A stretch of DNA of 64,000 bases from Cyprinodon diabolis (Eukaryota; Chordata; Actinopteri; Cyprinodontiformes; Cyprinodontidae), in NCBI GenBank assembly GCA_030533445.1, contig CM060064.1, positions 46,747,787-46,811,786 on the forward strand. Direction: 5' to 3'. Below the pieces are notes generated by a model. The model was given only the letters and a program-made list of their open reading frames with translations, was not told the origin of the DNA and ran no database searches. Made by a program: the position numbers and the translations under genes. This document shows positions 1 through 64,000 of this stretch, piece after piece. Position 1 is the first letter of the stretch; each line of letters starts with the position of its first letter.

Positions 1-151
1 GACTTTTTTTTCCAAGTTTGAAAATGTTTCGCTTCCCATCCAGGAAGCTTTTTCAATTCAAAATGTCTGGATTAGCATTGAGTTCCAGGCTTTATAGAGT
101 AGCCCAACAAAAGCCTTGTAATGGCTTAGAAAACATGCACATTGAAACTGG
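1..151. repeat. Interspersed repeat, copy 1
   Basis: This segment is closely similar to 19853-20005 in the same orientation. Both contain a CCAAGTTTGAA block, a CATCCAGGAAGCTTTTT block and the end ACATGCACATTGAAACTGG. Parts of the same family recur at 41332-41547, 52640-52755 and 55690-55765. It is cut by the window edge. The family was not identified and no coding potential is convincing. Confidence 0.7.
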
Positions 152-513
152 AAAAGCAGCTCCACCCCTTGGGAGTTGTTGAGGTCGTTATTGGCCTTCA
201 ATACCCGATACTGGCCCATTCCTCTTAAAAGGCTGTTGTTAAGGGTCATTGTTGGCCTGGCTGACCAGAGACAAATAATCCCTGAAGAGTTCCAGGTGCA
301 AACACGTCTTTGTCCCATTTGGTTCCTTATTGTCACACCTTCCTCTGACTGTCAGCCATGAATGCATCTGCACCCTCCTCTTCCTCAGCCAGGACTTTAG
401 AACGATGTTTTCAGGCTTTGGCTGGAAAAATCTGAACTTTCCCGGAGACAATGTGGCCCTTACAGTAGCAGATGTTCATCTGAAATCTCAGCATTTCTTT
501 TTGTATTAATACT
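152..513. other. Unassigned intergenic stretch
   Basis: I see no gene, RNA or recognisable element here. Short open frames on both strands lack motifs. Confidence 0.4.
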
Positions 514-522
514 GCTTTACCC

Positions 523-1104
523 TACCCTCGTGAGACCATCCTGATCTCGCAAGCTTTTAAGGTTTCACTCGCAGATCAGTCTGGAGACTCTCCGTTTAAG
601 AAAATTTGGAGTCGTTCACCAAACGAACGTCCAATCAGCGTTGGCTTTGAGGCGGGTTGAGGTGTGACGCAACGAGAAGCATGACAGTTCAGTCTAAAGA
701 ACATGGCGGCTTCAGCCGATGAAACTAGCGTTAGCGTGGCTATCGAGCAAGTTTTATCGGAATTACAGAGTATTTCTTCACTGAAAGAAGAGCAAAACAC
801 TGCTCTGGAGGCTTTTCTCAGAGGAAAAGATGTTTTTGCTCTTCTCCCGACTGGTTTCGGCAAGAGTTTGATCTATCAATTGGCTCCTCTTTGTCGTCGC
901 TCTGTTAGTACGTAATATGCTTCGTTGATCTGATTGGTTTATTTGGCCCGTCTATCACCAACATAGGCCAATCAGCTAACCAGTATTTTTGCCCCTTCCC
1001 AAAATTACTTCAACGGAAGGTTTCCTGACTCCGCCAGATGGATTTGCTAACCTGACTCCGCCAGATGGATTTGCTCCGCATATCCATCTGGCGGAGTCAG
1101 GTTA
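523..1104 (+). mobile_element. Non-autonomous DNA transposon carrying a helicase exon, copy 1
   Basis: The ends are TACCCTCGTGAGACC on the left and CAGGTTA on the right. They are flanked by a 9-bp near-duplication, GCTTTACCC at 514-522 and GCTTTACAG at 1105-1113. A second copy on the other strand (11891-12312) shares both ends and also has a 9-bp flanking duplication, so the boundaries are supported twice. Inside lies an open segment with RecQ-helicase motifs (703-915) ending at a GTACGT donor-like site. The right end forms a hairpin (1048-1104). No transposase is encoded. A 9-bp target duplication is typical of MuDR-type elements; that assignment is inference, because the terminal repeats are only about six bases (TARCCT). 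Confidence 0.7.
703..915 (+). pseudogene. RecQ-type helicase N-terminal exon fragment
   Basis: The frame starts at ATG 703 with MAASADETSVSVAIEQVL and runs 70 codons. Residues about 26-60 match the N-terminal RecQ helicase pattern: a Q-containing motif 0 (LKEEQNTALEAFLRG) followed by a Walker A loop (LPTGFGKSLIYQL), the ATP-binding lysine being in GFGKS. The frame ends just after TCTGTTA followed by GTACGT, which reads as an exon end plus 5' splice donor. The remaining helicase motifs (DEAH box, motifs III-VI) are absent, so this is not a working helicase by itself. It lies inside the 523-1104 transposable element. Either the element captured a host exon, or it is a deleted derivative of a larger element that encodes its own helicase. 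Confidence 0.7.
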
Positions 1105-1113
1105 GCTTTACAG

Positions 1114-2009
1114 CACAGGCACTGATCTAAGCCCATACCATGATGCCGACTCCTACCATCTCAGTTGGGCTGTAGGATCTGGGTGAACAAATTGACACTT
1201 CTTTTGTATTTCTCTTCTGAACTCAGTCGAGTATTTTTTGGGATCTTCTTGGACTTCTTTCAATAAAGGTTTATGTCTTTCTGACATTCCGGCCACAAAT
1301 GGGTGGACAGACGGATGGGAGGGAATCTCTCAGCAGTCCATCCTACTCCTCATATCCAGCCTTCTGGGTCTGTTTGGTGTTTACAGCAGATCAGAAGGAA
1401 CCAGACAGCTTTATTGACTCCATCAGCTATTGTCCCAAACCTTTTAGTTCTCTATGGTGAGAGCAGAGATGCCTGTGGCTCCGACATATTAATGGAGTCA
1501 AACAGTTCCTCCACGCAGCATCTGGCTCTACTTTATCAACTGAGCCACTTCCTGTAATCTGTGGGCAGCAGACATCGCCTGGCCACATCACAGCCAGGAT
1601 GAGCGGGAACTATTAGACAGTCATGAGAACCGGTACGTTCTTCAGACAAAGGGAGCTACCCGCTGGTTCTGTCCCAGCGCTTTGCTCTCACTACTGTTGC
1701 CAAAACACCCCAAACTTTTACTTACTTTACTCTTTTTGAACCCATGCAGACATGGCGGGCTAATGCAAACAGTAAGACATGCTGGACAGTGTCATGTTTT
1801 TAATTTCAAATGCATCTGAGTTTTACTATATATACAGAAACAGATCTCTGAACACTTAAACATTTAAGCTTTTTTTTTAAGTCTGGAGTTCTAACTGTTG
1901 AAAGAAAGTGATTTAAAATCCCCAGAGTTGTTTGTAAATTTGCAAAATATGAAAATCTGAGTACAAGAAGAAAAACATCCTTAAAAAAGTTCCTCTTGTG
2001 TTGGATCAA
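1114..2009. other. Unassigned intergenic stretch
   Basis: No gene or element recognised. An 84-codon frame at 1303-1557 has no domain signature and is probably chance. Confidence 0.4.
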
Positions 2010-2168
2010 AGTGTAAAAGCACAGAGGACTGACCAACAGCTCCCCCCAAGACTCCACATTAGACCAGTCACCCTGACCTCTCACCTGATGAAAACCATGG
2101 AGCGCCTCATCCTAGCCCACCCTGGACCTGCTGCAGTTTGCTTACCCACCTGACGTCGGAGTGGAGGA
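2010..2168 (+). pseudogene. LINE reverse-transcriptase fragment
   Basis: In one forward frame the segment about 2050-2145 reads RPVTLTSHLMKTMERL, the conserved stretch of non-LTR retrotransposon reverse transcriptases just ahead of the palm domain. It runs into stops and frameshifts within about 40 codons. The family continues at 2319-2643 and 3551-3674 after interruptions, so these are parts of one dead LINE. The clade (Rex/L2/CR1-like) cannot be settled by eye. Confidence 0.65.
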
Positions 2169-2318
2169 TAGGGATGGGAATCGTTCCAATTCCATGGCAC
2201 CGTTTGGCAGCTCGCTTAATGGTTCTTTTAACGGTTCCAGGCAGCACCAGAGCCTAGCGCTGGGCAGCACGACCTACGTCACCTTTTCTACTTAAGTTAC
2301 GTCACGTTTTTTCACCTA
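2169..2318 (+). mobile_element. hAT element end fragment
   Basis: It begins TAGGGATGGGAATCG and continues with sequence shared with the left end of the hAT at 2644-3550, including CCAATTCCATGGCACC and CACCAGAGCCTAG. It has no matching right end. It separates two pieces of the same LINE. Confidence 0.6.
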
Positions 2319-2643
2319 CTGAGGAGGCTGAGACACTTTTGGAGTGAGCAGGCCCCTTCTATGTCTCTGTGGTGGCATCAGCCCTCCTCTACGCTGTCGT
2401 CTGCTGGGCCCTTGGCAGTGCAGAGGGGGATAGAAAGATACTGAACAGACTTTTGCGAAAGGCCGTTTCTGTCCTAGGCTGCACTCTGGACTCAGTGGCT
2501 GAGAGGAGGGTGCTGTCCAAGCTTGCATCCATCATGGAAGCTTGGACACCACCTTCCACCCTCTGCACCAGACTGTAGTGGAGCTGAATAGCTTCTTTAG
2601 ACAAAGACTTTTACACCCTGTTTGTAAAAAGGAGCGCTACCGC
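2319..2643 (+). pseudogene. LINE reverse-transcriptase C-terminal fragment
   Basis: Frames here read LRRLRHFW and then VVASALLYAVVCWALGS and LNRLLRKAVSVLGCTLDS, typical of the C-terminal end of a teleost non-LTR reverse transcriptase. The reading continues as LHQTVVELNSFF and KKERYR up to the hAT insertion at 2644, then resumes beyond it at 3551. Frameshifts show it is dead. Confidence 0.7.
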
Positions 2644-3550
2644 TAGGGATGGGAATCGAAAACCGATTCCTGTACAGAACCGGTTCCATGTGTTCCAATT
2701 CCATGGCACCATTTGACAGCTCGCTCGGTTCCAGGCAGCACCAGAGCCTAGTGCTGGGCAGCATGACTTACATCAAGTTTCAGTGGGCAAGTGCGACATG
2801 ACCAGGCGTAAGTCTAGAAAAGCAAAACAAAAAAAATGGCGCCCCATCGGGTAAACCAATTGAAAGTTCGGCTTAATTTTAAGGAAGAAAAAGATGGCAA
2901 CAAGGCGCTTTGCAATCATTGCAAAGTGGCAATAACATCCACAGGACGAAATAAATTCAACATGCAGAAACACCTGTGCACACAACATGACATACATTTT
3001 AATGAATGCCGTGTTTTTGATGCTTCTGGACAGAAGCTAAAGCTACGACCAGCATGGAAGGCAACTCTGGTGGTTAGTAGCTAGTTTTATATCACTGGCT
3101 GAGCTTAATGTGGTTCCTAGTAAATCAGATGCTATTCCTGGAAATAAACCCATTTCCTACCTTTCTTTGGGGTTATTAAACGTGCTACGAAGTTGCTCCG
3201 CAGTTCAGGGAGCGAGAAAAAGGTGACGCTCGTTTATTTAAAATCAGGGGGAGATGAGTTTATTTCCCAAAATTGTACAGTAATTCTTTTTCATTAAACG
3301 GATGCTTTTTCCATTAGATTTAGATGACTGTGAGGAGATGGGTAGCCTGGTTGGATCAGAGGCTGGATTTCTGTTCTCGCCGAGGCAGGCAGAAATAGAA
3401 TGTCCCAGGCGAAGGTAGACCAATGTCATCGCGCACTCACCAAGTTCATTGTTTCGCAGAATCGATAAGAGAATCGATAAGGAATCGAATCGTTTCACAG
3501 AATCGATAAGAGAATCTGAATCGTGAAGATCTTATCAATTCCCAACCCTA
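2644..3550 (+). mobile_element. hAT transposon with BED-finger remnant
   Basis: The ends are TAGGGATGGGAATCG and CCCAACCCTA. They are flanked by an 8-bp target duplication with one mismatch, GCTACCGC at 2636-2643 and GCTACGGC at 3551-3558. Eight-base duplications are the hAT hallmark. The element is inserted in the coding part of a LINE whose reading resumes on the right side. It holds a BED-finger open segment at 2836-3084 but no transposase catalytic domain, so it is an internally deleted copy. Confidence 0.8.
2836..3084 (+). pseudogene. BED-type zinc-finger remnant of a hAT transposase
   Basis: The 82-codon frame contains ALCNHCKVAI and then NMQKHLCTQHD, a C-x2-C followed by H-x4-H arrangement as in BED fingers at the N-terminus of hAT transposases and ZBED proteins. 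It ends in a stop soon after, and the RNase-H-like transposase core is missing. The surrounding hAT ends support a transposon origin rather than a host ZBED gene. Confidence 0.6.
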
Positions 3551-3674
3551 GCTACGGCAGGTCAATCCTGCTGCAACCAGAATCTAAAATGCCACACTAC
3601 AACCGCAATAACTTGTGCAATGTATAATGTGCAATTACTATTTAAAACCCTGTGCAATAATTTTATATATAAAT
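3551..3674 (+). pseudogene. LINE 3' end, continued
   Basis: After the hAT, the LINE reading resumes (CTACGGCAGGTCAATCCTG, then a CACTACAACCGCAATAAC block coding HYNRNN) and passes into an AT-rich 3' UTR. That UTR is cut again by the element at 3675-4282 and appears to continue beyond it to roughly 4440. Confidence 0.55.
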
Positions 3675-4282
3675 ACCGTAAATCCTCTAATATAGGCCGG
3701 GGCTTTTATTTCACTCAGGTACATCTTGGTCCAGGCCATTATTGGAAGGAGGCCAGAATTAGAGGCAGGCCTCTATTTCTATTTGATCAAAACAGACGAC
3801 CAGTGGAATGAATAAAAAAACAGATTTTGTGTCTCTTTGAACCTATAAAATACTAGGTTCATTTATTGAAAAAGTACAGTTACCAGTTGGCTACCAGTAG
3901 CGTATATTTCAAGGTAAATTTAGAACAACGAAGACCAACGAAAATCTGCCATTTTAACGCTGCCTGGTTACCTCCAGACCTACCCGTAATCACATTTGTC
4001 TTTCAGATCAAAACGATTGTGAAAGGCCACTAAGATCTCCGTGTAAGGATGGGACTTCCCATGCTAATGGCTTGGATTTGTTAGCAAACATTGCCCCCCT
4101 GTGGTACTTGTATGTTTCTATCACAAGTTGTTGAGGACTGCCCAGGAACATCGTTGGTTTTAATTATAGCCCCGGCCTGTATAAGAGTCCGGCCACTATT
4201 TACCTCCGCCGACAGCCAGACAGGGCATTATTAGAGACCCGGCTGCTAATGGAATACAGGCCAATATTAGAGAATTTACGGT
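3675..4282. mobile_element. DNA transposon with terminal inverted repeats, unclassified
   Basis: The ends are near-perfect inverted repeats: ACCGTAAATCCTCTAATAT on the left, the complement of an AATATTAGAG..TTTACGGT end on the right. They are flanked by AT/TA dinucleotides that can be read as a 2-bp duplication. It is about 608 bp with no coding potential, so it is non-autonomous. It sits inside the 3' region of a LINE. The superfamily is uncertain. Confidence 0.65.
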
Positions 4283-5209
4283 ATCCATATATATAAAAAC
4301 CCATGTAAACACTCTGCAATAACCCTGTATAATGATCCTACTATAAAAACATAAAGCTGTCATATGTGGAAAAACTGTATATACTGTATATATCCCTATG
4401 CTAATGGAATTTCAGGTCCATTTTAACTTAATGAATATAGCGATGATGTAATATCGGGATCATTGAAGGTCTTCGCTGGCTTCTAAGGCGGCGGCGTGGT
4501 TGCCTACAGCTGCTCGAGGCTCCCAGCTTTATCTGTTTGTTTTTGTTGTGGGCAGACAGGACTACAGCTGAGGGAAGATTAAAGATAATGGTTTTGGTCT
4601 GTAAGTTCAACCCTACAAACATAATAAGAACCTCCTGCTCCCCTGAGTTCATTGGCAATGAGAGCAATTAAAACCGGCGGGAGACACAGCTCTGTTATAA
4701 TCATGGCAGCAGTGCAGGGAGAGAATGGCTCCACAGAGGATTCTGTCTCATCTGCAGCATCCAGACATCTATGCTGGGATACCGACATTTGATTTTCCTA
4801 CAGGATTCATTCATTCTTATTTTTATTTTTTTAACTTTCATTTGCTCAAAAGCTTCATGGCAAAGAATGAAACCCCCCCTGTTTCTCAGTGGGATGGTGT
4901 GGTATGGAGCCTGATGGTGCATGAGAGGGAGGACCTAGTGCAGGTGGTGCAAAAGGGATTATGGGATGCCGTCTACAGGATCTGAACTTTACTGTTGTTC
5001 CGACTACAGCAAAACAACAAACACAAAAACTCAGCTGCATGAAATCCAGAAAAAAATACCTTAAACCCATTTTTTCCTAGAGCTTTGATTAAATTATGTT
5101 AACTAGTAAGATAACCCCTTCAGCCCTGAGGGTCTTAGGAGCAAATTCTGCCTCAAATTATACATGTGAATTAAAGCAAGTGCAGCCTTTAAACTATAAA
5201 TTGTTTTTC
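4283..5209. other. LINE 3' UTR tail, then unassigned sequence
   Basis: The first 150 bases look like the continuation of the interrupted LINE 3' UTR (repeated GTGCAATAA-like and TATA-rich tracts). The rest has no recognisable gene or element. Confidence 0.35.
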
Positions 5210-5470
5210 CTTGAACCCCAGTCAGCCTCAGCACTGAGCCTGGTTCTGCTGGAGGTTTCTTCCTGTTCAAAGGGAGTTTTTCCTCTCCACTGTTGCTACA
5301 AGCATGCTTAGTGTGAGGGATTGCTGAAGAGTCAATGAGTCGATGCAATCAGCTGGTTTTCCTTAGATAGAAACTTTGAATCAATCTGACTGGATGATCT
5401 GGTGAACTGGAAAGTGACCTGAGATGACATGATGTGAATTAGAGCTATAGAAATACACTGAATAGAATAA
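5210..5470 (+). repeat. Dispersed teleost repeat, family R1
   Basis: This copy contains GAGCCTGGTTCTGCTGGAGG, GGGAGTTTTTCCTCTCCACT and a tail ending CTATAGAAATACACTGAAT. Other copies lie at 36362-36762, 59220-59622 and, as fragments, 19250-19325 and 59905-59990, all on the plus strand. The AT-rich simple tail suggests a LINE or SINE 3' end, but I cannot name the family. Confidence 0.7.
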
Positions 5471-5630
5471 ATAGGAAATACAATTGTTTGTATTTGTATA
5501 AGAGAAAGGCATTGAGGAATTGTTTTCAGGTGGAACCACTGTTTTAAATTTCACCATGTCTGATTTATAGGTGATTAAACAAAGAAAAAAATAATGACTT
5601 TATAGATCTACATCTTTACTATAAGTCAAG

Positions 5631-5901
5631 CAAATTTGGACTGAATAAATCGAAGCATGTTTGTTCCACAAAGGAACGTTACTGGATCCAGGCTACTGGA
5701 GAATAAAAAAAAGTGAACTGATTTTTAAATATTATTTCAGTTTAATATGGGAAAAAAAATCTGAATTCTGAGAAAAAATTCTGACTTTTTTCTCACATTA
5801 TACTGAAATAAAATGTAAAAATCAGTAACTTTTTTATTTTTCCAGTGGCATTACGTACCTTTGTGGAACAAACATGCTTCAATTTATTCAGTCCAAATTT
5901 G
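5631..5901. repeat. 271-bp inverted repeat (foldback)
   Basis: The left arm starts CAAATTTGGACTGAATAAAT and the right arm ends with the reverse complement; GAAGCATGTTTGTTCCACAA also pairs across the structure. The inner part is a compact member of the foldback family seen at 34820-34931, 42720-42910 and 44991-50324, with AAAAATCTGAATTCTGAG near the centre. Confidence 0.75.
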
Positions 5902-6094
5902 TACTGTTCCGTTCAAAGGTTTTAGTGAGCAGTGTGCTAGACGAAAAATGTGATTTTGACACAATGCTAAAATTGCAAAAATGCATTTTTTCACTCATAA
6001 AAAGGAAACTCAATCAGGTCAGACAAATTTGCTGATTTACATTTACATTGCTTGGTGCAGTGAAGATCTATCCATGCAAGGCGTAAGCCGTTAA

Positions 6095-6772
6095 TGTTGG
6101 GATCTGGAGATGTAGCACCTTTCTCCACCAGAGTGCGCTGTGGGTCTCCTGGGCTGGAGCCCTCCAGCACACCTGACGTTCATAAACCCATCAGGAGAGC
6201 TACCTACATAAGCAGCGACCAGACCTTCCTTCGACGCCGCAGTGTTGACCTTAGTTTGGTTAGCAACCTGAGCCTCTGTTACCTGAAAGAATCTAAGTTG
6301 TCTCTAAGTGAGAAAACTGGTTCTAACCCTCCTCTGTCTTTGCTCACAGGAAACCTGTCTCAAGCCTGAAGCTCTGGGTGAGCTTAACCTGCCTTCCAGC
6401 CCTGGTGAGCCAAACCTGAAGATTCCTATTTGGATTTCCCCTGCTGCTCTCAGAGAAGAGCTGGAAACTCTGATCAAGGTCTGCCATTCAAAGTCAGAAG
6501 CTAGACGCTGCAGCTGCTTGTGAACTCTGCTGAACCAACAGTCTCTGGACCCAACGGTTCCCTCTCTCACAAGAGAAGCCTGGACCCCGTCAAGGTAGAA
6601 TCAGAATTATCTTCAGGGGGAGATAATTCACTTCACTTCAGTGAACCCAACCTGGACCTGTTCCAGATCCAGTTCATGTTTTTGTGTCAACATCTTAAAT
6701 AAACTCTGTTAAACTTTTACCCAGCCTCCGTTGTGTTCTGCATGTGGGTTTGATATTAAACCAATCATGACA
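6095..6772 (+). repeat. 5' LTR
   Basis: This 678-bp repeat begins TGTTGGGATCTGG and ends CCAATCATGACA, matching 11154-11866. It contains a TATA-like CATAAG (6207-6212), the presumed RNA start near 6236, and AATAAA at 6698-6703. The gag start codon overlaps its last six bases. Confidence 0.92.
6207..6246 (+). promoter_or_regulatory. LTR core promoter and self-primer donor
   Basis: CATAAG at 6207-6212 lies about 26 bases upstream of GCCGCAGTGTT (6236-6246). Those 11 bases are the exact complement of 6774-6784, just inside the 5' LTR. In Tf1, the first 11 bases of the RNA fold back to prime reverse transcription. If this element works the same way, transcription should start at about 6236, which fits the TATA-like spacing. 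Confidence 0.6.
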
Positions 6773-7801
6773 GAACACTGCGGCCAAACACAAAGCCCAG
6801 CAGATCACCTCCAGAGGAGGCTTGAGGAACAGGACGCTCAGATCCTTGGACATGCGCATACCCTCCGTGAGTTGCATACTAAGCTTGAACATCAGAATCA
6901 AATACTACAAACGTTTGCGAGCTACATGGGAAATGCTAATGCCACGCCAGCAGTACGTCCCGTTCCGGATCCACTTCCGCCTCTAAGGTCACCGGCAGTG
7001 ACGTCATTTCCTGAGTTCCGTCCGAGTCCGCCTGAAAGATTTTCAGGTAACCAAAGGGATTGTAAAGGATTTTTGTTTCAATGTCGTTTACTTTTTGAGC
7101 AATCTCCCGGCAGTTTTCCGAATGATAGGAAAAAGATATCCTTCATTCTCTCTCAACTCACTGGACAAGCTCTTGAATGGGCAGAGGCAAGGTTCTCTTC
7201 AGAGTCCAGTTTTTCTTGTACATTTTCCGAGTTCATGTCTGAGTTTTCCCAAGTATTTAACCACGACTCAGATAAAACAATTGATTCCCGAGCCCTGCTA
7301 AATTTAAAACAGGGAAATTCTACAGTGGCTGAGTTCTCCATTGAGTTCCGGGTTAAAGCCGCATTCTCAGGTTGGAACGAATGTGCACTTAAGAGTGCTT
7401 ATTTTAAGGCCTTAAATGATAACATCAAAGACGAACTAGCCACAATCGACGAACCAGCTAGTTTGGAGGACTTAATCCGTTTAACCATCAGACTGGATAA
7501 CAGACTCCGAACTAGAGATAACTCTAGACAAAGAAGTCTAAATTTTTCTGTGTCAGCTCCTGCATTTAATAATGTTTCTGTTTTTTCTGGACCCGCAGAA
7601 CCCAGTTCCAAGCCTAAGTCTAAAAACAAGACTTTTTCTGTGCCTGTCCAAGTCTCTCACTCAGATGGAGCGGAGGTCGAACCCATGCAGATTGGACACA
7701 CAAGGCTAACCCCTGAGGAAAGACAACGACGATTTAGAGGCAATCTTTGTCTGTACTGTGGTGAGACTGGCCATTTCATTGCTTCATGTCCGGCTAAGTG
7801 A
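6767..7801 (+). CDS. gag: Gag polyprotein of the gypsy element
   Basis: The frame runs from ATG 6767 ([14 protein letters not shown]) for 344 codons to TGA 7799-7801. The start was chosen as the first ATG; it overlaps the LTR end. Residues roughly 10-60 form a Q/L-rich, possibly coiled-coil region. The middle (about 85-240) has the retrotransposon capsid pattern with [19 protein letters not shown] and [13 protein letters not shown]. Residues 328-341 are a CCHC zinc knuckle, [14 protein letters not shown], that binds the genomic RNA. The product builds the virus-like particle. The frame is intact. It overlaps the pol frame by four bases and is read in the +1 register relative to it. Confidence 0.88.
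6774..6784 (+). promoter_or_regulatory. Primer-binding site, self-priming type
   Basis: AACACTGCGGC starts one base after the 5' LTR. No tRNA-type TGG start is present. Instead the site is exactly complementary to GCCGCAGTGTT at 6236-6246 in the LTR, as in the Tf1 self-priming mechanism. It lies within the gag coding sequence. Confidence 0.65.
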
Positions 7802-10800
7802 AAAGCCAGGGCCCGTCAGAGGAATTGAGGAGTCTGACGGGCCATCTGAAAACTGATAAAATTCCTCATCTGATGTTGCCTGCTACTCTGTTTTTCTCCA
7901 ACCAGAATCTCACCTTGTCGGCTTTCATTGACTCTGGGTGTGAAAGAAATCTCATTGATTCAGATCTGGTCCAGCAATTAAATATTGAGACTGTCCCTTT
8001 ATCAAAGCCTCTCAGAGTATCTGCTATTGATGGAAAGAAGCTTCATCAAGTCACTCATCAGACGCAACCTCCAGAACTTTTAATCTCTGGAAACCATCGT
8101 GAAACATTAACGTTTTTTGTTTTTCCTTCTGCATGCTCCCCTCTGGTGCTGGGATTCGAGTGGCTGGAACGTCATAACCCCCATATCAACTGGGCTGAAC
8201 ACCACATTGAGTCTTGGTCCACTTCCTGTCATGAGTCATGCCTTCGTTCTGCAGCTCCTGCTATTCAGTCCCCTAGAGGTAGGGGGGAGATGGACTCTCC
8301 TGACCTTACTTCTGTTCCTCCCGAGTATCACGATCTGGCACCAGTCTTCAGTAAGGTCAGTGCGACGTCTCTTCCACCTCACAGACCATATGACTGCGCC
8401 ATAGATTTACTACCAGGAGCCCCCGTTCCCAGCAGTAGACTTTACAACATCTCCAAACCTGAACGCGAGACCATGGAAAAATATATCAATGAGTCTCTAG
8501 CTGCTGGAATTATTCGTCCATCTTCATCTCCTCTTGGTGCTGGTTTCTTTTTTGTGGGTAAAAAAGCTAGTTCCCTACGACCCTGTATAGATTACAGAGG
8601 CTTAAATCAGATAACCGTCAAAAATAAGTACCCCCTACCATTACTGGCATCAGCGTTTGAACCTGTTCAGGGTGCAACAGTGTTCACTAAACTCGATTTG
8701 AGAAACGCATATCACCTCCTTAGAATAAGAGAAGGAGATGAATGGAAGACAGCCTTTAAGACCCCCTTAGGCCAATTTGAGTATTTGGTCATGTCTTTTG
8801 GTCTCACAAACGCTCCTGCTTGCTTCCAAGCTCTTGTCAACGACGTCCTCAGAGATTTTTTGAACGTATTCGTTTTTGTGTACATCGATGATATTTTGAT
8901 CTACTCCAAGAACCTCGCAGACCACAAGAAACATGTTCGTCTAGTTCTTCAGAGACTTTTGGAAAACAAACTCTTTGTGAAAGCAGAAAAATGTGAATTT
9001 CACCAACCATCTGTCACTTTTTTAGGGTTTGTGCTTGAGGGCGGGCAGGTGAAGCCATCCGAAGACAAGATAAAGGCAGTTCTGGACTGGCCGACACCTG
9101 AAAACCGCAAACAGCTTCAGAGATTTCTTGGGTTTGCAAACTTTTACAGACGTTTCATAAGAAACTATAGTCAAACAGCTCTACCTCTCACAACTCTGAC
9201 TTCTGTGAAGAACACCTTTCAATGGACACCTGAAGCCCAGAACGCTTTTGATAAATTAAAAAACCTGTTTTCCAGAGCACCCATCCTTATCCAGCCAGAT
9301 CCCTCTAAGCAGTTTATTTTAGAGGTGGATGCCCAGACTCCGGTCTTGGAGCTGTTTTATCTCAACAATCTGACTCAGACCAAAAAACTCACCCCTGTGC
9401 CTTTTTTTTCACGTAGACTCTCACCAGCGGAGCAAAATTATGATGTTGGAGACCGAGAACTTCTTGCCATTAAACTCGCCCTGGAGGAATGGAGACACTG
9501 GCTCGAGGGGGCCGAGCATCCAGTATTGGTTTGGACAGACCACAAAAACCTGGCTTATCTCCAATCGGCAAAACGATCCAACCCACGTCACTCTAGATGG
9601 TCATTATTCTTTTCCCGTTTCAACCTCATTATTTCTTACAGACCTGGTTCCAAGAACGTCAAGCCCGATTCTCTCTCTCGTCTGTACTCCACTGATCAAC
9701 CTGAGACACCCGAGCCAGTTCTTCCTGCCTCCTGTACTGTTGGAGTAGTTTCCTGGGAGATCACTGATCTCATCAACTCTGCCCTAGCCTCTGAACCTGA
9801 CCCAGGTAACGGCCCTCCAAATAAAACTTATGTTCCATCTTCCGTCAGATCCCGACTGATCCAGTGGATGCATGCAGCTAAATTTTCCGCCCATCCTGGA
9901 GTGAGCAGAACCATTGCCCTCATTACAAGACGTTTCTGGTGGCCATCACTACACAAAGACGTTAAGGAGTACGTTTTGGCATGCCCCATCTGCGCCAGAA
10001 ACAAGACCTCTCATCAACCACCTTCTGGCCTGCTGCATCCTCTACCTGTTCCAACCCGTCCTTGGTCACATATCGCCGTAGATTTTGTCACAGGTCTCCC
10101 GATTTCCAGAGGTATGTCCACCATTTTAACCATCGTCGACCGTTTTTCCAAGGCCTGTCACTTAATTCCCCTCAGGAAACTTCCCACGGCTTTCCAGACG
10201 GCCCAGCTTCTCGTGAAGCATGTTTTCCGACTCCATGGTATTCCACAAGAAATCCTCTCTGACCGTGGTCCTCAGTTCATCTCACAGGTCTGGAAAGCTT
10301 TCTGTTCTGCGTTGAACTGTAAGTCCTCCCTCCCCTCTGGTTATCACCCACAGTCTAACGGGCAGACGGAGAGGATGAATCAACAACTAGAGTCCACTCT
10401 CCGCTGCCTGACATCTAACAACCCTCCTGACTGGAGTAAGTTTCTGACCTGGATAGAATACGCCCATAACTCTTTAAGATCTGCTTCTACTGGTTTATCC
10501 CCGTTCCAGGTTTCCATCGGTTATCAGCCTCCACTCTTCCCTGCAGAGGAGAGAGAGATATCAGTCAGATCAGTCCACCACCACATCCGCCGTTGTCAGC
10601 GTGTCTGGAAGGACACCATCACCACCCTCAACCGCTCATCTGCCACCACTAAGAAGTTTGCGGATTCAAAACGGCGCCCTGCCCTTGACTATACCCTGGG
10701 CCAAGAGGTATGGCTATCTACACGTGACATTCCCCTCAAAGCCATGTCCAAGAAGCTGTCACCCCGGTTCATCGGCCCATATAAAATTGCCCAGATAATC

Positions 10801-11142
10801 AATCCCTCTGCTGTCCGCCTGCACCTGCCTCCGTCCCTTCGTATCCACCCCACGTTTCATGTCTCTCAGATTAAACCTGTCATTTCAAGCTCCTTGTGCC
10901 CACCATCCGACTCCCCTCCACCCGCCCTGCACATTGACGGCCATCCGGCCTACACAGTTCGCCGGATCGTGGACTCCCGTCGGCGAGGTCGCGGATGGCA
11001 GTACCTCGTCGACTGGGAGGGCTACGGTGCGGAGGATCGCACCTGGGTTCCTGGCTCATACATCCTCGATCCGTCCCGGATCGAGGAGTATGAGAGTTCC
11101 CTCCCGTCCACTTCCTCGGGACCGCAAAGAGGCGGTCGTTGA
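7798..11142 (+). CDS. pol: Pol polyprotein: protease, RT, RNase H, integrase, chromodomain
   Basis: The open frame runs 1,114 codons from just after an in-frame TAA (7795-7797) to TGA at 11140-11142; it has no ATG at its start, so it should be made by a -1 shift from gag. The protease has FIDSGCERN (active DSG at 45-47). The reverse transcriptase has YIDDILIYS (Y362, catalytic DD). RNase H follows at about 505-630 and is partly scrambled between 9331 and 9409. Integrase has an HHCC finger (about 693-735, ending CPICARNK) and the catalytic triad D762, D822, E858 (D-x35-E spacing). A chromodomain at about 1052-1100 ([22 protein letters not shown]) presumably directs integration to marked chromatin. 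There are no internal stops. Confidence 0.92.
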
Positions 11143-11150
11143 GAGGGGGG
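11141..11150 (+). promoter_or_regulatory. Polypurine tract
   Basis: GAGAGGGGGG ends three bases before the 3' LTR start and is the expected primer for plus-strand DNA synthesis. It overlaps the pol stop codon. Confidence 0.8.
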
Positions 11151-11153
11151 TAC

Positions 11154-11866
11154 TGTTGGGATCTGGAGATGTACCACCTTTCTCCAGCAGAGTGCGCTGT
11201 GGGTCTCCTGGGCTGGAGCCCTCCAGCACACCTGACATTCATCAAACCATCAGGAGACCTACCAACATAAGCAGCGACCAGACCTTCCTTCGACGCCGCA
11301 GTGTTGACCTTAGTTTGGTTAGCAACCTGAGCCTCTGTTACCTGAAAGAATCTAAGTTGTCTCTAAGTGAGAAAACTGGTTCTAACCTTCCTCTGTCTTT
11401 GCTCACAGGAAACCTGTCTCAATCCTTAAGCTCTAGGTGAGCTTAACCTGCCTTCCAGCCCTGGTGAGCCAAACCTGAAGATTCCTATTTGGATTTCCCC
11501 TGCTGCTCTCAGAGAAGAGCTGGAAACTCTGATCAATCTCTGCCATTCAAAGTCAGAAGTTAGACGCTGCAGCTGCTTGAGTACTCTGCTGAACCAACAG
11601 TCTCTGGACCCAACGGTTCCCTCTCTCACAAGAGAAGCCTGGACTCCGTCAAGGTAGAATCAGAATTATCTAAAAGGACTCTTTAATCATCTGCCTGCCC
11701 AGCTGATCAAACTATCATCTCTGCAGACTTCAGTGAACCCAACCCGGACCTGTTCCAGATCCAGTTCATGTTTTTTTGTGTCAACATCTTTAATAAACTC
11801 TGTTAAACTTTTACCCAGCCTCTGTTGTGTTCTGCATGTGGGTTTGATATTAAACCAATCATGACA
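11154..11866 (+). repeat. 3' LTR
   Basis: This 713-bp repeat begins TGTTGGG and ends ATGACA, followed by the second GTTAA. AATAAA lies at 11792-11797. It differs from the 5' LTR by scattered substitutions and by a block after GAATCAGAATTATCT that is unrelated and longer than its 5' counterpart. Confidence 0.92.
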
Positions 11867-11890
11867 GTTAATAAGAGGGCAGCACTGCAC

Positions 11891-12312
11891 TAACCTGACT
11901 CCGCCAGATGGATTTGCTCCTCATATCCATCTGGAAACCTTCCGTTGAAGTAATTTTGGGAAGGGGCGAAAATACTGGTTAGCTGATTGGCCTATGTTGG
12001 TGATAGACGGGCCAAATAAACCAATCAGATCAACGAAGCATATGACGTACTAACAGAGCGACGACGAAGAGGAGCCAATTGATAGATCAAACTCTTGCCG
12101 AAACCAGTCAGGAGAAGAGCAAAAACATCCCTTCCTCTGAGAAAAGCCTCCAGAGCAGTGTTTTGCTCTTCTTTCAGTGAAGAAATAAAGCCAACGCTGA
12201 CTGGACGTTCATTTGGTGAACGGCTCCAAATTTTCTTCAACGGAGAGTCTCCAGACTGATCTGCCAGTGAAACCTTGAAAGCTCGCGAGATCAGGATGGT
12301 CTCACGAGGCTA
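11891..12312 (-). mobile_element. Non-autonomous DNA transposon carrying a helicase exon, copy 2
   Basis: This is a reverse-orientation copy of 523-1104, flanked by a perfect 9-bp duplication GCACTGCAC (11882-11890 and 12313-12321). Its ends are TAACCTGACTCC and the complement of TAGCCTCGTGAGACC. The RecQ motif-0 and Walker A segment is retained (12060-12190) with GTFGKS changed little (LTGFGKSLIYQL). About 145 bp including the presumed start codon are deleted between a GGCTTT and TTTCTTCAC. The target duplication overlaps the left end of the MITE at 12319. Confidence 0.75.
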
Positions 12313-12318
12313 GCACTG

Positions 12319-12595
12319 CACTGCAAAAAATGTCAATCTAAATAATGAATTTTTTTTTTTCTTTAATTGAGGACGGAAGTAATACACTTTGTCAACAGAA
12401 AAAGACAATTAACATAAAAAAACAACAAAAAACAATTGCATTGCCTTATTTCAAGTGCATAACATCTAATTATCTCGTTTTAAGAGTAAAAATGCTAATT
12501 CCATTGGTAAATCCTCTCATTTATCTACTCAAATTAAGGGTAAATACACTTAATTTAAGATATTTTTAACTTATTTCTAGATGGTTTTTGCAGTG
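12319..12595. mobile_element. CACTGCAAAAA-type MITE
   Basis: The terminal inverted repeats are CACTGCAAAAA and TTTTTGCAGTG. The interior is AT-rich, with TTAAGGGTAAATACACTTAA. Related, more diverged copies lie at about 53919-54125 and 61432-61605. No coding potential. A hAT origin is likely from the terminal sequence, but an 8-bp duplication is not clear here. Confidence 0.7.
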
Positions 12596-13740
12596 TGAGA
12601 TGTTAAAGACAAAAATAATACAGAACTACAAATTCACATATGAAAGTGTAGAAAATGTGCATAGTAACACTAAAATAATACACCAGTTTATACTGTTTGA
12701 AACCCCCCAAATGTATTCATTCTTGCGTAATGAGCCTCCTATTAGCTGATAAACAAACAGAACCCTTTTACCCGGTTCTGGTTCTTCTTCCTGTTCCTCC
12801 CCCATCACTGCTGTTAAAGCCCCGCCATCAGTTTTTTTCTCCTGAGGTTAGATCCTACCTTCCTGCAGAAGAGAAATCCTTGAACCAAATTGTTGCCTGT
12901 TCACACTTCATCTAGCAGAGAACATCAGTGTCTGGCCTCTTTCCATCATTGTGCATCATCACATGTACTCCAGCGCTGCACTCTCACATACAGTCTTTAA
13001 TCAGCCGCCAGAAAAGCTGGGGCTCTGAGAGGAGGCCCACTGCTTCATCTAATGGGAAGCATGTGAAGCCAATCACAGGATCGAGGGTCTCTAAGGGTCT
13101 CTGCATCATTTAACCATCAGCTATGTTTACAAGAATTCGCCCCCCCTCCCCATATTTATAGTCACAGTTTGCATGTTTCTTCGTTTCTCGGCTCCATAGA
13201 TGGACTGTTTGATGTTAAAGTACAAGGGGCCTCTCTGTTTAGAGTCCCGGTCCAACAATCTGAAGGATTTCCATGAAAAAAAAAAAAGTATTTCAGATAC
13301 TTCTGAAGCCAAAGTAATGCTCTCCAGACTCAGAATGAGTTTGATTTAAGCCACACGGCCCGAGGTGAGCATCTCTCCCGGTTCTGGTCCGCTCTAACTC
13401 AGAACGACCACAGCATGCAGGCGTGGCATCCAGACAAACAATCCAATGATCCTCTCTGCTGTAATAACCTGAGCTTGGTCTGGCTCTGAGATAAAGATGC
13501 TGAGATGAGAGGAAGCATTTGCCCTTCAACATCTCAAAGCTTCCTCAGGTCCTGCTTCATTCATTGTGGACCAAACATCTTCTGAACTGATCAAACCAAA
13601 CTCTGTGGAAGTTTGTTAAAACTTGAAGAGTTGGTGGGAGCGATCTGCTCACATGAGGAGCAGCTTCTGTCCAAGAAGATCCTGGAGCTCGTGGACTTTT
13701 TTTGGAAGAATCTTCCTATCTAGTGTCACCTTTTTCAAAG
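12596..13740. other. Unassigned intergenic stretch
   Basis: I see no gene or recognisable element. The flanking minisatellite starts at its right edge. Confidence 0.4.
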
Positions 13741-15604
13741 GGGTGATAGAATGATTCTACAGGGTATCTGGTCCTTCAGGTCTCTAAAAGGATGATACAA
13801 TGATTCTATAGGGTATCTGGTCCTTCAGGTCTCTAATAGGGTGATAGAATGATTCTATAGGGTTCTGGTCCTTCAGGTCTCTAATAGGGTGATAGAATGA
13901 TTCTATAGGGTATCTGGTCCTTCAGGTCTCTAATAGGGTGATAGAATGATCCTATAGGGTATCTGGTCCTTCAGGTCTCTAAAAGGATGATACAATGATT
14001 CTATAGGGTATCTGGTCCTTCAGGTCTCTAATAGGGTGATAGAATGATTCTATAGGGTATCTGGTCCTTCAGGTCTCTAATAGGGTGATAGAATGATTCT
14101 ATAGGGTATCTGGTCCTTCTGGTCTCTAATAGGGCGATAGAATGATCCTATAGGGTATCTGGTCCTTCAGGTCTCTAATAGGGTGATAGAATGATTCTAT
14201 AGGGTATCCGGTCCTTCAGGTCTCTAATAGGGTGATAGAATGATTCTATAGGGTATCTGGTCCTTCAGGTCTCTAATAGGGTGATAGAATGATTCTATAG
14301 GGTATCTGGTCCTTCAGGTCTCTAATAGGGTGATAGAATGATTCTATAGGGTATCTGGTCCTTCAGGTCTCTAATAGGGTAATAGAATGATTCTATAGGG
14401 TTCTGGTCCTTCAGGTCTCTAATAGGGTGATAGAATGATTCTATCGGGTATCTGGTCCTTCAGGTCTCTAATAGGGTGATAGAATGATTCTATAGGGTAT
14501 CTGGTCCTTCAGGTCTCTAATAGGGTGATAGAATGATCCTATAGGGTATCTGGTCCTTCAGGTCTCTAAAAGGATGATACAATGATTCTATAGGGTATCT
14601 GGTCCTTCAGGTCTCTAATAGGGTGATAGAATGATTCTATAGGGTATCTGGTCCTTCAGGTCTCTAATAGGGTGATAGAATGATTCTATAGGGTATCTGG
14701 TCCTTCAGGTCTCTAATAGGGTGATAGAATGATTCTATAGGGTATCTGGTCCTTCAGGTCTCTATTAGGGTGATAGAATGATTCTATAGGGTATCTGGTC
14801 CTTCAGGTCTCTAAAAGGGTGATAGAATGATTCTATTGGGTATCTGGTCCTTCAGGTCTCTAATAGGGTGATAGAATGATTCTATAGGGTATCTGGTCCT
14901 TCTGGTCTCTAATAGGGTGATAGAATGATTCTATAGGGTATCTGGTCCTTCAGGTCTCTAATAGGGTGATAGAATGATTCTATAGGGTATCTGGTCCTTC
15001 AGGTCTCTAATAGGGTGATAGAATGATTCTATAGGGTGTCTGGTCCTTCAGGTCTCTAATAGGGTGATAGAATGATTCTATAGGGTATCTGGTCCTTCAG
15101 GTCTCTAATAGGGTGATAGAATGATTCTATAGGGTATCTGGTCCTTCAGGTCTCTAATAGGGTGATAGAATGATCCTATAGGGTATCTGGTCCTTCAGGT
15201 CTCTAATAGGGCGATAGAATGATCCTATAGGGTATCTGGTCCTTCAGGTCTCTAATAGGGTGATAGAATGATTCTATAGGGTATCTGGTCCTTCAGGTCT
15301 CTAATAGGGTGATAGAATGATTCTATAGGGTATCTGGTCCTTCAGGTCTCTAATAGGGTGATAGAATGATTCTATAGGGTATCTGGTCCTTCAGGTCTCT
15401 AATAGGGTGATAGAATGATTCTATAGGGTATCTGGTCCTTCAGGTCTCTAATAGGGTAATAGAATGATTCTATAGGGTTCTGGTCCTTCAGGTCTCTAAT
15501 AGGGTGATAGAATGATTCTATCGGGTATCTGGTCCTTCAGGTCTCTAATAGGGTGATAGAATGATTCTATAGGGTATCTGGTCCTTCAGGTCTCTAATAG
15601 GGTG
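13741..15604 (+). repeat. 49-bp minisatellite, about 38 copies
   Basis: The unit contains GGTGATAGAATGATTCTATA, then GGGTATCTGG, TCCTTCAGG and TCTCTAATA. Each unit carries the inverted repeat ATAGAATGATTCTAT (7-bp arms, one-base centre). Variant units (AAAAGGATGATACAATG; 48-bp units with GGGTTCTGG; ATCGGG) recur in the same order about 1,077 bp apart, near 14377 and 15454. There are stops in all frames and no unique spacers, so it is neither a gene nor a CRISPR array. Confidence 0.95.
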
Positions 15605-16296
15605 TGTAACATTGGTTGGGCTGAAAATTGCATATTAGCTGTTCTATGAGCCCTAATGCAGCCTGGTTAAAAGCCCTACAATGAAACCGCAGGTTTCTTC
15701 CTTTTATGGTATGATCATGAATATTTAGATGAGCTGTGCTCTGATTGGTTGGTTTACAACCAGAGATGGGAAGTAGCGAAGTACAAATACTTCGTTACTG
15801 TACTCAAGTAGATTTTTCTGATATTTTTACTTTACAACTTATTTTTATAGTGAATTTTTACTTCTACTCCTTACATTTTTACACAAATATCTGTACTTTC
15901 TACTCCTTACATTTTAAAAAATTGGCTCGTTACTTTAGCTTTGAATCATTTCAATGGAGTTACCGTTATTATTTTTCACGTCATCAATACCAAATTCAAT
16001 CTAATTGGATGGGAATCTACGTTGCATTTGACGCACCACTACAAGAGGAATGACAGATTCAGCAAATCATTGCAGCTTGGTGGCGGTGGCGTTAGCATAG
16101 TAGTATGGACGACGAGATGATTGAAAATAAACTAGGGCTGCAACAACAAATCGATAAAATAGATAAAAATCGACTTTTAAACGCGTTGGCAACGAATTTC
16201 ATCATCGATTAGTTGTGTCGCGCGATTAATGCGTCATCCGCTGACTGAAACGGGGGAAGAAAAAAAAATTACGGCAGAGCGAGCCAGCGCCGCAGG

Positions 16297-16470
16297 TGCA
16301 GTGTTGCAAACTCAGCGACTTTGTTGCTATATTTAGCAACTTTTCAGACCCCTCCAGCGACTATTTTTCAAAAAAGCGACTAGCGACAAATCTGGCGACT
16401 TTTTACGGTGTCACTGGCGGCTTTTGGAGACTCTTATGTGAAAGCATGTATCGTTCCTACTCTGCTGTGG
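16297..16470 (+). repeat. GCGACTTT-rich repeat module
   Basis: From GCAGTGTTGC through TATATTTAGCAACTTTTCAG and AAAGCGACTAGCGACAAATC, this segment is homologous to the minus strand of about 32780-32935. In that copy it lies inside a hAT element that also carries a TTF-finger remnant. The translated frames are also similar (VAIFSNFSDPSS versus VAIFSHFSDTSS), but neither is a credible gene. Confidence 0.6.
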
Positions 16471-16518
16471 GGCGCCTCCCCCATCCCAACCCCGTTCTCC
16501 CGCAGGAGTCCCTCTCAG

Positions 16519-17476
16519 TAATGATGGGCTATCTGAAGCCAGGCTTCGAGGCTTGTACCGAGTAATAAGGGGGCGTGTCAATGAAGCCCCGCTTCGAGGC
16601 CTGTGTAGTCTGGTTGAAAACCACGTGACTGGCAACAAACGAGGCCTCGCATTGCATTGGTCACGTGACTGCTTCGGTTTTCAAAATAAAAGCGCAATGA
16701 ATCCTGTTGCTTCGTGGGTTGTAGTAGGTGGTTTGGTATCAGCAGAACAGTTTTCATCAGCAGTGGTTGAAATGGAGCCGTCAAAAAAGAGAAAAACCTC
16801 TCATATGTGGGAGTATTATGAGATGACAGATCACAATCACAACCTGAAACAGTGAAAAAAGTCCTATTCCTAAATAAAAACAATTAAACCTAAAATCCAG
16901 AAATTTCTATATTTTCTTTTGTTTAATCAGGAGATGCATCAGAATCACACATCAAAACCAGACTAAAAGCCATTAGAAGAGGCAAACTCTATGTGTAACT
17001 TAATATTAAGAATCAGAACTAGAACTCCTAGGAAGAGATGATTTTAAACAAATTCTGTCTTTAAGGAAGCAAGTTTCAAGGTCAAAGTATACAGAGTCTG
17101 CAGCAACAATCACTCAGTTCTCAATACATTAAAGTAACACATATCTTCATTGTCTAATATGTCCATGACATAAAAGAAAACCTAACACCACCACTGATGG
17201 TCAAGGATTAGATTGGCTACAAATCATTTTAATCATTAAAACATGACAATTAAATAGGATTCTCCTCTTACTAAACATGAGTTTGATGAAAACTTTGTGA
17301 CAATATTGCATTTCCTAACATTTGGAAGTATGATCCAACTGAGTAACAAGGCTGTTACAGTTTCACCAGCAGATGTCACTAGTGAGTGATGAATGAAGCA
17401 TCGAGTAATGAACTTTTTTCAACACTTTGCGTTGGAAAGCTTCATTGCTTCATGAGGCTTCACTTGCCCATCACTA
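16519..17476. mobile_element. hAT element C, nested in element B
   Basis: The ends are TAATGATGGGC and GCCCATCACTA (one mismatch), flanked by a perfect 8-bp duplication CCTCTCAG (16511-16518 and 17477-17484). It contains a short BED-finger start (16771-16855) but no catalytic domain. It is the youngest of the three nested elements. Confidence 0.88.
16771..16855 (+). pseudogene. BED-finger N-terminal remnant
   Basis: The segment reads MEPSKKRKTSHMWEYYEM, which resembles the start of hAT/ZBED proteins (basic stretch followed by a W-x-Y/F aromatic pair). It stops after about 28 residues, before the metal-binding cysteines. It belongs to element C. Confidence 0.45.
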
Positions 17477-18540
17477 CCTCTCAGCGCTGCAGTCAGAGCA
17501 GCAGGATGTCTACCCTCAGCGTCCAGACTGCAAATGAAGCGTGCATGCGCCGGGATTGACGGCGCAAATTTATCACAATAATTAAAATAGCCTTTATAAA
17601 TAAATTAACTTGCAAATTATGAGGGCAAGGCTTTTGAAGTTTAAATCTTCTGGCAAAGATAAAGTAAAGAAGATCCTGCAATTTATGGAAGTAAAGCAGA
17701 ATAAAATCCAGCAAGATCAGTAATATGTCAATTAATTATATGCCACATTCCCATGTAAATATCTGTCTTTGTAGGATGTGTTTTTAGCACCCGTAGTTCT
17801 CTCATTTTTATTCCAAATACAATTTATAATTTGAATCACAGGGCTATTTTTATCTCTATGGTTCAGTATTTTCTCAAGTAGCAACTTTAACTGCTATACT
17901 TTCCTGTCTTAAAAGGCAGAACTCTTCTAGTCTAAAAAAACTCATTTGTTGAAATGGGGGGGCCTATTGTTTGAACCCCTTAGGGACTTTAAAAAACAAA
18001 AATGTCTTTTTTTGCGCTTTATGAAACAAAGTAGCCTATATTTTGTGGATGTACAGCTACATTTCTCATGTAAGTTTGCATAGTTTTAACACAAACATTT
18101 ATTTTTCATATTGCACCAGGACAGTTAATGAGCAACCTGTACTTGTGTGCTTGTTTGTTCTGCCTAAAATGTTTATTTTGGAATAAAGAGGTTAGTATAA
18201 AAAATATTTTTTGTCCGATTCATCGATTAATCGAAAAAATAATCGGCCGATTCATCGATTTTTAAAATAATCGTTAGTTGCAGCCCTAAAATGAAGACAA
18301 CGGAGATCTAGTCCTATTGGCAGACATCCATTTAAAATGTAGGCAACGGCATGAAAAAAGTGGTTTCTACTTTTACTTTTATACTTTAAGTAAATTTACA
18401 AGCCTGTACTTTTTTTACTTTTACTTGAGTAAAGAAGTTTAATCAGTACTTCCACTTTTACCAGAGTATTTTTTAACACAAGTATCTGTACTTTTACTCA
18501 AGTACGGAAAGTGAGTACTTTTGCCATCTCTGTTTACAAC

Positions 18541-19852
18541 GAGCCAAGTTGCTGAGCAAAGACGCATCATAGCAACAAGCACTCACTCACTGAAACATCA
18601 CACCCCCGCTCTCTCTTGTCGTGCCTGTGCAATCGAAGTAGTTCTAGTCTGCACATGCTGCACAAATTGCCTGCACGCTCTCACTCGCATAAAAAAAGGG
18701 ATAATTTATCCAACTCACGGGAATCTGTGAGACTCAAAATCTCCCCCGCGAGGTATTGACATACCTCTGCATGTCAATTTTTGGGCATACAAAAGTACAG
18801 AACCAAACAAGGCAACATCCCCAAATTGACGTCAAATCTGTGCTGCGTTTGGATTCGCCTGTTTTATGCTGGAAGTTTAGAATTGTGAGATTTGCAGAGA
18901 AAGGAGGTGTCGATGGGGTTTGAAGTTCTCTGGACGTCTATTTCACCCATTGAAATGGAGCCTAGGCAGAAGTTCAAATGAAGAAACTGACTGCTTTCCT
19001 TCATCCACCTGCGACACAGCCACTCAGCTTTGAACCATCCAAAGTTCATCTCAAAAGGCCTCCGATCCGCAACTTGTCTGCTCCTGTGCTCAGGCGGCGA
19101 TGCGCTGTGACTTCATTCAGATGACAGCGTTTCCACCCCCCTTCATCTCCTCTTCCAGCATCGTAGCTAAAGCTTCATCAGAGCGTCATTCCTCCCAGAC
19201 TCTTACTGCGTTCCCTGTCTCATCTTAACCGGTCCGGCAGAAGCCCGCCATGTTCAGCCTGGTTCTGCCAGAGGTTTCTTCCCAACGGGGAGTTTTTCCT
19301 CTCCACTGTCGCTTCATGCTTGCTCATCATGGACAGGTTCTCTCAACCTGTGTTATCCAACTGGACTTCCATCTTCCAGGTCCCTGAGTGAAGCTCTAGT
19401 ATCAGCTCACGCAGTCCACTGGATCTCCCCATAAAGCTTAGCAGACCTTCTCTCTAACCAGCAGTCTACAGACTGACCACCTCCATCTATCTCCACTCCA
19501 CCACCAGTTTCAGCCCTGGGGGGGGGGGACATCCCTATTCTTTCCTCCTGTTCATGCATATCAACCAAAATTAAATGCTATGTTAAGTAATTGTACCAAT
19601 AAATTTCTTGGAATAATCTTTTCTCTTCATGTGAGTTTTTTAGATTGAACTATCGTTTTTAATCTATGACGATGTAAAATCGGTTTTAAATTCCATGACC
19701 CCTTTAACAGTTCTCCAGGTTGCACCACCAGAACCAAACATAACTTACTATGACAGACCTTTTGCTGGATTTGGGTCAAATATTACAGTTCAGGACTTCA
19801 TTTCAGTTCCATCCAGAAACAGCAGAAGTTAAAGTTAAAAAACAAACCACTC
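18541..19852. other. Intergenic, with one repeat fragment
   Basis: The only recognisable part is a fragment of family R1 at about 19250-19325 (AGCCTGGTTCTGCCAGAGG then GGGAGTTTTTCCTCTCCACT). The rest shows no gene or element. Confidence 0.45.
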
Positions 19853-20005
19853 GACTTGGTTTTCCAAGTTTGAAGATGTTTGGCTTCCCATCCAGGAAGC
19901 TTTTTGAATATAAAATGTGTGGAAAAGCGTTGAGTTCCAGACTTTTACAGAGTGGCCCAACAAAAGCCTTGTTAGGGCTTAGAAAACATGCACATTGAAA
20001 CTGGA
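19853..20005. repeat. Interspersed repeat, copy 2
   Basis: Matches 1-151 in the same orientation along its whole length, with scattered substitutions. It is followed by GACTGAGAATCTCCACCAGC, the end also found in the related fragments at 52640-52755 and 55690-55765. Confidence 0.7.
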
Positions 20006-21120
20006 ATGACTGAGAATCTCCACCAGCATTTAGCAGAAGACCAAGTTCAGAACAAGCTGCTATAGATCAGGGCCTTCCTGCAGCTTTAACGAGCTTGGTT
20101 CTGACGACTCCTTCACTCGGATCTCCTGCACAGCTGGAACCAATCCAACTCCTCTGAACTCACAAGCAGAACACAATTCAGGACCTTAAATGTCCCCACA
20201 GCTCTTTTTTCTTAGTGTTTGTCTTAAGCTGTTCGAATCTTAATTTTTCCAGACCCACCAAGAGGAAGTCCTGCCCTGAGGCCCGCCAGCTCCAAACAGG
20301 AACCTCTGTGGGTGAGACAGCCCATCTTGGAAGCACATGTCTGAACAGAGAGGGAGCAGCTGGAAAAGGTTCTGTGAGAATCGCAAAATCAGTCAGAACA
20401 AACTTTCTGTCCGAAATGCGTTCCTGCAAATATCAAAATTAAAATGAAGAATATAAACAAACAGGCCCAGTTTATGTCATATCTGCTGTTGCTATAGAAA
20501 CGGATGCTGAACAGTCCTGGTCCAGTGTCAGTGTTTTCTCTGTTTAGCTTGAACCAAACCGAACTGGGTCGGCAGGAGAACCGAGCCAAGCTGCAGCCTG
20601 CAGGTAAAACCCAAAGGAAGAACCAGGAACAACCCTTGGGGGGTGGGGCTGGTGGGCGGGGGGCTCAGTTTGGTTCGTGCATCTGTGTTCTGTAACATCT
20701 CTGTCAAACAGTAAGCTCTGCAGCGCCCGTGGATGTGGCCCCAGCTGATGCAGACCTTGTTTCCTCGCCTCTGATTGGCCCGTTTGAGCAGCAGATGTTT
20801 CTTCTCTGGATAATCCAAACACGGACTGTATAGAATACATACCGGACCACAGGTTTGGACCTGCGTTTAGAGTAAACTGCTGTCGGAGTGGGATGATATC
20901 TGAGCCTTGAGGTCCAACAGAACCGAATGTGTTTGTCTAAACCAGTGAGGTTCAAGGCCAGAAGCAGTGAAATATGGATGTGGTCATCATGACCCAATAA
21001 AGATGGTTCTGGTGCAGCTCAGAATCTAACAAATTACATCACAGGGAGGAAAGCAGCTGAACCACCGACCAGGAAACAGAAAACACAGACATGAAGAAGA
21101 CTCGACCTGCTTCATCTACT
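20006..21120. other. Unassigned sequence left of the 21-bp array
   Basis: No gene or element recognised. Several 60-100 codon frames on both strands are without motifs. Confidence 0.4.
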
Positions 21121-21780
21121 GCTGCTAGACGAGGTTCTACTGCCATTAAAGCAGGCTCCTATTCTGCTAGAGGAGGTTCTGTTGCTGCTAGAGGAGGTTC
21201 TGTTGCTGCTAGAGGAGGTTCTGCTCCAGCTAGAGGAGGTTCTGTTGCTGCTAGAGGAGGTTCTGTTGCTGCTAGAAGAGGTTCTGCTGCTGCTAGAGGA
21301 GGTTCTGTTGCTGCTAGGGGAGGTTCTGCTGCTGCTAGAGGAGGTTCTGTTGCTGCTAGGGGAGGTTCTGTTGCTGCTAGAGGAGGTTCTGCTCCAGCTA
21401 GAGGAGGTTCTGTTGCTGCTAGAGGAGGTTCTGTTGCTGCTAGAAGAGGTTCTGCTGCTGCTAGAGGAGGTTCTGTTGCTGCTAGGGGAGGTTCTGTTGC
21501 TGCTAGGGGAGGTTCTGTTGCTGCTAGAGGAGGTTCTGCTGCAGCTAGAGGAGGGTCGACTGCAGCTAGAGGAGGTTCTGCTGATGCTAGAGGAGGTTCT
21601 GCTTTAGCTAGAGGAGGTTCTGTTGCTGCTAGAGTAGGTTCTGTTGTTGCTAGAGGAGGTTCTGTTGCTGCTAGAGGAGGTTCTGTTGTTGCTAGAGGAG
21701 GTTCTGCTTTAGCTAGAGTAGGTTCTGTTGCTGCTAGGAGAGGTTCTGCTTTAGCTAGAGGAGATTCCTTTTGTTGCTAG
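21091..21780 (+). other. Longest 5' open frame into the 21-bp array
   Basis: A frame opens at ATG 21091 (MKKTRPASSTAARRGSTAIK) and runs 229 codons of ARGGSVA-type repeats before a frame break at about 21770. The first 25 residues look unique but are mostly degenerate repeat units. RGG-like repeats occur in RNA-binding proteins, but there is no flanking domain and no intron signal that I trust. I regard it as a by-product of a stop-free repeat unit; transcription data would decide. Confidence 0.25.
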
Positions 21781-24700
21781 AGGAGGTTCTGCTTTAGCTA
21801 GAGGAGGTTCTGTTGCTGCTAGAGGAGGTTCTGCTGATGCTAGAGGAGGTTCTGCTGATGCTAGAGGAGGTGCTGTTGTTGCTAGAGGAGGTTCTGCTTT
21901 AGCTAGAGGAGGTTCTGTTGCTGCTAGAGGAGGTTCTGTTGCTGCTAGAGGAGGTTCTGCTCCAGCTAGAGGAGGTTCTGTTGCTGCTAGAGGAGGTTCT
22001 GTTGCTGCTAGAGGAGGTTCTGCTCCAGCTAGAGGAGGTTCTGTTGCTGCTAGAGGAGGTTCTGTTGTTGCTAGAGTAGGTTCTGCTGCAGCTAGAGGAG
22101 GTTCTGCTGCAACTAGAGGAGGTTTTGTTGCTGCTAGAGTAGGTTCTGTTGCTGCTAGGAGAGGTTCTGTTGCTGCTAGAGAAGGTTCTGTTGCTACTAG
22201 AGAAGGTTCTGTTGCTGCTAGAGGAGGTTCTGCTGCAGCTAGAGGAGGTTCGGCTGCAGCTAGAGGAGGTTCTGTTGCTGCTAGAGGAGGTTCTGCTTTA
22301 GCTAGAGGAGGTTCTGTTGCTGCTAGAGGAGGTTCTGTTGCTGCTAGAGGAGGTTCCGCTGATGCTAGAGGAGGCTCTGCTGATGCTAGAGGAGGTTCTG
22401 CTGATGCTAGAGGAGGTTCTGTTTCTGCTAGGGGAGGTTCTGTTGCTGCTAGGGGAGGTTCTGTTGCTGCTAGAGGAGGTTCTGCTGCAGCTAGAGGAGG
22501 TTCGACTTCAGCTAGAGGAGGTTCTGTTGCTGCTAGAGGAGGTTCTGCTTTAGCTAGAGGAGGTTCTGTTGCTGCTAGAGTAGGTTCTGTTGCTGCTAGG
22601 GTAGGTTATGTTGTTGCTAGAGGAGGTTCTGCTTTAGCTAGAGGAGGTTCTGCTTTAGCTAGAGGAGGTTCTGCTGCTGCTAGAGGAGGTTCCGCTGCTG
22701 CTAGAGGAGGTTCTGCTGATGCTAGAGGAGGTTCCTATTGCTGCTAGAGGAGGTTCTGTTGCTGTTGCTGCTAGAGGAGGTTCTGTTGCTGCTAGAGGAG
22801 GTTCTGTTGTTGCTAGAGGAGGTTCTGCTTTAGCTAGAGTAGGTTCTGTTGCTGCTAGGAGAGGTTCTGCTTTAGCTAGAGGAGATTCTGTTGTTGCTAG
22901 AGGAGGTTCTGCTTTAGCTAGAGGAGGTTCTGTTGCTGCTAGAGGAGGTTCTGCTGATGCTAGAGGAGGTTCTGCTGATGCTAGAGGAGGTGCTGTTGTT
23001 GCTAGAGGAGGTTCTGCTTTAGCTAGAGGAGGTTCTGTTGCTGCTAGAGGAGGTTCTGTTGCTGCTAGAGGAGGTTCTGCTCCAGCTAGAGAAGGTTCTG
23101 TTGCTGCTAGAGGAGGTTCTGTTGCTGCTAGAGGAGGTTCTGCTTCAGCTAGAGGAGGTTCTGTTGCTGCTAGAGGAGGTTCTGTTGTTGCTAGAGTAGG
23201 TTCTGTTGCTGCTAGGGGAGGTTCTGCTGCAGCTAGAGGAGGTTCTGCTGCAACTAGAGGTTTTGTTGCTGCTAGAGTAGGTTCTGTTGCTGCTAGGAGA
23301 GGTTCTCTTGCTGCTAGAGAAGGTTCTGTTGCTACTAGAGAAGGTTCTGTTGCTGCTAGAGGAGGTTCTGCTGCAGCTAGAGGAGGTTCGGCTGCAGCTA
23401 GAGGAGGGTCTGTTGCTGCTAGAGGAGGTTCTGCTTTAGCTAGAGGAGGTTCTGTTGCTGCTAGAGGAGGTTCTGTTGCTGCTAGAGGAGGTTCTGCTGA
23501 TGCTAGAGGAGGCTCTGCTGATGCTAGAGGAGGTTCTGCTGATGCTAGAGGAGGTTCTGTTTCTGCTAGGGGAGGTTCTGTTGCTGCTAGGGGAGGTTCT
23601 GTTGCTGCTAGAGGAGGTTCTGCTGCAGCTAGAGGAGGTTCGACTGCAGCTAGAGGAGGTTCTGTTGCTGCTAGAGGAGGTTCTGCTTTAGCTAGAGGAG
23701 GTTCTGTTGCTGCTAGAGTAGGTTCTGTTGCTGCTAGAGTAGGTTCTGTTGTTGCTAGAGGAGGTTCTGCTTTAGCTAGAGGAGGTTCTGCTTTAGCTAG
23801 AGGAGGTTCTGCTGCTGCTAGAGGAGGTTCTGCTGCTGCTAGAGGAGGCTCTGCTGATGCTAGAGGAGGTTCTGCTGATGCTAGAGGAGGTTCCTATTGC
23901 TGCTAGAGGAGGTTCTGTTGCTGCTAGAGGAGGTTCTGTTGTTGCTAGAGGAGGTTCTGCTTTAGCTAGAGTAGGTTCTGTTGCTGCTAGGAGAGGTTCT
24001 GCTTTAGCTAGAGGAGATTCTGTTGCTGCTAGAGGAGGTTCTGTTGCTGCTAGAGGAGGTTCTGTTGCTGCTAGAGGAGGTTCTGCTTTAGCTAGAGGAG
24101 GTTCTGTTGCTGCTAGAGGAGGTTCTGCTGATGCTAGAGGAGGTTCTGCTTTAGCTAGAGGAGGTTCTTCTGATGCTAGAGGAGGTGCTGTTGTTGCTAG
24201 AGGAGGTTCTGCTTTAGCTAGAGGAGGTTCTGCTTTAGCTAGAGGAGGTTCTGTTTCTGCTAGAGGAGGTTCTGTTTCTGCTAGAGGAGGTTCTGTTTCT
24301 GCTAGAAGAGGTTCTGTTGCTGCTAGAGGAGGTTCTTCTCCAGCTAGAGGAGGTTCTGTTGCTGCTAGAGGAGGTTCTGCTCCAGCTAGAGGAGGTTCTG
24401 TTGCTGCTACAGGAGGTTCTGTTGCTGCTAGAGGAGATTCTGCTCAAGCTAGAGGAGGTTCTGTTGCTGCTAGAGGAGGTTCTGTTGCTGTTAGAGGAGG
24501 TTCTGCTGCAGCTAGAGGAGGTTCTGTTGCTGCTAGGAGAGGTTCTGCTGATGCTAGAGGAGGTTCTGCTGATGCTAGAGGAGGTGCTGTTGTTGCTAGA
24601 GGAGGTTCTGCTTTAGCTAGAGTAGGTTCTGTTGCTGCTAGGAGAGGTTCTGCTTTAGCTAGAGGAGATTCTGTTGTTGCTAGAGGAGGTTCTGTTTTTG

Positions 24701-27700
24701 CTAGAGGAGGTTCTGTTGCTGCTAGGAGAGGTTCTGCTGCAGCTAGAGGAGATTCGCTGCAGCTAGAGGAGGTTCTGTTGCTGCTAGAGAAGGTTCTGTT
24801 GCTGCTAGAGAAGGTTCTGTTGCTGCTAGAGTAGGTTCTGTTGTTGCTAGAGGAGGTTCTGCTTTAGCTAGAGGAGGTTCTGTTGCTGCTAGAGGAGGTG
24901 CTGTTGTTGCTAGAGGAGGTGCTGTTGTTGCTAGAGGAGGTGCTGTTGTTGCTAGAGGAGGTTCTGCTTTAGCTAGAGGAGGTTCTGCTTTAGCTAGAGG
25001 AGGTTCTGCTTTAGCTGGAGGAGGTTCTGTTTCTGCTAGAGGAGGTTCTGTTTCTGCTAGAGGAGGTTCTGTTGCTGCTAGAGGAGGTTCTGCTTTAGCT
25101 AGAGTAGGTTCTGTTGCTGCTAGGAGAGGTTCTGCTTTAGCTAGAGGAGATTCTGTTGTTGCTAGAGGAGGTTCTGCTTTAGCTAGAGGAGGTTCTGTTG
25201 CTGCTAGAGGAGGTTCTGTTGCTGCTAGAGGAGGTTCTGCTGATGCTAGAGGAGGTTCTGCTTTAGCTAGAGGAGGTTCTGTTGCTGCTAGGAGAGGTTC
25301 TGCTGCAGCTAGAGGAGGTTCGCTGCAGCTAGAGGAGGTTCTGTTGCTGCTAGAGGAGGTTCTGTTGCTGCTAGAGGAGGTTCTGTTGCTGCTAGAGGAG
25401 GTTCTGTTGCCGCTAGAGTAGGTTCTGTTGTATCTAGAGGAGGTTCTGCTTTAGCTAGAGGAGGTTCTGTTGCTGCTAGAGGAGGTTCTGATGCTGCTAG
25501 AGGAGGTTCTGCTGCTGCTAGAGGAGGTTCTGCTGATGCTGAAGGAGGTGCTCTTGTTGCTAGAGGAGGTTCTGCTTTAGCTAGAGGAGGTTCTGCTTTA
25601 GCTAGAGGAGGTTCTGCTTTAGCTAGAGGAGGTTCTGCTGATGCTAGAGGAGGTGCTGTTGTTGCTAGAGGAGGTTCTGCTCTAGCTAGAGGAGGTTCTG
25701 CTTTAGCTAGAGGAGGTTCTTTTTCTGCTAGAGGAGGTTCTGTTTCTGCTAGAGGAGGTTCTGTTTCTGCTAGAGGAGGTTCTGTTGCTGCTAGAGGAGG
25801 TTCTGTTGCTGCTAGAGGAGGCTCTGTTGCTGCTAGAGGAGGTTCTGCTCCAGCTAGAGGAGGTTCTGTTGCTGCTAGATGAGGTCCTGTTGCTGTTAGA
25901 GGAGGTTCTGTTGCTGTGAGAGGAGGTTCTGTTGTTGCTAGAGGAGGTTCTGTTGCTGCTAGAGTAGGTTCTGTTGCTGCTAGGGGACATTCTGTTGTTG
26001 CTAGAGGAGGTTCTGCTGATGCTAGAGGAGGTTCTGCTGATGCTAGAGGAGGTGCTGCTGTTGCTAGAGGAGGTTCTGCTTTAGCTAGAGGAGGTTCTGT
26101 TGCTGCTAGATGAGGTTCTGTTGCTGCTAGGAGAGGTTCTGCTGCAGCTAGAGGAGGTTCTGCTGCAGCTAGAGGAGGTTCTGCTGCTGCTAGATGAGGT
26201 TCTGTTGCTGTTTGAGGAGGTTCTGTTGCTGTTAGAGGATGTTCTGTTGTTGCTAGAGGAGGTTCTGTTGCTGCTAGAGTAGGTTCTGTTGCTGCTAGGG
26301 GAGGTTCTGCTGCAGCTAGAGGAGGTTCTGTTGCTGCTAGAGTAGGTTCTGTTGCTGCTAGGAGAGGTTCTGTTGCTGCTAGAGGAGGTTCTGTTGCTGC
26401 TAGAGAAGGTTCTGTTGCTGCTAGAGTAGGTTCTGTTGCTGCTAGAGTAGGTTCTGTTGTTGCTAGAGGAGGTTCTGCTTTAGCTAGAGGAGGTTCTGCT
26501 TTAGCTAGAGGAGGTTCTGCTTTAGCTAGAGGAGGTGCTGTTGTTGCTAGAGGAGGTTCTGCTTTAGCTAGATGAGGTTCTGCTGATGCTAGAGGAGGTT
26601 CTGTTGCTGCTAGAGGAGGTTCTGCTGATGCTAGAGGAGGCTCTGCTGATGCTAGAGGAGGTTCGGCTGATGCTAGAGGAGGTTCTGTTGCTGCTAGAGG
26701 AGGTTCTGTTGCTGCTAGAGGAGGTTCTGTTGCTGCTAGGAGAGGTTCTGCTTTAGCTAGAGGAGGTTCTGTTGCTGCTAGAGAAGGTTCTGTTGCTGCT
26801 AGAGGAGGTTCTGTTGCTGCTAGAGGAGGTTCTGTTGCTGCTAGAGAAGGTTCTGTTGCTGCTAGAGTAGGTTCTGTTGCTGCTAGAGGAGGTTCTGTTG
26901 CTGCTAGAGGACATTCTGTTGTTGCTAGAGGAGGTTCTGCTGATGCTAGAGGAGGTTCTGCTGATGCTAGAGGAGGTTCTGTTGCTGCTAGAGGAGGTTC
27001 TCCTGATGCTAGAGGAGGTTCTGCTGATGCTAGAGGAGGTGCTGCTGTTGCTAGAGGAGGTTCTGCTTTAGCTAGAGGAGGTTCTGTTGCTGCTAGATGA
27101 GGTTCTGTTGCTGCTAGGAGAGGTTCTGCTGCAGCTAGAGGAGGTTCTGCTGCAGCTAGAGGAGGTTCTGCTGCAGCTAGAGGAGGTTCTGCTGCTGCTA
27201 GATGAGGTTCTGTTGCTGTTTGAGGAGGTTCTGTTGCTGTTAGAGGAGGTTCTGTTGTTGCTAGAGTAGGTTCTGTTGCTGCTAGGGGAGGTTCTGCTGC
27301 AGCTAGAGGAGGTTCTGTTGCTGCTAGAGTAGGTTCTGTTGCTGCTAGAGTAGGTTCTGTTGCTGCTAGGAGAGGTTCTGTTGCTGCTAGAGGAGGTTCT
27401 GTTGCTGCTAGAGGAGGTTCTGTTGCTGCTAGAGAAGGTTCTGTTGCTGCTAGAGTAGGTTCTGTTGTTGCTAGAGGAGGTTCTGTTGTTGCTAGAGGAG
27501 GTTCTGTTGTTGCTAGAGGAGGTTCTGCTTTAGCTAGAGGAGGTTCTGCTTTAGCTAGAGGAGGTGCTGTTGTTGCTAGAGGAGGTTCTGCTTTAGCTAG
27601 ATGAGGTTCTGCTGATGCTAGAGGAGGAGCTGTTGTTGCTAGAGGAGGTTCTGCTTTAGCTAGAGGAGGTTCTGTTGCTGCTAGAGGAGGTTCTGCTGAT

Positions 27701-28612
27701 GCTAGAGGAGGCTCTGCTGATGCTAGAGGAGGTTCTGTTGCTGCTAGAGGAGGTTCTGTTGCTGCTAGAGGAGGTTCTGTTGCTGCTAGGAGAGGTTCTG
27801 CTTTAGCTAGAGGAGGTTCTGTTGCTGCTAGAGGACATTCTGTTGTTGCTAGAGGAGGTTCTGCTGATGCTAGAGGAGGTTCTGCTGATGCTAGAGGAGG
27901 TTCTGTTGCTGCTAGAGGAGGTTCTCCTGATGCTAGAGGAGGTTCTGCTGATGCTAGAGGAGGTGCTGCTGTTGCTAGAGGAGGTGCTGCTTTAGCTAGA
28001 GGAGGTTCTGTTGCTGCTAGATGAGGTTCTGTTGCTGCTAGGAGAGGTTCTGCTGCAGCTAGAGGAGGTTCTGCTGCAGCTAGAGGAGGTTCTGTTGCTT
28101 CTAGGGGAGGTTCTGTTGATGCTAGAGGAGGTGCTGTTGTTGCTAGAGGAGGTTCTGCTTTAGCTAGAGGAGGTTCTGTTGCTGCTAGAGGAGATTCTGT
28201 TGTTGCTAGAGGAGGTTCTGCTGATGCTAGAGGAGGTTCTGCTGATGCTAGAGGAGGTTCTGTTGCTGCTAGAGGAGGTTCTGCTTTAGCTAGAGGAGGT
28301 TCTGTTGCTGCTAGATGAGGTTCGCTGCAGCTAGAGGAGGTTCTGTTGATGCTAGAGGAGGTTCTGTTGCTGCTAGAGTAGGTTCTGTTGTTGCTAGAGG
28401 ACGTACTGCTTTAGCTAGAGGAGGTTCTGTTGCTGCTAGAGGAGGTTCTGTTGTTGCTAGAGGAGGTTCTGTTGCTGCTAGAGTAGGTTCTGTTGTTGCT
28501 AGAGGACGTACTGCTTTAGCTAGAGGAGGTTCTGTTGCTGCTAGAGGAGGTTCTGTTGTTGCTAGAGGACGTACTGCTTTAGCTAGAGGAGGTTCTGTTG
28601 CTGGATCTTCTC
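21121..28612 (+). repeat. 21-bp tandem array of about 356 units
   Basis: The consensus unit is seven codons for Arg-Gly-Gly-Ser-Val-Ala-Ala (AGAGGAGGTTCTGTT then GCTGCT). It is stop-free in a second forward frame (Glu-Glu-Val-Leu-Leu-Leu-Leu), has TAG once per unit in the third, and reads Ser/Asn/Arg/Thr repeats on the minus strand. Units at both edges are degenerate, as expected for a minisatellite. Variant units (GCTTTAGCT, GCTGATGCT, GCTCCAGCT, GTTGTTGCT) recur in higher-order blocks. Frame-breaking variants (for example near 21770, 22735, 23893, 24755, 28320) mean no single frame spans the array. Confidence 0.95.
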
Positions 28613-29936
28613 AGCAGTTTTTTACATCCTGGCTCCATAATGAACTGGTCGGTTCCAGCCTCTTATCTGTCGATAGCAGAATTGTTTTTCTCTGATGATA
28701 AGAGCAGCGCCTCCGTCTTTGATTAGTTTAGTCTGGACTCAGTAATCTGCACTGAGGGAGAACAGCCATCAGACGTGATGCTTTCTGAGTCAAAGCTATT
28801 CAGAGTTTGATAGGCTTCAGATTTCGACCTAACCCTTTAAAGCCTGAACCAGGAAATAATTGACAGAAGATTCTAATTTTCATTTCATTTTCATTGAACT
28901 TTGTGACAAATGAAATAACTATATAAATTTTGTAAAAACATTAAATTACATCATTTATTTGCATCAATTTTGATATATTATGCATTTCTATATCATCTTT
29001 TATATGTTTTCTGTTCACTACATGTGTCTGATTATGTGAGTCAGGGTTTGAGGAACAAAAACATCACACTGATGCTGCAGAGGTTTCAAAATCTCCTGTA
29101 TCAAATATGATACACTTGACTTTAAAGGGTTAATTTACCCTGAAAATGCAGAATGTTTCAGAATAAAGGAGAACAGTTTGATTATGGTGGGAAAGAAATG
29201 AACCATCCAAGGTTTGACTGTTGGACAGAAGATTGTTCCAGATTATCTAAATCCTGTCTGTCTGTAGAACCCAGCAGAGCGCTGTTCTGTACACCTCCTC
29301 CTTTTTTTCCCCATGCTGCTGCATCTAGTTCATGATGACTGATATCTCAGTGACTCATTATTGCAAGACGGGAGTTTTTGTTAACCAGGGAGGATTAGAA
29401 CAGCTTAGATTCCCAGAAAGCTGTTCTTCCATCAGCCATGAACCTCTCTGCTCTCTCACACGTCACATGTTCCATCGACGATCGTATAGTTTAGCAGCAG
29501 CTCCAGACAACCGACACATTCTTCATTTCAGATCATTCAAATGTCAAACAGCCTAAAAGATCGATTTGAATCAAATTTGAACAGTTTGCCGCATGTTTGC
29601 AGAAATGTTCTCTCCGAAGTAGCAGCTGTTGCAGCTGCATGATGCTGACCAGCTTAGGATCTCTGAGCTGACCTGAGAAGATCCCAGATCTGATCCAAAA
29701 CAGAGAAACCGTTTCTGAACAGCTGCTGAATGACCTCTGTGAAAAAACAGGCTTCAACGTGTGACAAGAGGAACAGGAGATACAGAGAGTGAGAAGAACC
29801 CATGAGAGTGCACAGCATAAGGGGTGCAGAAAACAAGGTTTTCGGACCAGAACCATGAAACGATGACTAAGGTGAACCGTGAAGCCAAAGCTGACATCAA
29901 ACCATAACCTTTGCTCTCATTATTTTAGACGCAGAT
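28613..29936. other. Unassigned intergenic stretch
   Basis: AT-rich sequence without a recognisable gene or element. Confidence 0.4.
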
Positions 29937-29961
29937 CTGTCTGAATGAGCTTTAGAATGGA

Positions 29962-30602
29962 CAGGGGCGGATTTACCAATAGACAAAACTAGGCAGGTGC
30001 CTAGGGCCCCAAGTTCCTGGGGGCCCCATAAAACTCTGTTTCAAATCTAGCACTTTGATTTCTAAAAAGCTCCTAGCGCCAAACCTAGAGACTTTTTTCT
30101 GCTACTGGAGACTTTGGAGACAACATCTAAAAGCAGCGAACTCTGCTCTCCAGAGCAAGTAGATTGGTAACCCCGCCTCCTGCTCTCCTCTATCTTGTCT
30201 GCTGTCATGATTCATGCAGCTATTATTTCATCCAAATGAAAAATGGAGAACAGATAAGCAGATCATGGCTTGTCTACAGTGAAAAGAAGGACTGGGTTAT
30301 TTACTTTGGCCTTTTTGGAAACACAGGAAGGAGCAATCAGCTAAGTGAGCTTAGTGCTTGGAAAAAATCTTTCATTCCTTTAGAGACAGCATGAAAAGTC
30401 AGCTGAGTACAAAACATAGAGAGGAAAACAAGAAGAAAAGGGACAAGAAGAGAGGGACACAACCTAGAACAGATAATGGATGTCTATTCTATTAACATTT
30501 CTATATCTGGAGAATGGGGCTGTTTGATGTGTTGTCTTCTCATCTCAGAGGGGCCCCTGCCTGTCTTTGCCTAGGGCCCCAAATCTCCTAAATCCGCCCC
30601 TG
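29962..30602 (+). mobile_element. hAT element D, shorter copy
   Basis: The ends CAGGGGCGGATTTA and TAAATCCGCCCCTG are inverted repeats. It is homologous in inverted orientation to 32322-33233 but lacks about 280 bp near its left side. The left flank (29937-29961) is also shared with the other copy, including the target-duplication sequence, so the two copies derive from one insertion by inverted duplication. It contains an open segment at 30164-30394. Confidence 0.8.
30164..30394 (+). pseudogene. TTF/ZMYM-type finger remnant of a hAT transposase
   Basis: This 76-codon frame contains SRSWLVYSEKKDWVIYFGLF and then LSELSAWKKSF, resembling the TTF-type finger of ZMYM1-like hAT transposases (R-x-W-L-x-Y-S ... 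C-x2-C-x-L-F ... W-K). The expected cysteines are replaced by other residues, and the downstream transposase is absent, so it is inactive. The translation is identical to that of 32530-32760. The assignment rests on the motif and on the surrounding hAT ends. Confidence 0.5.
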
Positions 30603-30612
30603 CTGACGATGG

Positions 30613-32310
30613 ACTGCAACTAATAATTATGTTGTTAACTGATTAATCTCTTGATTTTATTTTGATTAATTAATTAATAAGTAAAGCTCAAATTAAGCCA
30701 CTCGAGGAGTTCTGGATGGAATCTACTAACAGACAAAAAAGGTTTGCATCTTGAATGCAAAATGTTAATAAAAGCAGGTGGTCCTGTCAGCTAATGGCAT
30801 ATTTTAGAGTCTGTACTTCTGTTAATGATTCATCAATGACTAAAATAGTCTTATTCCTTAATAAGTGATTCATGGGATTTATTGTTTCTGCCCCTGGTCT
30901 GAACAAAGCAAAACATCCAAAGTAATAATTAATCTTAGAGCAGCTCAGATAAATCCTTCTTTGTGGATTTGCTCAATTTCATTTTTTTTTTTTTAATCTG
31001 CAGCTCTTTGTTTTCTCTGATCCGTCAGAGAGAAGAAAACATGAAGTTGGTGGTAAAAAAGTGTGTCACACATGAAAGGACACAATAAAGCAGCAGAATC
31101 CTGTTGCTGCATCTCTTTATGAAGTTTCACTCTTCAAACTGAAATATTGACGGATGGTTCTGATCCAATGGTCACCGGCGCTGTATGGTTTTCTCCTCCA
31201 GGACGGTTGGAGTCTCCTGTTGTCCTGCTGAAGTGCCTTTGAGCCAGATGTTGAACCTGCTGCACCAGGTAAATCAGAAGTTTCGATTCTGGATTTCATT
31301 CTTTTCAAATTTCCTTTTACGAACATGTTTTGCTTGGAACAGTAACGGAACAGCGCTCCCTCCATGCAGCTGCAGGCGGTTCCACACATTATGGGATGTA
31401 TGAAGCTAAACTTTAGTACATTACAGAATTTCTCCCAATCATAAACTTACATACCTACATATAAAAGCTGCACACATGAGGCCCTCTGGGCTCTTTGGGT
31501 TTTGTCCACTTCTGTTTTTTGTTTTCTCTTCATCCAGATGTTTTTAATTAGATTCCTTTGAACATGTGCAGCTCCAGAAAAAGTAGAGCGTAACAGACTT
31601 GGGTCGCTGTTGCCTTTGATCCAGCCTTCAGATCTACAGCCATCCATCTTTTTTGGAGGTTAAACCCAGACACCAAAGGTCAGACGCTCAAAGGGAAAAC
31701 CTAAACGCTTCAGAATCCGAGTCAGAATCAGTCATTCAGCTGATTGGTCCAGTTCTGACGCCTCTCGTGATGTCATTATATTTATGAGCAGGAGAAATGG
31801 CAGATTGTGTTTCCAGTGGGGCTTTAATGATGTAACTTCTCAAACCCTCCAGTGGAAATTGTAAAAACGTATTTAACTATTTGCTCCAGTTAAATAAAAA
31901 GACATCTATGGATATCACTCAATAAGATCTTTATTTTTATCTTTGCAAAGAGAGAACAGTTCATCATGCGGCCCTTATTGCTTGGTAATCAGCCCTGTTC
32001 TGCCTTGGCAGCGTTCGTTTCCCCTTACTTACAATAATGGAAAGTTGTCTGAGTCAAAACAAATTAGACACTTTGGTTAAACAGTAAAATGTTATGAATA
32101 AACCTGAGAAAGAATCTGGTTTGTTATGGGAAGAAGGTATGTCTGGTCTAAAAACAGCCTCACACAGGAGAATCGTTTGGCCTTGCAGGTGAAACAGGCT
32201 GAGTGAAAACTTTTATAGTGACTAAATAGGATAAATTAATATATGAAAAAAAAGAAACACAATTTTTAAAAACTGAGTACATGAGCCCTGTGGACCAGAA
32301 CCAGAGACCG
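30613..32310. other. Spacer between the inverted hAT copies
   Basis: About 1.7 kb of AT-rich sequence without a recognisable gene or element. Short open frames on both strands lack motifs. Confidence 0.4.
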
Positions 32311-32321
32311 AAATCCATCCT

Positions 32322-33233
32322 CAGGGGCGGATTTAGGAAATTTGGGGCTGTAGGCAAAGGCTTGCAGGGGGCCGTCTGAATTGAGAAAACAACATATAAA
32401 ACAGCCCCATCCTACAGATAGAGAAATGTTAATAGAATAGACATCCATTATCTGTTCTAGGTTGTGTCCCTCTCTTCTTGTCCCTTTTCTTCTTCTTTTC
32501 CTCTCTATGTTTTGTACTCAGCTGACTTTTCATGCTGTCTCTAAAGGAATGAAAGATTTTTTCCAAGCACTAAGCTCACTTAGCTGATTGCTCCTTCCTG
32601 TGTTTCCAAAAAGGCCAAAGTAAATAACCCAGTCCTTCTTTTCACTGTAGACAAGCCATGATCTGCTTATCTGTTCTCCATTTTTCATTTGGATGAAATA
32701 ATAGCTGCATGAATCATGACAGCAGACAAGATAGAGGAGAGCAGGAGGCGGGGTTACCAATCTACTTGCTCTGGAGAGCAGAGTTCGCTGCTTTTAGATG
32801 TTGTCTCCAAAGTCTCCAGTAGCAGAAAAAAGTCTCTAGATTTGGCGCTAGGAGCTTTTTAGAAATCAAAGTGCTAGAGGTGTCTGAAAAGTGGCTAAAT
32901 ATAGCGACTAAAGCGCTAAGTTGGCAACACTGCTCTTTGCATGGTTTGTTTTCAAATGGTTTGCTGCTGTCTGTTTGGACCTTTCTGAACATGTGCAGCA
33001 AATGGACTGATCCAATATGGTGGACACTGAAGGGGGGGGGGGGGCTGAGACACACTTAATATTATCAGCGTTCTGATGGCATTTTAGCCAAAGGATTTTA
33101 ATCAAAAACCAAAATGTGCACAAATAAGGACTAGCTGTATTAACCATACATGGAAACAGAGTTTTATGGGGCCCCCAGGAACTTGTGGCCCTGGGCAGCT
33201 GTCTAGTTTTGCCTAATGGTAAATCTGCGCCTT
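32322..33233 (-). mobile_element. hAT element D, longer copy
   Basis: This copy is flanked by an 8-bp target duplication with one mismatch, TCCATCCT (32314-32321) and TCCATTCT (33234-33241). It keeps about 280 bp (around 32881-33165) missing from the 29962-30602 copy, including the GCGACTTT-rich module. A G-run lies at 33032-33042. Confidence 0.82.
32530..32760 (-). pseudogene. TTF/ZMYM-type finger remnant, second copy
   Basis: Identical 76-residue translation to the 30164-30394 frame on the opposite strand. Same features and same caveats: metal-binding cysteines lost and no catalytic domain. The identity suggests a recent duplication or gene conversion rather than selection. Confidence 0.5.
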
Positions 33234-33256
33234 TCCATTCTAAAGCTCATTCAGAC

Positions 33257-33810
33257 ACCTCAAACCCCCCCACCCACCCCCACCCCGCTGGTCGGAATAC
33301 TGAGTAAATAAAGTCTGAATTCTTTATTAAACTATCAGTTTAATTGCTTTAAATTCTGTGTATTCAATCCTAATTCAACCAGCTCAATATTGTAATAGTT
33401 ATTACCTTCAAAAACAAAACAAAGATAATTCTGAAATGTCAATATTATCTCCATTTATGCATCTATTTTGTCCCTCAAAGTGCAGAGACTTCATCCTACA
33501 TGGTGGATTCCTGCAGAGAAAAGGTGGAATAAATCAGAAAGCAAAGGATTTACAGATATAAACCCTGAGAAACAACATGACAGAAACAACTGAAGCTAAT
33601 AAAGAGGAATCTGGTCCAGCTGGGGACCATGGAGGCTCTGATGACTAAAGTGGGCCAGGTGAGCGCTTTAAATCAGAAAACAACAGAAGGACCCGACCTT
33701 CATCAACACATCTACAGAGGAACATGAGGAGGATGTTAATGAGGGAGCAGGTGAGGCTATGAGGCGTCCGTCCCCTCTTCTCTGACCTTCTACAGATCAT
33801 CTCCATCGCA
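33257..33810. other. Unassigned intergenic stretch
   Basis: No gene recognised. Contains a C-rich tract at about 33266-33286. Confidence 0.4.
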
Positions 33811-33902
33811 TCATAACCCCTCGCGGGGTGTGTTCGATTTCAAAGACCGGGTCGCTGGAGGATGCACCTTTGAAATCAAACACACCCCACGAGGAGTTAT
33901 GA
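33811..33902. repeat. 92-bp imperfect hairpin
   Basis: The left arm TCATAACCCCTCGCGGGGTG continuing with TGTTCGATTTCAAAG pairs with CTTTGAAATCAAACACACC and the following CCACGAGGAGTTATGA. The arms are about 35 bases with a few mismatches around a 22-base centre. It may be a short foldback MITE; no duplication is evident. Confidence 0.7.
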
Positions 33903-34612
33903 TGGTCAGTGAAAATAAGGAGGCTGGTAGAGTTCTAGCTGTGGATTCAAACAGGCCCAGCTTTACGCTCTGTCACCTAGCAACGGTCATTAACCTGTCT
34001 ATTTACATTCATTTCAGACGGAACTATTCACATATTTGGATTATATTAAACTGAACTTCCAATATTCACCACTGTTCGGCACCATTTCCCTTTTTCGTCT
34101 GAGAGCGGAGCAGCCACCTTACTTGGACTGGCTACGGAGGATATAGCCGACCTGTCCTTTAGAAAAATGGGCAAAAAGAAGGTCGCATTTGTCGGCCGCA
34201 TGACGAGGAGTCTTCCAATCCAAACTGAGCTCAGCGCCGCGCTGTGTCGTAATTAGCCGACGAATCTGGGCTTTGGAGGACGGATTCCATGAATTTGAAC
34301 TCAGCTTCTGTGATCTTCCTCTTATTCTTCTCTGACAGCATGCAGCATCTGACCTCACAGCGCCCGCTTCTGCTGAGCAAGTGCCTGGCGACAGTGGAGG
34401 GGAACAACCATTTCACTGCTGCACAGCTAACCCATCTCATCCACCATGAGCTGCCCCTCCCTCTTGATCATTTCTAGTACCACTTTGAGCATCTTCAAAA
34501 AAAAAAAAATCTCTCCACCATGATGGAGTCTCTGACCTCCACCTCCAGTAGATCTTCTCCTGCATGTTCATACCCTCTGACCCATGAACCAGTCCATCAC
34601 TGCTTCATTAAA
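33903..34612. other. Unassigned intergenic stretch
   Basis: Two overlapping minus-strand frames (34119-34440) of 70-80 codons include MLSEKNKRKITEAEFKFM. I do not recognise a family. They could be an old transposase or gene fragment, or chance. Confidence 0.3.
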
Positions 34613-34819
34613 TTAATTAATTAGAATTAATTGAACTTTATTGATCTCACGTTGGAGAATTGTACCTCTGCATTTAACCCTTCCCCTGGGGACCAGTGGG
34701 CTGCCATTGTGCGGCACCCGGGGAGCAGTGTGGGGTTAAGGGTCTTGCTCAGGGACTCAGCTGCTGGGGCTCAAACTCACAACCTCAGGATTCCAAGCTC
34801 TATGCCCTAACCGCTAGTT
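34613..34819 (-). repeat. tRNA-derived SINE, minus strand
   Basis: Read on the minus strand it begins AACTAGCGGTTAGGGCATAG and has a B-box-like TGTGAGTTTGAGCCCCAG. It continues CTTAACCCCAC and ends with a TCAATAAAGTTCAATTAATT tail. It is related to 60640-60826 on the plus strand. Confidence 0.75.
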
Positions 34820-34931
34820 AAAACTCTGAGAAAAAAGTGAGAATTCTGACTTTTTTCCCATGTTAAACTGAAATAAATTTAAAAATCAGTTAACTTTTTT
34901 TTTTTCAGTGGCCCTAATCGTCTTCCGTAGA
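34820..34931. repeat. Half copy of the GAATTC foldback family
   Basis: It contains GAGAATTCTGACTTTTTTCC, AACTGAAATAAATTTAAAAA and CAGTGGCCCTAATCGTCTTC, i.e. the right half of the foldback at 44991-50324. Its left half is missing where the SINE abuts. Confidence 0.7.
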
Positions 34932-36361
34932 TGGGAGATTAATAGTTAACTTCCAGGTTAAAAAAAGAAGGCTGTAATGTTTCTTTGCCCCCTTGTGGCG
35001 AGTATTTCTGGTTCCCAGTTTTTGTGGATTAATGTGTTTTTTTTGCTTCTGTTACCCTTTGTTATTAAATCTTCAAGAAACCGATTCAGCTTCAGTGTCC
35101 AAACCAAACTTCCACACCTCAGATTATTTCCACCTCTGCTTCCAACCATGGCAGACGGCAGATGATCCCTCAGCCTGGAGCCAAACTCTTCCAGTCCAGG
35201 ATCATTGGACCGAGGCTACAGTGGAGCTTTGCTTTTATTAAGCAGGAATTCATGGAATCGAGTCAATGACATTTTCTTTAAAAGTTTGTTAAATGAATGT
35301 TTTAATGAATCCTGAGACCCTCGTCTTCCCTGTCCCCTGGCTCCAGACCACCCGGACCAAAGCGTACAGTAAACAGCACCATGCAGACATGCTGCCCACA
35401 CAGCGAGCTCCTCTGGCAGTGTTTGTGCTGATCCATCAGAACATCTGTGCTGCACGCACTCAGGACCTAAGAAAGTGTTTATAAGAAGCAGAGACGAGCG
35501 CAGCGACTTCCTGTCTGGAGACAAATGTTCTGTCCGAGAAATGATAAACAGAAACATAGCCATCAGAGATGGAGGAAACGGCCGATGGGAACCACTCCAC
35601 CTGCTCCGCGCTCCAATCCTGGACATCCACTCAGCAGCTGATCAGGGTCAGAGCGACCTCTGACCCTCTGCAGGCTCAGATGTTTGGTCTCATCCAGATG
35701 GAGACAGTCTCCACTCAAGAAACCAGAACAAGGAGCATCTCTGGAGCTCATTTCTGGACTCTTTCAACATTTAAACATTTTACTGCCAACAGGAATAACA
35801 GAAGTGGTCCAGAACGGCAGACAGACTGGGAGCAGAAACCAGCTGTTGGACCTGACAGCTGGTTGGTTTATTGCTTTATCTAAAATGTTAATAATAATTA
35901 TGTCAATATCTGGTATTTTTTATCAGTTAACACGACATGATTTTGTTCTTGCAACAATAATGAAAAAAATGTCCCTCCATAAAAGACAAACCCAGCAGCG
36001 ATTATTCATCGTTCGTTCTACTGACAATCGCTTTGGACTCATTATGGCTCAAACTCCATTTCCCTGCTGGCCTGGTTGAACCTCCAGCTGCCTGCAGCAC
36101 TTTTTCTTTTTCCCCATTCTATCTCTATTCTCCCACTCTGCAGAATCTGTTAGTTCAATCTCTAACGTTCTGCTCTCTCTGCTTTTTCTCATAGTAGCTT
36201 CATCTGGTCTGTTCCTGTTTGGCTGTGACTCCATCCTGGAGAGAAATATCAGCTGTGCTGCTGCCATCAACACCTTTGTTTCTAGATGTTGGAGCTTGGC
36301 CTGTTTTTCAGTGTAGTCCTGTTTCTCTGACTGTGACTAACTGGATGTGCTCTCTTCATCC
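34932..36361. other. Unassigned intergenic stretch
   Basis: No gene or element recognised. A 136-codon minus-strand frame (35216-35626) has no domain signature. Confidence 0.4.
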
Positions 36362-36762
36362 TCTGACATGGGAGCTGGCTCGGAGCTCGTCTGCCTGGCT
36401 GTGTGTTTCCTGGACGGGGCCGCCTGTGGAGCGGGTTGACAGTTGCCTTTTGTATCTATGCTTCTTTTTCTATGTCTGCTTCTGTCTCCTTGAACCCCAG
36501 TGGGCCTCAGCAGATGGCCGCTCACACTGAGCCTGGTTCTGCTGGAGGTTTCTTCCTGTTCAAAGGGAGTTTTTCCTCTCCACTGTCGCTACAAGCATGC
36601 TTAGTGTGAGGGATTGCTGAAGAGTCAATGAGTCGATGCAATCAGCTGGTTTTCCTTAGATAGAAAACTTTGAATCAATCTGACTGGATGATGTAGTGAT
36701 CTGTAAAGTGCGTCAAGATGATGTGTTGTAATTTGGTGCTATAGAAATAAACTGAATTGCCT
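36362..36762 (+). repeat. Dispersed teleost repeat, family R1, long copy
   Basis: Nearly identical over about 400 bp to 59220-59622. The shared part starts with CTCTGACATGGGAGCTGGCT and ends with the ATAGAAATAAACTGAAT tail. The 5210-5470 copy matches only the right two thirds. Confidence 0.8.
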
Positions 36763-37423
36763 GAACTCAGCAGATTGTTCCTCAGTGACCCTAAGTGGAA
36801 CCAAAACACAGACGCCTTTCATTACAATCAGCTAAACGTTTCTTAGTAGTGGAGCAACAGTTGGTCAAGTATTCAGAACAGAGGCGCTAAAGGATGACGG
36901 GAGGGACCTTCATCCTGAGAGCACAAAGACTTTTGATCCTAATCTGGGCCTCTGATTGGTTCCTGGTTCCGCTTGCTCTCCCTGCTAATGACTGAGGGCC
37001 TGGAAATGTAAACTCTGACTAAATGTGGCCTCCAGCAGGCACTCACTCCCAGCCCAACAGGAAATGGGAATAAAATGAAGGACTAAACGGATCTCAGAGG
37101 GACTTTGCTTAAAAACGCCTTCATCTCCATTTCTGACCCTGGAGGTTCTGTTGAAAGGAATCAAATGTGTCAGAGAAATTCCACCTCTAAAGTCACCTCC
37201 TCTGATGTATGGAGAGAAAATAGTTTCAACATATTGAAAGCAGAGGAGATTTTTTAGAAAAATATTTGAAGAATTTGGAAATTAAATATAAGAGTTTAAC
37301 TGCTAATTTTACAGCTTTTCCAAATGACATAATGTAGAAATGCCTATTCTGAAGCATGTTCTATATTATTGCTTTTAAAAAAAAAATACCTACTAGAAGG
37401 TGTTAGCTTTCAAATGACATATC
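36763..37423. other. Unassigned intergenic stretch
   Basis: No gene or element recognised. Confidence 0.4.
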
Positions 37424-37835
37424 ACTAGAGCTGGGTATTTTCACCAAAGTCCTGAATCCATTCGATTTTGATTCATACAGTTCTAAATCGATTAATTTCG
37501 ATTCGATCTGTTTTTACAACAATGAAAGTGGTTCAAATGTGTTTCAAAACACTCATGTATTTTATTTTTTTCCTGTCACATTAAACACAAAGTGCAAACT
37601 TGTAAATCGGACAGTTTGAACTTGAGATGTGAACAAAACTGTCTCAAAAGTGCAAACTTGTTTGTGAAAAGTGAAAAAGTGAAGTCATCTTGAGAGCATC
37701 TTTCCTGCTCATTTGAATGTGAACGTCACGTGCGTCACTATAAAACAAATCGATCTCATTTTCTAGGCATCAATTTTGAAAAACTGTAAAGGAATCGATT
37801 CAAAATCGATTAAATCTTTTTTTTTTTACCCAGCC
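37424..37835. mobile_element. hAT-like MITE
   Basis: The ends AGCTGGGTA and TACCCAGC are inverted repeats. The subterminal regions carry many ATCGATT/AATCGAT motifs. There is no coding capacity, and the 8-bp duplication is not clean. Confidence 0.55.
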
Positions 37836-37915
37836 CAACGTATGACACATGTTATTTGGGCTTACAGTTCCTAAGTTATTGGTTTTTCCATTTGTATGCA
37901 GAATAGGTGAGGATA

Positions 37916-37966
37916 CACTCTGGAGTACTTTTTTGATATCTGATATCAAAAAAGTACTCCAGAGTG
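37916..37966. repeat. Perfect 25-bp inverted repeat with one-base centre
   Basis: CACTCTGGAGTACTTTTTTG followed by ATATC, a single T, and then the exact reverse complement. No mismatches in 25 pairs. Confidence 0.95.
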
Positions 37967-38134
37967 TTGTTCAGCATGTAAGCTTGATGAGGGTGAGTAG
38001 AAAATGAAGGCTCATCATGTTTTGGGTGTACTATTCCTTTAATAAAAAAAGATTGTTTACAGACCCCCGAAACGCCGGCTTCATATGAGAGGCTGGTTTG
38101 GTGAAAAATTTGTTTGACTTCGTATGGACGGGGC

Positions 38135-38646
38135 CTTACTTTACTACTTATTTTTATGGCGACTTTTTACTTCTACTCCTTACATTTAAAAAAATTGTCT
38201 CGTTACTTTAGTTTTGAATCATTTCAATGGAGTTACCGTTATTATTTTTCACGTCATCAATACCAAATTCAATCTAATTGGATGGGAATCTACGTTGCAT
38301 TTGACGCACCACTACAAGATGAATCGACAGATTCGGCGGTATTCATTCGCGGCAAATCATTGCAGCTTGGTGGCGGTGGCGTTAGCATAGTAGCATGGAC
38401 GACGAGATGATTGAAAATGAACACAACGGAGATCTAGTCCTATTGGCAGACATCCATTTAAAATGAAGGCAACGGCATGAAAAGAGTGGTTTCTACTTTT
38501 ACTTTTATACTTTAAGTACATTTACAAGCCTGTACTTTGTTACTTTTACTTGAGTAAAGAAGTTTAATCAGTACTTCCACTTTTACCAGAGTATTTTTAC
38601 TGTACTTTTACTCAAGTACGGAAAGTGAGTACTTTTACCATCTCTG
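38135..38646. mobile_element. hAT element A, 5'-truncated uninterrupted copy
   Basis: It matches element A (15761-18532) with elements B and C absent, and ends TTTTACCATCTCTG. The left terminus is missing. It preserves the empty site AAATGAAC for element B at about 38417-38424. Confidence 0.8.
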
Positions 38647-38649
38647 GTG

Positions 38650-39969
38650 TTAAGAGGATAAACCTGCTGTTTTCAAACTTCCTTTTTTTCAAATGTTTCG
38701 TTTTAAGTCAATAATAGCAGCATAAATTTCTCTCCATAAGAAAACTCGATAGGCTTCCCTATAAATGACCCCTTTGGTGGAAAAGGAGCCTCCGGCCCGG
38801 TTCTGTGCTGGAGGAGGTTGGATCATGGTATGGGCCCCCCTCTGTTGGCAGCTTTGATGCAGTAAAGTCCATCAGAACCTTCAGGATCGCATCTTCTCCA
38901 GGAATGATCATCTATTTTCCATCAAGAGGTTTAAAAACAACAATCCAACCTGTGAGGAGGAGGACGGTACAGCGGCTGGTCTGAGCTGCCCATCAGAGTT
39001 GTTTGTGTGCGATAAGGAGGTTTTTATTTCCTGTTGCCAGTTTACAACATTGTTTTTTGTCAACTGAAAAAAAAAATGGGAGGAAAGAAAAAAGTCTCTA
39101 GAGAGAACTGAGGTCGCTGAATGATCCATAAATTATGAAGCGAACGTGACAGGGCGCCACAGTTTGGAAAGAAGGCTGTTGCTGCAACTTGATTGCAGGA
39201 AATGAAAACCTGAACATGCCTGGAAACGAGGAGCGTCGCTCATCCCGACTGACGCTCCATGAGGAGAACCACAGAACAAGCACTCTGCTGTCCCAAGTAT
39301 GGAGAGCTGTATCTGATTTAATGCAGATGGTGTTTCTAATGCACAGATTAGATTCTGGGTGCACTGACTTTATTCTGAGAACTGCTGCTGCTCATCAGGC
39401 CTCTGATTGAACAGTCAGGGAGGAGATTCATTGACTCCTAATCATTAGACATGATGGGAAAATATTAAGCTTCAGCATTCAGCCGGCAGGAGGATTAACA
39501 TGAGGAGAAATATGAGGAAAATTCCAGGTTTATATAAATATTTGGAAAGTTTGAGTCACTTGGGCAATAAAAATATGAATAAAACTCTTAATAAGGCTGC
39601 TAAGGTTTACGAGGAGAAACGTTGACTGTGTGAAAAAACTTACAGCAGAAATAATTCAGCATGATGTGCAAACAGATGAACATGTTTTACCTTAAAAGGG
39701 CAAGAGGAAAAAAAACATTCCACTAAATAAATCAAAATTAATAAAACCATTAAACTGATGCTAAACCAATAAACATGAATTATTTCCACAAAAAATAAAA
39801 CAGGCTGGATAAGTTATATAGTTTATATAAAGAAGGAGTTAGCCTTATATCAAATGCATTTCATTCAAGCTTCAGGTTCTGCCGCTTTGAAGGCAAATCA
39901 GGTAACAAACACAGAGCTGCGCCTTATTTCTGCAGCTTCCTTCCAAAAGGAAATCAAAGATTAACTTAC
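38650..39969. other. Unassigned intergenic stretch
   Basis: No gene or element recognised on either strand. Confidence 0.4.
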
Positions 39970-40138
39970 AGATGTGCCGCTCTGCGTCCGCTTCCCAGCA
40001 CTCCAGACGCGCGAGTCCCACAGCCATGTAGGGAGGCGCAGGCATGACCCCGGTGGAAACTCCTCCAGCTGCCTGCTCCTCCCTCTTTGCTCCCTGAGCC
40101 GCTGCAGAGTCAGACGGGATCAGCATGAAGAAAAACAT
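39970..40138 (-). CDS. Candidate first exon of an unidentified gene
   Basis: A minus-strand frame opens at ATG 40136-40138 (MFFFMLIPSDSAAAQGAK). It includes a second ATG (MPAPPYMAVGLARLECW) and reaches GCACATCT followed by the donor GTAAGT at 39964-39969. The segment is richer in CpG than its surroundings. These features suit a coding first exon, but I recognise no family, find no partner exon in the window, and a 57-codon frame with a donor can arise by chance. Confidence 0.25.
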
Positions 40139-40339
40139 CTTCTCTCAACCTGCAGACCTTCGTTCCCAGGAAATGGGAGGAAATGCTTGAATCATTCAGG
40201 GAGCAGGAATCTTTTCCACCAAACAGATTAAATCACTGAAGACTTCAGATTACCTGCTGAGGGTTTCAGGTCTGAGAGTGACACACCATCATCATCATGC
40301 CTGTTAAATAATGTATTCCTGTACATTTTTGGATGATCT

Positions 40340-40515
40340 ATTCTCCACTGATGCCTCATTTTCCCCCCATAGCGCCCCAGGGCTCCATCCTGGGTCACGT
40401 GATCTTTACACTTTGCTGCCAATGGGATCTCTGACAGCCGGGGACGACCTCGGCTTCCACTGCTATGCAGACGATCGCCTGATTTCATGGTGTTTACAGA
40501 TACAAATGGAGCCTT
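40340..40515 (+). pseudogene. LINE reverse-transcriptase palm fragment
   Basis: One frame reads APQGSILGHVIFTL and another LGFHCYADD, matching the PQGSxLGPxLF and YADD motifs of non-LTR reverse transcriptases. The two motifs are in different frames, so the fragment is frameshifted and inactive. Confidence 0.75.
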
Positions 40516-41318
40516 TCAAACCTCAACTGTCAGGTTTCAGACTTTAAGGTGTGGTTAGGGTAGAATGGTAGAACAGTTTCCACTGGTGAATCGGCCCACT
40601 CTGTGTTTCAGCAGTAAGGATCTTTTTGTAACTACGCCTTTTTACTATGGTAAAACCTTTTACCAACATCTCCTCTGAATCCTCTGTCTGTTTTCATCCT
40701 TTGGGAAATGATTTCGCTTTCTGTGGTAGAGCTTCAGGACCTGAGATGTTCTCCAGGAATGTGAGGAGGAGGACAAAGGGGAGAGATTAGCTGCGGAACC
40801 AGACAGAGGCGGCTGTTTGCAATTAAAACTAGCGGGAATAAAAAGTTTCATCTTCAAACACTGAAGCTGCTCTGCATTCAATTTTCACAGAAACTGAGAA
40901 AAAAAAAGAAACTAATTGAGGGAATAATTTGATCCCAGATGGAGACGAATCACTGCAGCTGTGTATCCACACTCACACCAGGGCCACTTTGTTTTATTTA
41001 CTAGTCAGAGTCTCGAAAAACATGTTTTAAACCAACAGCCTCACATTAAAGCATCAAAAGGTCAATTATTTACAAATCACGTCAGATATAAGTTTAACTC
41101 TTTTAAACAGTTTAACATTCCTTTAACAACATGGTTGATCACACAGAGTTCAGACATTTGTTGCTTATTTTGATACATTTCATGTTTAATTATTATTAAT
41201 ATTAATAAAAGGAGCCCAGTAAATTATCTAGTGTGTACAATCACTAATAAACAAATACGTCTTGCAGGTATGATATGGTTTTGTTTTAAAGGAAAAGTTC
41301 GGTCAGCGAGGAATAATC
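40516..41318. other. Unassigned intergenic stretch
   Basis: No gene or element recognised. Confidence 0.4.
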
Positions 41319-41331
41319 AATGGATCATTAT

Positions 41332-41547
41332 GCTGATGAAGGTTCTCAGTCATCCATGTCAGAGTCATTCTGTAAAAATTCAAAAAATATCCACTGGACT
41401 TGGTTTTCAAGATTTGAAGACGTTTCTCCACCTCTCCAGGAGGCTTTCTCAATTCAAATGTGAATTGAGAAAGCTTCCTGGAGAGGTGGCGAAACGTCTT
41501 CAAATCTTGAAAACCAAGTCCAGTGGATATTTTTTGAATTTTTACGT
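41332..41547. repeat. Snap-back repeat with 13-bp flanking direct repeats
   Basis: Positions 41372-41545 form a near-perfect inverted repeat with arms of about 86 bases (GTAAAAATTCAAAAAATATC at the outer end, TTTCTCAATTCA at the centre). The unit is bounded by direct copies of AATGGATCATTAT at 41319-41331 and 41548-41560. Single-arm relatives occur at 52640-52755 and, more distantly, at 1-151, 19853-20005 and 55690-55765. Confidence 0.8.
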
Positions 41548-41560
41548 AATGGATCATTAT

Positions 41561-42073
41561 ATCTTAAACTAATACTGTCAGGGTTTGGTTGAGGCTTTGA
41601 GGTCCCAAATGCAGAGGTGAGGAGGCAGGGGTGAGTTCTTGAAGATTTAATAAAGTACCCTCAGGTAACTGAGGCAGGAATCCAAAAAAGCAAAATACAG
41701 AAAAACCCGAACCTTGGAGACATCAGGGAAAACAAACAAGAGGAGCCAGGAAAAGACTGAACAAAGACAGGGCTAATGAGCTGATTGGGAGCAGGTGTGA
41801 ACAGAGGATCCTAGAAGAAGCTAGGGAGAAGGAGACCAACACCAGAGGGCAGCAGAGGGCATTCGAGAAAAACCTAAGAACTCAAATATATCCAGAAAAC
41901 ACAGCAAAATAGTAATAAAACCAATAAAACTAGAAAAACATGCATCAAAGGAAACTTAAACAGAACCAAAACTTTGACAAATACGTTCACGGGGATTTAA
42001 TGAATCATCAGTAAAAAAATAAAATAATAATTTTCATCACGATCACTGAGTCTGGGAGCGGCCATTTTTGCCC
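41561..42073. other. Unassigned intergenic stretch
   Basis: No gene or element recognised. Confidence 0.4.
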
Positions 42074-42262
42074 AAATATAGTAGCCCCTCCCTCCTGCCA
42101 TCTTCCAGCAGTGACGTCACGGTGCGGTAAGCCTAGCGCCATTCTCCCCGCTTTACAAGCTAAATCAATGGGAACTACTAGACACATCTGCAATCAACAA
42201 CAATTATTGAAGATTTCCAGAGGACTTCACCATTGAAATTCACCAGAGCTATAGTGAAACTG
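42074..42262 (+). repeat. Inverted partner of 51512-51696
   Basis: From AATATAGTAGCCCCTCCCTC to CACCAGAGCTATAGTGAA this segment is almost identical to the reverse complement of 51512-51696. Immediately downstream lies a THAP-domain remnant, so this is probably the promoter/5' UTR of a THAP-type transposon gene. Confidence 0.85.
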
Positions 42263-42265
42263 ACA

Positions 42266-42485
42266 ATGCCCACGTGCATGGCAGCTGGATGCTGGAATAC
42301 ATCGGGTAAAAGTGAAAATAAAGAGTTATTCCACCTTTCTGATTCCTGATCCTCCACGGACGGGTTGGTCGTTGGATCGCCAACTCGAAGAGGGAGGATT
42401 TGCCATCGAACTTCTGGCCAGAGAAAAAACCCGTAATATGTAGCCAACATTTGGAAGAAGAATGTTTTCAAGATGACTTGGATAA
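42266..42485 (+). pseudogene. THAP-domain remnant
   Basis: The frame from ATG 42266 reads MPTCMAAGCWNTSGKSENK and KELFHLSDS before a stop. After a frameshift, sequence coding ICSQHLEEECFQDD follows near 42435-42480. The order C-x4-C, then FH, then C-x2-H is the C2CH signature of THAP domains, which start proteins with MP. The tryptophan and AVPTIF-type end of the domain are not clear. THAP domains occur at the N-terminus of P-element-like transposases and of host DNA-binding proteins; the repeated upstream sequence favours a transposon. Confidence 0.6.
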
Positions 42486-42719
42486 TAGCGCGTTGTGACA
42501 AACACCAGATACAGCACTGGGACTTGATCAACAGCCGATACCGCACCGTGACAATGTCACTAACCAGTAGGTGGCAGTAGTGTTCTTTGACAAACATGGA
42601 TGCCTCCAGTAAAGCACATTCACATGAAAATTACTCTGAATTAAAAACACTGATCATTTATTGAACAGGATGGAATCATTTCAGATTTAAAGAACTTTCA
42701 GAAGTTTGAATTCTGAGTA

Positions 42720-42910
42720 TGAGCGACTTTTCCTTTAATGTATTTGAGTTTAATATAGGAAAACTTTTCCAGTGGTCCTTATCCTCTGCTGTAGAATAAG
42801 TCAGAATTCTGACTTTAATCTCATAATTCTGTGAAAAAAGTCTGAGTTAAACTTGTTTTCCTATATTAAACCCAAATAAAATAAAATAAAAAATCAGTTA
42901 ACTTGTTAAA
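42720..42910. repeat. Diverged copy of the GAATTC foldback family
   Basis: It contains TTTTCCAGTGGTCCTTATCC, GTCAGAATTCTGACTTTAAT and AAAATCAGTTAACTTG, the same blocks as 44991-50324 in rearranged order. Confidence 0.6.
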
Positions 42911-44990
42911 TTTACTAATCCTCTATAATATCTGGTAAAAAAAAAAAAAAAAAAAAAAAAGGAGAGATGCAGGTACCAGGTTATAGGAAGGTTGCTAAAA
43001 TCCCCCATAGTCCCTGGAGAGATTAATGCTAATCTCCAGCTCAGGCTTAACTCACCCCCCCTCAGACACGCCTTCACTGCTTCATTTACATTCTTCACTC
43101 ATGACTGGATGTTTGCTTTGCTAGCAGCCGTTTCTCTGTAAACCGTGTAAATGGCGGACAGCCCGTCCATGTTGGTGGAGTTTCCTCTGACTCATGGCGA
43201 TTGAAGAGGTCAGACATTTTGAAAGGATGCGCTGTTCCCAGTGATATCCACCCCCCCCCCCCCCCCCCCCCCCCCTCCTAAATGTTTGAACACACGGAGT
43301 GGGGTTTTCATGATGGCACATTTCCACAGCGGGTTTGCTTCTTTATAGACCGCTAGATTTAGGTGAAAGGTGGTGCGCTTCAGGCCGTCTGGTTTGTTAA
43401 GCTTGATAAACGAGCTGAAGCATCTCAGTTTACGGACATGTTTGTCTGCATACTTACAGTTTCTGCACATATGGAAATAATAGGAGGAGTTTATAGCCAG
43501 ATGCTGGGAACTCATGGATGTATGCAACATGATATCAGACTTCTCTCTAGCTCTGGTTCCTATGAGGTTTACAGTTAAATGGAATGACGAATTTATTTAG
43601 AAGAGCCGTTAAGTGGTTAAATGAACAGATGTGCAGCTTAATTATTCTCTGAATAATGATTCAGGTTTAGGTTTAAGTCTGGAATAGAAGCTGTGAGGCC
43701 ATAAAAGCAGCCAGCTCCAGCGTTTAGTATTCCTGATCAAAGCTGAGCTAATGTTCCTCTCCTCTCAGGAGGGTCTGAACTTCCCCTCCCACCGCTTCCA
43801 CAACCAGTCCTGCTTTCTATGGTTTGACTTGAATGATCAAAGGTCTTCTTCTCCTCAATAGGAAGAAGCACGTTCAACCAAACCAAGACTCCATTTGGTC
43901 TTCTGATTCTGACATTTACTCCACCGTCATAATCGTAGCTCAGCAGCAGAACGGCTGGAACAGAAGAAAATCAAGGTGTTCAGCGGCCTAGTCAAAGCCC
44001 ACATCCCAACTTCATTTAAATGCTGTATTTAAACATTTAAAGAGCTGAAACATCAATGAAATCACGATAAAGATAAGAGTGGAACACAATTAGAACCTCT
44101 TCGTAACAATGTTAGAAACTACTAGAACCTCACTGCTGAATTATCTCTGGAGAAATGAAAGTTGTTAAGTGGGAAGTTGTTCATGGAGGGCAGTCAGGGT
44201 TGTAGTCACGTTGCAGCAGCAGGGTTCTGGGTCCAGACCTGAGCCTCGGTTCTTTCTGCAGAGCTTTGGATGTTCTATCACCCTCAGGCGTCCATGGCCG
44301 TGTCTCTGCGATGGACTAGAGAGCTGTCCATGGTGGAGCCCCCACTGGCCCCCAGAGCAGCGTTGCTTCCCAACTATTGACTCGTGTTCCTCTTTAGGCA
44401 TTTTGTCCGACCGCCTCCCCACGACAAAAGTATTGATGATTGTCCAAAAGTGAAACATACAATAACTGATTATAAAACAAAAACTATTTTAAATAATCTT
44501 TTAATCTAAGCATTTAATTCTTAGGCATTTTATTCTTTCCATTTCAAATAAAAAACATAAACATGCTGCCTGGAACTTAGTAAGGAATCTAAATAAATAT
44601 TAAATAAAATCCTATTATGAACCAGTATTTATAAACCAGGAGCTCCTCTGAGAAACTCCCTTATAATCGCATTCAAACTTGATGAATTAGGAACAAAAAT
44701 TATGTTCAGACTGACTATAATTATAATTAATTAATTAGTTTTACTTTGTTTTCTTTCATCCAGACCCTCTGAGCTGCTTTAATGAGCTCTGATAGCTCAG
44801 TGTGTAAACCAGCTGATCCCCGGCTGTTCTCTACATCCAGTCTGTTCCTCTGCTTGGTTTGGATGCGTTTCAAAGCTGAAGGCGAACTCAAAAATATAAG
44901 AAAAAATTACTTTTTGGTTTAAAAATACTTGTTTAATCCTTCAATTTGGTCCTCAGAAAGAAAAACAGATTCCTGCCCTATTTTATTTTG
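42911..44990. other. Intergenic with homopolymer runs
   Basis: A run of A at about 42938-42960 and a run of about 27 C at 43249-43275 are the only notable structures. A polyglycine frame on the minus strand comes from the C run. No gene recognised. Confidence 0.45.
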
Positions 44991-45076
44991 TACAGAAGAG
45001 GATTAGGGCCACTGAAAAAAAAAAAGTTAACTGATTTTTAAATTTTATTTCAGTTTAAAATGGGAAAAAAGTCAGA

Positions 45077-45683
45077 ATTCTGACTTTGATCTCAGAATTC
45101 TGACTTTGATCTCAGAATTCTGACTTTAATCTCAGAATTCTGACTTTAATCTCAGAATTCTTTGATCTCAGAATTCTGACTTTGATCTCAGAATTCTGAC
45201 TTTGATCTCAGAATACTGACTTTAATCTCAGAATTCTGACTTTAATCTCAGAATTCTGACTTTGATCTCAGAATTCTGACTTTAATCTCAGAATTCTGAC
45301 TTTGATCTCAGAATTCTGACTTTGATCTCAGAATTCTGACTTTGATCTCAGAATTCTGACTTTAATCTCAGAATTCTGACTTTGATCTCAGAATTCTGAC
45401 TTTGATCTCAGAATTCTGACTTTGATCTCAGAATACTGACTTTAATCTCAGAATTCTGACTTTGATCTCAGAATACTGACTTTAATCTCAGAATTCTGAC
45501 TTTGATCTCAGAATTCTGACTTTGATCTCAGAATTCTGACTTTGATCTCAGAATTCTGACTATGATCTCAGAATTCTGACTTTGATCTCAGAATACTGAC
45601 TTTAATCTCAGAATTCTGACTTTAATCTCAGAATTCTGACTTTAATCTCAGAATTCTGACTTTGATCTCAGAATTCTGACTTT
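45077..45683 (+). repeat. 20-bp array, left arm, part 1
   Basis: About 30 copies of GAATTCTGACTTTGATCTCA (variants TTTAATCTCA and GAATACTG). Each unit contains the palindrome TCAGAATTCTGA. Confidence 0.95.
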
Positions 45684-46022
45684 ACAGTTTTTTTGGATTG
45701 CTTACACACTACAGTTAAAAGTAGTACACCATTAGCAAAACCTTCCACCCAAGAAGCAAATCATCAGCCCTTATTTGCACAACTATAAGCACATTGTCAA
45801 CCTCACACTTGTTGCAAAACTCTACACACAGTCATTTGCAAAACAATAAACACACTTAACATACATTACACACAAAAATCTATTATGAAGTCACTTCCTT
45901 GCAATACCAAAGCACTGACTGTCAAATTACTGCACCTTCCAACCAATTGATTCAACACAGTCATCAGGTGTGCAAACACTTGTTTGCTTAATTGTAGACA
46001 CACCAATCAGGTGTATAAGCAC

Positions 46023-46030
46023 TATAAAAA
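46023..46030 (+). promoter_or_regulatory. TATA box of the transposase gene
   Basis: TATAAAAA lies 33 bases upstream of the presumed start codon at 46063, inside the transposon. Confidence 0.55.
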
Positions 46031-46062
46031 GCAGCAGGTGAGTTCATCGGTCTTCAAGCACA

Positions 46063-47629
46063 ATGTAAAGAGTCAGAGAAATAGTAAGACGAGGTGGAGG
46101 AGAAAGAGGAGGACAAGGACAAGGACAAGGACAAGGAGGAGGACGACAAGGAGGAGGAGAAGGACAAGGAGGAAGAGGAGGAAGGGGAGGAAGAGGAATC
46201 AACAGAGGAGGAATCAACGGAAGAGGAAGAGATGGAGGCCATGCTGGCGGTAGAGGAAGAGGAAGACAAGAACGTGCTCAAAGAGGACCGAATCTGACAA
46301 ATGAGATCCGTGCAACACTGGTTGACCACGTTGTCAACCACGGCCTGACGATGAGGGAGGCTGGACTGAGAGTACAGCCAAATCTAAGCCGATACACAGT
46401 GGCAAGTGTGATAAGAACATTTCGACTGGAAAATAGGTATTGTAAAAATATCATCATATCAAAAACATCTGCACGGTTTCAGCAACTGCTTACAGTACTG
46501 TATTCTATGCACTATCAGCACTTCTGTTACCTTTTCCTGTGAAATTACTGTACTATTGTTTACTGTTTTTTTTTCTACATAGGATTGAGGGTCAGGAACG
46601 ACGAGGGGGAAAGCCTCCTATGTTCACAGAACAGCAAGAGAGGGAGTTAGTAAACATGGTTTTTGGCCAACAATGCTATAACCCTCAAACAGCTCCAAGC
46701 TAACATTGTCAATAACCACGTCGGTTTCAACAATATCCATCAGGTCTCAACATCAACACTGGCACGCATCCTTACAAAAAACCATATTCAAATGAAGAAA
46801 ATTTATCAAGTGCCTTTCAAGCGCAATTCCGAAAGGGTGAAACGACTGCGGCATGATTATGCAGAGGTATGTATTCACCTAAGCATTGTGATCTTGCATA
46901 CTGTCTAATAATCTTTTACTGTACTGTGATATGTATACTAGATCTAAACTGAACACAATTTTGCCTGACACTGTTCTTCAGAGAGTTTTAGAAATGGATG
47001 GAGAGGAGATCCAGCATGAGTTCATTTATGTTGATGAGGATGGGTTCAACCTGACGAGAACACGAAGGAGGGGAAGAAGCATCATTGGCCACAGAGCTAT
47101 AGTCAATGTCCCAGGGCAATGTGGGGGTAATATAACACTCTGTGCAGCCATTACACAGAATGGGGTCCTCCACCGCCATGCCCATGTGGGCCCTTACAAC
47201 ACAGCACTCATACTTACATTCTTGGACCAATTGCACAACATAACAGCAGCAAATCAAATTGATCATATGCAATACATTGTTGTCTGGGACAATGTGTCTT
47301 TCCACCACTCTGCTCTGGTTCAGAACTGGTTTCAGCAACATCCACACTTCACCGTCCTATATCTTCCACCATACTCTCCATTTCTCAACCCTATAGAAGA
47401 GTTTTTCTCGGCATGGCGGTGGAAGGTATATGATCTCCGTCTCCAGGCTGAGGTACCCCTCATCCAGGCCATGGAGGAGGCCTGTGACCAGATGGAGGTA
47501 GCAGCAATTCAAGGATGGATTCGTCATTCAAGACGTTTCTTTCCAAGGTGTCTTGCTAATGACAACATTGCCTGCAATGTTGATGAAATTCTCTGGCCAG
47601 ATCCAGCTAGGCGAAGAGACAATGTCTAG
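46063..47629 (+). pseudogene. DD35E IS630/Tc1-type transposase, three exons, disabled
   Basis: Exon 1 (46063-46436) encodes an Arg/Gly/Gln-rich tail (GGRGRGRQERAQRGP) and a helix-turn-helix segment (GLTMREAGLRVQPNLSRYTV). It ends at a GTATTG donor. Exon 2 (46583-46866) adds a second DNA-binding half (TEQQERELVNM, STSTLARILTKNHIQMKK). Exon 3 (46982-47629) carries the catalytic core: D in YVDEDGFN (codon 47033), D in VVWDNVSFH (47288), E in PFLNPIEEFF (47396), giving D-x35-E. Two defects are visible: the first ATG is followed directly by TAA, and exon 2 is out of frame at the T run near 46660. Exon 3 is intact. Exons were placed by splice sites and frame continuity. Confidence 0.82.
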
Positions 47630-48106
47630 TTTTTGTTTTGCTTTGTTTTTTACAGTAAAATTACAGTACAATACATAAAGTGACATTTTGTTACAGTATT
47701 ATGAATCTCCATGTCAACATTTTGGGCGTGTTGAGAAATAAATGAGTTTCTTCAGTCTGCAACATTGGTCTTGTGTAGTGTTTGGTGAATTTACATTATA
47801 TTTGTACTTTGTTGATGGTAGCCAACTCTAATCATAGGGAAGTAGATGTGCTAAAAGTGTTTTAGGTTTATCACAGCAGAGTGTAACTCGTGCAAACAGA
47901 GTATAGTAATGTGAAACGTGTGTGTTTCATATGGTAACAAAGTGTGGTTTTTAAACAGAAGTGTGTAGTTTTTACAAGAGTGTTTAATTATGCAAAGGAT
48001 CTGTAGTGTTTTGCTAATTGGGTGTGTGGTTGTGCTAATTGTGTGTAGTGTTTTGAAAACACGGGCCCTGTTTTGAAAATCGTGCTTAAGCAATCCAAAA
48101 AAACTG

Positions 48107-48498
48107 TAATCTCAGAATTCTGACTTTGATCTCAGAATTCTGACTTTGATCTCAGAATTCTGACTTTAATCTCAGAATTCTTACTTTGATCTCAGAATTC
48201 TGACTTTGATCTCAGAATACTGACTTTAATCTCAGAATTCTGACTTTGATCTCAGAATTCTGACTTTGATCTCAGAATTCTGACTTTAATCTCAGAATTC
48301 TGACTTTGATCTCAGAATTCTGACTTTGATCTCAGAATTCTGACTTTGATCTCAGAATTCTGACTTTAATCTCAGAATTCTGACTTTGATCTCAGAATTC
48401 TGACTTTGATCTCAGAATTCTGACTTTAATCTCAGAATTCTGACTTTGATCTCAGAATTCTGACTTTAATCTCAGAATTCTGACTTTAATCTCAGAAT
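48107..48498 (+). repeat. 20-bp array, left arm, part 2
   Basis: About 19 further GAATTCTGACTTTGATCTCA-type units, continuing the array interrupted by the IS630-type transposon. Confidence 0.95.
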
Positions 48499-48777
48499 TG
48501 TGGATTTTAATGTAGATGGGCACCATGAAGGAAGAGATGTGGAGCACTCAGCTTCACTGACAAAGATGTGAGTTGTTTGAGGTGGCCAGTGACACATTGG
48601 TGGAAAATGATGGAATTAGGCAACTTTTTACGTGCCCGAGGGGTCGCCTCATTAATGGAGGAGCAGAAGGTCATTAAAACAAGCGAGCTAGTCTCTAAAA
48701 CAGACATGGCTATGGCTGTATGCTAACATGTTTGTTAGCTGTCAGAATTCAGTCAGAATTCTGAGATTAAAGACAGA

Positions 48778-49907
48778 GGGCCGGATCTATCAAAGGTTTG
48801 CGTGTATTAAAACGTGAGCTATTTCACTGCGCACGCTAAAAAATGTACAAACTGATCTATCAACAGCGTGCTAAAAGGATTTGGTCTTTAAAACGTGCTA
48901 AATAGCGCCTCTTATCCATTTAGTACTTTTTCTGCAATGAATATGCAATATGGGGCGTTTACACGCAAAAGTGCGTCTTGTGGGAGGAGAACATGTAAAT
49001 ATATTAATTTAGCACTCGCAAAGTGATTTATCAAACCTGAAAGCAATTTTGCTAACGGTATCTGACTCTATATTTAACACGTTTCAAAAGAAGGTGCAAA
49101 TGGTCTGTATGCGTAATTGCGCACACATGGCAGCGGTTATTGTCGCAAGAAGGAGACATGGAAATGAAGCAAGGAGACGCAGAGGACGCATTTTTTCACT
49201 CCGTGTGAATATTTTTGGAATGAACGAGGAAACGATCATCAAAACGTATCGTTTATCCAGCATTGCCATTTTGGAGCTGTTGGGGGAACTCCGAATGGAT
49301 TTGGAGCCAGCCACAAGGAGGACCCACGCAATACCAGATATCACTAAACTTGCAACATTGCACTTTTTTGCATCTGGGTCATTCCAGCGTACGGTTGCAG
49401 CGAGAGCTGGGATCTCCCAATCTCGTTTTTCAGAAGTGCTGTCCGACGTTCTAAATGCCATGTCGCCCTGACGCCCTACCGGAGAGAACGCCGACCTCCC
49501 CGCTGCACCTGTGGAGCAACATGCCAATGCTGCGGGGATGCGTACGCGCAGTCCTCTCATCCACAGTCACTTCTTGTGAGCCATTTGGTAAATGCATTTT
49601 TCTACAGGCCAATACAAAACACCAGTTTTTTTTTTTACTGCAGTATGGAGGGGGTGGGGGTGTCACTGTAAGATTAAAATGTCTTAATGCACTAGTTTGT
49701 ACAAACTACAAACTACTTTGCCGCAAACCACAAAACGCGCAAAACCATCATTTAAATAGGGCGTCTCCAACAGTTTTGCACCTGCCACCAGTTACGCAAT
49801 CACTCTTGTTAAATCACCCGCAAACCATGGTTCAGCCCCTCGCGCAAAATTCCAGTTTGCGAGGGCAAATTACTGCACGCAAAATTGGATCTTGATAAAT
49901 CCGGCCC
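48778..49907 (+). mobile_element. PIF/Harbinger transposon, internally deleted
   Basis: The ends GGGCCGGATCTATCAA and TTGATAAATCCGGCCC are inverted repeats, flanked by a 3-bp AGA (48775-48777 and 49908-49910). Three-base duplications are typical of PIF/Harbinger. Removing it restores a foldback-array unit (CAGAATTCTGAG). It encodes the N-terminal part of a HARBI1-like transposase but not the catalytic part. Confidence 0.88.
49049..49471 (+). pseudogene. HARBI1-like transposase, N-terminal part
   Basis: The 140-codon frame includes IVARRRHGNEARRRRGRIFS, NEETIIKTYRLSSIAILELL, THAIPDITKLATLHFFASGS and FQRTVAARAGISQSRFSEVL. These are the conserved blocks ahead of the catalytic domain in HARBI1-like transposases, including the helix-turn-helix (ARAGISQSRFSEVL). 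The frame ends right after LNAM, before the first catalytic aspartate (the usual GCIDGTHI region), and no DDE motifs follow. It is therefore truncated by an internal deletion. The start could be at a later ATG (MVCMRNCAH). Confidence 0.82.
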
Positions 49908-50245
49908 AGAATTCTGAGAAAAAAAGTCAGAATTCTGAGATTAGAGTCAGAATTTTAAGAAAAAAAGTCAGAATTCTGAGATTAAAGTCAGAATTTTAAG
50001 AAAAAAGTCAGAATTCTGAGATTAAAGTCAGAATTCTGAGAAAAAAGTCAGAATTCTGAGATTAAAGTCAGAATTCTGAGATTAAAGTCAGAATTCTGAG
50101 ATTAGAGTCAGAATTCTGAGATTAGAGTCAGAATTTTAAGAAAAAAAGTCAGAATTCTGAGATTAAAGTCAGAATTTTAAGAAAAAAGTCAGAATTCTGA
50201 GATTAAAGTCAGAATTCTGAGATCAAAGTCAGAATTTTTAGAAAA
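49908..50245 (-). repeat. 20-bp array, right arm
   Basis: Units of GAATTCTGAGATTAAAGTCA and the longer variant GAATTTTAAGAAAAAAAGTC, i.e. the reverse complement of the left-arm array, mixed with units closer to the ancestral AAAAAAGTCAGAATTCTGAG core. Confidence 0.9.
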
Positions 50246-50324
50246 AAGGATCCCCATGTTAAACTGAAAATAAAATGTAAAAATCAATTAACTTTTTGTT
50301 CAGTGGCCCTAATCCTGTTCCGTA

Positions 50325-51470
50325 ATTTTGCTTCCTAAGAAATAAAATATTTTCATGTACCCCTTGCAATGCACTCGTGGGCCACTAGGGGTACGCGTAC
50401 CCCCTGTTGGACATCACAGCTGGAGACAGGAACCAGCTTCAGCACATGTGTTTGGAATAGTTTCTGTTTTCCTCTGTAAATAATTCCAACACATTTTTTA
50501 GGTAATTTCTATTCTTCTAAGGAATTTCTAGAAGTTCTCTTATTTTGTTTATGTTCTGAGCAAAGCATCCCAACAACATTTTTTTGGTCTCATAAAGATT
50601 CTTTATTCTTTTGTTTTTCTAAGAACATTTTTTCTTCTCTTCCCTTAAATTCGGTTTAAATGTCGCCGAGGTTTTTTGGTGTCTTGAAGTCAGATGTAGC
50701 TGAGCGCTGCTGACAGGAAGTTTCTCTCCACATGGTCCAACCTGTCATAAGATTGTTTTCCTTATATTTTCCTTTATTGCGCCATTTTTGTTCTCCTCCT
50801 CAGTCAGATCCAGTAACTCGGTGAGTCCACATCAGCAGGGTTAAAAGCTGCAGAGAAACAACATTTCTGACTCATATTGAGTTCCAAAGAAAGCTTCAGA
50901 GACCTTCACCCTGACCACCAGGCAGCATCCTTCTGCTGAAATTGGAAGTTTTATCTTGCGAGGATTCATGTATTTTCCTTTTAAGGAGGTTCAGCCCTCT
51001 ACAGACTTATGTCCAGTCATCTCAAACATCCTTTATTTTTCAGACAGGAAGGAGGGCGCATTTCTAACTGCAGACATAAATCAATGCAGCTCCAACTGTC
51101 CTCACAATATGACTGTGGCTTCAAACAGATTTCTGTGTGAATCCAGCTGAAACCTCTGGGTCCAGAAAAGATGACTTGTTTTTCTTCTCACTTCCAGTCC
51201 AGTTCAGAAGATTCCAGAATCAGGAAGAACATTAAAACGATTCTGACATTATTTAAAGTCTCTTTACCTAAACATTACAGTCAAACACCAGCAAACATAA
51301 AATAACAACCCAGAAGTTCTTCTCGAGTTCCTTACGAAACTTTGGCTGAGCAAAAAGAACGTTAAAGACTTTTGGTCAAATATTCTAAGAACTGACTTAT
51401 GTATCTCATTACATCTGGGATAAAAGTAATCCCACATTACGGTCAAAAAGAGAAGAAAAACAACATTCTA
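50325..51470. other. Unassigned intergenic stretch
   Basis: No gene recognised. GGGGTACGCGTACCCC at about 50388-50403 is a 16-bp perfect palindrome. Confidence 0.4.
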
Positions 51471-51512
51471 ACAGTAAAACATGGTGGTGGTAGTGTGATG
51501 ATGTGGGGATTT
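51471..51512 (+). pseudogene. Tc1 transposase scrap
   Basis: One frame reads TVKHGGGSVMMWGF, matching the VKHGGGSVMVWGCF motif of Tc1-like transposases. It joins abruptly to the repeat at 51512. No other part of a Tc1 element was found nearby. Confidence 0.55.
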
Positions 51513-51696
51513 CACTATAGCTCTGGTGAATTTCAATGGTGAAGTCCTCTGGAAATCTTCAATAATTGTTGTTGATTGCAGATGTGTCTAGTAGTTCCCA
51601 TTGATTTAGCTTGTAAAGCGGGGAGAATGGCGCTAGGCTTACCGCACCGTGACGTCACTGCTGGAAGATGGCAGGAGGGAGGGGCTACTATATTTG
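51512..51696 (-). repeat. Inverted partner of 42074-42262
   Basis: Nearly identical to the reverse complement of 42074-42262 but without the THAP-coding sequence that follows there. Confidence 0.85.
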
Positions 51697-53530
51697 GTCG
51701 TCTCGGACTCCGATTAACACGCAATTCATTAAATCACCGCAAATGTGTCAGTTTTAGGTATAAATAATGATCCATTTTGACTATCGCTTTGTTGCGGAAA
51801 GTGCCTCCACTGTATGTGATGATTGCTCAGTAAGTGCTGATTGTGGCAGCCGTCCCCCTGTCCGAAAGGGGGCGCTGAAGGCAGGAGGGGAAACGGGGAA
51901 GGCGGTTGGAAAGTGAGAGAGTGAGTGTAGCTGACGACCGCAGCAGCAGCTAGGAAAAAGTCTGTGCAGTTTTGATGTTAGTTGGCGCTATTAAAAGTTA
52001 ACTTCCAGCCACTTTCGGGCCAACGTGTGGTTCATGTGCAAGGCGTAGAAGGCGTTAACCCCGGAGTAAGTCTTTCACTTCGGCCCTGGAGAAAGGAACT
52101 CCCCTGTGTCTCCCGACCACGGTCAGAAGACTGAGCAGGAACGGTTAACACCTTGCTGACCGGACTTTTACTTCAAAGTGACCCATAAAGCTGAGATTTC
52201 ACAGCCAGCACTAAGCTGCTAGCCTCGTGAGACCATCCTGATCATTAAACCAACTGGTTTAAACCAACTTTAAACAGAGGTGGTGGACTCAGATTCCAGC
52301 TTCCAAAAACATACAATTCAATCATAGACATGATCCCTTCCAGAGATCACCAAACCTCCCACCCCATCACAGAGGAACGAGGGACCTACCCGCTCCAGCC
52401 GGTGAACAATACCTCCTTAAACGACCAACCCTTAACAATCATAGACAGGTTCAGGTATTACAGGAGACAATCCCCCCCTTAATGGCAATTTAACGACCGA
52501 CCCCTAGAATCATAGACAGGTTCAGATATTACAGGCTAACGATGGAACCAAACGACCCATTCATCGGTTACCATTTGCATGTTTCCAAGCAATACAAGGC
52601 CTTGTCCATATAAGACTCAAACTCAATGCAATCCAGACATTTTGAATTGGGAAAGCTTCCTGGAGAGGTGGAGAAACCAAGTCCAGTGGATATTTTTTGA
52701 ATTTTTACGGAATGACTATGACCTGGATGACTGAGAACCTTCATCAGCATATAGAAGTAATGTCATTTCCAATATCTGAAAGTAACGACCCAACACACAT
52801 GAATGGGGAAAAGTGACGTCATTTGTCCTATAAAGAATTATATTTCAAATATCTGACATTTCCATTTTAGATAGAAGGAATTCTATTAAAGATATCTAAA
52901 ATACAATCAAATATATATTAAAACGGCCACTTAAAATAAGTAAAGATTAGTAGATATCTGAAATGTTGTTCTTACAAATTTGATTCCAGAGTAACTAAAA
53001 TTTTACTTGTACTGGTAAAAATCTATTTAGTGAAATCTAAAATACAGTTCTGACTAGGAGTATTGTTATTGTGACTTTAGTACCATCTATAATAGAAATG
53101 CGACTAATCGACCTGCCTGTTTTATGTTAAAACTAAATTTGAGATAAGCATTAATAAAATTGAGATACCTGGAATTCTAATTTAACGAGTTATAAAATAA
53201 GTAGTTGATATTTTTGACATCTGAAATAGTCATTATGACTAGCAGGAACTATCATTTAGAAGTGAAATTAGAGTTCATCCATGTCAGAATTCAGTTTTAG
53301 AAAGGAAGAATGTTATTTTAGAGATCTGAAATGTTGATCTTAGGTAGGAAAAAATGCAATTAGGACATCTGGATTACAAATTTAGTTATGCTATTAAATG
53401 TCGAAACAGCCTGCCATAGTTCTGGTTCCTGGACTGATTCTGTTGGCTTTAAAGAAAAGAAACAACACAAACCTACAGCTGGTTTCCAGGGAGACATTTA
53501 AAACGAAGGAAAGATGAGACGGAGCAAAGA
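51697..53530. other. Repeat debris and unassigned sequence
   Basis: Contains a GC-rich block 51842-52216 (TGTGGCAGCCGTCCCCC start, CTATTAAAAG) that could be an old LTR fragment. At 52220-52243 is an isolated 24-base end of the helicase-exon transposon (TAGCCTCGTGAGACCATCC). A near-tandem duplication lies at about 52419-52535 (ATCATAGACAGGTTCAG), and a single-arm copy of the snap-back repeat at 52640-52755. The remainder to 53530 shows nothing. Confidence 0.45.
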
Positions 53531-55021
53531 CATAAAGTCAAAAATGTTTATTAAAATAAAAGCAGGACATAAAGACCTTCAGAGTAAAACCTTCAGCACG
53601 GAACCGAGACATTTGGTCCTGAACGATGCTCAGAGACAGAAAACATTTAAGATTAAGCTTTTTTACAGGTTCATGATTATCACAAAAACAAAAGGTCAAT
53701 AAAAGTTCAGATTAAAGCCTCATCGGAATGATCTTCAGTTTGAAATCTGCAGCACCAAAGTCCTAAAAGTTCTCTCCTCTCTGACTTGCAGTCCGACCAA
53801 ATTTCTGGGCATAAAACCGTAAAACAGGAGCAGAAACAAACCAATAAAGATCGGGTGATAAAAACCGGACCGTTTCTGGCTGAATATAAACACAGAAAAA
53901 CCCGTCTGCTTTCTACACTGGAAGAAATCTAACTCATTTTTTCTTAAAATAAGTGCATTTGAGGAGATAAAAGAGACATTTTGCAGATGGAACAAGACAA
54001 TTTAGATTTAAAATAAGAAAAAAAACAATCAGATTGTCTTATTTTAAGAGTAAAAATCCTGTCTAATTTAGCTACTCAAATTAAAGGTAAATACACTTTA
54101 TTTAAGAATTTCTAGATCATTTTTCCAAAGTAAGAATCCCTCGTTAACCCGACTGGACCCAATGTTCCGTATAAATCCCGGCGAGGGACCACGAAGATTA
54201 AAACTGTAACAGCATCGATCGCTTTTCATCATCAAACTGAGGCTCCAGGAGAAGCAAAGCGCATAAAAACAGAAGAACCAAGAGAAAACAAAGAGATTCT
54301 GAGGAAAACAGGAATCCAACTGATCATTTTTCCACCTCTGACATGATTAACAGACGACCGATTGAAGGAAAAGGTTTAAAAAGCTTTGCAGCTTTTCCCT
54401 CATGATGCGGCGCAGCGCTGCAGTGCCACCTGCTGGACACAGGAGGAAAACTGAACTCTCCTTTTAAAGCCGAACCGTTTCGCCATTCGGGTCACGCCTC
54501 TGATTCGAGGCACAGTTTGTGGTTCTGATTTATTTGATAAAAAAAAAAATCCTTTAGATTTAAGAGCAAGAAAATGAACAAATATACAAAAGACATTTTA
54601 CAGAAAATACATGTTTGATATATTTCTAAGAAAAGAAGGAAAATGGCACAACCTCCTGATCTGAGAAGGTTTCTAAAACATGATTTTAAGGCAGTTTTCG
54701 GTGAATATATTAAAAAAAGCAAAGCAGACAGAAAGAGAACCAGTCAGACGTCTGATTCCCAGTGAAGGATTAAAAAGGTTTAGTGGTTTGATGGGTTTAG
54801 TGTCCTTTGATTCCTAATGTGATATTAATAAAGAAAAAAAAAAAAGGTTTCTGTCTCAGATTTCTTTTTTTAAACGCATCACCGGCGGCGCTGTGCTCAG
54901 AAACTACAGGGTTTTAGAGCACAGCGCCCTCTGGTGTTGAAACAAAGGCTGAAATAAAAACGGGATCAACTGCAGCTGATGTCACGCTTCACTACATTCA
55001 ACAAGGTGAAGACGCGGGCGC
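53531..55021 (-). other. cmtm6: Probable 3' UTR of cmtm6
   Basis: This minus-strand stretch follows the cmtm6 stop codon without a splice site that I can see, and ends near an AATAAA at 53547-53552. It contains one diverged CACTG-type MITE (about 53919-54125). The extent is inferred from the polyadenylation signal only. Confidence 0.5.
53547..53552 (-). terminator. Polyadenylation signal AATAAA (minus strand)
   Basis: TTTATT on the plus strand, about 1.47 kb beyond the cmtm6 stop codon. It is the most plausible 3' end signal for the gene, but not the only AT-rich candidate. Confidence 0.45.
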
Positions 55022-55198
55022 CTACTGCGCGCCGTTGGACTCTGCGGGGACGTCGCCGTTCAGTTTCTCCACCTCTGGTGGAGCTGGCCCGCCGTTCGTG
55101 GTGGGCGACGCCTGGCGATTCCTAAACGGGATACCGGTGGTCTTCACGAAGAGGCCCACGTCAATGAAGAACACCACCATCGCCAGGAAGCCAAAAGC
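55022..55198 (-). CDS. cmtm6: cmtm6 coding exon 4
   Basis: Encodes 58 residues plus TAG: AFGFLAMVVFFIDVGLF (transmembrane segment 4), then a polar tail ending VPAESNGAQ. Acceptor CTGGCAG at 55199-55205. Confidence 0.9.
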   Translation of the reverse strand, partial: AFGFLAMVVFFIDVGLFVKTTGIPFRNRQASPTTNGGPAPPEVEKLNGDVPAESNGAQ

Positions 55199-58100
55199 CT
55201 GCCAGAGGAGACAGGGGGGTTAAACCGGGGGGGGGGCGGGGTGATGGACGGAGAGAAATGGACGGATTCTCACCACGGAGGCGCTCTCCACAGACGTTCC
55301 TCCGTTATTGGATGCAAACACGATGGAGGAGATGAGGAAGAGCACAGCAATGCTCGAAGTGTACAGGAAGTCCTGCAGGAAAGAAGAGTTCATCAGGTAC
55401 AGAACCGGAACCAAGAGGACCCAGTCTACCCTGACTGGGTCAGCAGGGACCGGGAACCATAGGCAGGACACCCAGAGGGGACCGCCTCAGGGTTCCTGGA
55501 TCAATGATGGACCTGAAAGACGCAGAGCAGCAGAGGAATCCTCCACGCTCCCATCTTTGGGTTTTCTACCTCAATGCACAAAAATCTGATGTTTTTTCCA
55601 CTTTTAAAGCAAAAATAAAACCTAGAAATAACAAGAAATATTCTTTAATTTTCCTTTGAGCTGCAGAAAAACATAAGATAAGTGTCTTCGAACTTGGACA
55701 CAAAGTCCAGTGGATTGTTTTTTTTGACTCTGACCTGGATGACTGAGAATCTTCACCAGCATATCTGACGACTTTTTCACCGAAAACTAACAAATATTTT
55801 CTGTTTTCAAAGTTATTTTAATTTCGATTAATTATCATAGTAAAGATTTACTAATATCTTTCTGACTTAAATGTTTTGTCATTTAAAGCTGTGTCTCAAA
55901 GGAAAATCCAATAACCAAAGGATTCACCGACCGTTTGCACGATCCGTCCTGCGCCATCATCTCATTTGCCCATCCAGATATACATCGGGGTCACCTTCGA
56001 TTTTATTTTGTTAAAAAAGACCTCATTAACATTTTTCCCACCCCCAAAAAATAGTAAGCGTACTAAAATACAACGTGTTAAAGGTTAATAATGTATTTCC
56101 TCTGTAAATAAATGCCTTAAAATCTGTTTTATCCCTCATCTGTTCCTGATCTGCACCTGAAATGGGATCCTACTCAACTCCCGGGAGCTAATTTTTTTAG
56201 CTTTGGATCGAAACAGAAATCTAGTCTTTTTGAGTTTTATGTTTTGCTTCTGCGTTAACATTAAGGTATATAGTGCCTAATCTAAAGAAAGAAACGACTA
56301 ATATGCATATAAATTAATCATATTTAGCTGGACTGCTCTGATCATGTCCCATGATGACGTCAGAGAAGCTGTTTAACGAAGAAAATGTAAAAAGCATCAA
56401 AATCGTCTCACTAAAGTCATAAAACATTTTTTAAAGATGTGTGTTAGCATCTTCAGTGAATTAAGGAGAGAAATAAAGTATTTTAGAACCATAATTACGT
56501 TATTTATGGACACCCGGATGGATATCTGTTTGCGCATGAGTATGACGGATGGCGTAGTGACACCAGACCGAAGCCGGATCTCTTACCACTGTGGGCCAGC
56601 AGCTGATGCCCACTCTCTTGTGCAGGGTGGTGGAGAGGAGGAGTAAGAGCAGACCGGTGAACAGGAAGGCCGTGCAGCTCACAAACTCAAAGAAGTAGAG
56701 AGGGGAGCAGCTACTGCAGCTGGTGACGGTCTCCTCCAGCGCGAAGGCCACCAGGGAGAAGAGCTGCAGGAGAAACATGAGTCAGAGCAAAGTTCTGCCA
56801 CCAGGGGGCGACACAGCCAGCCTCCAAAGGAGAAATGAGCCGACCTGCAGAAAGTGAGGTGGGGATGTGATAAAGGCCCGGTTCTTCAGTGGTTCTGGTT
56901 CAGGTCTCTGCTGCAGGAACCAGACTAACGCCTCCAGCTGTGAAAACACACCCGGGCTGAAGTGGCAGAACCGCCCAGACAGCTTCCGGCAGAGCGGACC
57001 GGTTCTGAGAACAACGGCCCGACCTGCGACTCAGCAGAACCAGCACTTCTCTCCTAAACAGCTTCCTGTTTTATTAGACAATCAGATCAACTCATTCTAG
57101 ATGCGATTATCTACACTGGATTTTATTCTCTGTTTGCTTTTTTCTGTAATTTTTCAGGTGAACTGGATATTTCAGATCAGAAATGTTCTGTTTTGGTTCT
57201 GATGGACTGAGACTAAAACCCAGAAGCTTCTAGAGGCTGAAAAGTGAATCTATTTTACTGCTGGTTGATCCTGCAGACAGAAGAGAGAACAGAACCCGTC
57301 CAGAACCACAGAGCCGAGGATCAGTGAAGCAGACCGACTGAAGTTCTGATGGTCCATAGAACCGTCACCTTGGCGGGAATCATCCAGCAGAAAAAAACTG
57401 AAGACTTCCTGTCAGGCGCTTCCAGGAAAGAGTAAGGCTTTTATTGTGAAAGGATCCAGGAAGTGGCGCTAAGGTCAGCGTTTGGGGAGTGTTAAGACAC
57501 CGAGCCAAGTTCTCATCAGAACCGGTTTCAGGCAGAGGTTCTAAAGAGAGACGAGTTGATCAGGAAACCGGATCCATTGGACCCGAAAACAGAACCTGGA
57601 AACTTTTCTTCAGTTCAGATGTCAGATGGTTGATGTGTCCTGGTTAAAACCGGTCCTCCACAGAACCGGTCCCTCACGGATCCGTCCTCCTCAGACCAGA
57701 GTCCTGCACGGCTCTGATTTTTCAGAACTATCCGCCAGCACCCATAGAGTTCAGAACCAGGAGCCGACCCGTTAACCACAGTCATCAATTCAGCTTATTT
57801 ATATAAAGCCAATTCAGTGTCCCCATGAAAACCCGGCTGGGACCGAACGGATCGATAAATAATGAAGAGCGACCCGGGATCACAGAGCTAGTAAAGATCA
57901 ACCAGCGCGCCGCGCTCACAGATGAACAGCTGTAAATCTGCCGAAGTCAGAAGGTTTGCCAAATAGTTATCTGGATATCCTTCAATCAATTTATTAAAAT
58001 TATTTACAGTTAATAAATAAGAAAATAAAAATATATTTTAATTAATTCTGTAGCTCTATGATACCCACATTTATATGAATAATATGGAGGTTTTCTAGCC

Positions 58101-61100
58101 GAACGGCTCAGACGCTCTGGCTAAAGTTTCTCCTGGTTGTTCTGATGCAGAGTCCGGTGGGGGTTGGGTCGGGGGGGGGGCAGATGCACCCCCCACACAC
58201 ACACACCCTTCAGTTAGTTGTTGCAACAGCGCCGGGTCAGAACCGGCCCAGATCTGCTGATGCCAGACAAACGGTTGTGTCTGCAATAGTTTCGCTTCTC
58301 CATGCTCGGCTTCCTGCCGGATGAGGAACCAAAGTCCAGGAGGTCCACTCCTCACGGCGCCACAACAGAACTCTGACAAACATGGACCTCTGACCCGGTT
58401 TCAGAACCCAGCAGTACGTGACAAACCTGCAGCGACAGAAAAACCAAAAAAAAGGAGAAAGGCTGCTCCACAGCTGCAGTTCTGAGTGACCTTCTGGAAC
58501 CAGAACCAGACCCGATTGGACCCACCTTTCAGAACCATTTGGTTTGAAATTAGCCCTGATTAGTGATCAGGGGATTTTAATAGATTTGAAATCAGAAATC
58601 AGGCCTCTGACCCAGTTTAAGGTGACCTTTGACCTTTAGAAACGGGTCGTTCTTTCATCGAAACTCAGAGACTGAATCCTCCCTCCGTCCCCCACAACAC
58701 TGGTGGTTCTGGATCCAGGTGGTTCTGGATCCAGGTCCAAATGCCATCAGAACATTTTACTCTGTTAGAACCAAACCGGACCGGGCTCCATTTAACCATC
58801 ATACCGAAGCTGGGTCGGATTTGTTCTGCTGAAGCCAACCAGCACCGTGAGGAGATGAAGCAGCTCATCAGAACATGGACCCGGTACCGAAGCCCCAGCC
58901 CAGGTTTGGTTTCATGTACCGACCCGGTTTCTGGGCCCAGTGTACGGTCAGAAGGCTCTTACTCCTCCTTCGCCCCCAGCAGCGGAACCAGGGACAGACC
59001 AGACACTCGGCTCCAACATGGCGCAGGGCGTGATCACACCCCGAACTGCCCGAGGCCCGACTGTGAAGGCCGCTGCTGATCTGGGCGGGTTCTGCAACCG
59101 CTGGATCCGGTCCGAACCAGGAGAACATGAGCGGAGGCCGATTCCCTGCAGAGGATGAGGGAAGCTTGATGTCTCATTCTGAGATGCAGCTGCAGGTCAA
59201 ACCGACGACCCCTTCCTCCTCTGACATGGGAGCTGGCTCGGAGCTCGTCTGCCTGGCTGTGTGTTTCCTGGACGGGGCCGCCTGTGGAGCTGGTTGACAG
59301 TTGCCTTTTGTATCTATGCTTCTTTTTCTATGTCTGCTTCTGTCTCCTTGAACCCCAGTGGGCCTCAGCAGATGGCCGCTCACACTGAGCCTGGTTCTGC
59401 TGGAGGTTTCTTCCTGTTCAAAGGGAGTTTTTCCTCTCCACTGTCGCTACAAGCATGCTTAGTGTGAGGGATTGCTGAAGAGTCAATGAGTCGATGCAAT
59501 CAGCTGGTTTTCCTTAGATAGAAAACTTTGAATCAATCTGACTGGATGATCTGGTGAACTGGAAAGTGACCTGAGATGACATGATGTGAATTGGAGCTAT
59601 AGAAATAAACTCAATAGAATGGATTATCTCTGCCTCATGTCCCCCATCTAAGCTAACTTACTAACCCGGTTAGTTTTTGTAGAAGTTACTAGTTACTCTC
59701 TTTGATAACATTCCTTGTAATATCGACAGAGCGGGAATGAAGCAACAGCTCCTCCTGAGATAAAGAGATTGATGAAATATTTTCTCTTTGTGGTTTAACT
59801 TTTATTTACAGAAATATTTGATCTTGTGATCTGAAAATAGTGAAACTAAAATAGGATGCTGAATGTAAACATTTTTCCAAAATGTTTTTTTTACCATAAT
59901 CGGCCTCAGCAGATGGCCGCTCACACTGAGCCGGGATCTGCTGGAGGTTTCTTCCTGTTCAGGGAGTTTTTCCTCCCTTTGAACAGGAAACATCTTAAGG
60001 TCAGATCGCCACACGCTTCAAAAACACCAAAAAGTACCTATTTAAATTCTTTGTTCATGACTAACGGAACACAACTTGTTGAGGTGGTTTAAATTGTGTT
60101 CTTCATACAAAACTAAAGAGATAAACGGGTATTGATTAAAGGTCTGGTTATCGTCCCGCATCAGTGTCGCAGATATTTTTGATTTATGCTCAATATTATT
60201 CCACGCCACAACGCCAGAGGGCCAATCAGGAACTAGCTGTGGGTCTGGATACGGCCGAGGCGGTGAGGAAGTGGAGGCAAGTTTGGGCGACAACGGAGGG
60301 ACATGAGGGCCAAAAAGAGCGGGGATCCAGGTAGAAAAAGGGTCCCAGCGTTCTGGCGCACCTCGCTCTGCTAGCTGCTCCATCTTTACGAGTCGTTTTC
60401 CACAATGGCGGTCAGACAAACAGAACAAGAAGGCAAGGAACCAAGCAGGAAATACGCATAAATGTAGATTTGACCAATCAGAGACCTCCTGTCTGCGCTC
60501 ACCTACAATTTTGGAGAGGTGCAGCAGAGCGTCTGCGGAAGGGGCGGGGCATATCTGCGTTCACTGCGACACAAACGCAGACGACCTGGTTTCTGAGCAT
60601 AAATCAGCCTCAATGGTGTGCTGGTCTGACAGAACTCCGGCCTAGTGGTCACGGCGTAGAGGTGGGAATCCTCAGGTTGTGAGTTCAAGCCCCACTCCCA
60701 CAGACTGCCACTATGGGTCCCTGAGTAAGACCCTTAACCTCACACTGCTCCCCAACGGGATGGGTTAAATGCAGAGGTACATTCCTCCAATGTGAGATCA
60801 ATAAAGATCAATTATTATTATTATTAGAGCAAAGAGCTGTTTGGGCGTTTCAGGCTGACGCAGCAGAACCTCGACACGTTCTTCGCTCACATCTGATCCC
60901 ATCGCCCCATTTTCACAGAACCGCTGTTAAACGAGAAGCCGTGAAAACGGCTGCTTCCTGTGACATAACTGCTGAGAACTCAGAGCGGAGAAGAAGAAGA
61001 CAACAGGGAGAGTATTTCAGGGAGCGGACGACCACAAAAACCGAGGCGGCAAGTCGAAAACATCAGAAAGTCACAGAGAGGAAGAAAAAAAAACTAAACC

Positions 61101-62555
61101 GGAGTGAGTTTTCTGCAGCAGCTGCAGACAGGAAGGAGGGAGCATTTCCACAGGAATCCAGGAGGCATTTAGGAGCTGAAACTTTCAGAAATCTCCTGTC
61201 CAGGGGTGATTGCTGAGAAACTAGTCCATGCATTTGTTACTTCAAGGCTGGACTATTGTAATTCTTTACTATCAGGAAGTCCACAAGCTGTAGTTAACCT
61301 TAAATAGCGCAAGTTAGCATTTTTGATCGCTTGCCTACCCCTTACAAATGGAGTCCCCCTCTTTGCCTCAGTGAGCTCTAGAAGCACAAAATCTATATCC
61401 TGTCATTCAACAAAGATACTGCACTGGAAAAATGATCCACAAATAAGTAAAAATGTCTTAAATTAAGTGTATTTACCCTTAATTTGAGTGGGTAAATGAG
61501 ATAATTAGATAACATGCCCTTAAAATAACACAAAGCAATTGTTTTTTTCATATTCTAAATGAAAACTTAATATTAAGTGTGATTTTAAATCAATATCGTT
61601 CAGCCCTAATCCTATGGAGTGAGTTTTGTCCATTATTGTTGCAAAGAACATGTTTTATAAATTGAAATTTGAAAAAAAAATGCAGTTTTTTTTCTCTCCA
61701 TACTTTAACTTTTTTATTTTACAGATCGTAAAATGTCAAATTTAATCTTTTATTTTTGAAGTGTACTTAAAAAAAAAAAAAAAAAAAAAAAAGGTGTTTT
61801 ACAGACAGTTTCTTTTCTTCAAGCCGACCAATAGAAATGCTTCGTCGTTCCTCAAACCAGAGGAAAAGCCTGACCTCCGAAATGAAAAGAAAGATCTGGA
61901 AAACACAATTTAAAAAGACTTTAATCTAAAAAAAATTTAATATATATGAATGATACATTAAAATACTAATGCAAAAGCAAAATCTGAGAAAACAGCAGTT
62001 AAAAAAAATCTCTACTAAACCCTCTCTAAACTAAAAGATTAATTTCTAGACTGCTTCTAGATTTTTGCCCCAACTTTCAATTTCTAAAACATCTTTGCAA
62101 CAATAATGGACCAAAATTCACCCCATAGCTTCATAGTCACAAAAAGTGAAAGAAACTGAAAAGATTCATGAAAACAACCAGAACATGTAAAAAATAAAGC
62201 AGAGAGCTACAGCTAAAGGGAGGAAGTTTTAACCTCTAGTGTTTGACTGAGGCGCGTTCTACTGGATCACAAAGAACCGGACCTCTCAGAACCAGTAGGA
62301 TTCTCTCCACCATGAGCTCTTCGTGAATCGGGTCAGACGGGAGGAGAAAATGAAGGGATGGGTCGGTGGAGGTCGGGAAAGAACCCATCCGACTGATGAC
62401 ATCACAACAACCCAAACGAATCAGAACATGGCAGGAACTTTCAAACTCACCACTTCAGCGATTTTCAGGATGAAGCGAGGTTTCCCCAGGACCTCTGTGC
62501 CCAAACAGCAGGAGTCTTTGGGAGTAGAAACCGTCGTCGGAGAGTAGACGGACAT
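55022..62555 (-). CDS. cmtm6: CKLF-like MARVEL transmembrane protein 6, whole gene span
   Basis: Four coding exons join in phase 0 to give 185 residues, close to the 183 of human CMTM6. The start MSVYSPTTVS resembles the VYSPTT of human CMTM6, and EETVTSCSSCSPLYFFEFVS matches the CMTM6 segment EEVVSQCTLCGGLYFFEFVS. Four hydrophobic segments form the MARVEL fold: about 28-45, 58-78, 96-115 and 128-146, followed by a polar, Pro/Asn/Glu-rich cytosolic tail. In mammals CMTM6 is a plasma-membrane and recycling-endosome protein that stabilises PD-L1 and other cargo; that role here is inferred from family membership. Intron 1 is 5.7 kb and repeat-filled. Other CMTM paralogues (7, 8) match less well by eye. 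Confidence 0.88.
55274..55372 (-). CDS. cmtm6: cmtm6 coding exon 3
   Basis: Encodes 33 residues from DFLYTSSIAVLFLISS to ESASV, bounded by a CTGCAG acceptor and a GTGAGA donor. It holds transmembrane segment 3. Confidence 0.9.
56587..56763 (-). CDS. cmtm6: cmtm6 coding exon 2
   Basis: Encodes 59 residues from LFSLVAFALEE to GISCWPTV between a CTGCAG acceptor and a GTAAGA donor. It holds the end of transmembrane segment 1, a cysteine-containing loop (SCSSC) and segment 2. Confidence 0.9.
59220..59622 (+). repeat. Dispersed teleost repeat, family R1, long copy
   Basis: Nearly identical to 36362-36762 over its length. A further fragment of the same family lies at about 59905-59990 (CCTCAGCAGATGGCCGCTCA). 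Confidence 0.8.
60640..60826 (+). repeat. tRNA-derived SINE
   Basis: It starts CCTAGTGGTCACGGCGTAGA, has a B-box-like GGTTGTGAGTTCAAGCCCC, continues GTAAGACCCTTAACCTCAC and ends in an ATT repeat after CAATAAAGATCAATT. It is related to 34613-34819 on the minus strand. Confidence 0.8.
61217..61300 (+). pseudogene. LINE reverse-transcriptase fragment (L2-like)
   Basis: One frame reads KLVHAFVTSRLDYCNSLLSG, the conserved segment downstream of the YADD motif in L2-type and related LINE reverse transcriptases. Only about 28 codons are recognisable. Confidence 0.75.
61432..61605. mobile_element. CACTGCAAAAA-type MITE, degenerate copy
   Basis: It starts CACTGGAAAAATG and contains TTAAGTGTATTTACCCTTAA, the core shared with 12319-12595 in inverse order. 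The right end is not clear. Confidence 0.5.
62451..62555 (-). CDS. cmtm6: cmtm6 coding exon 1
   Basis: Encodes 35 residues from ATG 62553-62555 to KIAEV, ending at donor GTGAGT. Seven bases upstream of the ATG is a strong acceptor (pyrimidine-rich TTTGTCTCTTGTCTCTCAG, 62563 upward), so a non-coding 5' exon probably lies further upstream. Confidence 0.85.
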
Positions 62556-62564
62556 TTTGAGGCT

Positions 62565-64000
62565 GAGAGACAAGAGACAAACATCAGCATCAGTGGCTCC
62601 AGATCTATGGTGGATAGATCCGCCACAGCTCAACACGTTAGGATCCAAACGGATCAGCCTTATCACTAAGTCCCTTCAGAAAGACTAGCAGCCATTAAAC
62701 CAAAGTCTGACCCAGTTCTGGTCCAGATCTAACTGGGTAACGGACCCATGTGAGGGAATCGCATAGAGCCGAGGTTCTGCGGATCTAGATGCGTCCAACA
62801 AACCAGACTCAGCTGGAGGAACTGGGTCCTGGTTCCCTAGAATCCTGACTGGAACCAGGTGTGATGAAGCTGATGGACGTCTAAAAGGTGCTGAGCAGCC
62901 AATCAGGAGCTGTCCATGCAAACTGGACTGATAAGAGGGGACAGAGAGACAGGCCGAGGACGGGGGAGCGGACAGTGGGATGGACCGGGGACAGGTGGAA
63001 CTGAGGAAATCTGGCAGTGGATTTTTTTTCCCCTGAAGCGCATGTTTTCACACCAGCCCATAAAAAGGCATAGGACTGTTTTTATTCAACATTTCAGGCT
63101 CTTATCAGGGTCCCAAACCTGTTCTGTGACCCAAATCATCTTTATATTTAAACATAAAACAACATAAAATGATCAGACCTGTTTTCATCCAAAACATGAG
63201 GATCAAACTGATAAAGAAAAAAAACATTTTGGATGTTTTTATCTGCAGATCCAGCTGCTCCATTCATCTCTACATTAATAAACAGACTAATATCAGCTTT
63301 AAGTATTTTATCTTTCTGCAGCTTCAGGGAAAAAATCTGTGAGGCAGAAAACAGAGTTGAACTCTAGGAATAGAAATACATAAAAAGATTGGCAGGTATT
63401 GTCTTTGAAGGGGAATTCCTGAATCACCTGAAAGTGGAACTGAAAATAAAATGTCAGCCATGTGTTCAGAAAAAAATATCAACATCTGTCTCCACTGAGG
63501 TCCAACAAACCGAAATATAAAATTTAATTAAACATCTTAGAGACCCACAGAGGAAACTCTGATAGGAATTTAACCTTTTAACCTGAAAGGTACTTCCGGC
63601 TTAATCTGGTAACCAAACCTTGTTTATAAATCTTCACAATTTGCAGATAAATGTCTGTATAAACCAGAAAAATCATCTTGGGGTCAGATTAATGTAACGG
63701 CTGAAATAAGTAAAGCACTGCAGTGAATTCGGCTTCACTTTAAACCATCAGGAATTTATTTTAATGGCTTTGAACAGATTATTTTTAACCGAAGAGCGAC
63801 GCGACGGACAGGAATAAACCCGAACCGGATGTGGACCGATCCTAAGATCCAAACTCAACCAAGTTAACAAATATGTTGTTTCACAGACCAATCTAAGCTT
63901 ATCAAATCTAAGAAGAAAATAAACTTTTACACTTTAGATGCAGTTTAAAAACGACACACCTTTAAAAAGTTTAGCGTTTTCGGCCTAAACTCGGAAAACT
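62565..64000. other. Upstream region of cmtm6
   Basis: Probably contains a 5'-UTR intron (see acceptor at 62563) and perhaps a non-coding first exon, which I could not place. No CpG-dense promoter block and no other gene are evident. Confidence 0.4.

Follow-up and report, generated by a model that had tools for sequence, protein, structure and literature searches.

The AcademH lineage of the Academ DNA transposons was reportedly defined by Kojima in 2020 (Mob DNA 11:15). Of the other systems that bear comparison, Pack-MULEs of plants are short, non-autonomous, carry a gene fragment and have duplications of about 9 bp, duplications of 9 bp being typical of MULEs; Kolobok elements have TTAA as their target duplication; and a hairpin at the 3' end is a trait of Helitrons, which are not known to make a target-site duplication. 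According to excerpts of two sources, AcademH encodes a helicase and makes duplications of 9 or 10 bp, and AcademX of 3 or 4, the duplication lengths being linked to helicase and nuclease (PMC10045372); AcademH is further cited as a source of helicase domains (PMC10799480) and occurs in animals and fungi (PMC10799480, PMC10045372). Regarding teleosts, an excerpt of a third source gives Academ copy numbers of 987 in zebrafish, 791 in medaka and 334 in stickleback, and reports absence in tetraodon (PMC4746887).

Investigation of a 64-kb stretch of a 1.22 Gb fish genome (C3:46747787-46811786, hereafter the window) revealed copies of a non-autonomous, MITE-like element, very probably derived by deletion from a large cut-and-paste DNA transposon of AcademH type. 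Copy 1 (523-1104, plus strand, 582 bp) and copy 2 (12312-11891, minus strand, 422 bp) have both ends present and are 93.7% and 97.3% identical across their two main common blocks; a third trace (52220-52243, plus strand) consists of 24 bp of the 5' end only, with unrelated sequence beyond. The 5' end of copy 1 (523-546, plus strand; TA[G/C]CCTCGTGAGACC...) opens with the short terminal inverted repeat and is also found on a longer copy on C14, and the 3' end (1024-1104, plus strand) contains a local CCTGACTCCGCCAGATGGATTTGCT repeat together with its inverted copy and closes with the terminus GGAGTCAGGTTA. In the window the 18-nt 5' end occurs three times (once with one mismatch) where 0.03 occurrences are expected; the 21-nt 3' end occurs four times (once with two mismatches; three of the four inside copy 1) where 0.00 are expected. 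The common termini which the sequence-only reading had assigned to the two copies are thus confirmed at both ends. Copy 1 exceeds the usual 545-bp copy by 37 bp, and the other 15 two-ended copies measure 545 bp in seven cases and 422-666 bp in the remainder. At 1024-1104 the locally repeated 3' end block forms a near-perfect 29-nt hairpin. A search for phages found none, and the Rfam search gave no result.

Regarding the remainder of the window, the sequence at 6129-11850 resembles, by eye, a Gypsy-type retroelement, with long gag-like (6713-7801) and pol-like (7798-11142) frames bounded by direct repeats about 5.1 kb apart. Tandem repeats include a 49-bp unit at 13741-15604 (38 copies, 96% match), a 21-bp minisatellite at 21120-28603 (about 356 copies, 7.5 kb), several of whose frames are open (AARGGSV/PPLAATE repeats, for instance), and, at 45072-50213, three or more blocks of arrays built from an imperfect 20-bp unit (AGTCAGAATTCTGAGAT...).

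Both copies in the window are flanked by the 9-bp duplications that had been read from their sequence, namely GCTTTACCC (514-522) and GCTTTACAG (1105-1113) around copy 1, matching at 7/9 positions, and GTGCAGTGC, given on the element's strand, at 11882-11890 and again at 12313-12321 around copy 2, matching at 9/9. For random pairs of 9-mers from the window the probability of at least seven matches is 0.0026 and that of 9/9 is 0.00027. Similarly, 14 of 16 two-ended copies in the genome have duplications matching at 7/9 or better (9/9 in eight, 8/9 in four and 7/9 in two), and the other two have no 9-bp duplication (5/9 and 3/9). In 15 of the 16, window copy 1 being left out, the mean match was 0.88 at length 9 and 0.25-0.36 at every other length from 6 to 13, and among 210 mismatched left-right pairs one reached 7/9 and one 8/9. 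The 9-bp duplications, of varied sequence, are a real feature of the element, and its description as a DNA transposon with 9-bp duplications is supported by these 14 copies and by a signal confined to length 9. The seven entries with a 5' end only represent five places, since three of them are one place on C14.

Regarding coding content, copy 1 contains a 70-aa open frame (703-915, plus strand) of which residues 1 to about 63 are the N-terminus of a RecQ-like helicase, including the conserved Q and the Walker A motif GFGKS, and of which the residues beyond about 63 read into the far side of the deletion. The frame matches DEAD in Pfam (E=1.6e-6), and its best match in the PDB is a RecQ (E=6e-6). 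The start codon, RecQ motif and Walker A loop claimed in the sequence-only reading thus stand for copy 1, but copy 2 has an extra internal deletion and is without the helicase start codon and about the first 22 codons. Of the 15 helicase proteins found, six are from one goby and five from amphioxus, a concentration to be expected of a multicopy element.

Substitutions in the frame across 19 copies, the C14 copy not counted, number 19, 18 and 16 by codon position, and the codon positions give no sign of selection on the frame. It is very unlikely that the deletion product with the helicase N-terminus was favoured through a peptide or promoter that controls transposition, for example as a self-made repressor; if true, this would explain why the helicase start is kept in two related derivatives of 952 bp and 1,324 bp described below. 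Equally hard to sustain, and given hardly any credence, is the proposal that selection keeps the frame itself for a short peptide that would regulate transposition, perhaps as a dominant-negative. All eight copies first found via DNA similarity have the frame open over 65-76 codons (L006 taken to 375 bp), and substitutions per site are somewhat fewer in it (0.0148) than in the 5' part (0.0230) and the 3' part (0.0175), but the substitutions are even across the three codon positions, open frames are expected anyway in copies this young, and among 11 further copies (from the protein search, the neighbourhood and the window) two are frame-shifted and one has no start, and copies from the protein search are biased toward open frames. 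The helicase fragment is best seen as a passenger beside the 5' end of a deletion derivative.

The junction of the internal deletion lies at 889-897 (plus strand), with the helicase side on its left, the parent's 3' side on its right and a TT overlap. In homologues the helicase goes on beyond LAPL, and at several genomic loci the first exon reaches about residue 158 of P0001, a full-length amphioxus protein. The sequence GTACGT, which had been proposed as a splice donor, is present at 908-913 (plus strand) but within the 3'-side segment and so outside the helicase sequence; it belongs to the parent's right side because the 3' segment of the 666-bp copy L028 starts at TTCGTCGTCGCTCTG and is there continuous with other sequence. 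GTACGT was rejected as a helicase splice donor, since homologous exons run through and the motif is on the 3' side, and the junction has no splice site.

A protein search of the genome with P0001 gave 80 matches, the best 77 of 5,444 candidates being scored, and these include, in addition to the short helicase loci, several longer ones. At C14:17120696 the 5' end is identical to that of the element, identity over element positions 1-375 is 93-97%, and the sequence runs on through the helicase where the short copies stop, the helicase frame being damaged. Downstream and on the opposite strand, convergent with the helicase, are pieces of a gene with the domain DUF6589, one at E=2e-15 and a second at E=0.006, below the curated cut-off. 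In a DNA search the helicase interior of this copy was found once, the other matches reaching 67-80% (7/7 candidates scored). In the 15 kb from 17121001 to 17136000 no 3' end of the C14 copy could be located, and no intact full-length copy of the 545-bp element's own family was found in the genome searches. That stretch holds frames which appear by eye to be Gypsy-like and Tc1-like.

Among nine helicase loci that were fetched, DUF6589 pieces were detected in five (C14, C12, C8, C4 and C19:23487), each time in convergent orientation to the helicase, and none were found in the other four. Of five helicase starts that were checked, all five are preceded by TAGCCT, which lies 217-228 bases upstream of the position assumed as the start. 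The related element C12:8460539-8471646 (11,108 bp) has TAGCCT...AGGCTA ends, a 9/9 duplication (TGGGCTTCC) and both genes inside; the related derivatives C5:16080383-16081334 (952 bp; AATAATTAT, 9/9) and C19:31808068-31809391 (1,324 bp; GCTCCTTGT, 9/9) keep the helicase start and are internal-deletion derivatives of C12's kind. Thus three of the five relatives whose ends were sought have a matching 3' end and a 9/9 duplication; the sequence read for the C8 and C6 relatives yielded no 3' end flanked by a matching duplication.

What lay on the parent's right side is suggested by L028, which arose by a separate deletion with another junction and whose helicase extends about 13 bases beyond that of the standard copies. 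In the direction from its 3' end, L028 reads MSAKDICRLC from 247 bases in, and the 1,324-bp C19 derivative carries MSVNDFCRICKKNLRIQG almost equally far from its own 3' end; that derivative has MSVNDFCRICKKNLRIQGVIQHTNLIF, with the CR.C motif 249 nt from the end against 266 in L028. By eye, the peptides of both resemble the N-termini of amphioxus DUF6589 proteins, for example DFCRLCDSNQKIKGTLQHCRLIF of P0026, although the same script found no CR.C start motif near the DUF6589 starts of C12, C8, C4, C19:23487 and C14. L028 thus joins the helicase start to what appears to be the DUF6589 start, and we infer that the parent's second gene would start near the right end and run inward; that right end and DUF6589 belong together in the 545-bp family is suggested by L028 and the related elements. 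In Branchiostoma belcheri, the helicase P0006 and the DUF6589 protein P0016 both carry 316,285 bases as the length of their longest listed contig, so they may share one scaffold. Conserved residues of the DUF6589 protein include GGD, EGDGER and DLHLEH. The DUF6589 profile had a best match in the PDB at E 0.04, to an irrelevant chain, no tie of DUF6589 to a known transposase was found in the PDB or Pfam, and no mention of DUF6589 was found in the literature searched.

The sequence-only reading had preferred a capture of the Pack-MULE type, in which a DNA transposon acquired the first exon of a RecQ gene of the host and multiplied it, and had offered as its alternative a deletion derivative of a large element encoding its own helicase. 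Capture would account for a fragment with a start codon and a helicase domain, and 9-bp duplications are also typical of MULEs, but it is now highly improbable: the best match that continues the helicase is not a host gene but the transposon copy on C14, which shares the element's 5' end, contains a DUF6589 gene convergent with the helicase, and has interior DNA with no other match above 80%; homologous exons do not stop at the junction; GTACGT is 3'-side sequence; and related elements have more of the helicase behind TAGCCT ends of their own. The 80 protein matches were taken together, not individually sorted into host gene and transposon, and no MULE family was among the Pfam matches of the pieces scanned, in which the partner protein is DUF6589. 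The alternative of a deletion derivative is supported because the C14 copy with the element's 5' end continues through the helicase, and because the related 11.1-kb element on C12 holds both genes between its own ends; regarding full-length copies, both genes lie inside the ends of a relative, but no intact copy was found in the element's own family.

According to the deletion model, the parent would have two inward-pointing genes, one at the left for a RecQ-like helicase and one at the right for a DUF6589 protein that is presumably its transposase, between very short terminal inverted repeats (TAGCCT...AGGTTA, matching at 5/6 here and at 7/7 in the related C12 element), and would make 9-bp target duplications. 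An internal deletion, probably arising through interrupted gap repair, would have left two pieces joined: about 368 bp from the left end, comprising promoter, leader and some 63 codons of the helicase, and about 177 bp from the right end. The 545-bp product may then have reached its very high copy number with transposase, and perhaps also helicase, supplied in trans.

The family has many copies and is young. A DNA search of the genome gave 1,700 first-look candidates, the best 40 of which were scored, with main matches at 91-100% identity, and the mean pairwise distance among copies is 3.9% (120 pairs). The exact 21-nt 3' end is present at 2,469 sites in the genome and its reversed control at none, these sites not being equal to copies, since copy 1 alone holds two exact 3' ends.

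Regarding genome distribution, all of the best 40 copies scored are located within 6.2 Mb of a chromosome end, and two of the first 100 of the 2,469 3'-end sites, all on C1, fall between 14 and 36 Mb. An unrelated repeat of the window served as control; 100 of its 671 exact sites were listed, and one of the 40 on C1 fell in the same interval. The bias toward chromosome ends was therefore rejected as special to this element and is taken as a general trait of the genome, because the unrelated repeat shows the same bias; repeats are dense near the ends and sparse in mid-chromosome on C1-C3 and other chromosomes. Two further controls were not usable (Tc1, with two sites, and a repeat of 15,806 sites, with sites listed for the first 3 Mb). 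At C1:47010096-47175024 the control repeat occurs four times at an exact spacing of 54,969 bases, which suggests that a 55-kb block was recently duplicated in tandem or that the assembly is at fault here.

The placement as a deletion derivative removes one claimed case of gene capture in a vertebrate, and illustrates how, in a fish, a transposon bearing a helicase and a DUF6589 gene gives rise to short and very numerous derivatives. It ties DUF6589, an unnamed domain, to a mobile element with a RecQ-like helicase, and it suggests that 70-aa 'helicase' frames of this kind should be annotated as transposon fragments.

Compared with Pack-MULEs, the element has in common the short size, the gene fragment and the duplications of about 9 bp, but the fragment of a Pack-MULE is that of a host gene, whereas that of the element very probably comes from its own parent transposon. 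The 3' end of the element folds into a Helitron-like hairpin, but its 9-bp duplications of varied sequence differ from the TTAA of Kolobok and set it apart from Helitrons, which are not known to duplicate their target. A derivation from such another helicase-bearing superfamily, Kolobok (KolobokH) or Helitron, is most improbable, since KolobokH, although a DNA transposon encoding a RecQ helicase like the parent here, and although one red-algal Kolobok has its helicase on the complementary strand, is stated to be known only from fungi (PMC9587614). The element in the window represents a new family of an already known kind, its placement in AcademH being by description; a few, general literature searches found no paper on the 545-bp element's family. 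The Academ counts excerpted for teleosts, 987 at most, compare with 2,469 sites of the exact 3' end in this one family, some copies holding two. Regarding a DDD/E transposase of the Academ type, the candidate is the DUF6589 gene found convergent with the helicase in five of nine loci. A high-copy non-autonomous derivative is what is seen here, likened to AcademH by printed description, not by sequence. As far as the excerpted descriptions go, AcademH agrees with the C14 same-family copy and the related elements in the RecQ-like superfamily 2 helicase, and its duplications of 9 or 10 bp agree with the 9 bp found in 14 of 16 copies of the element and in three of five related elements.
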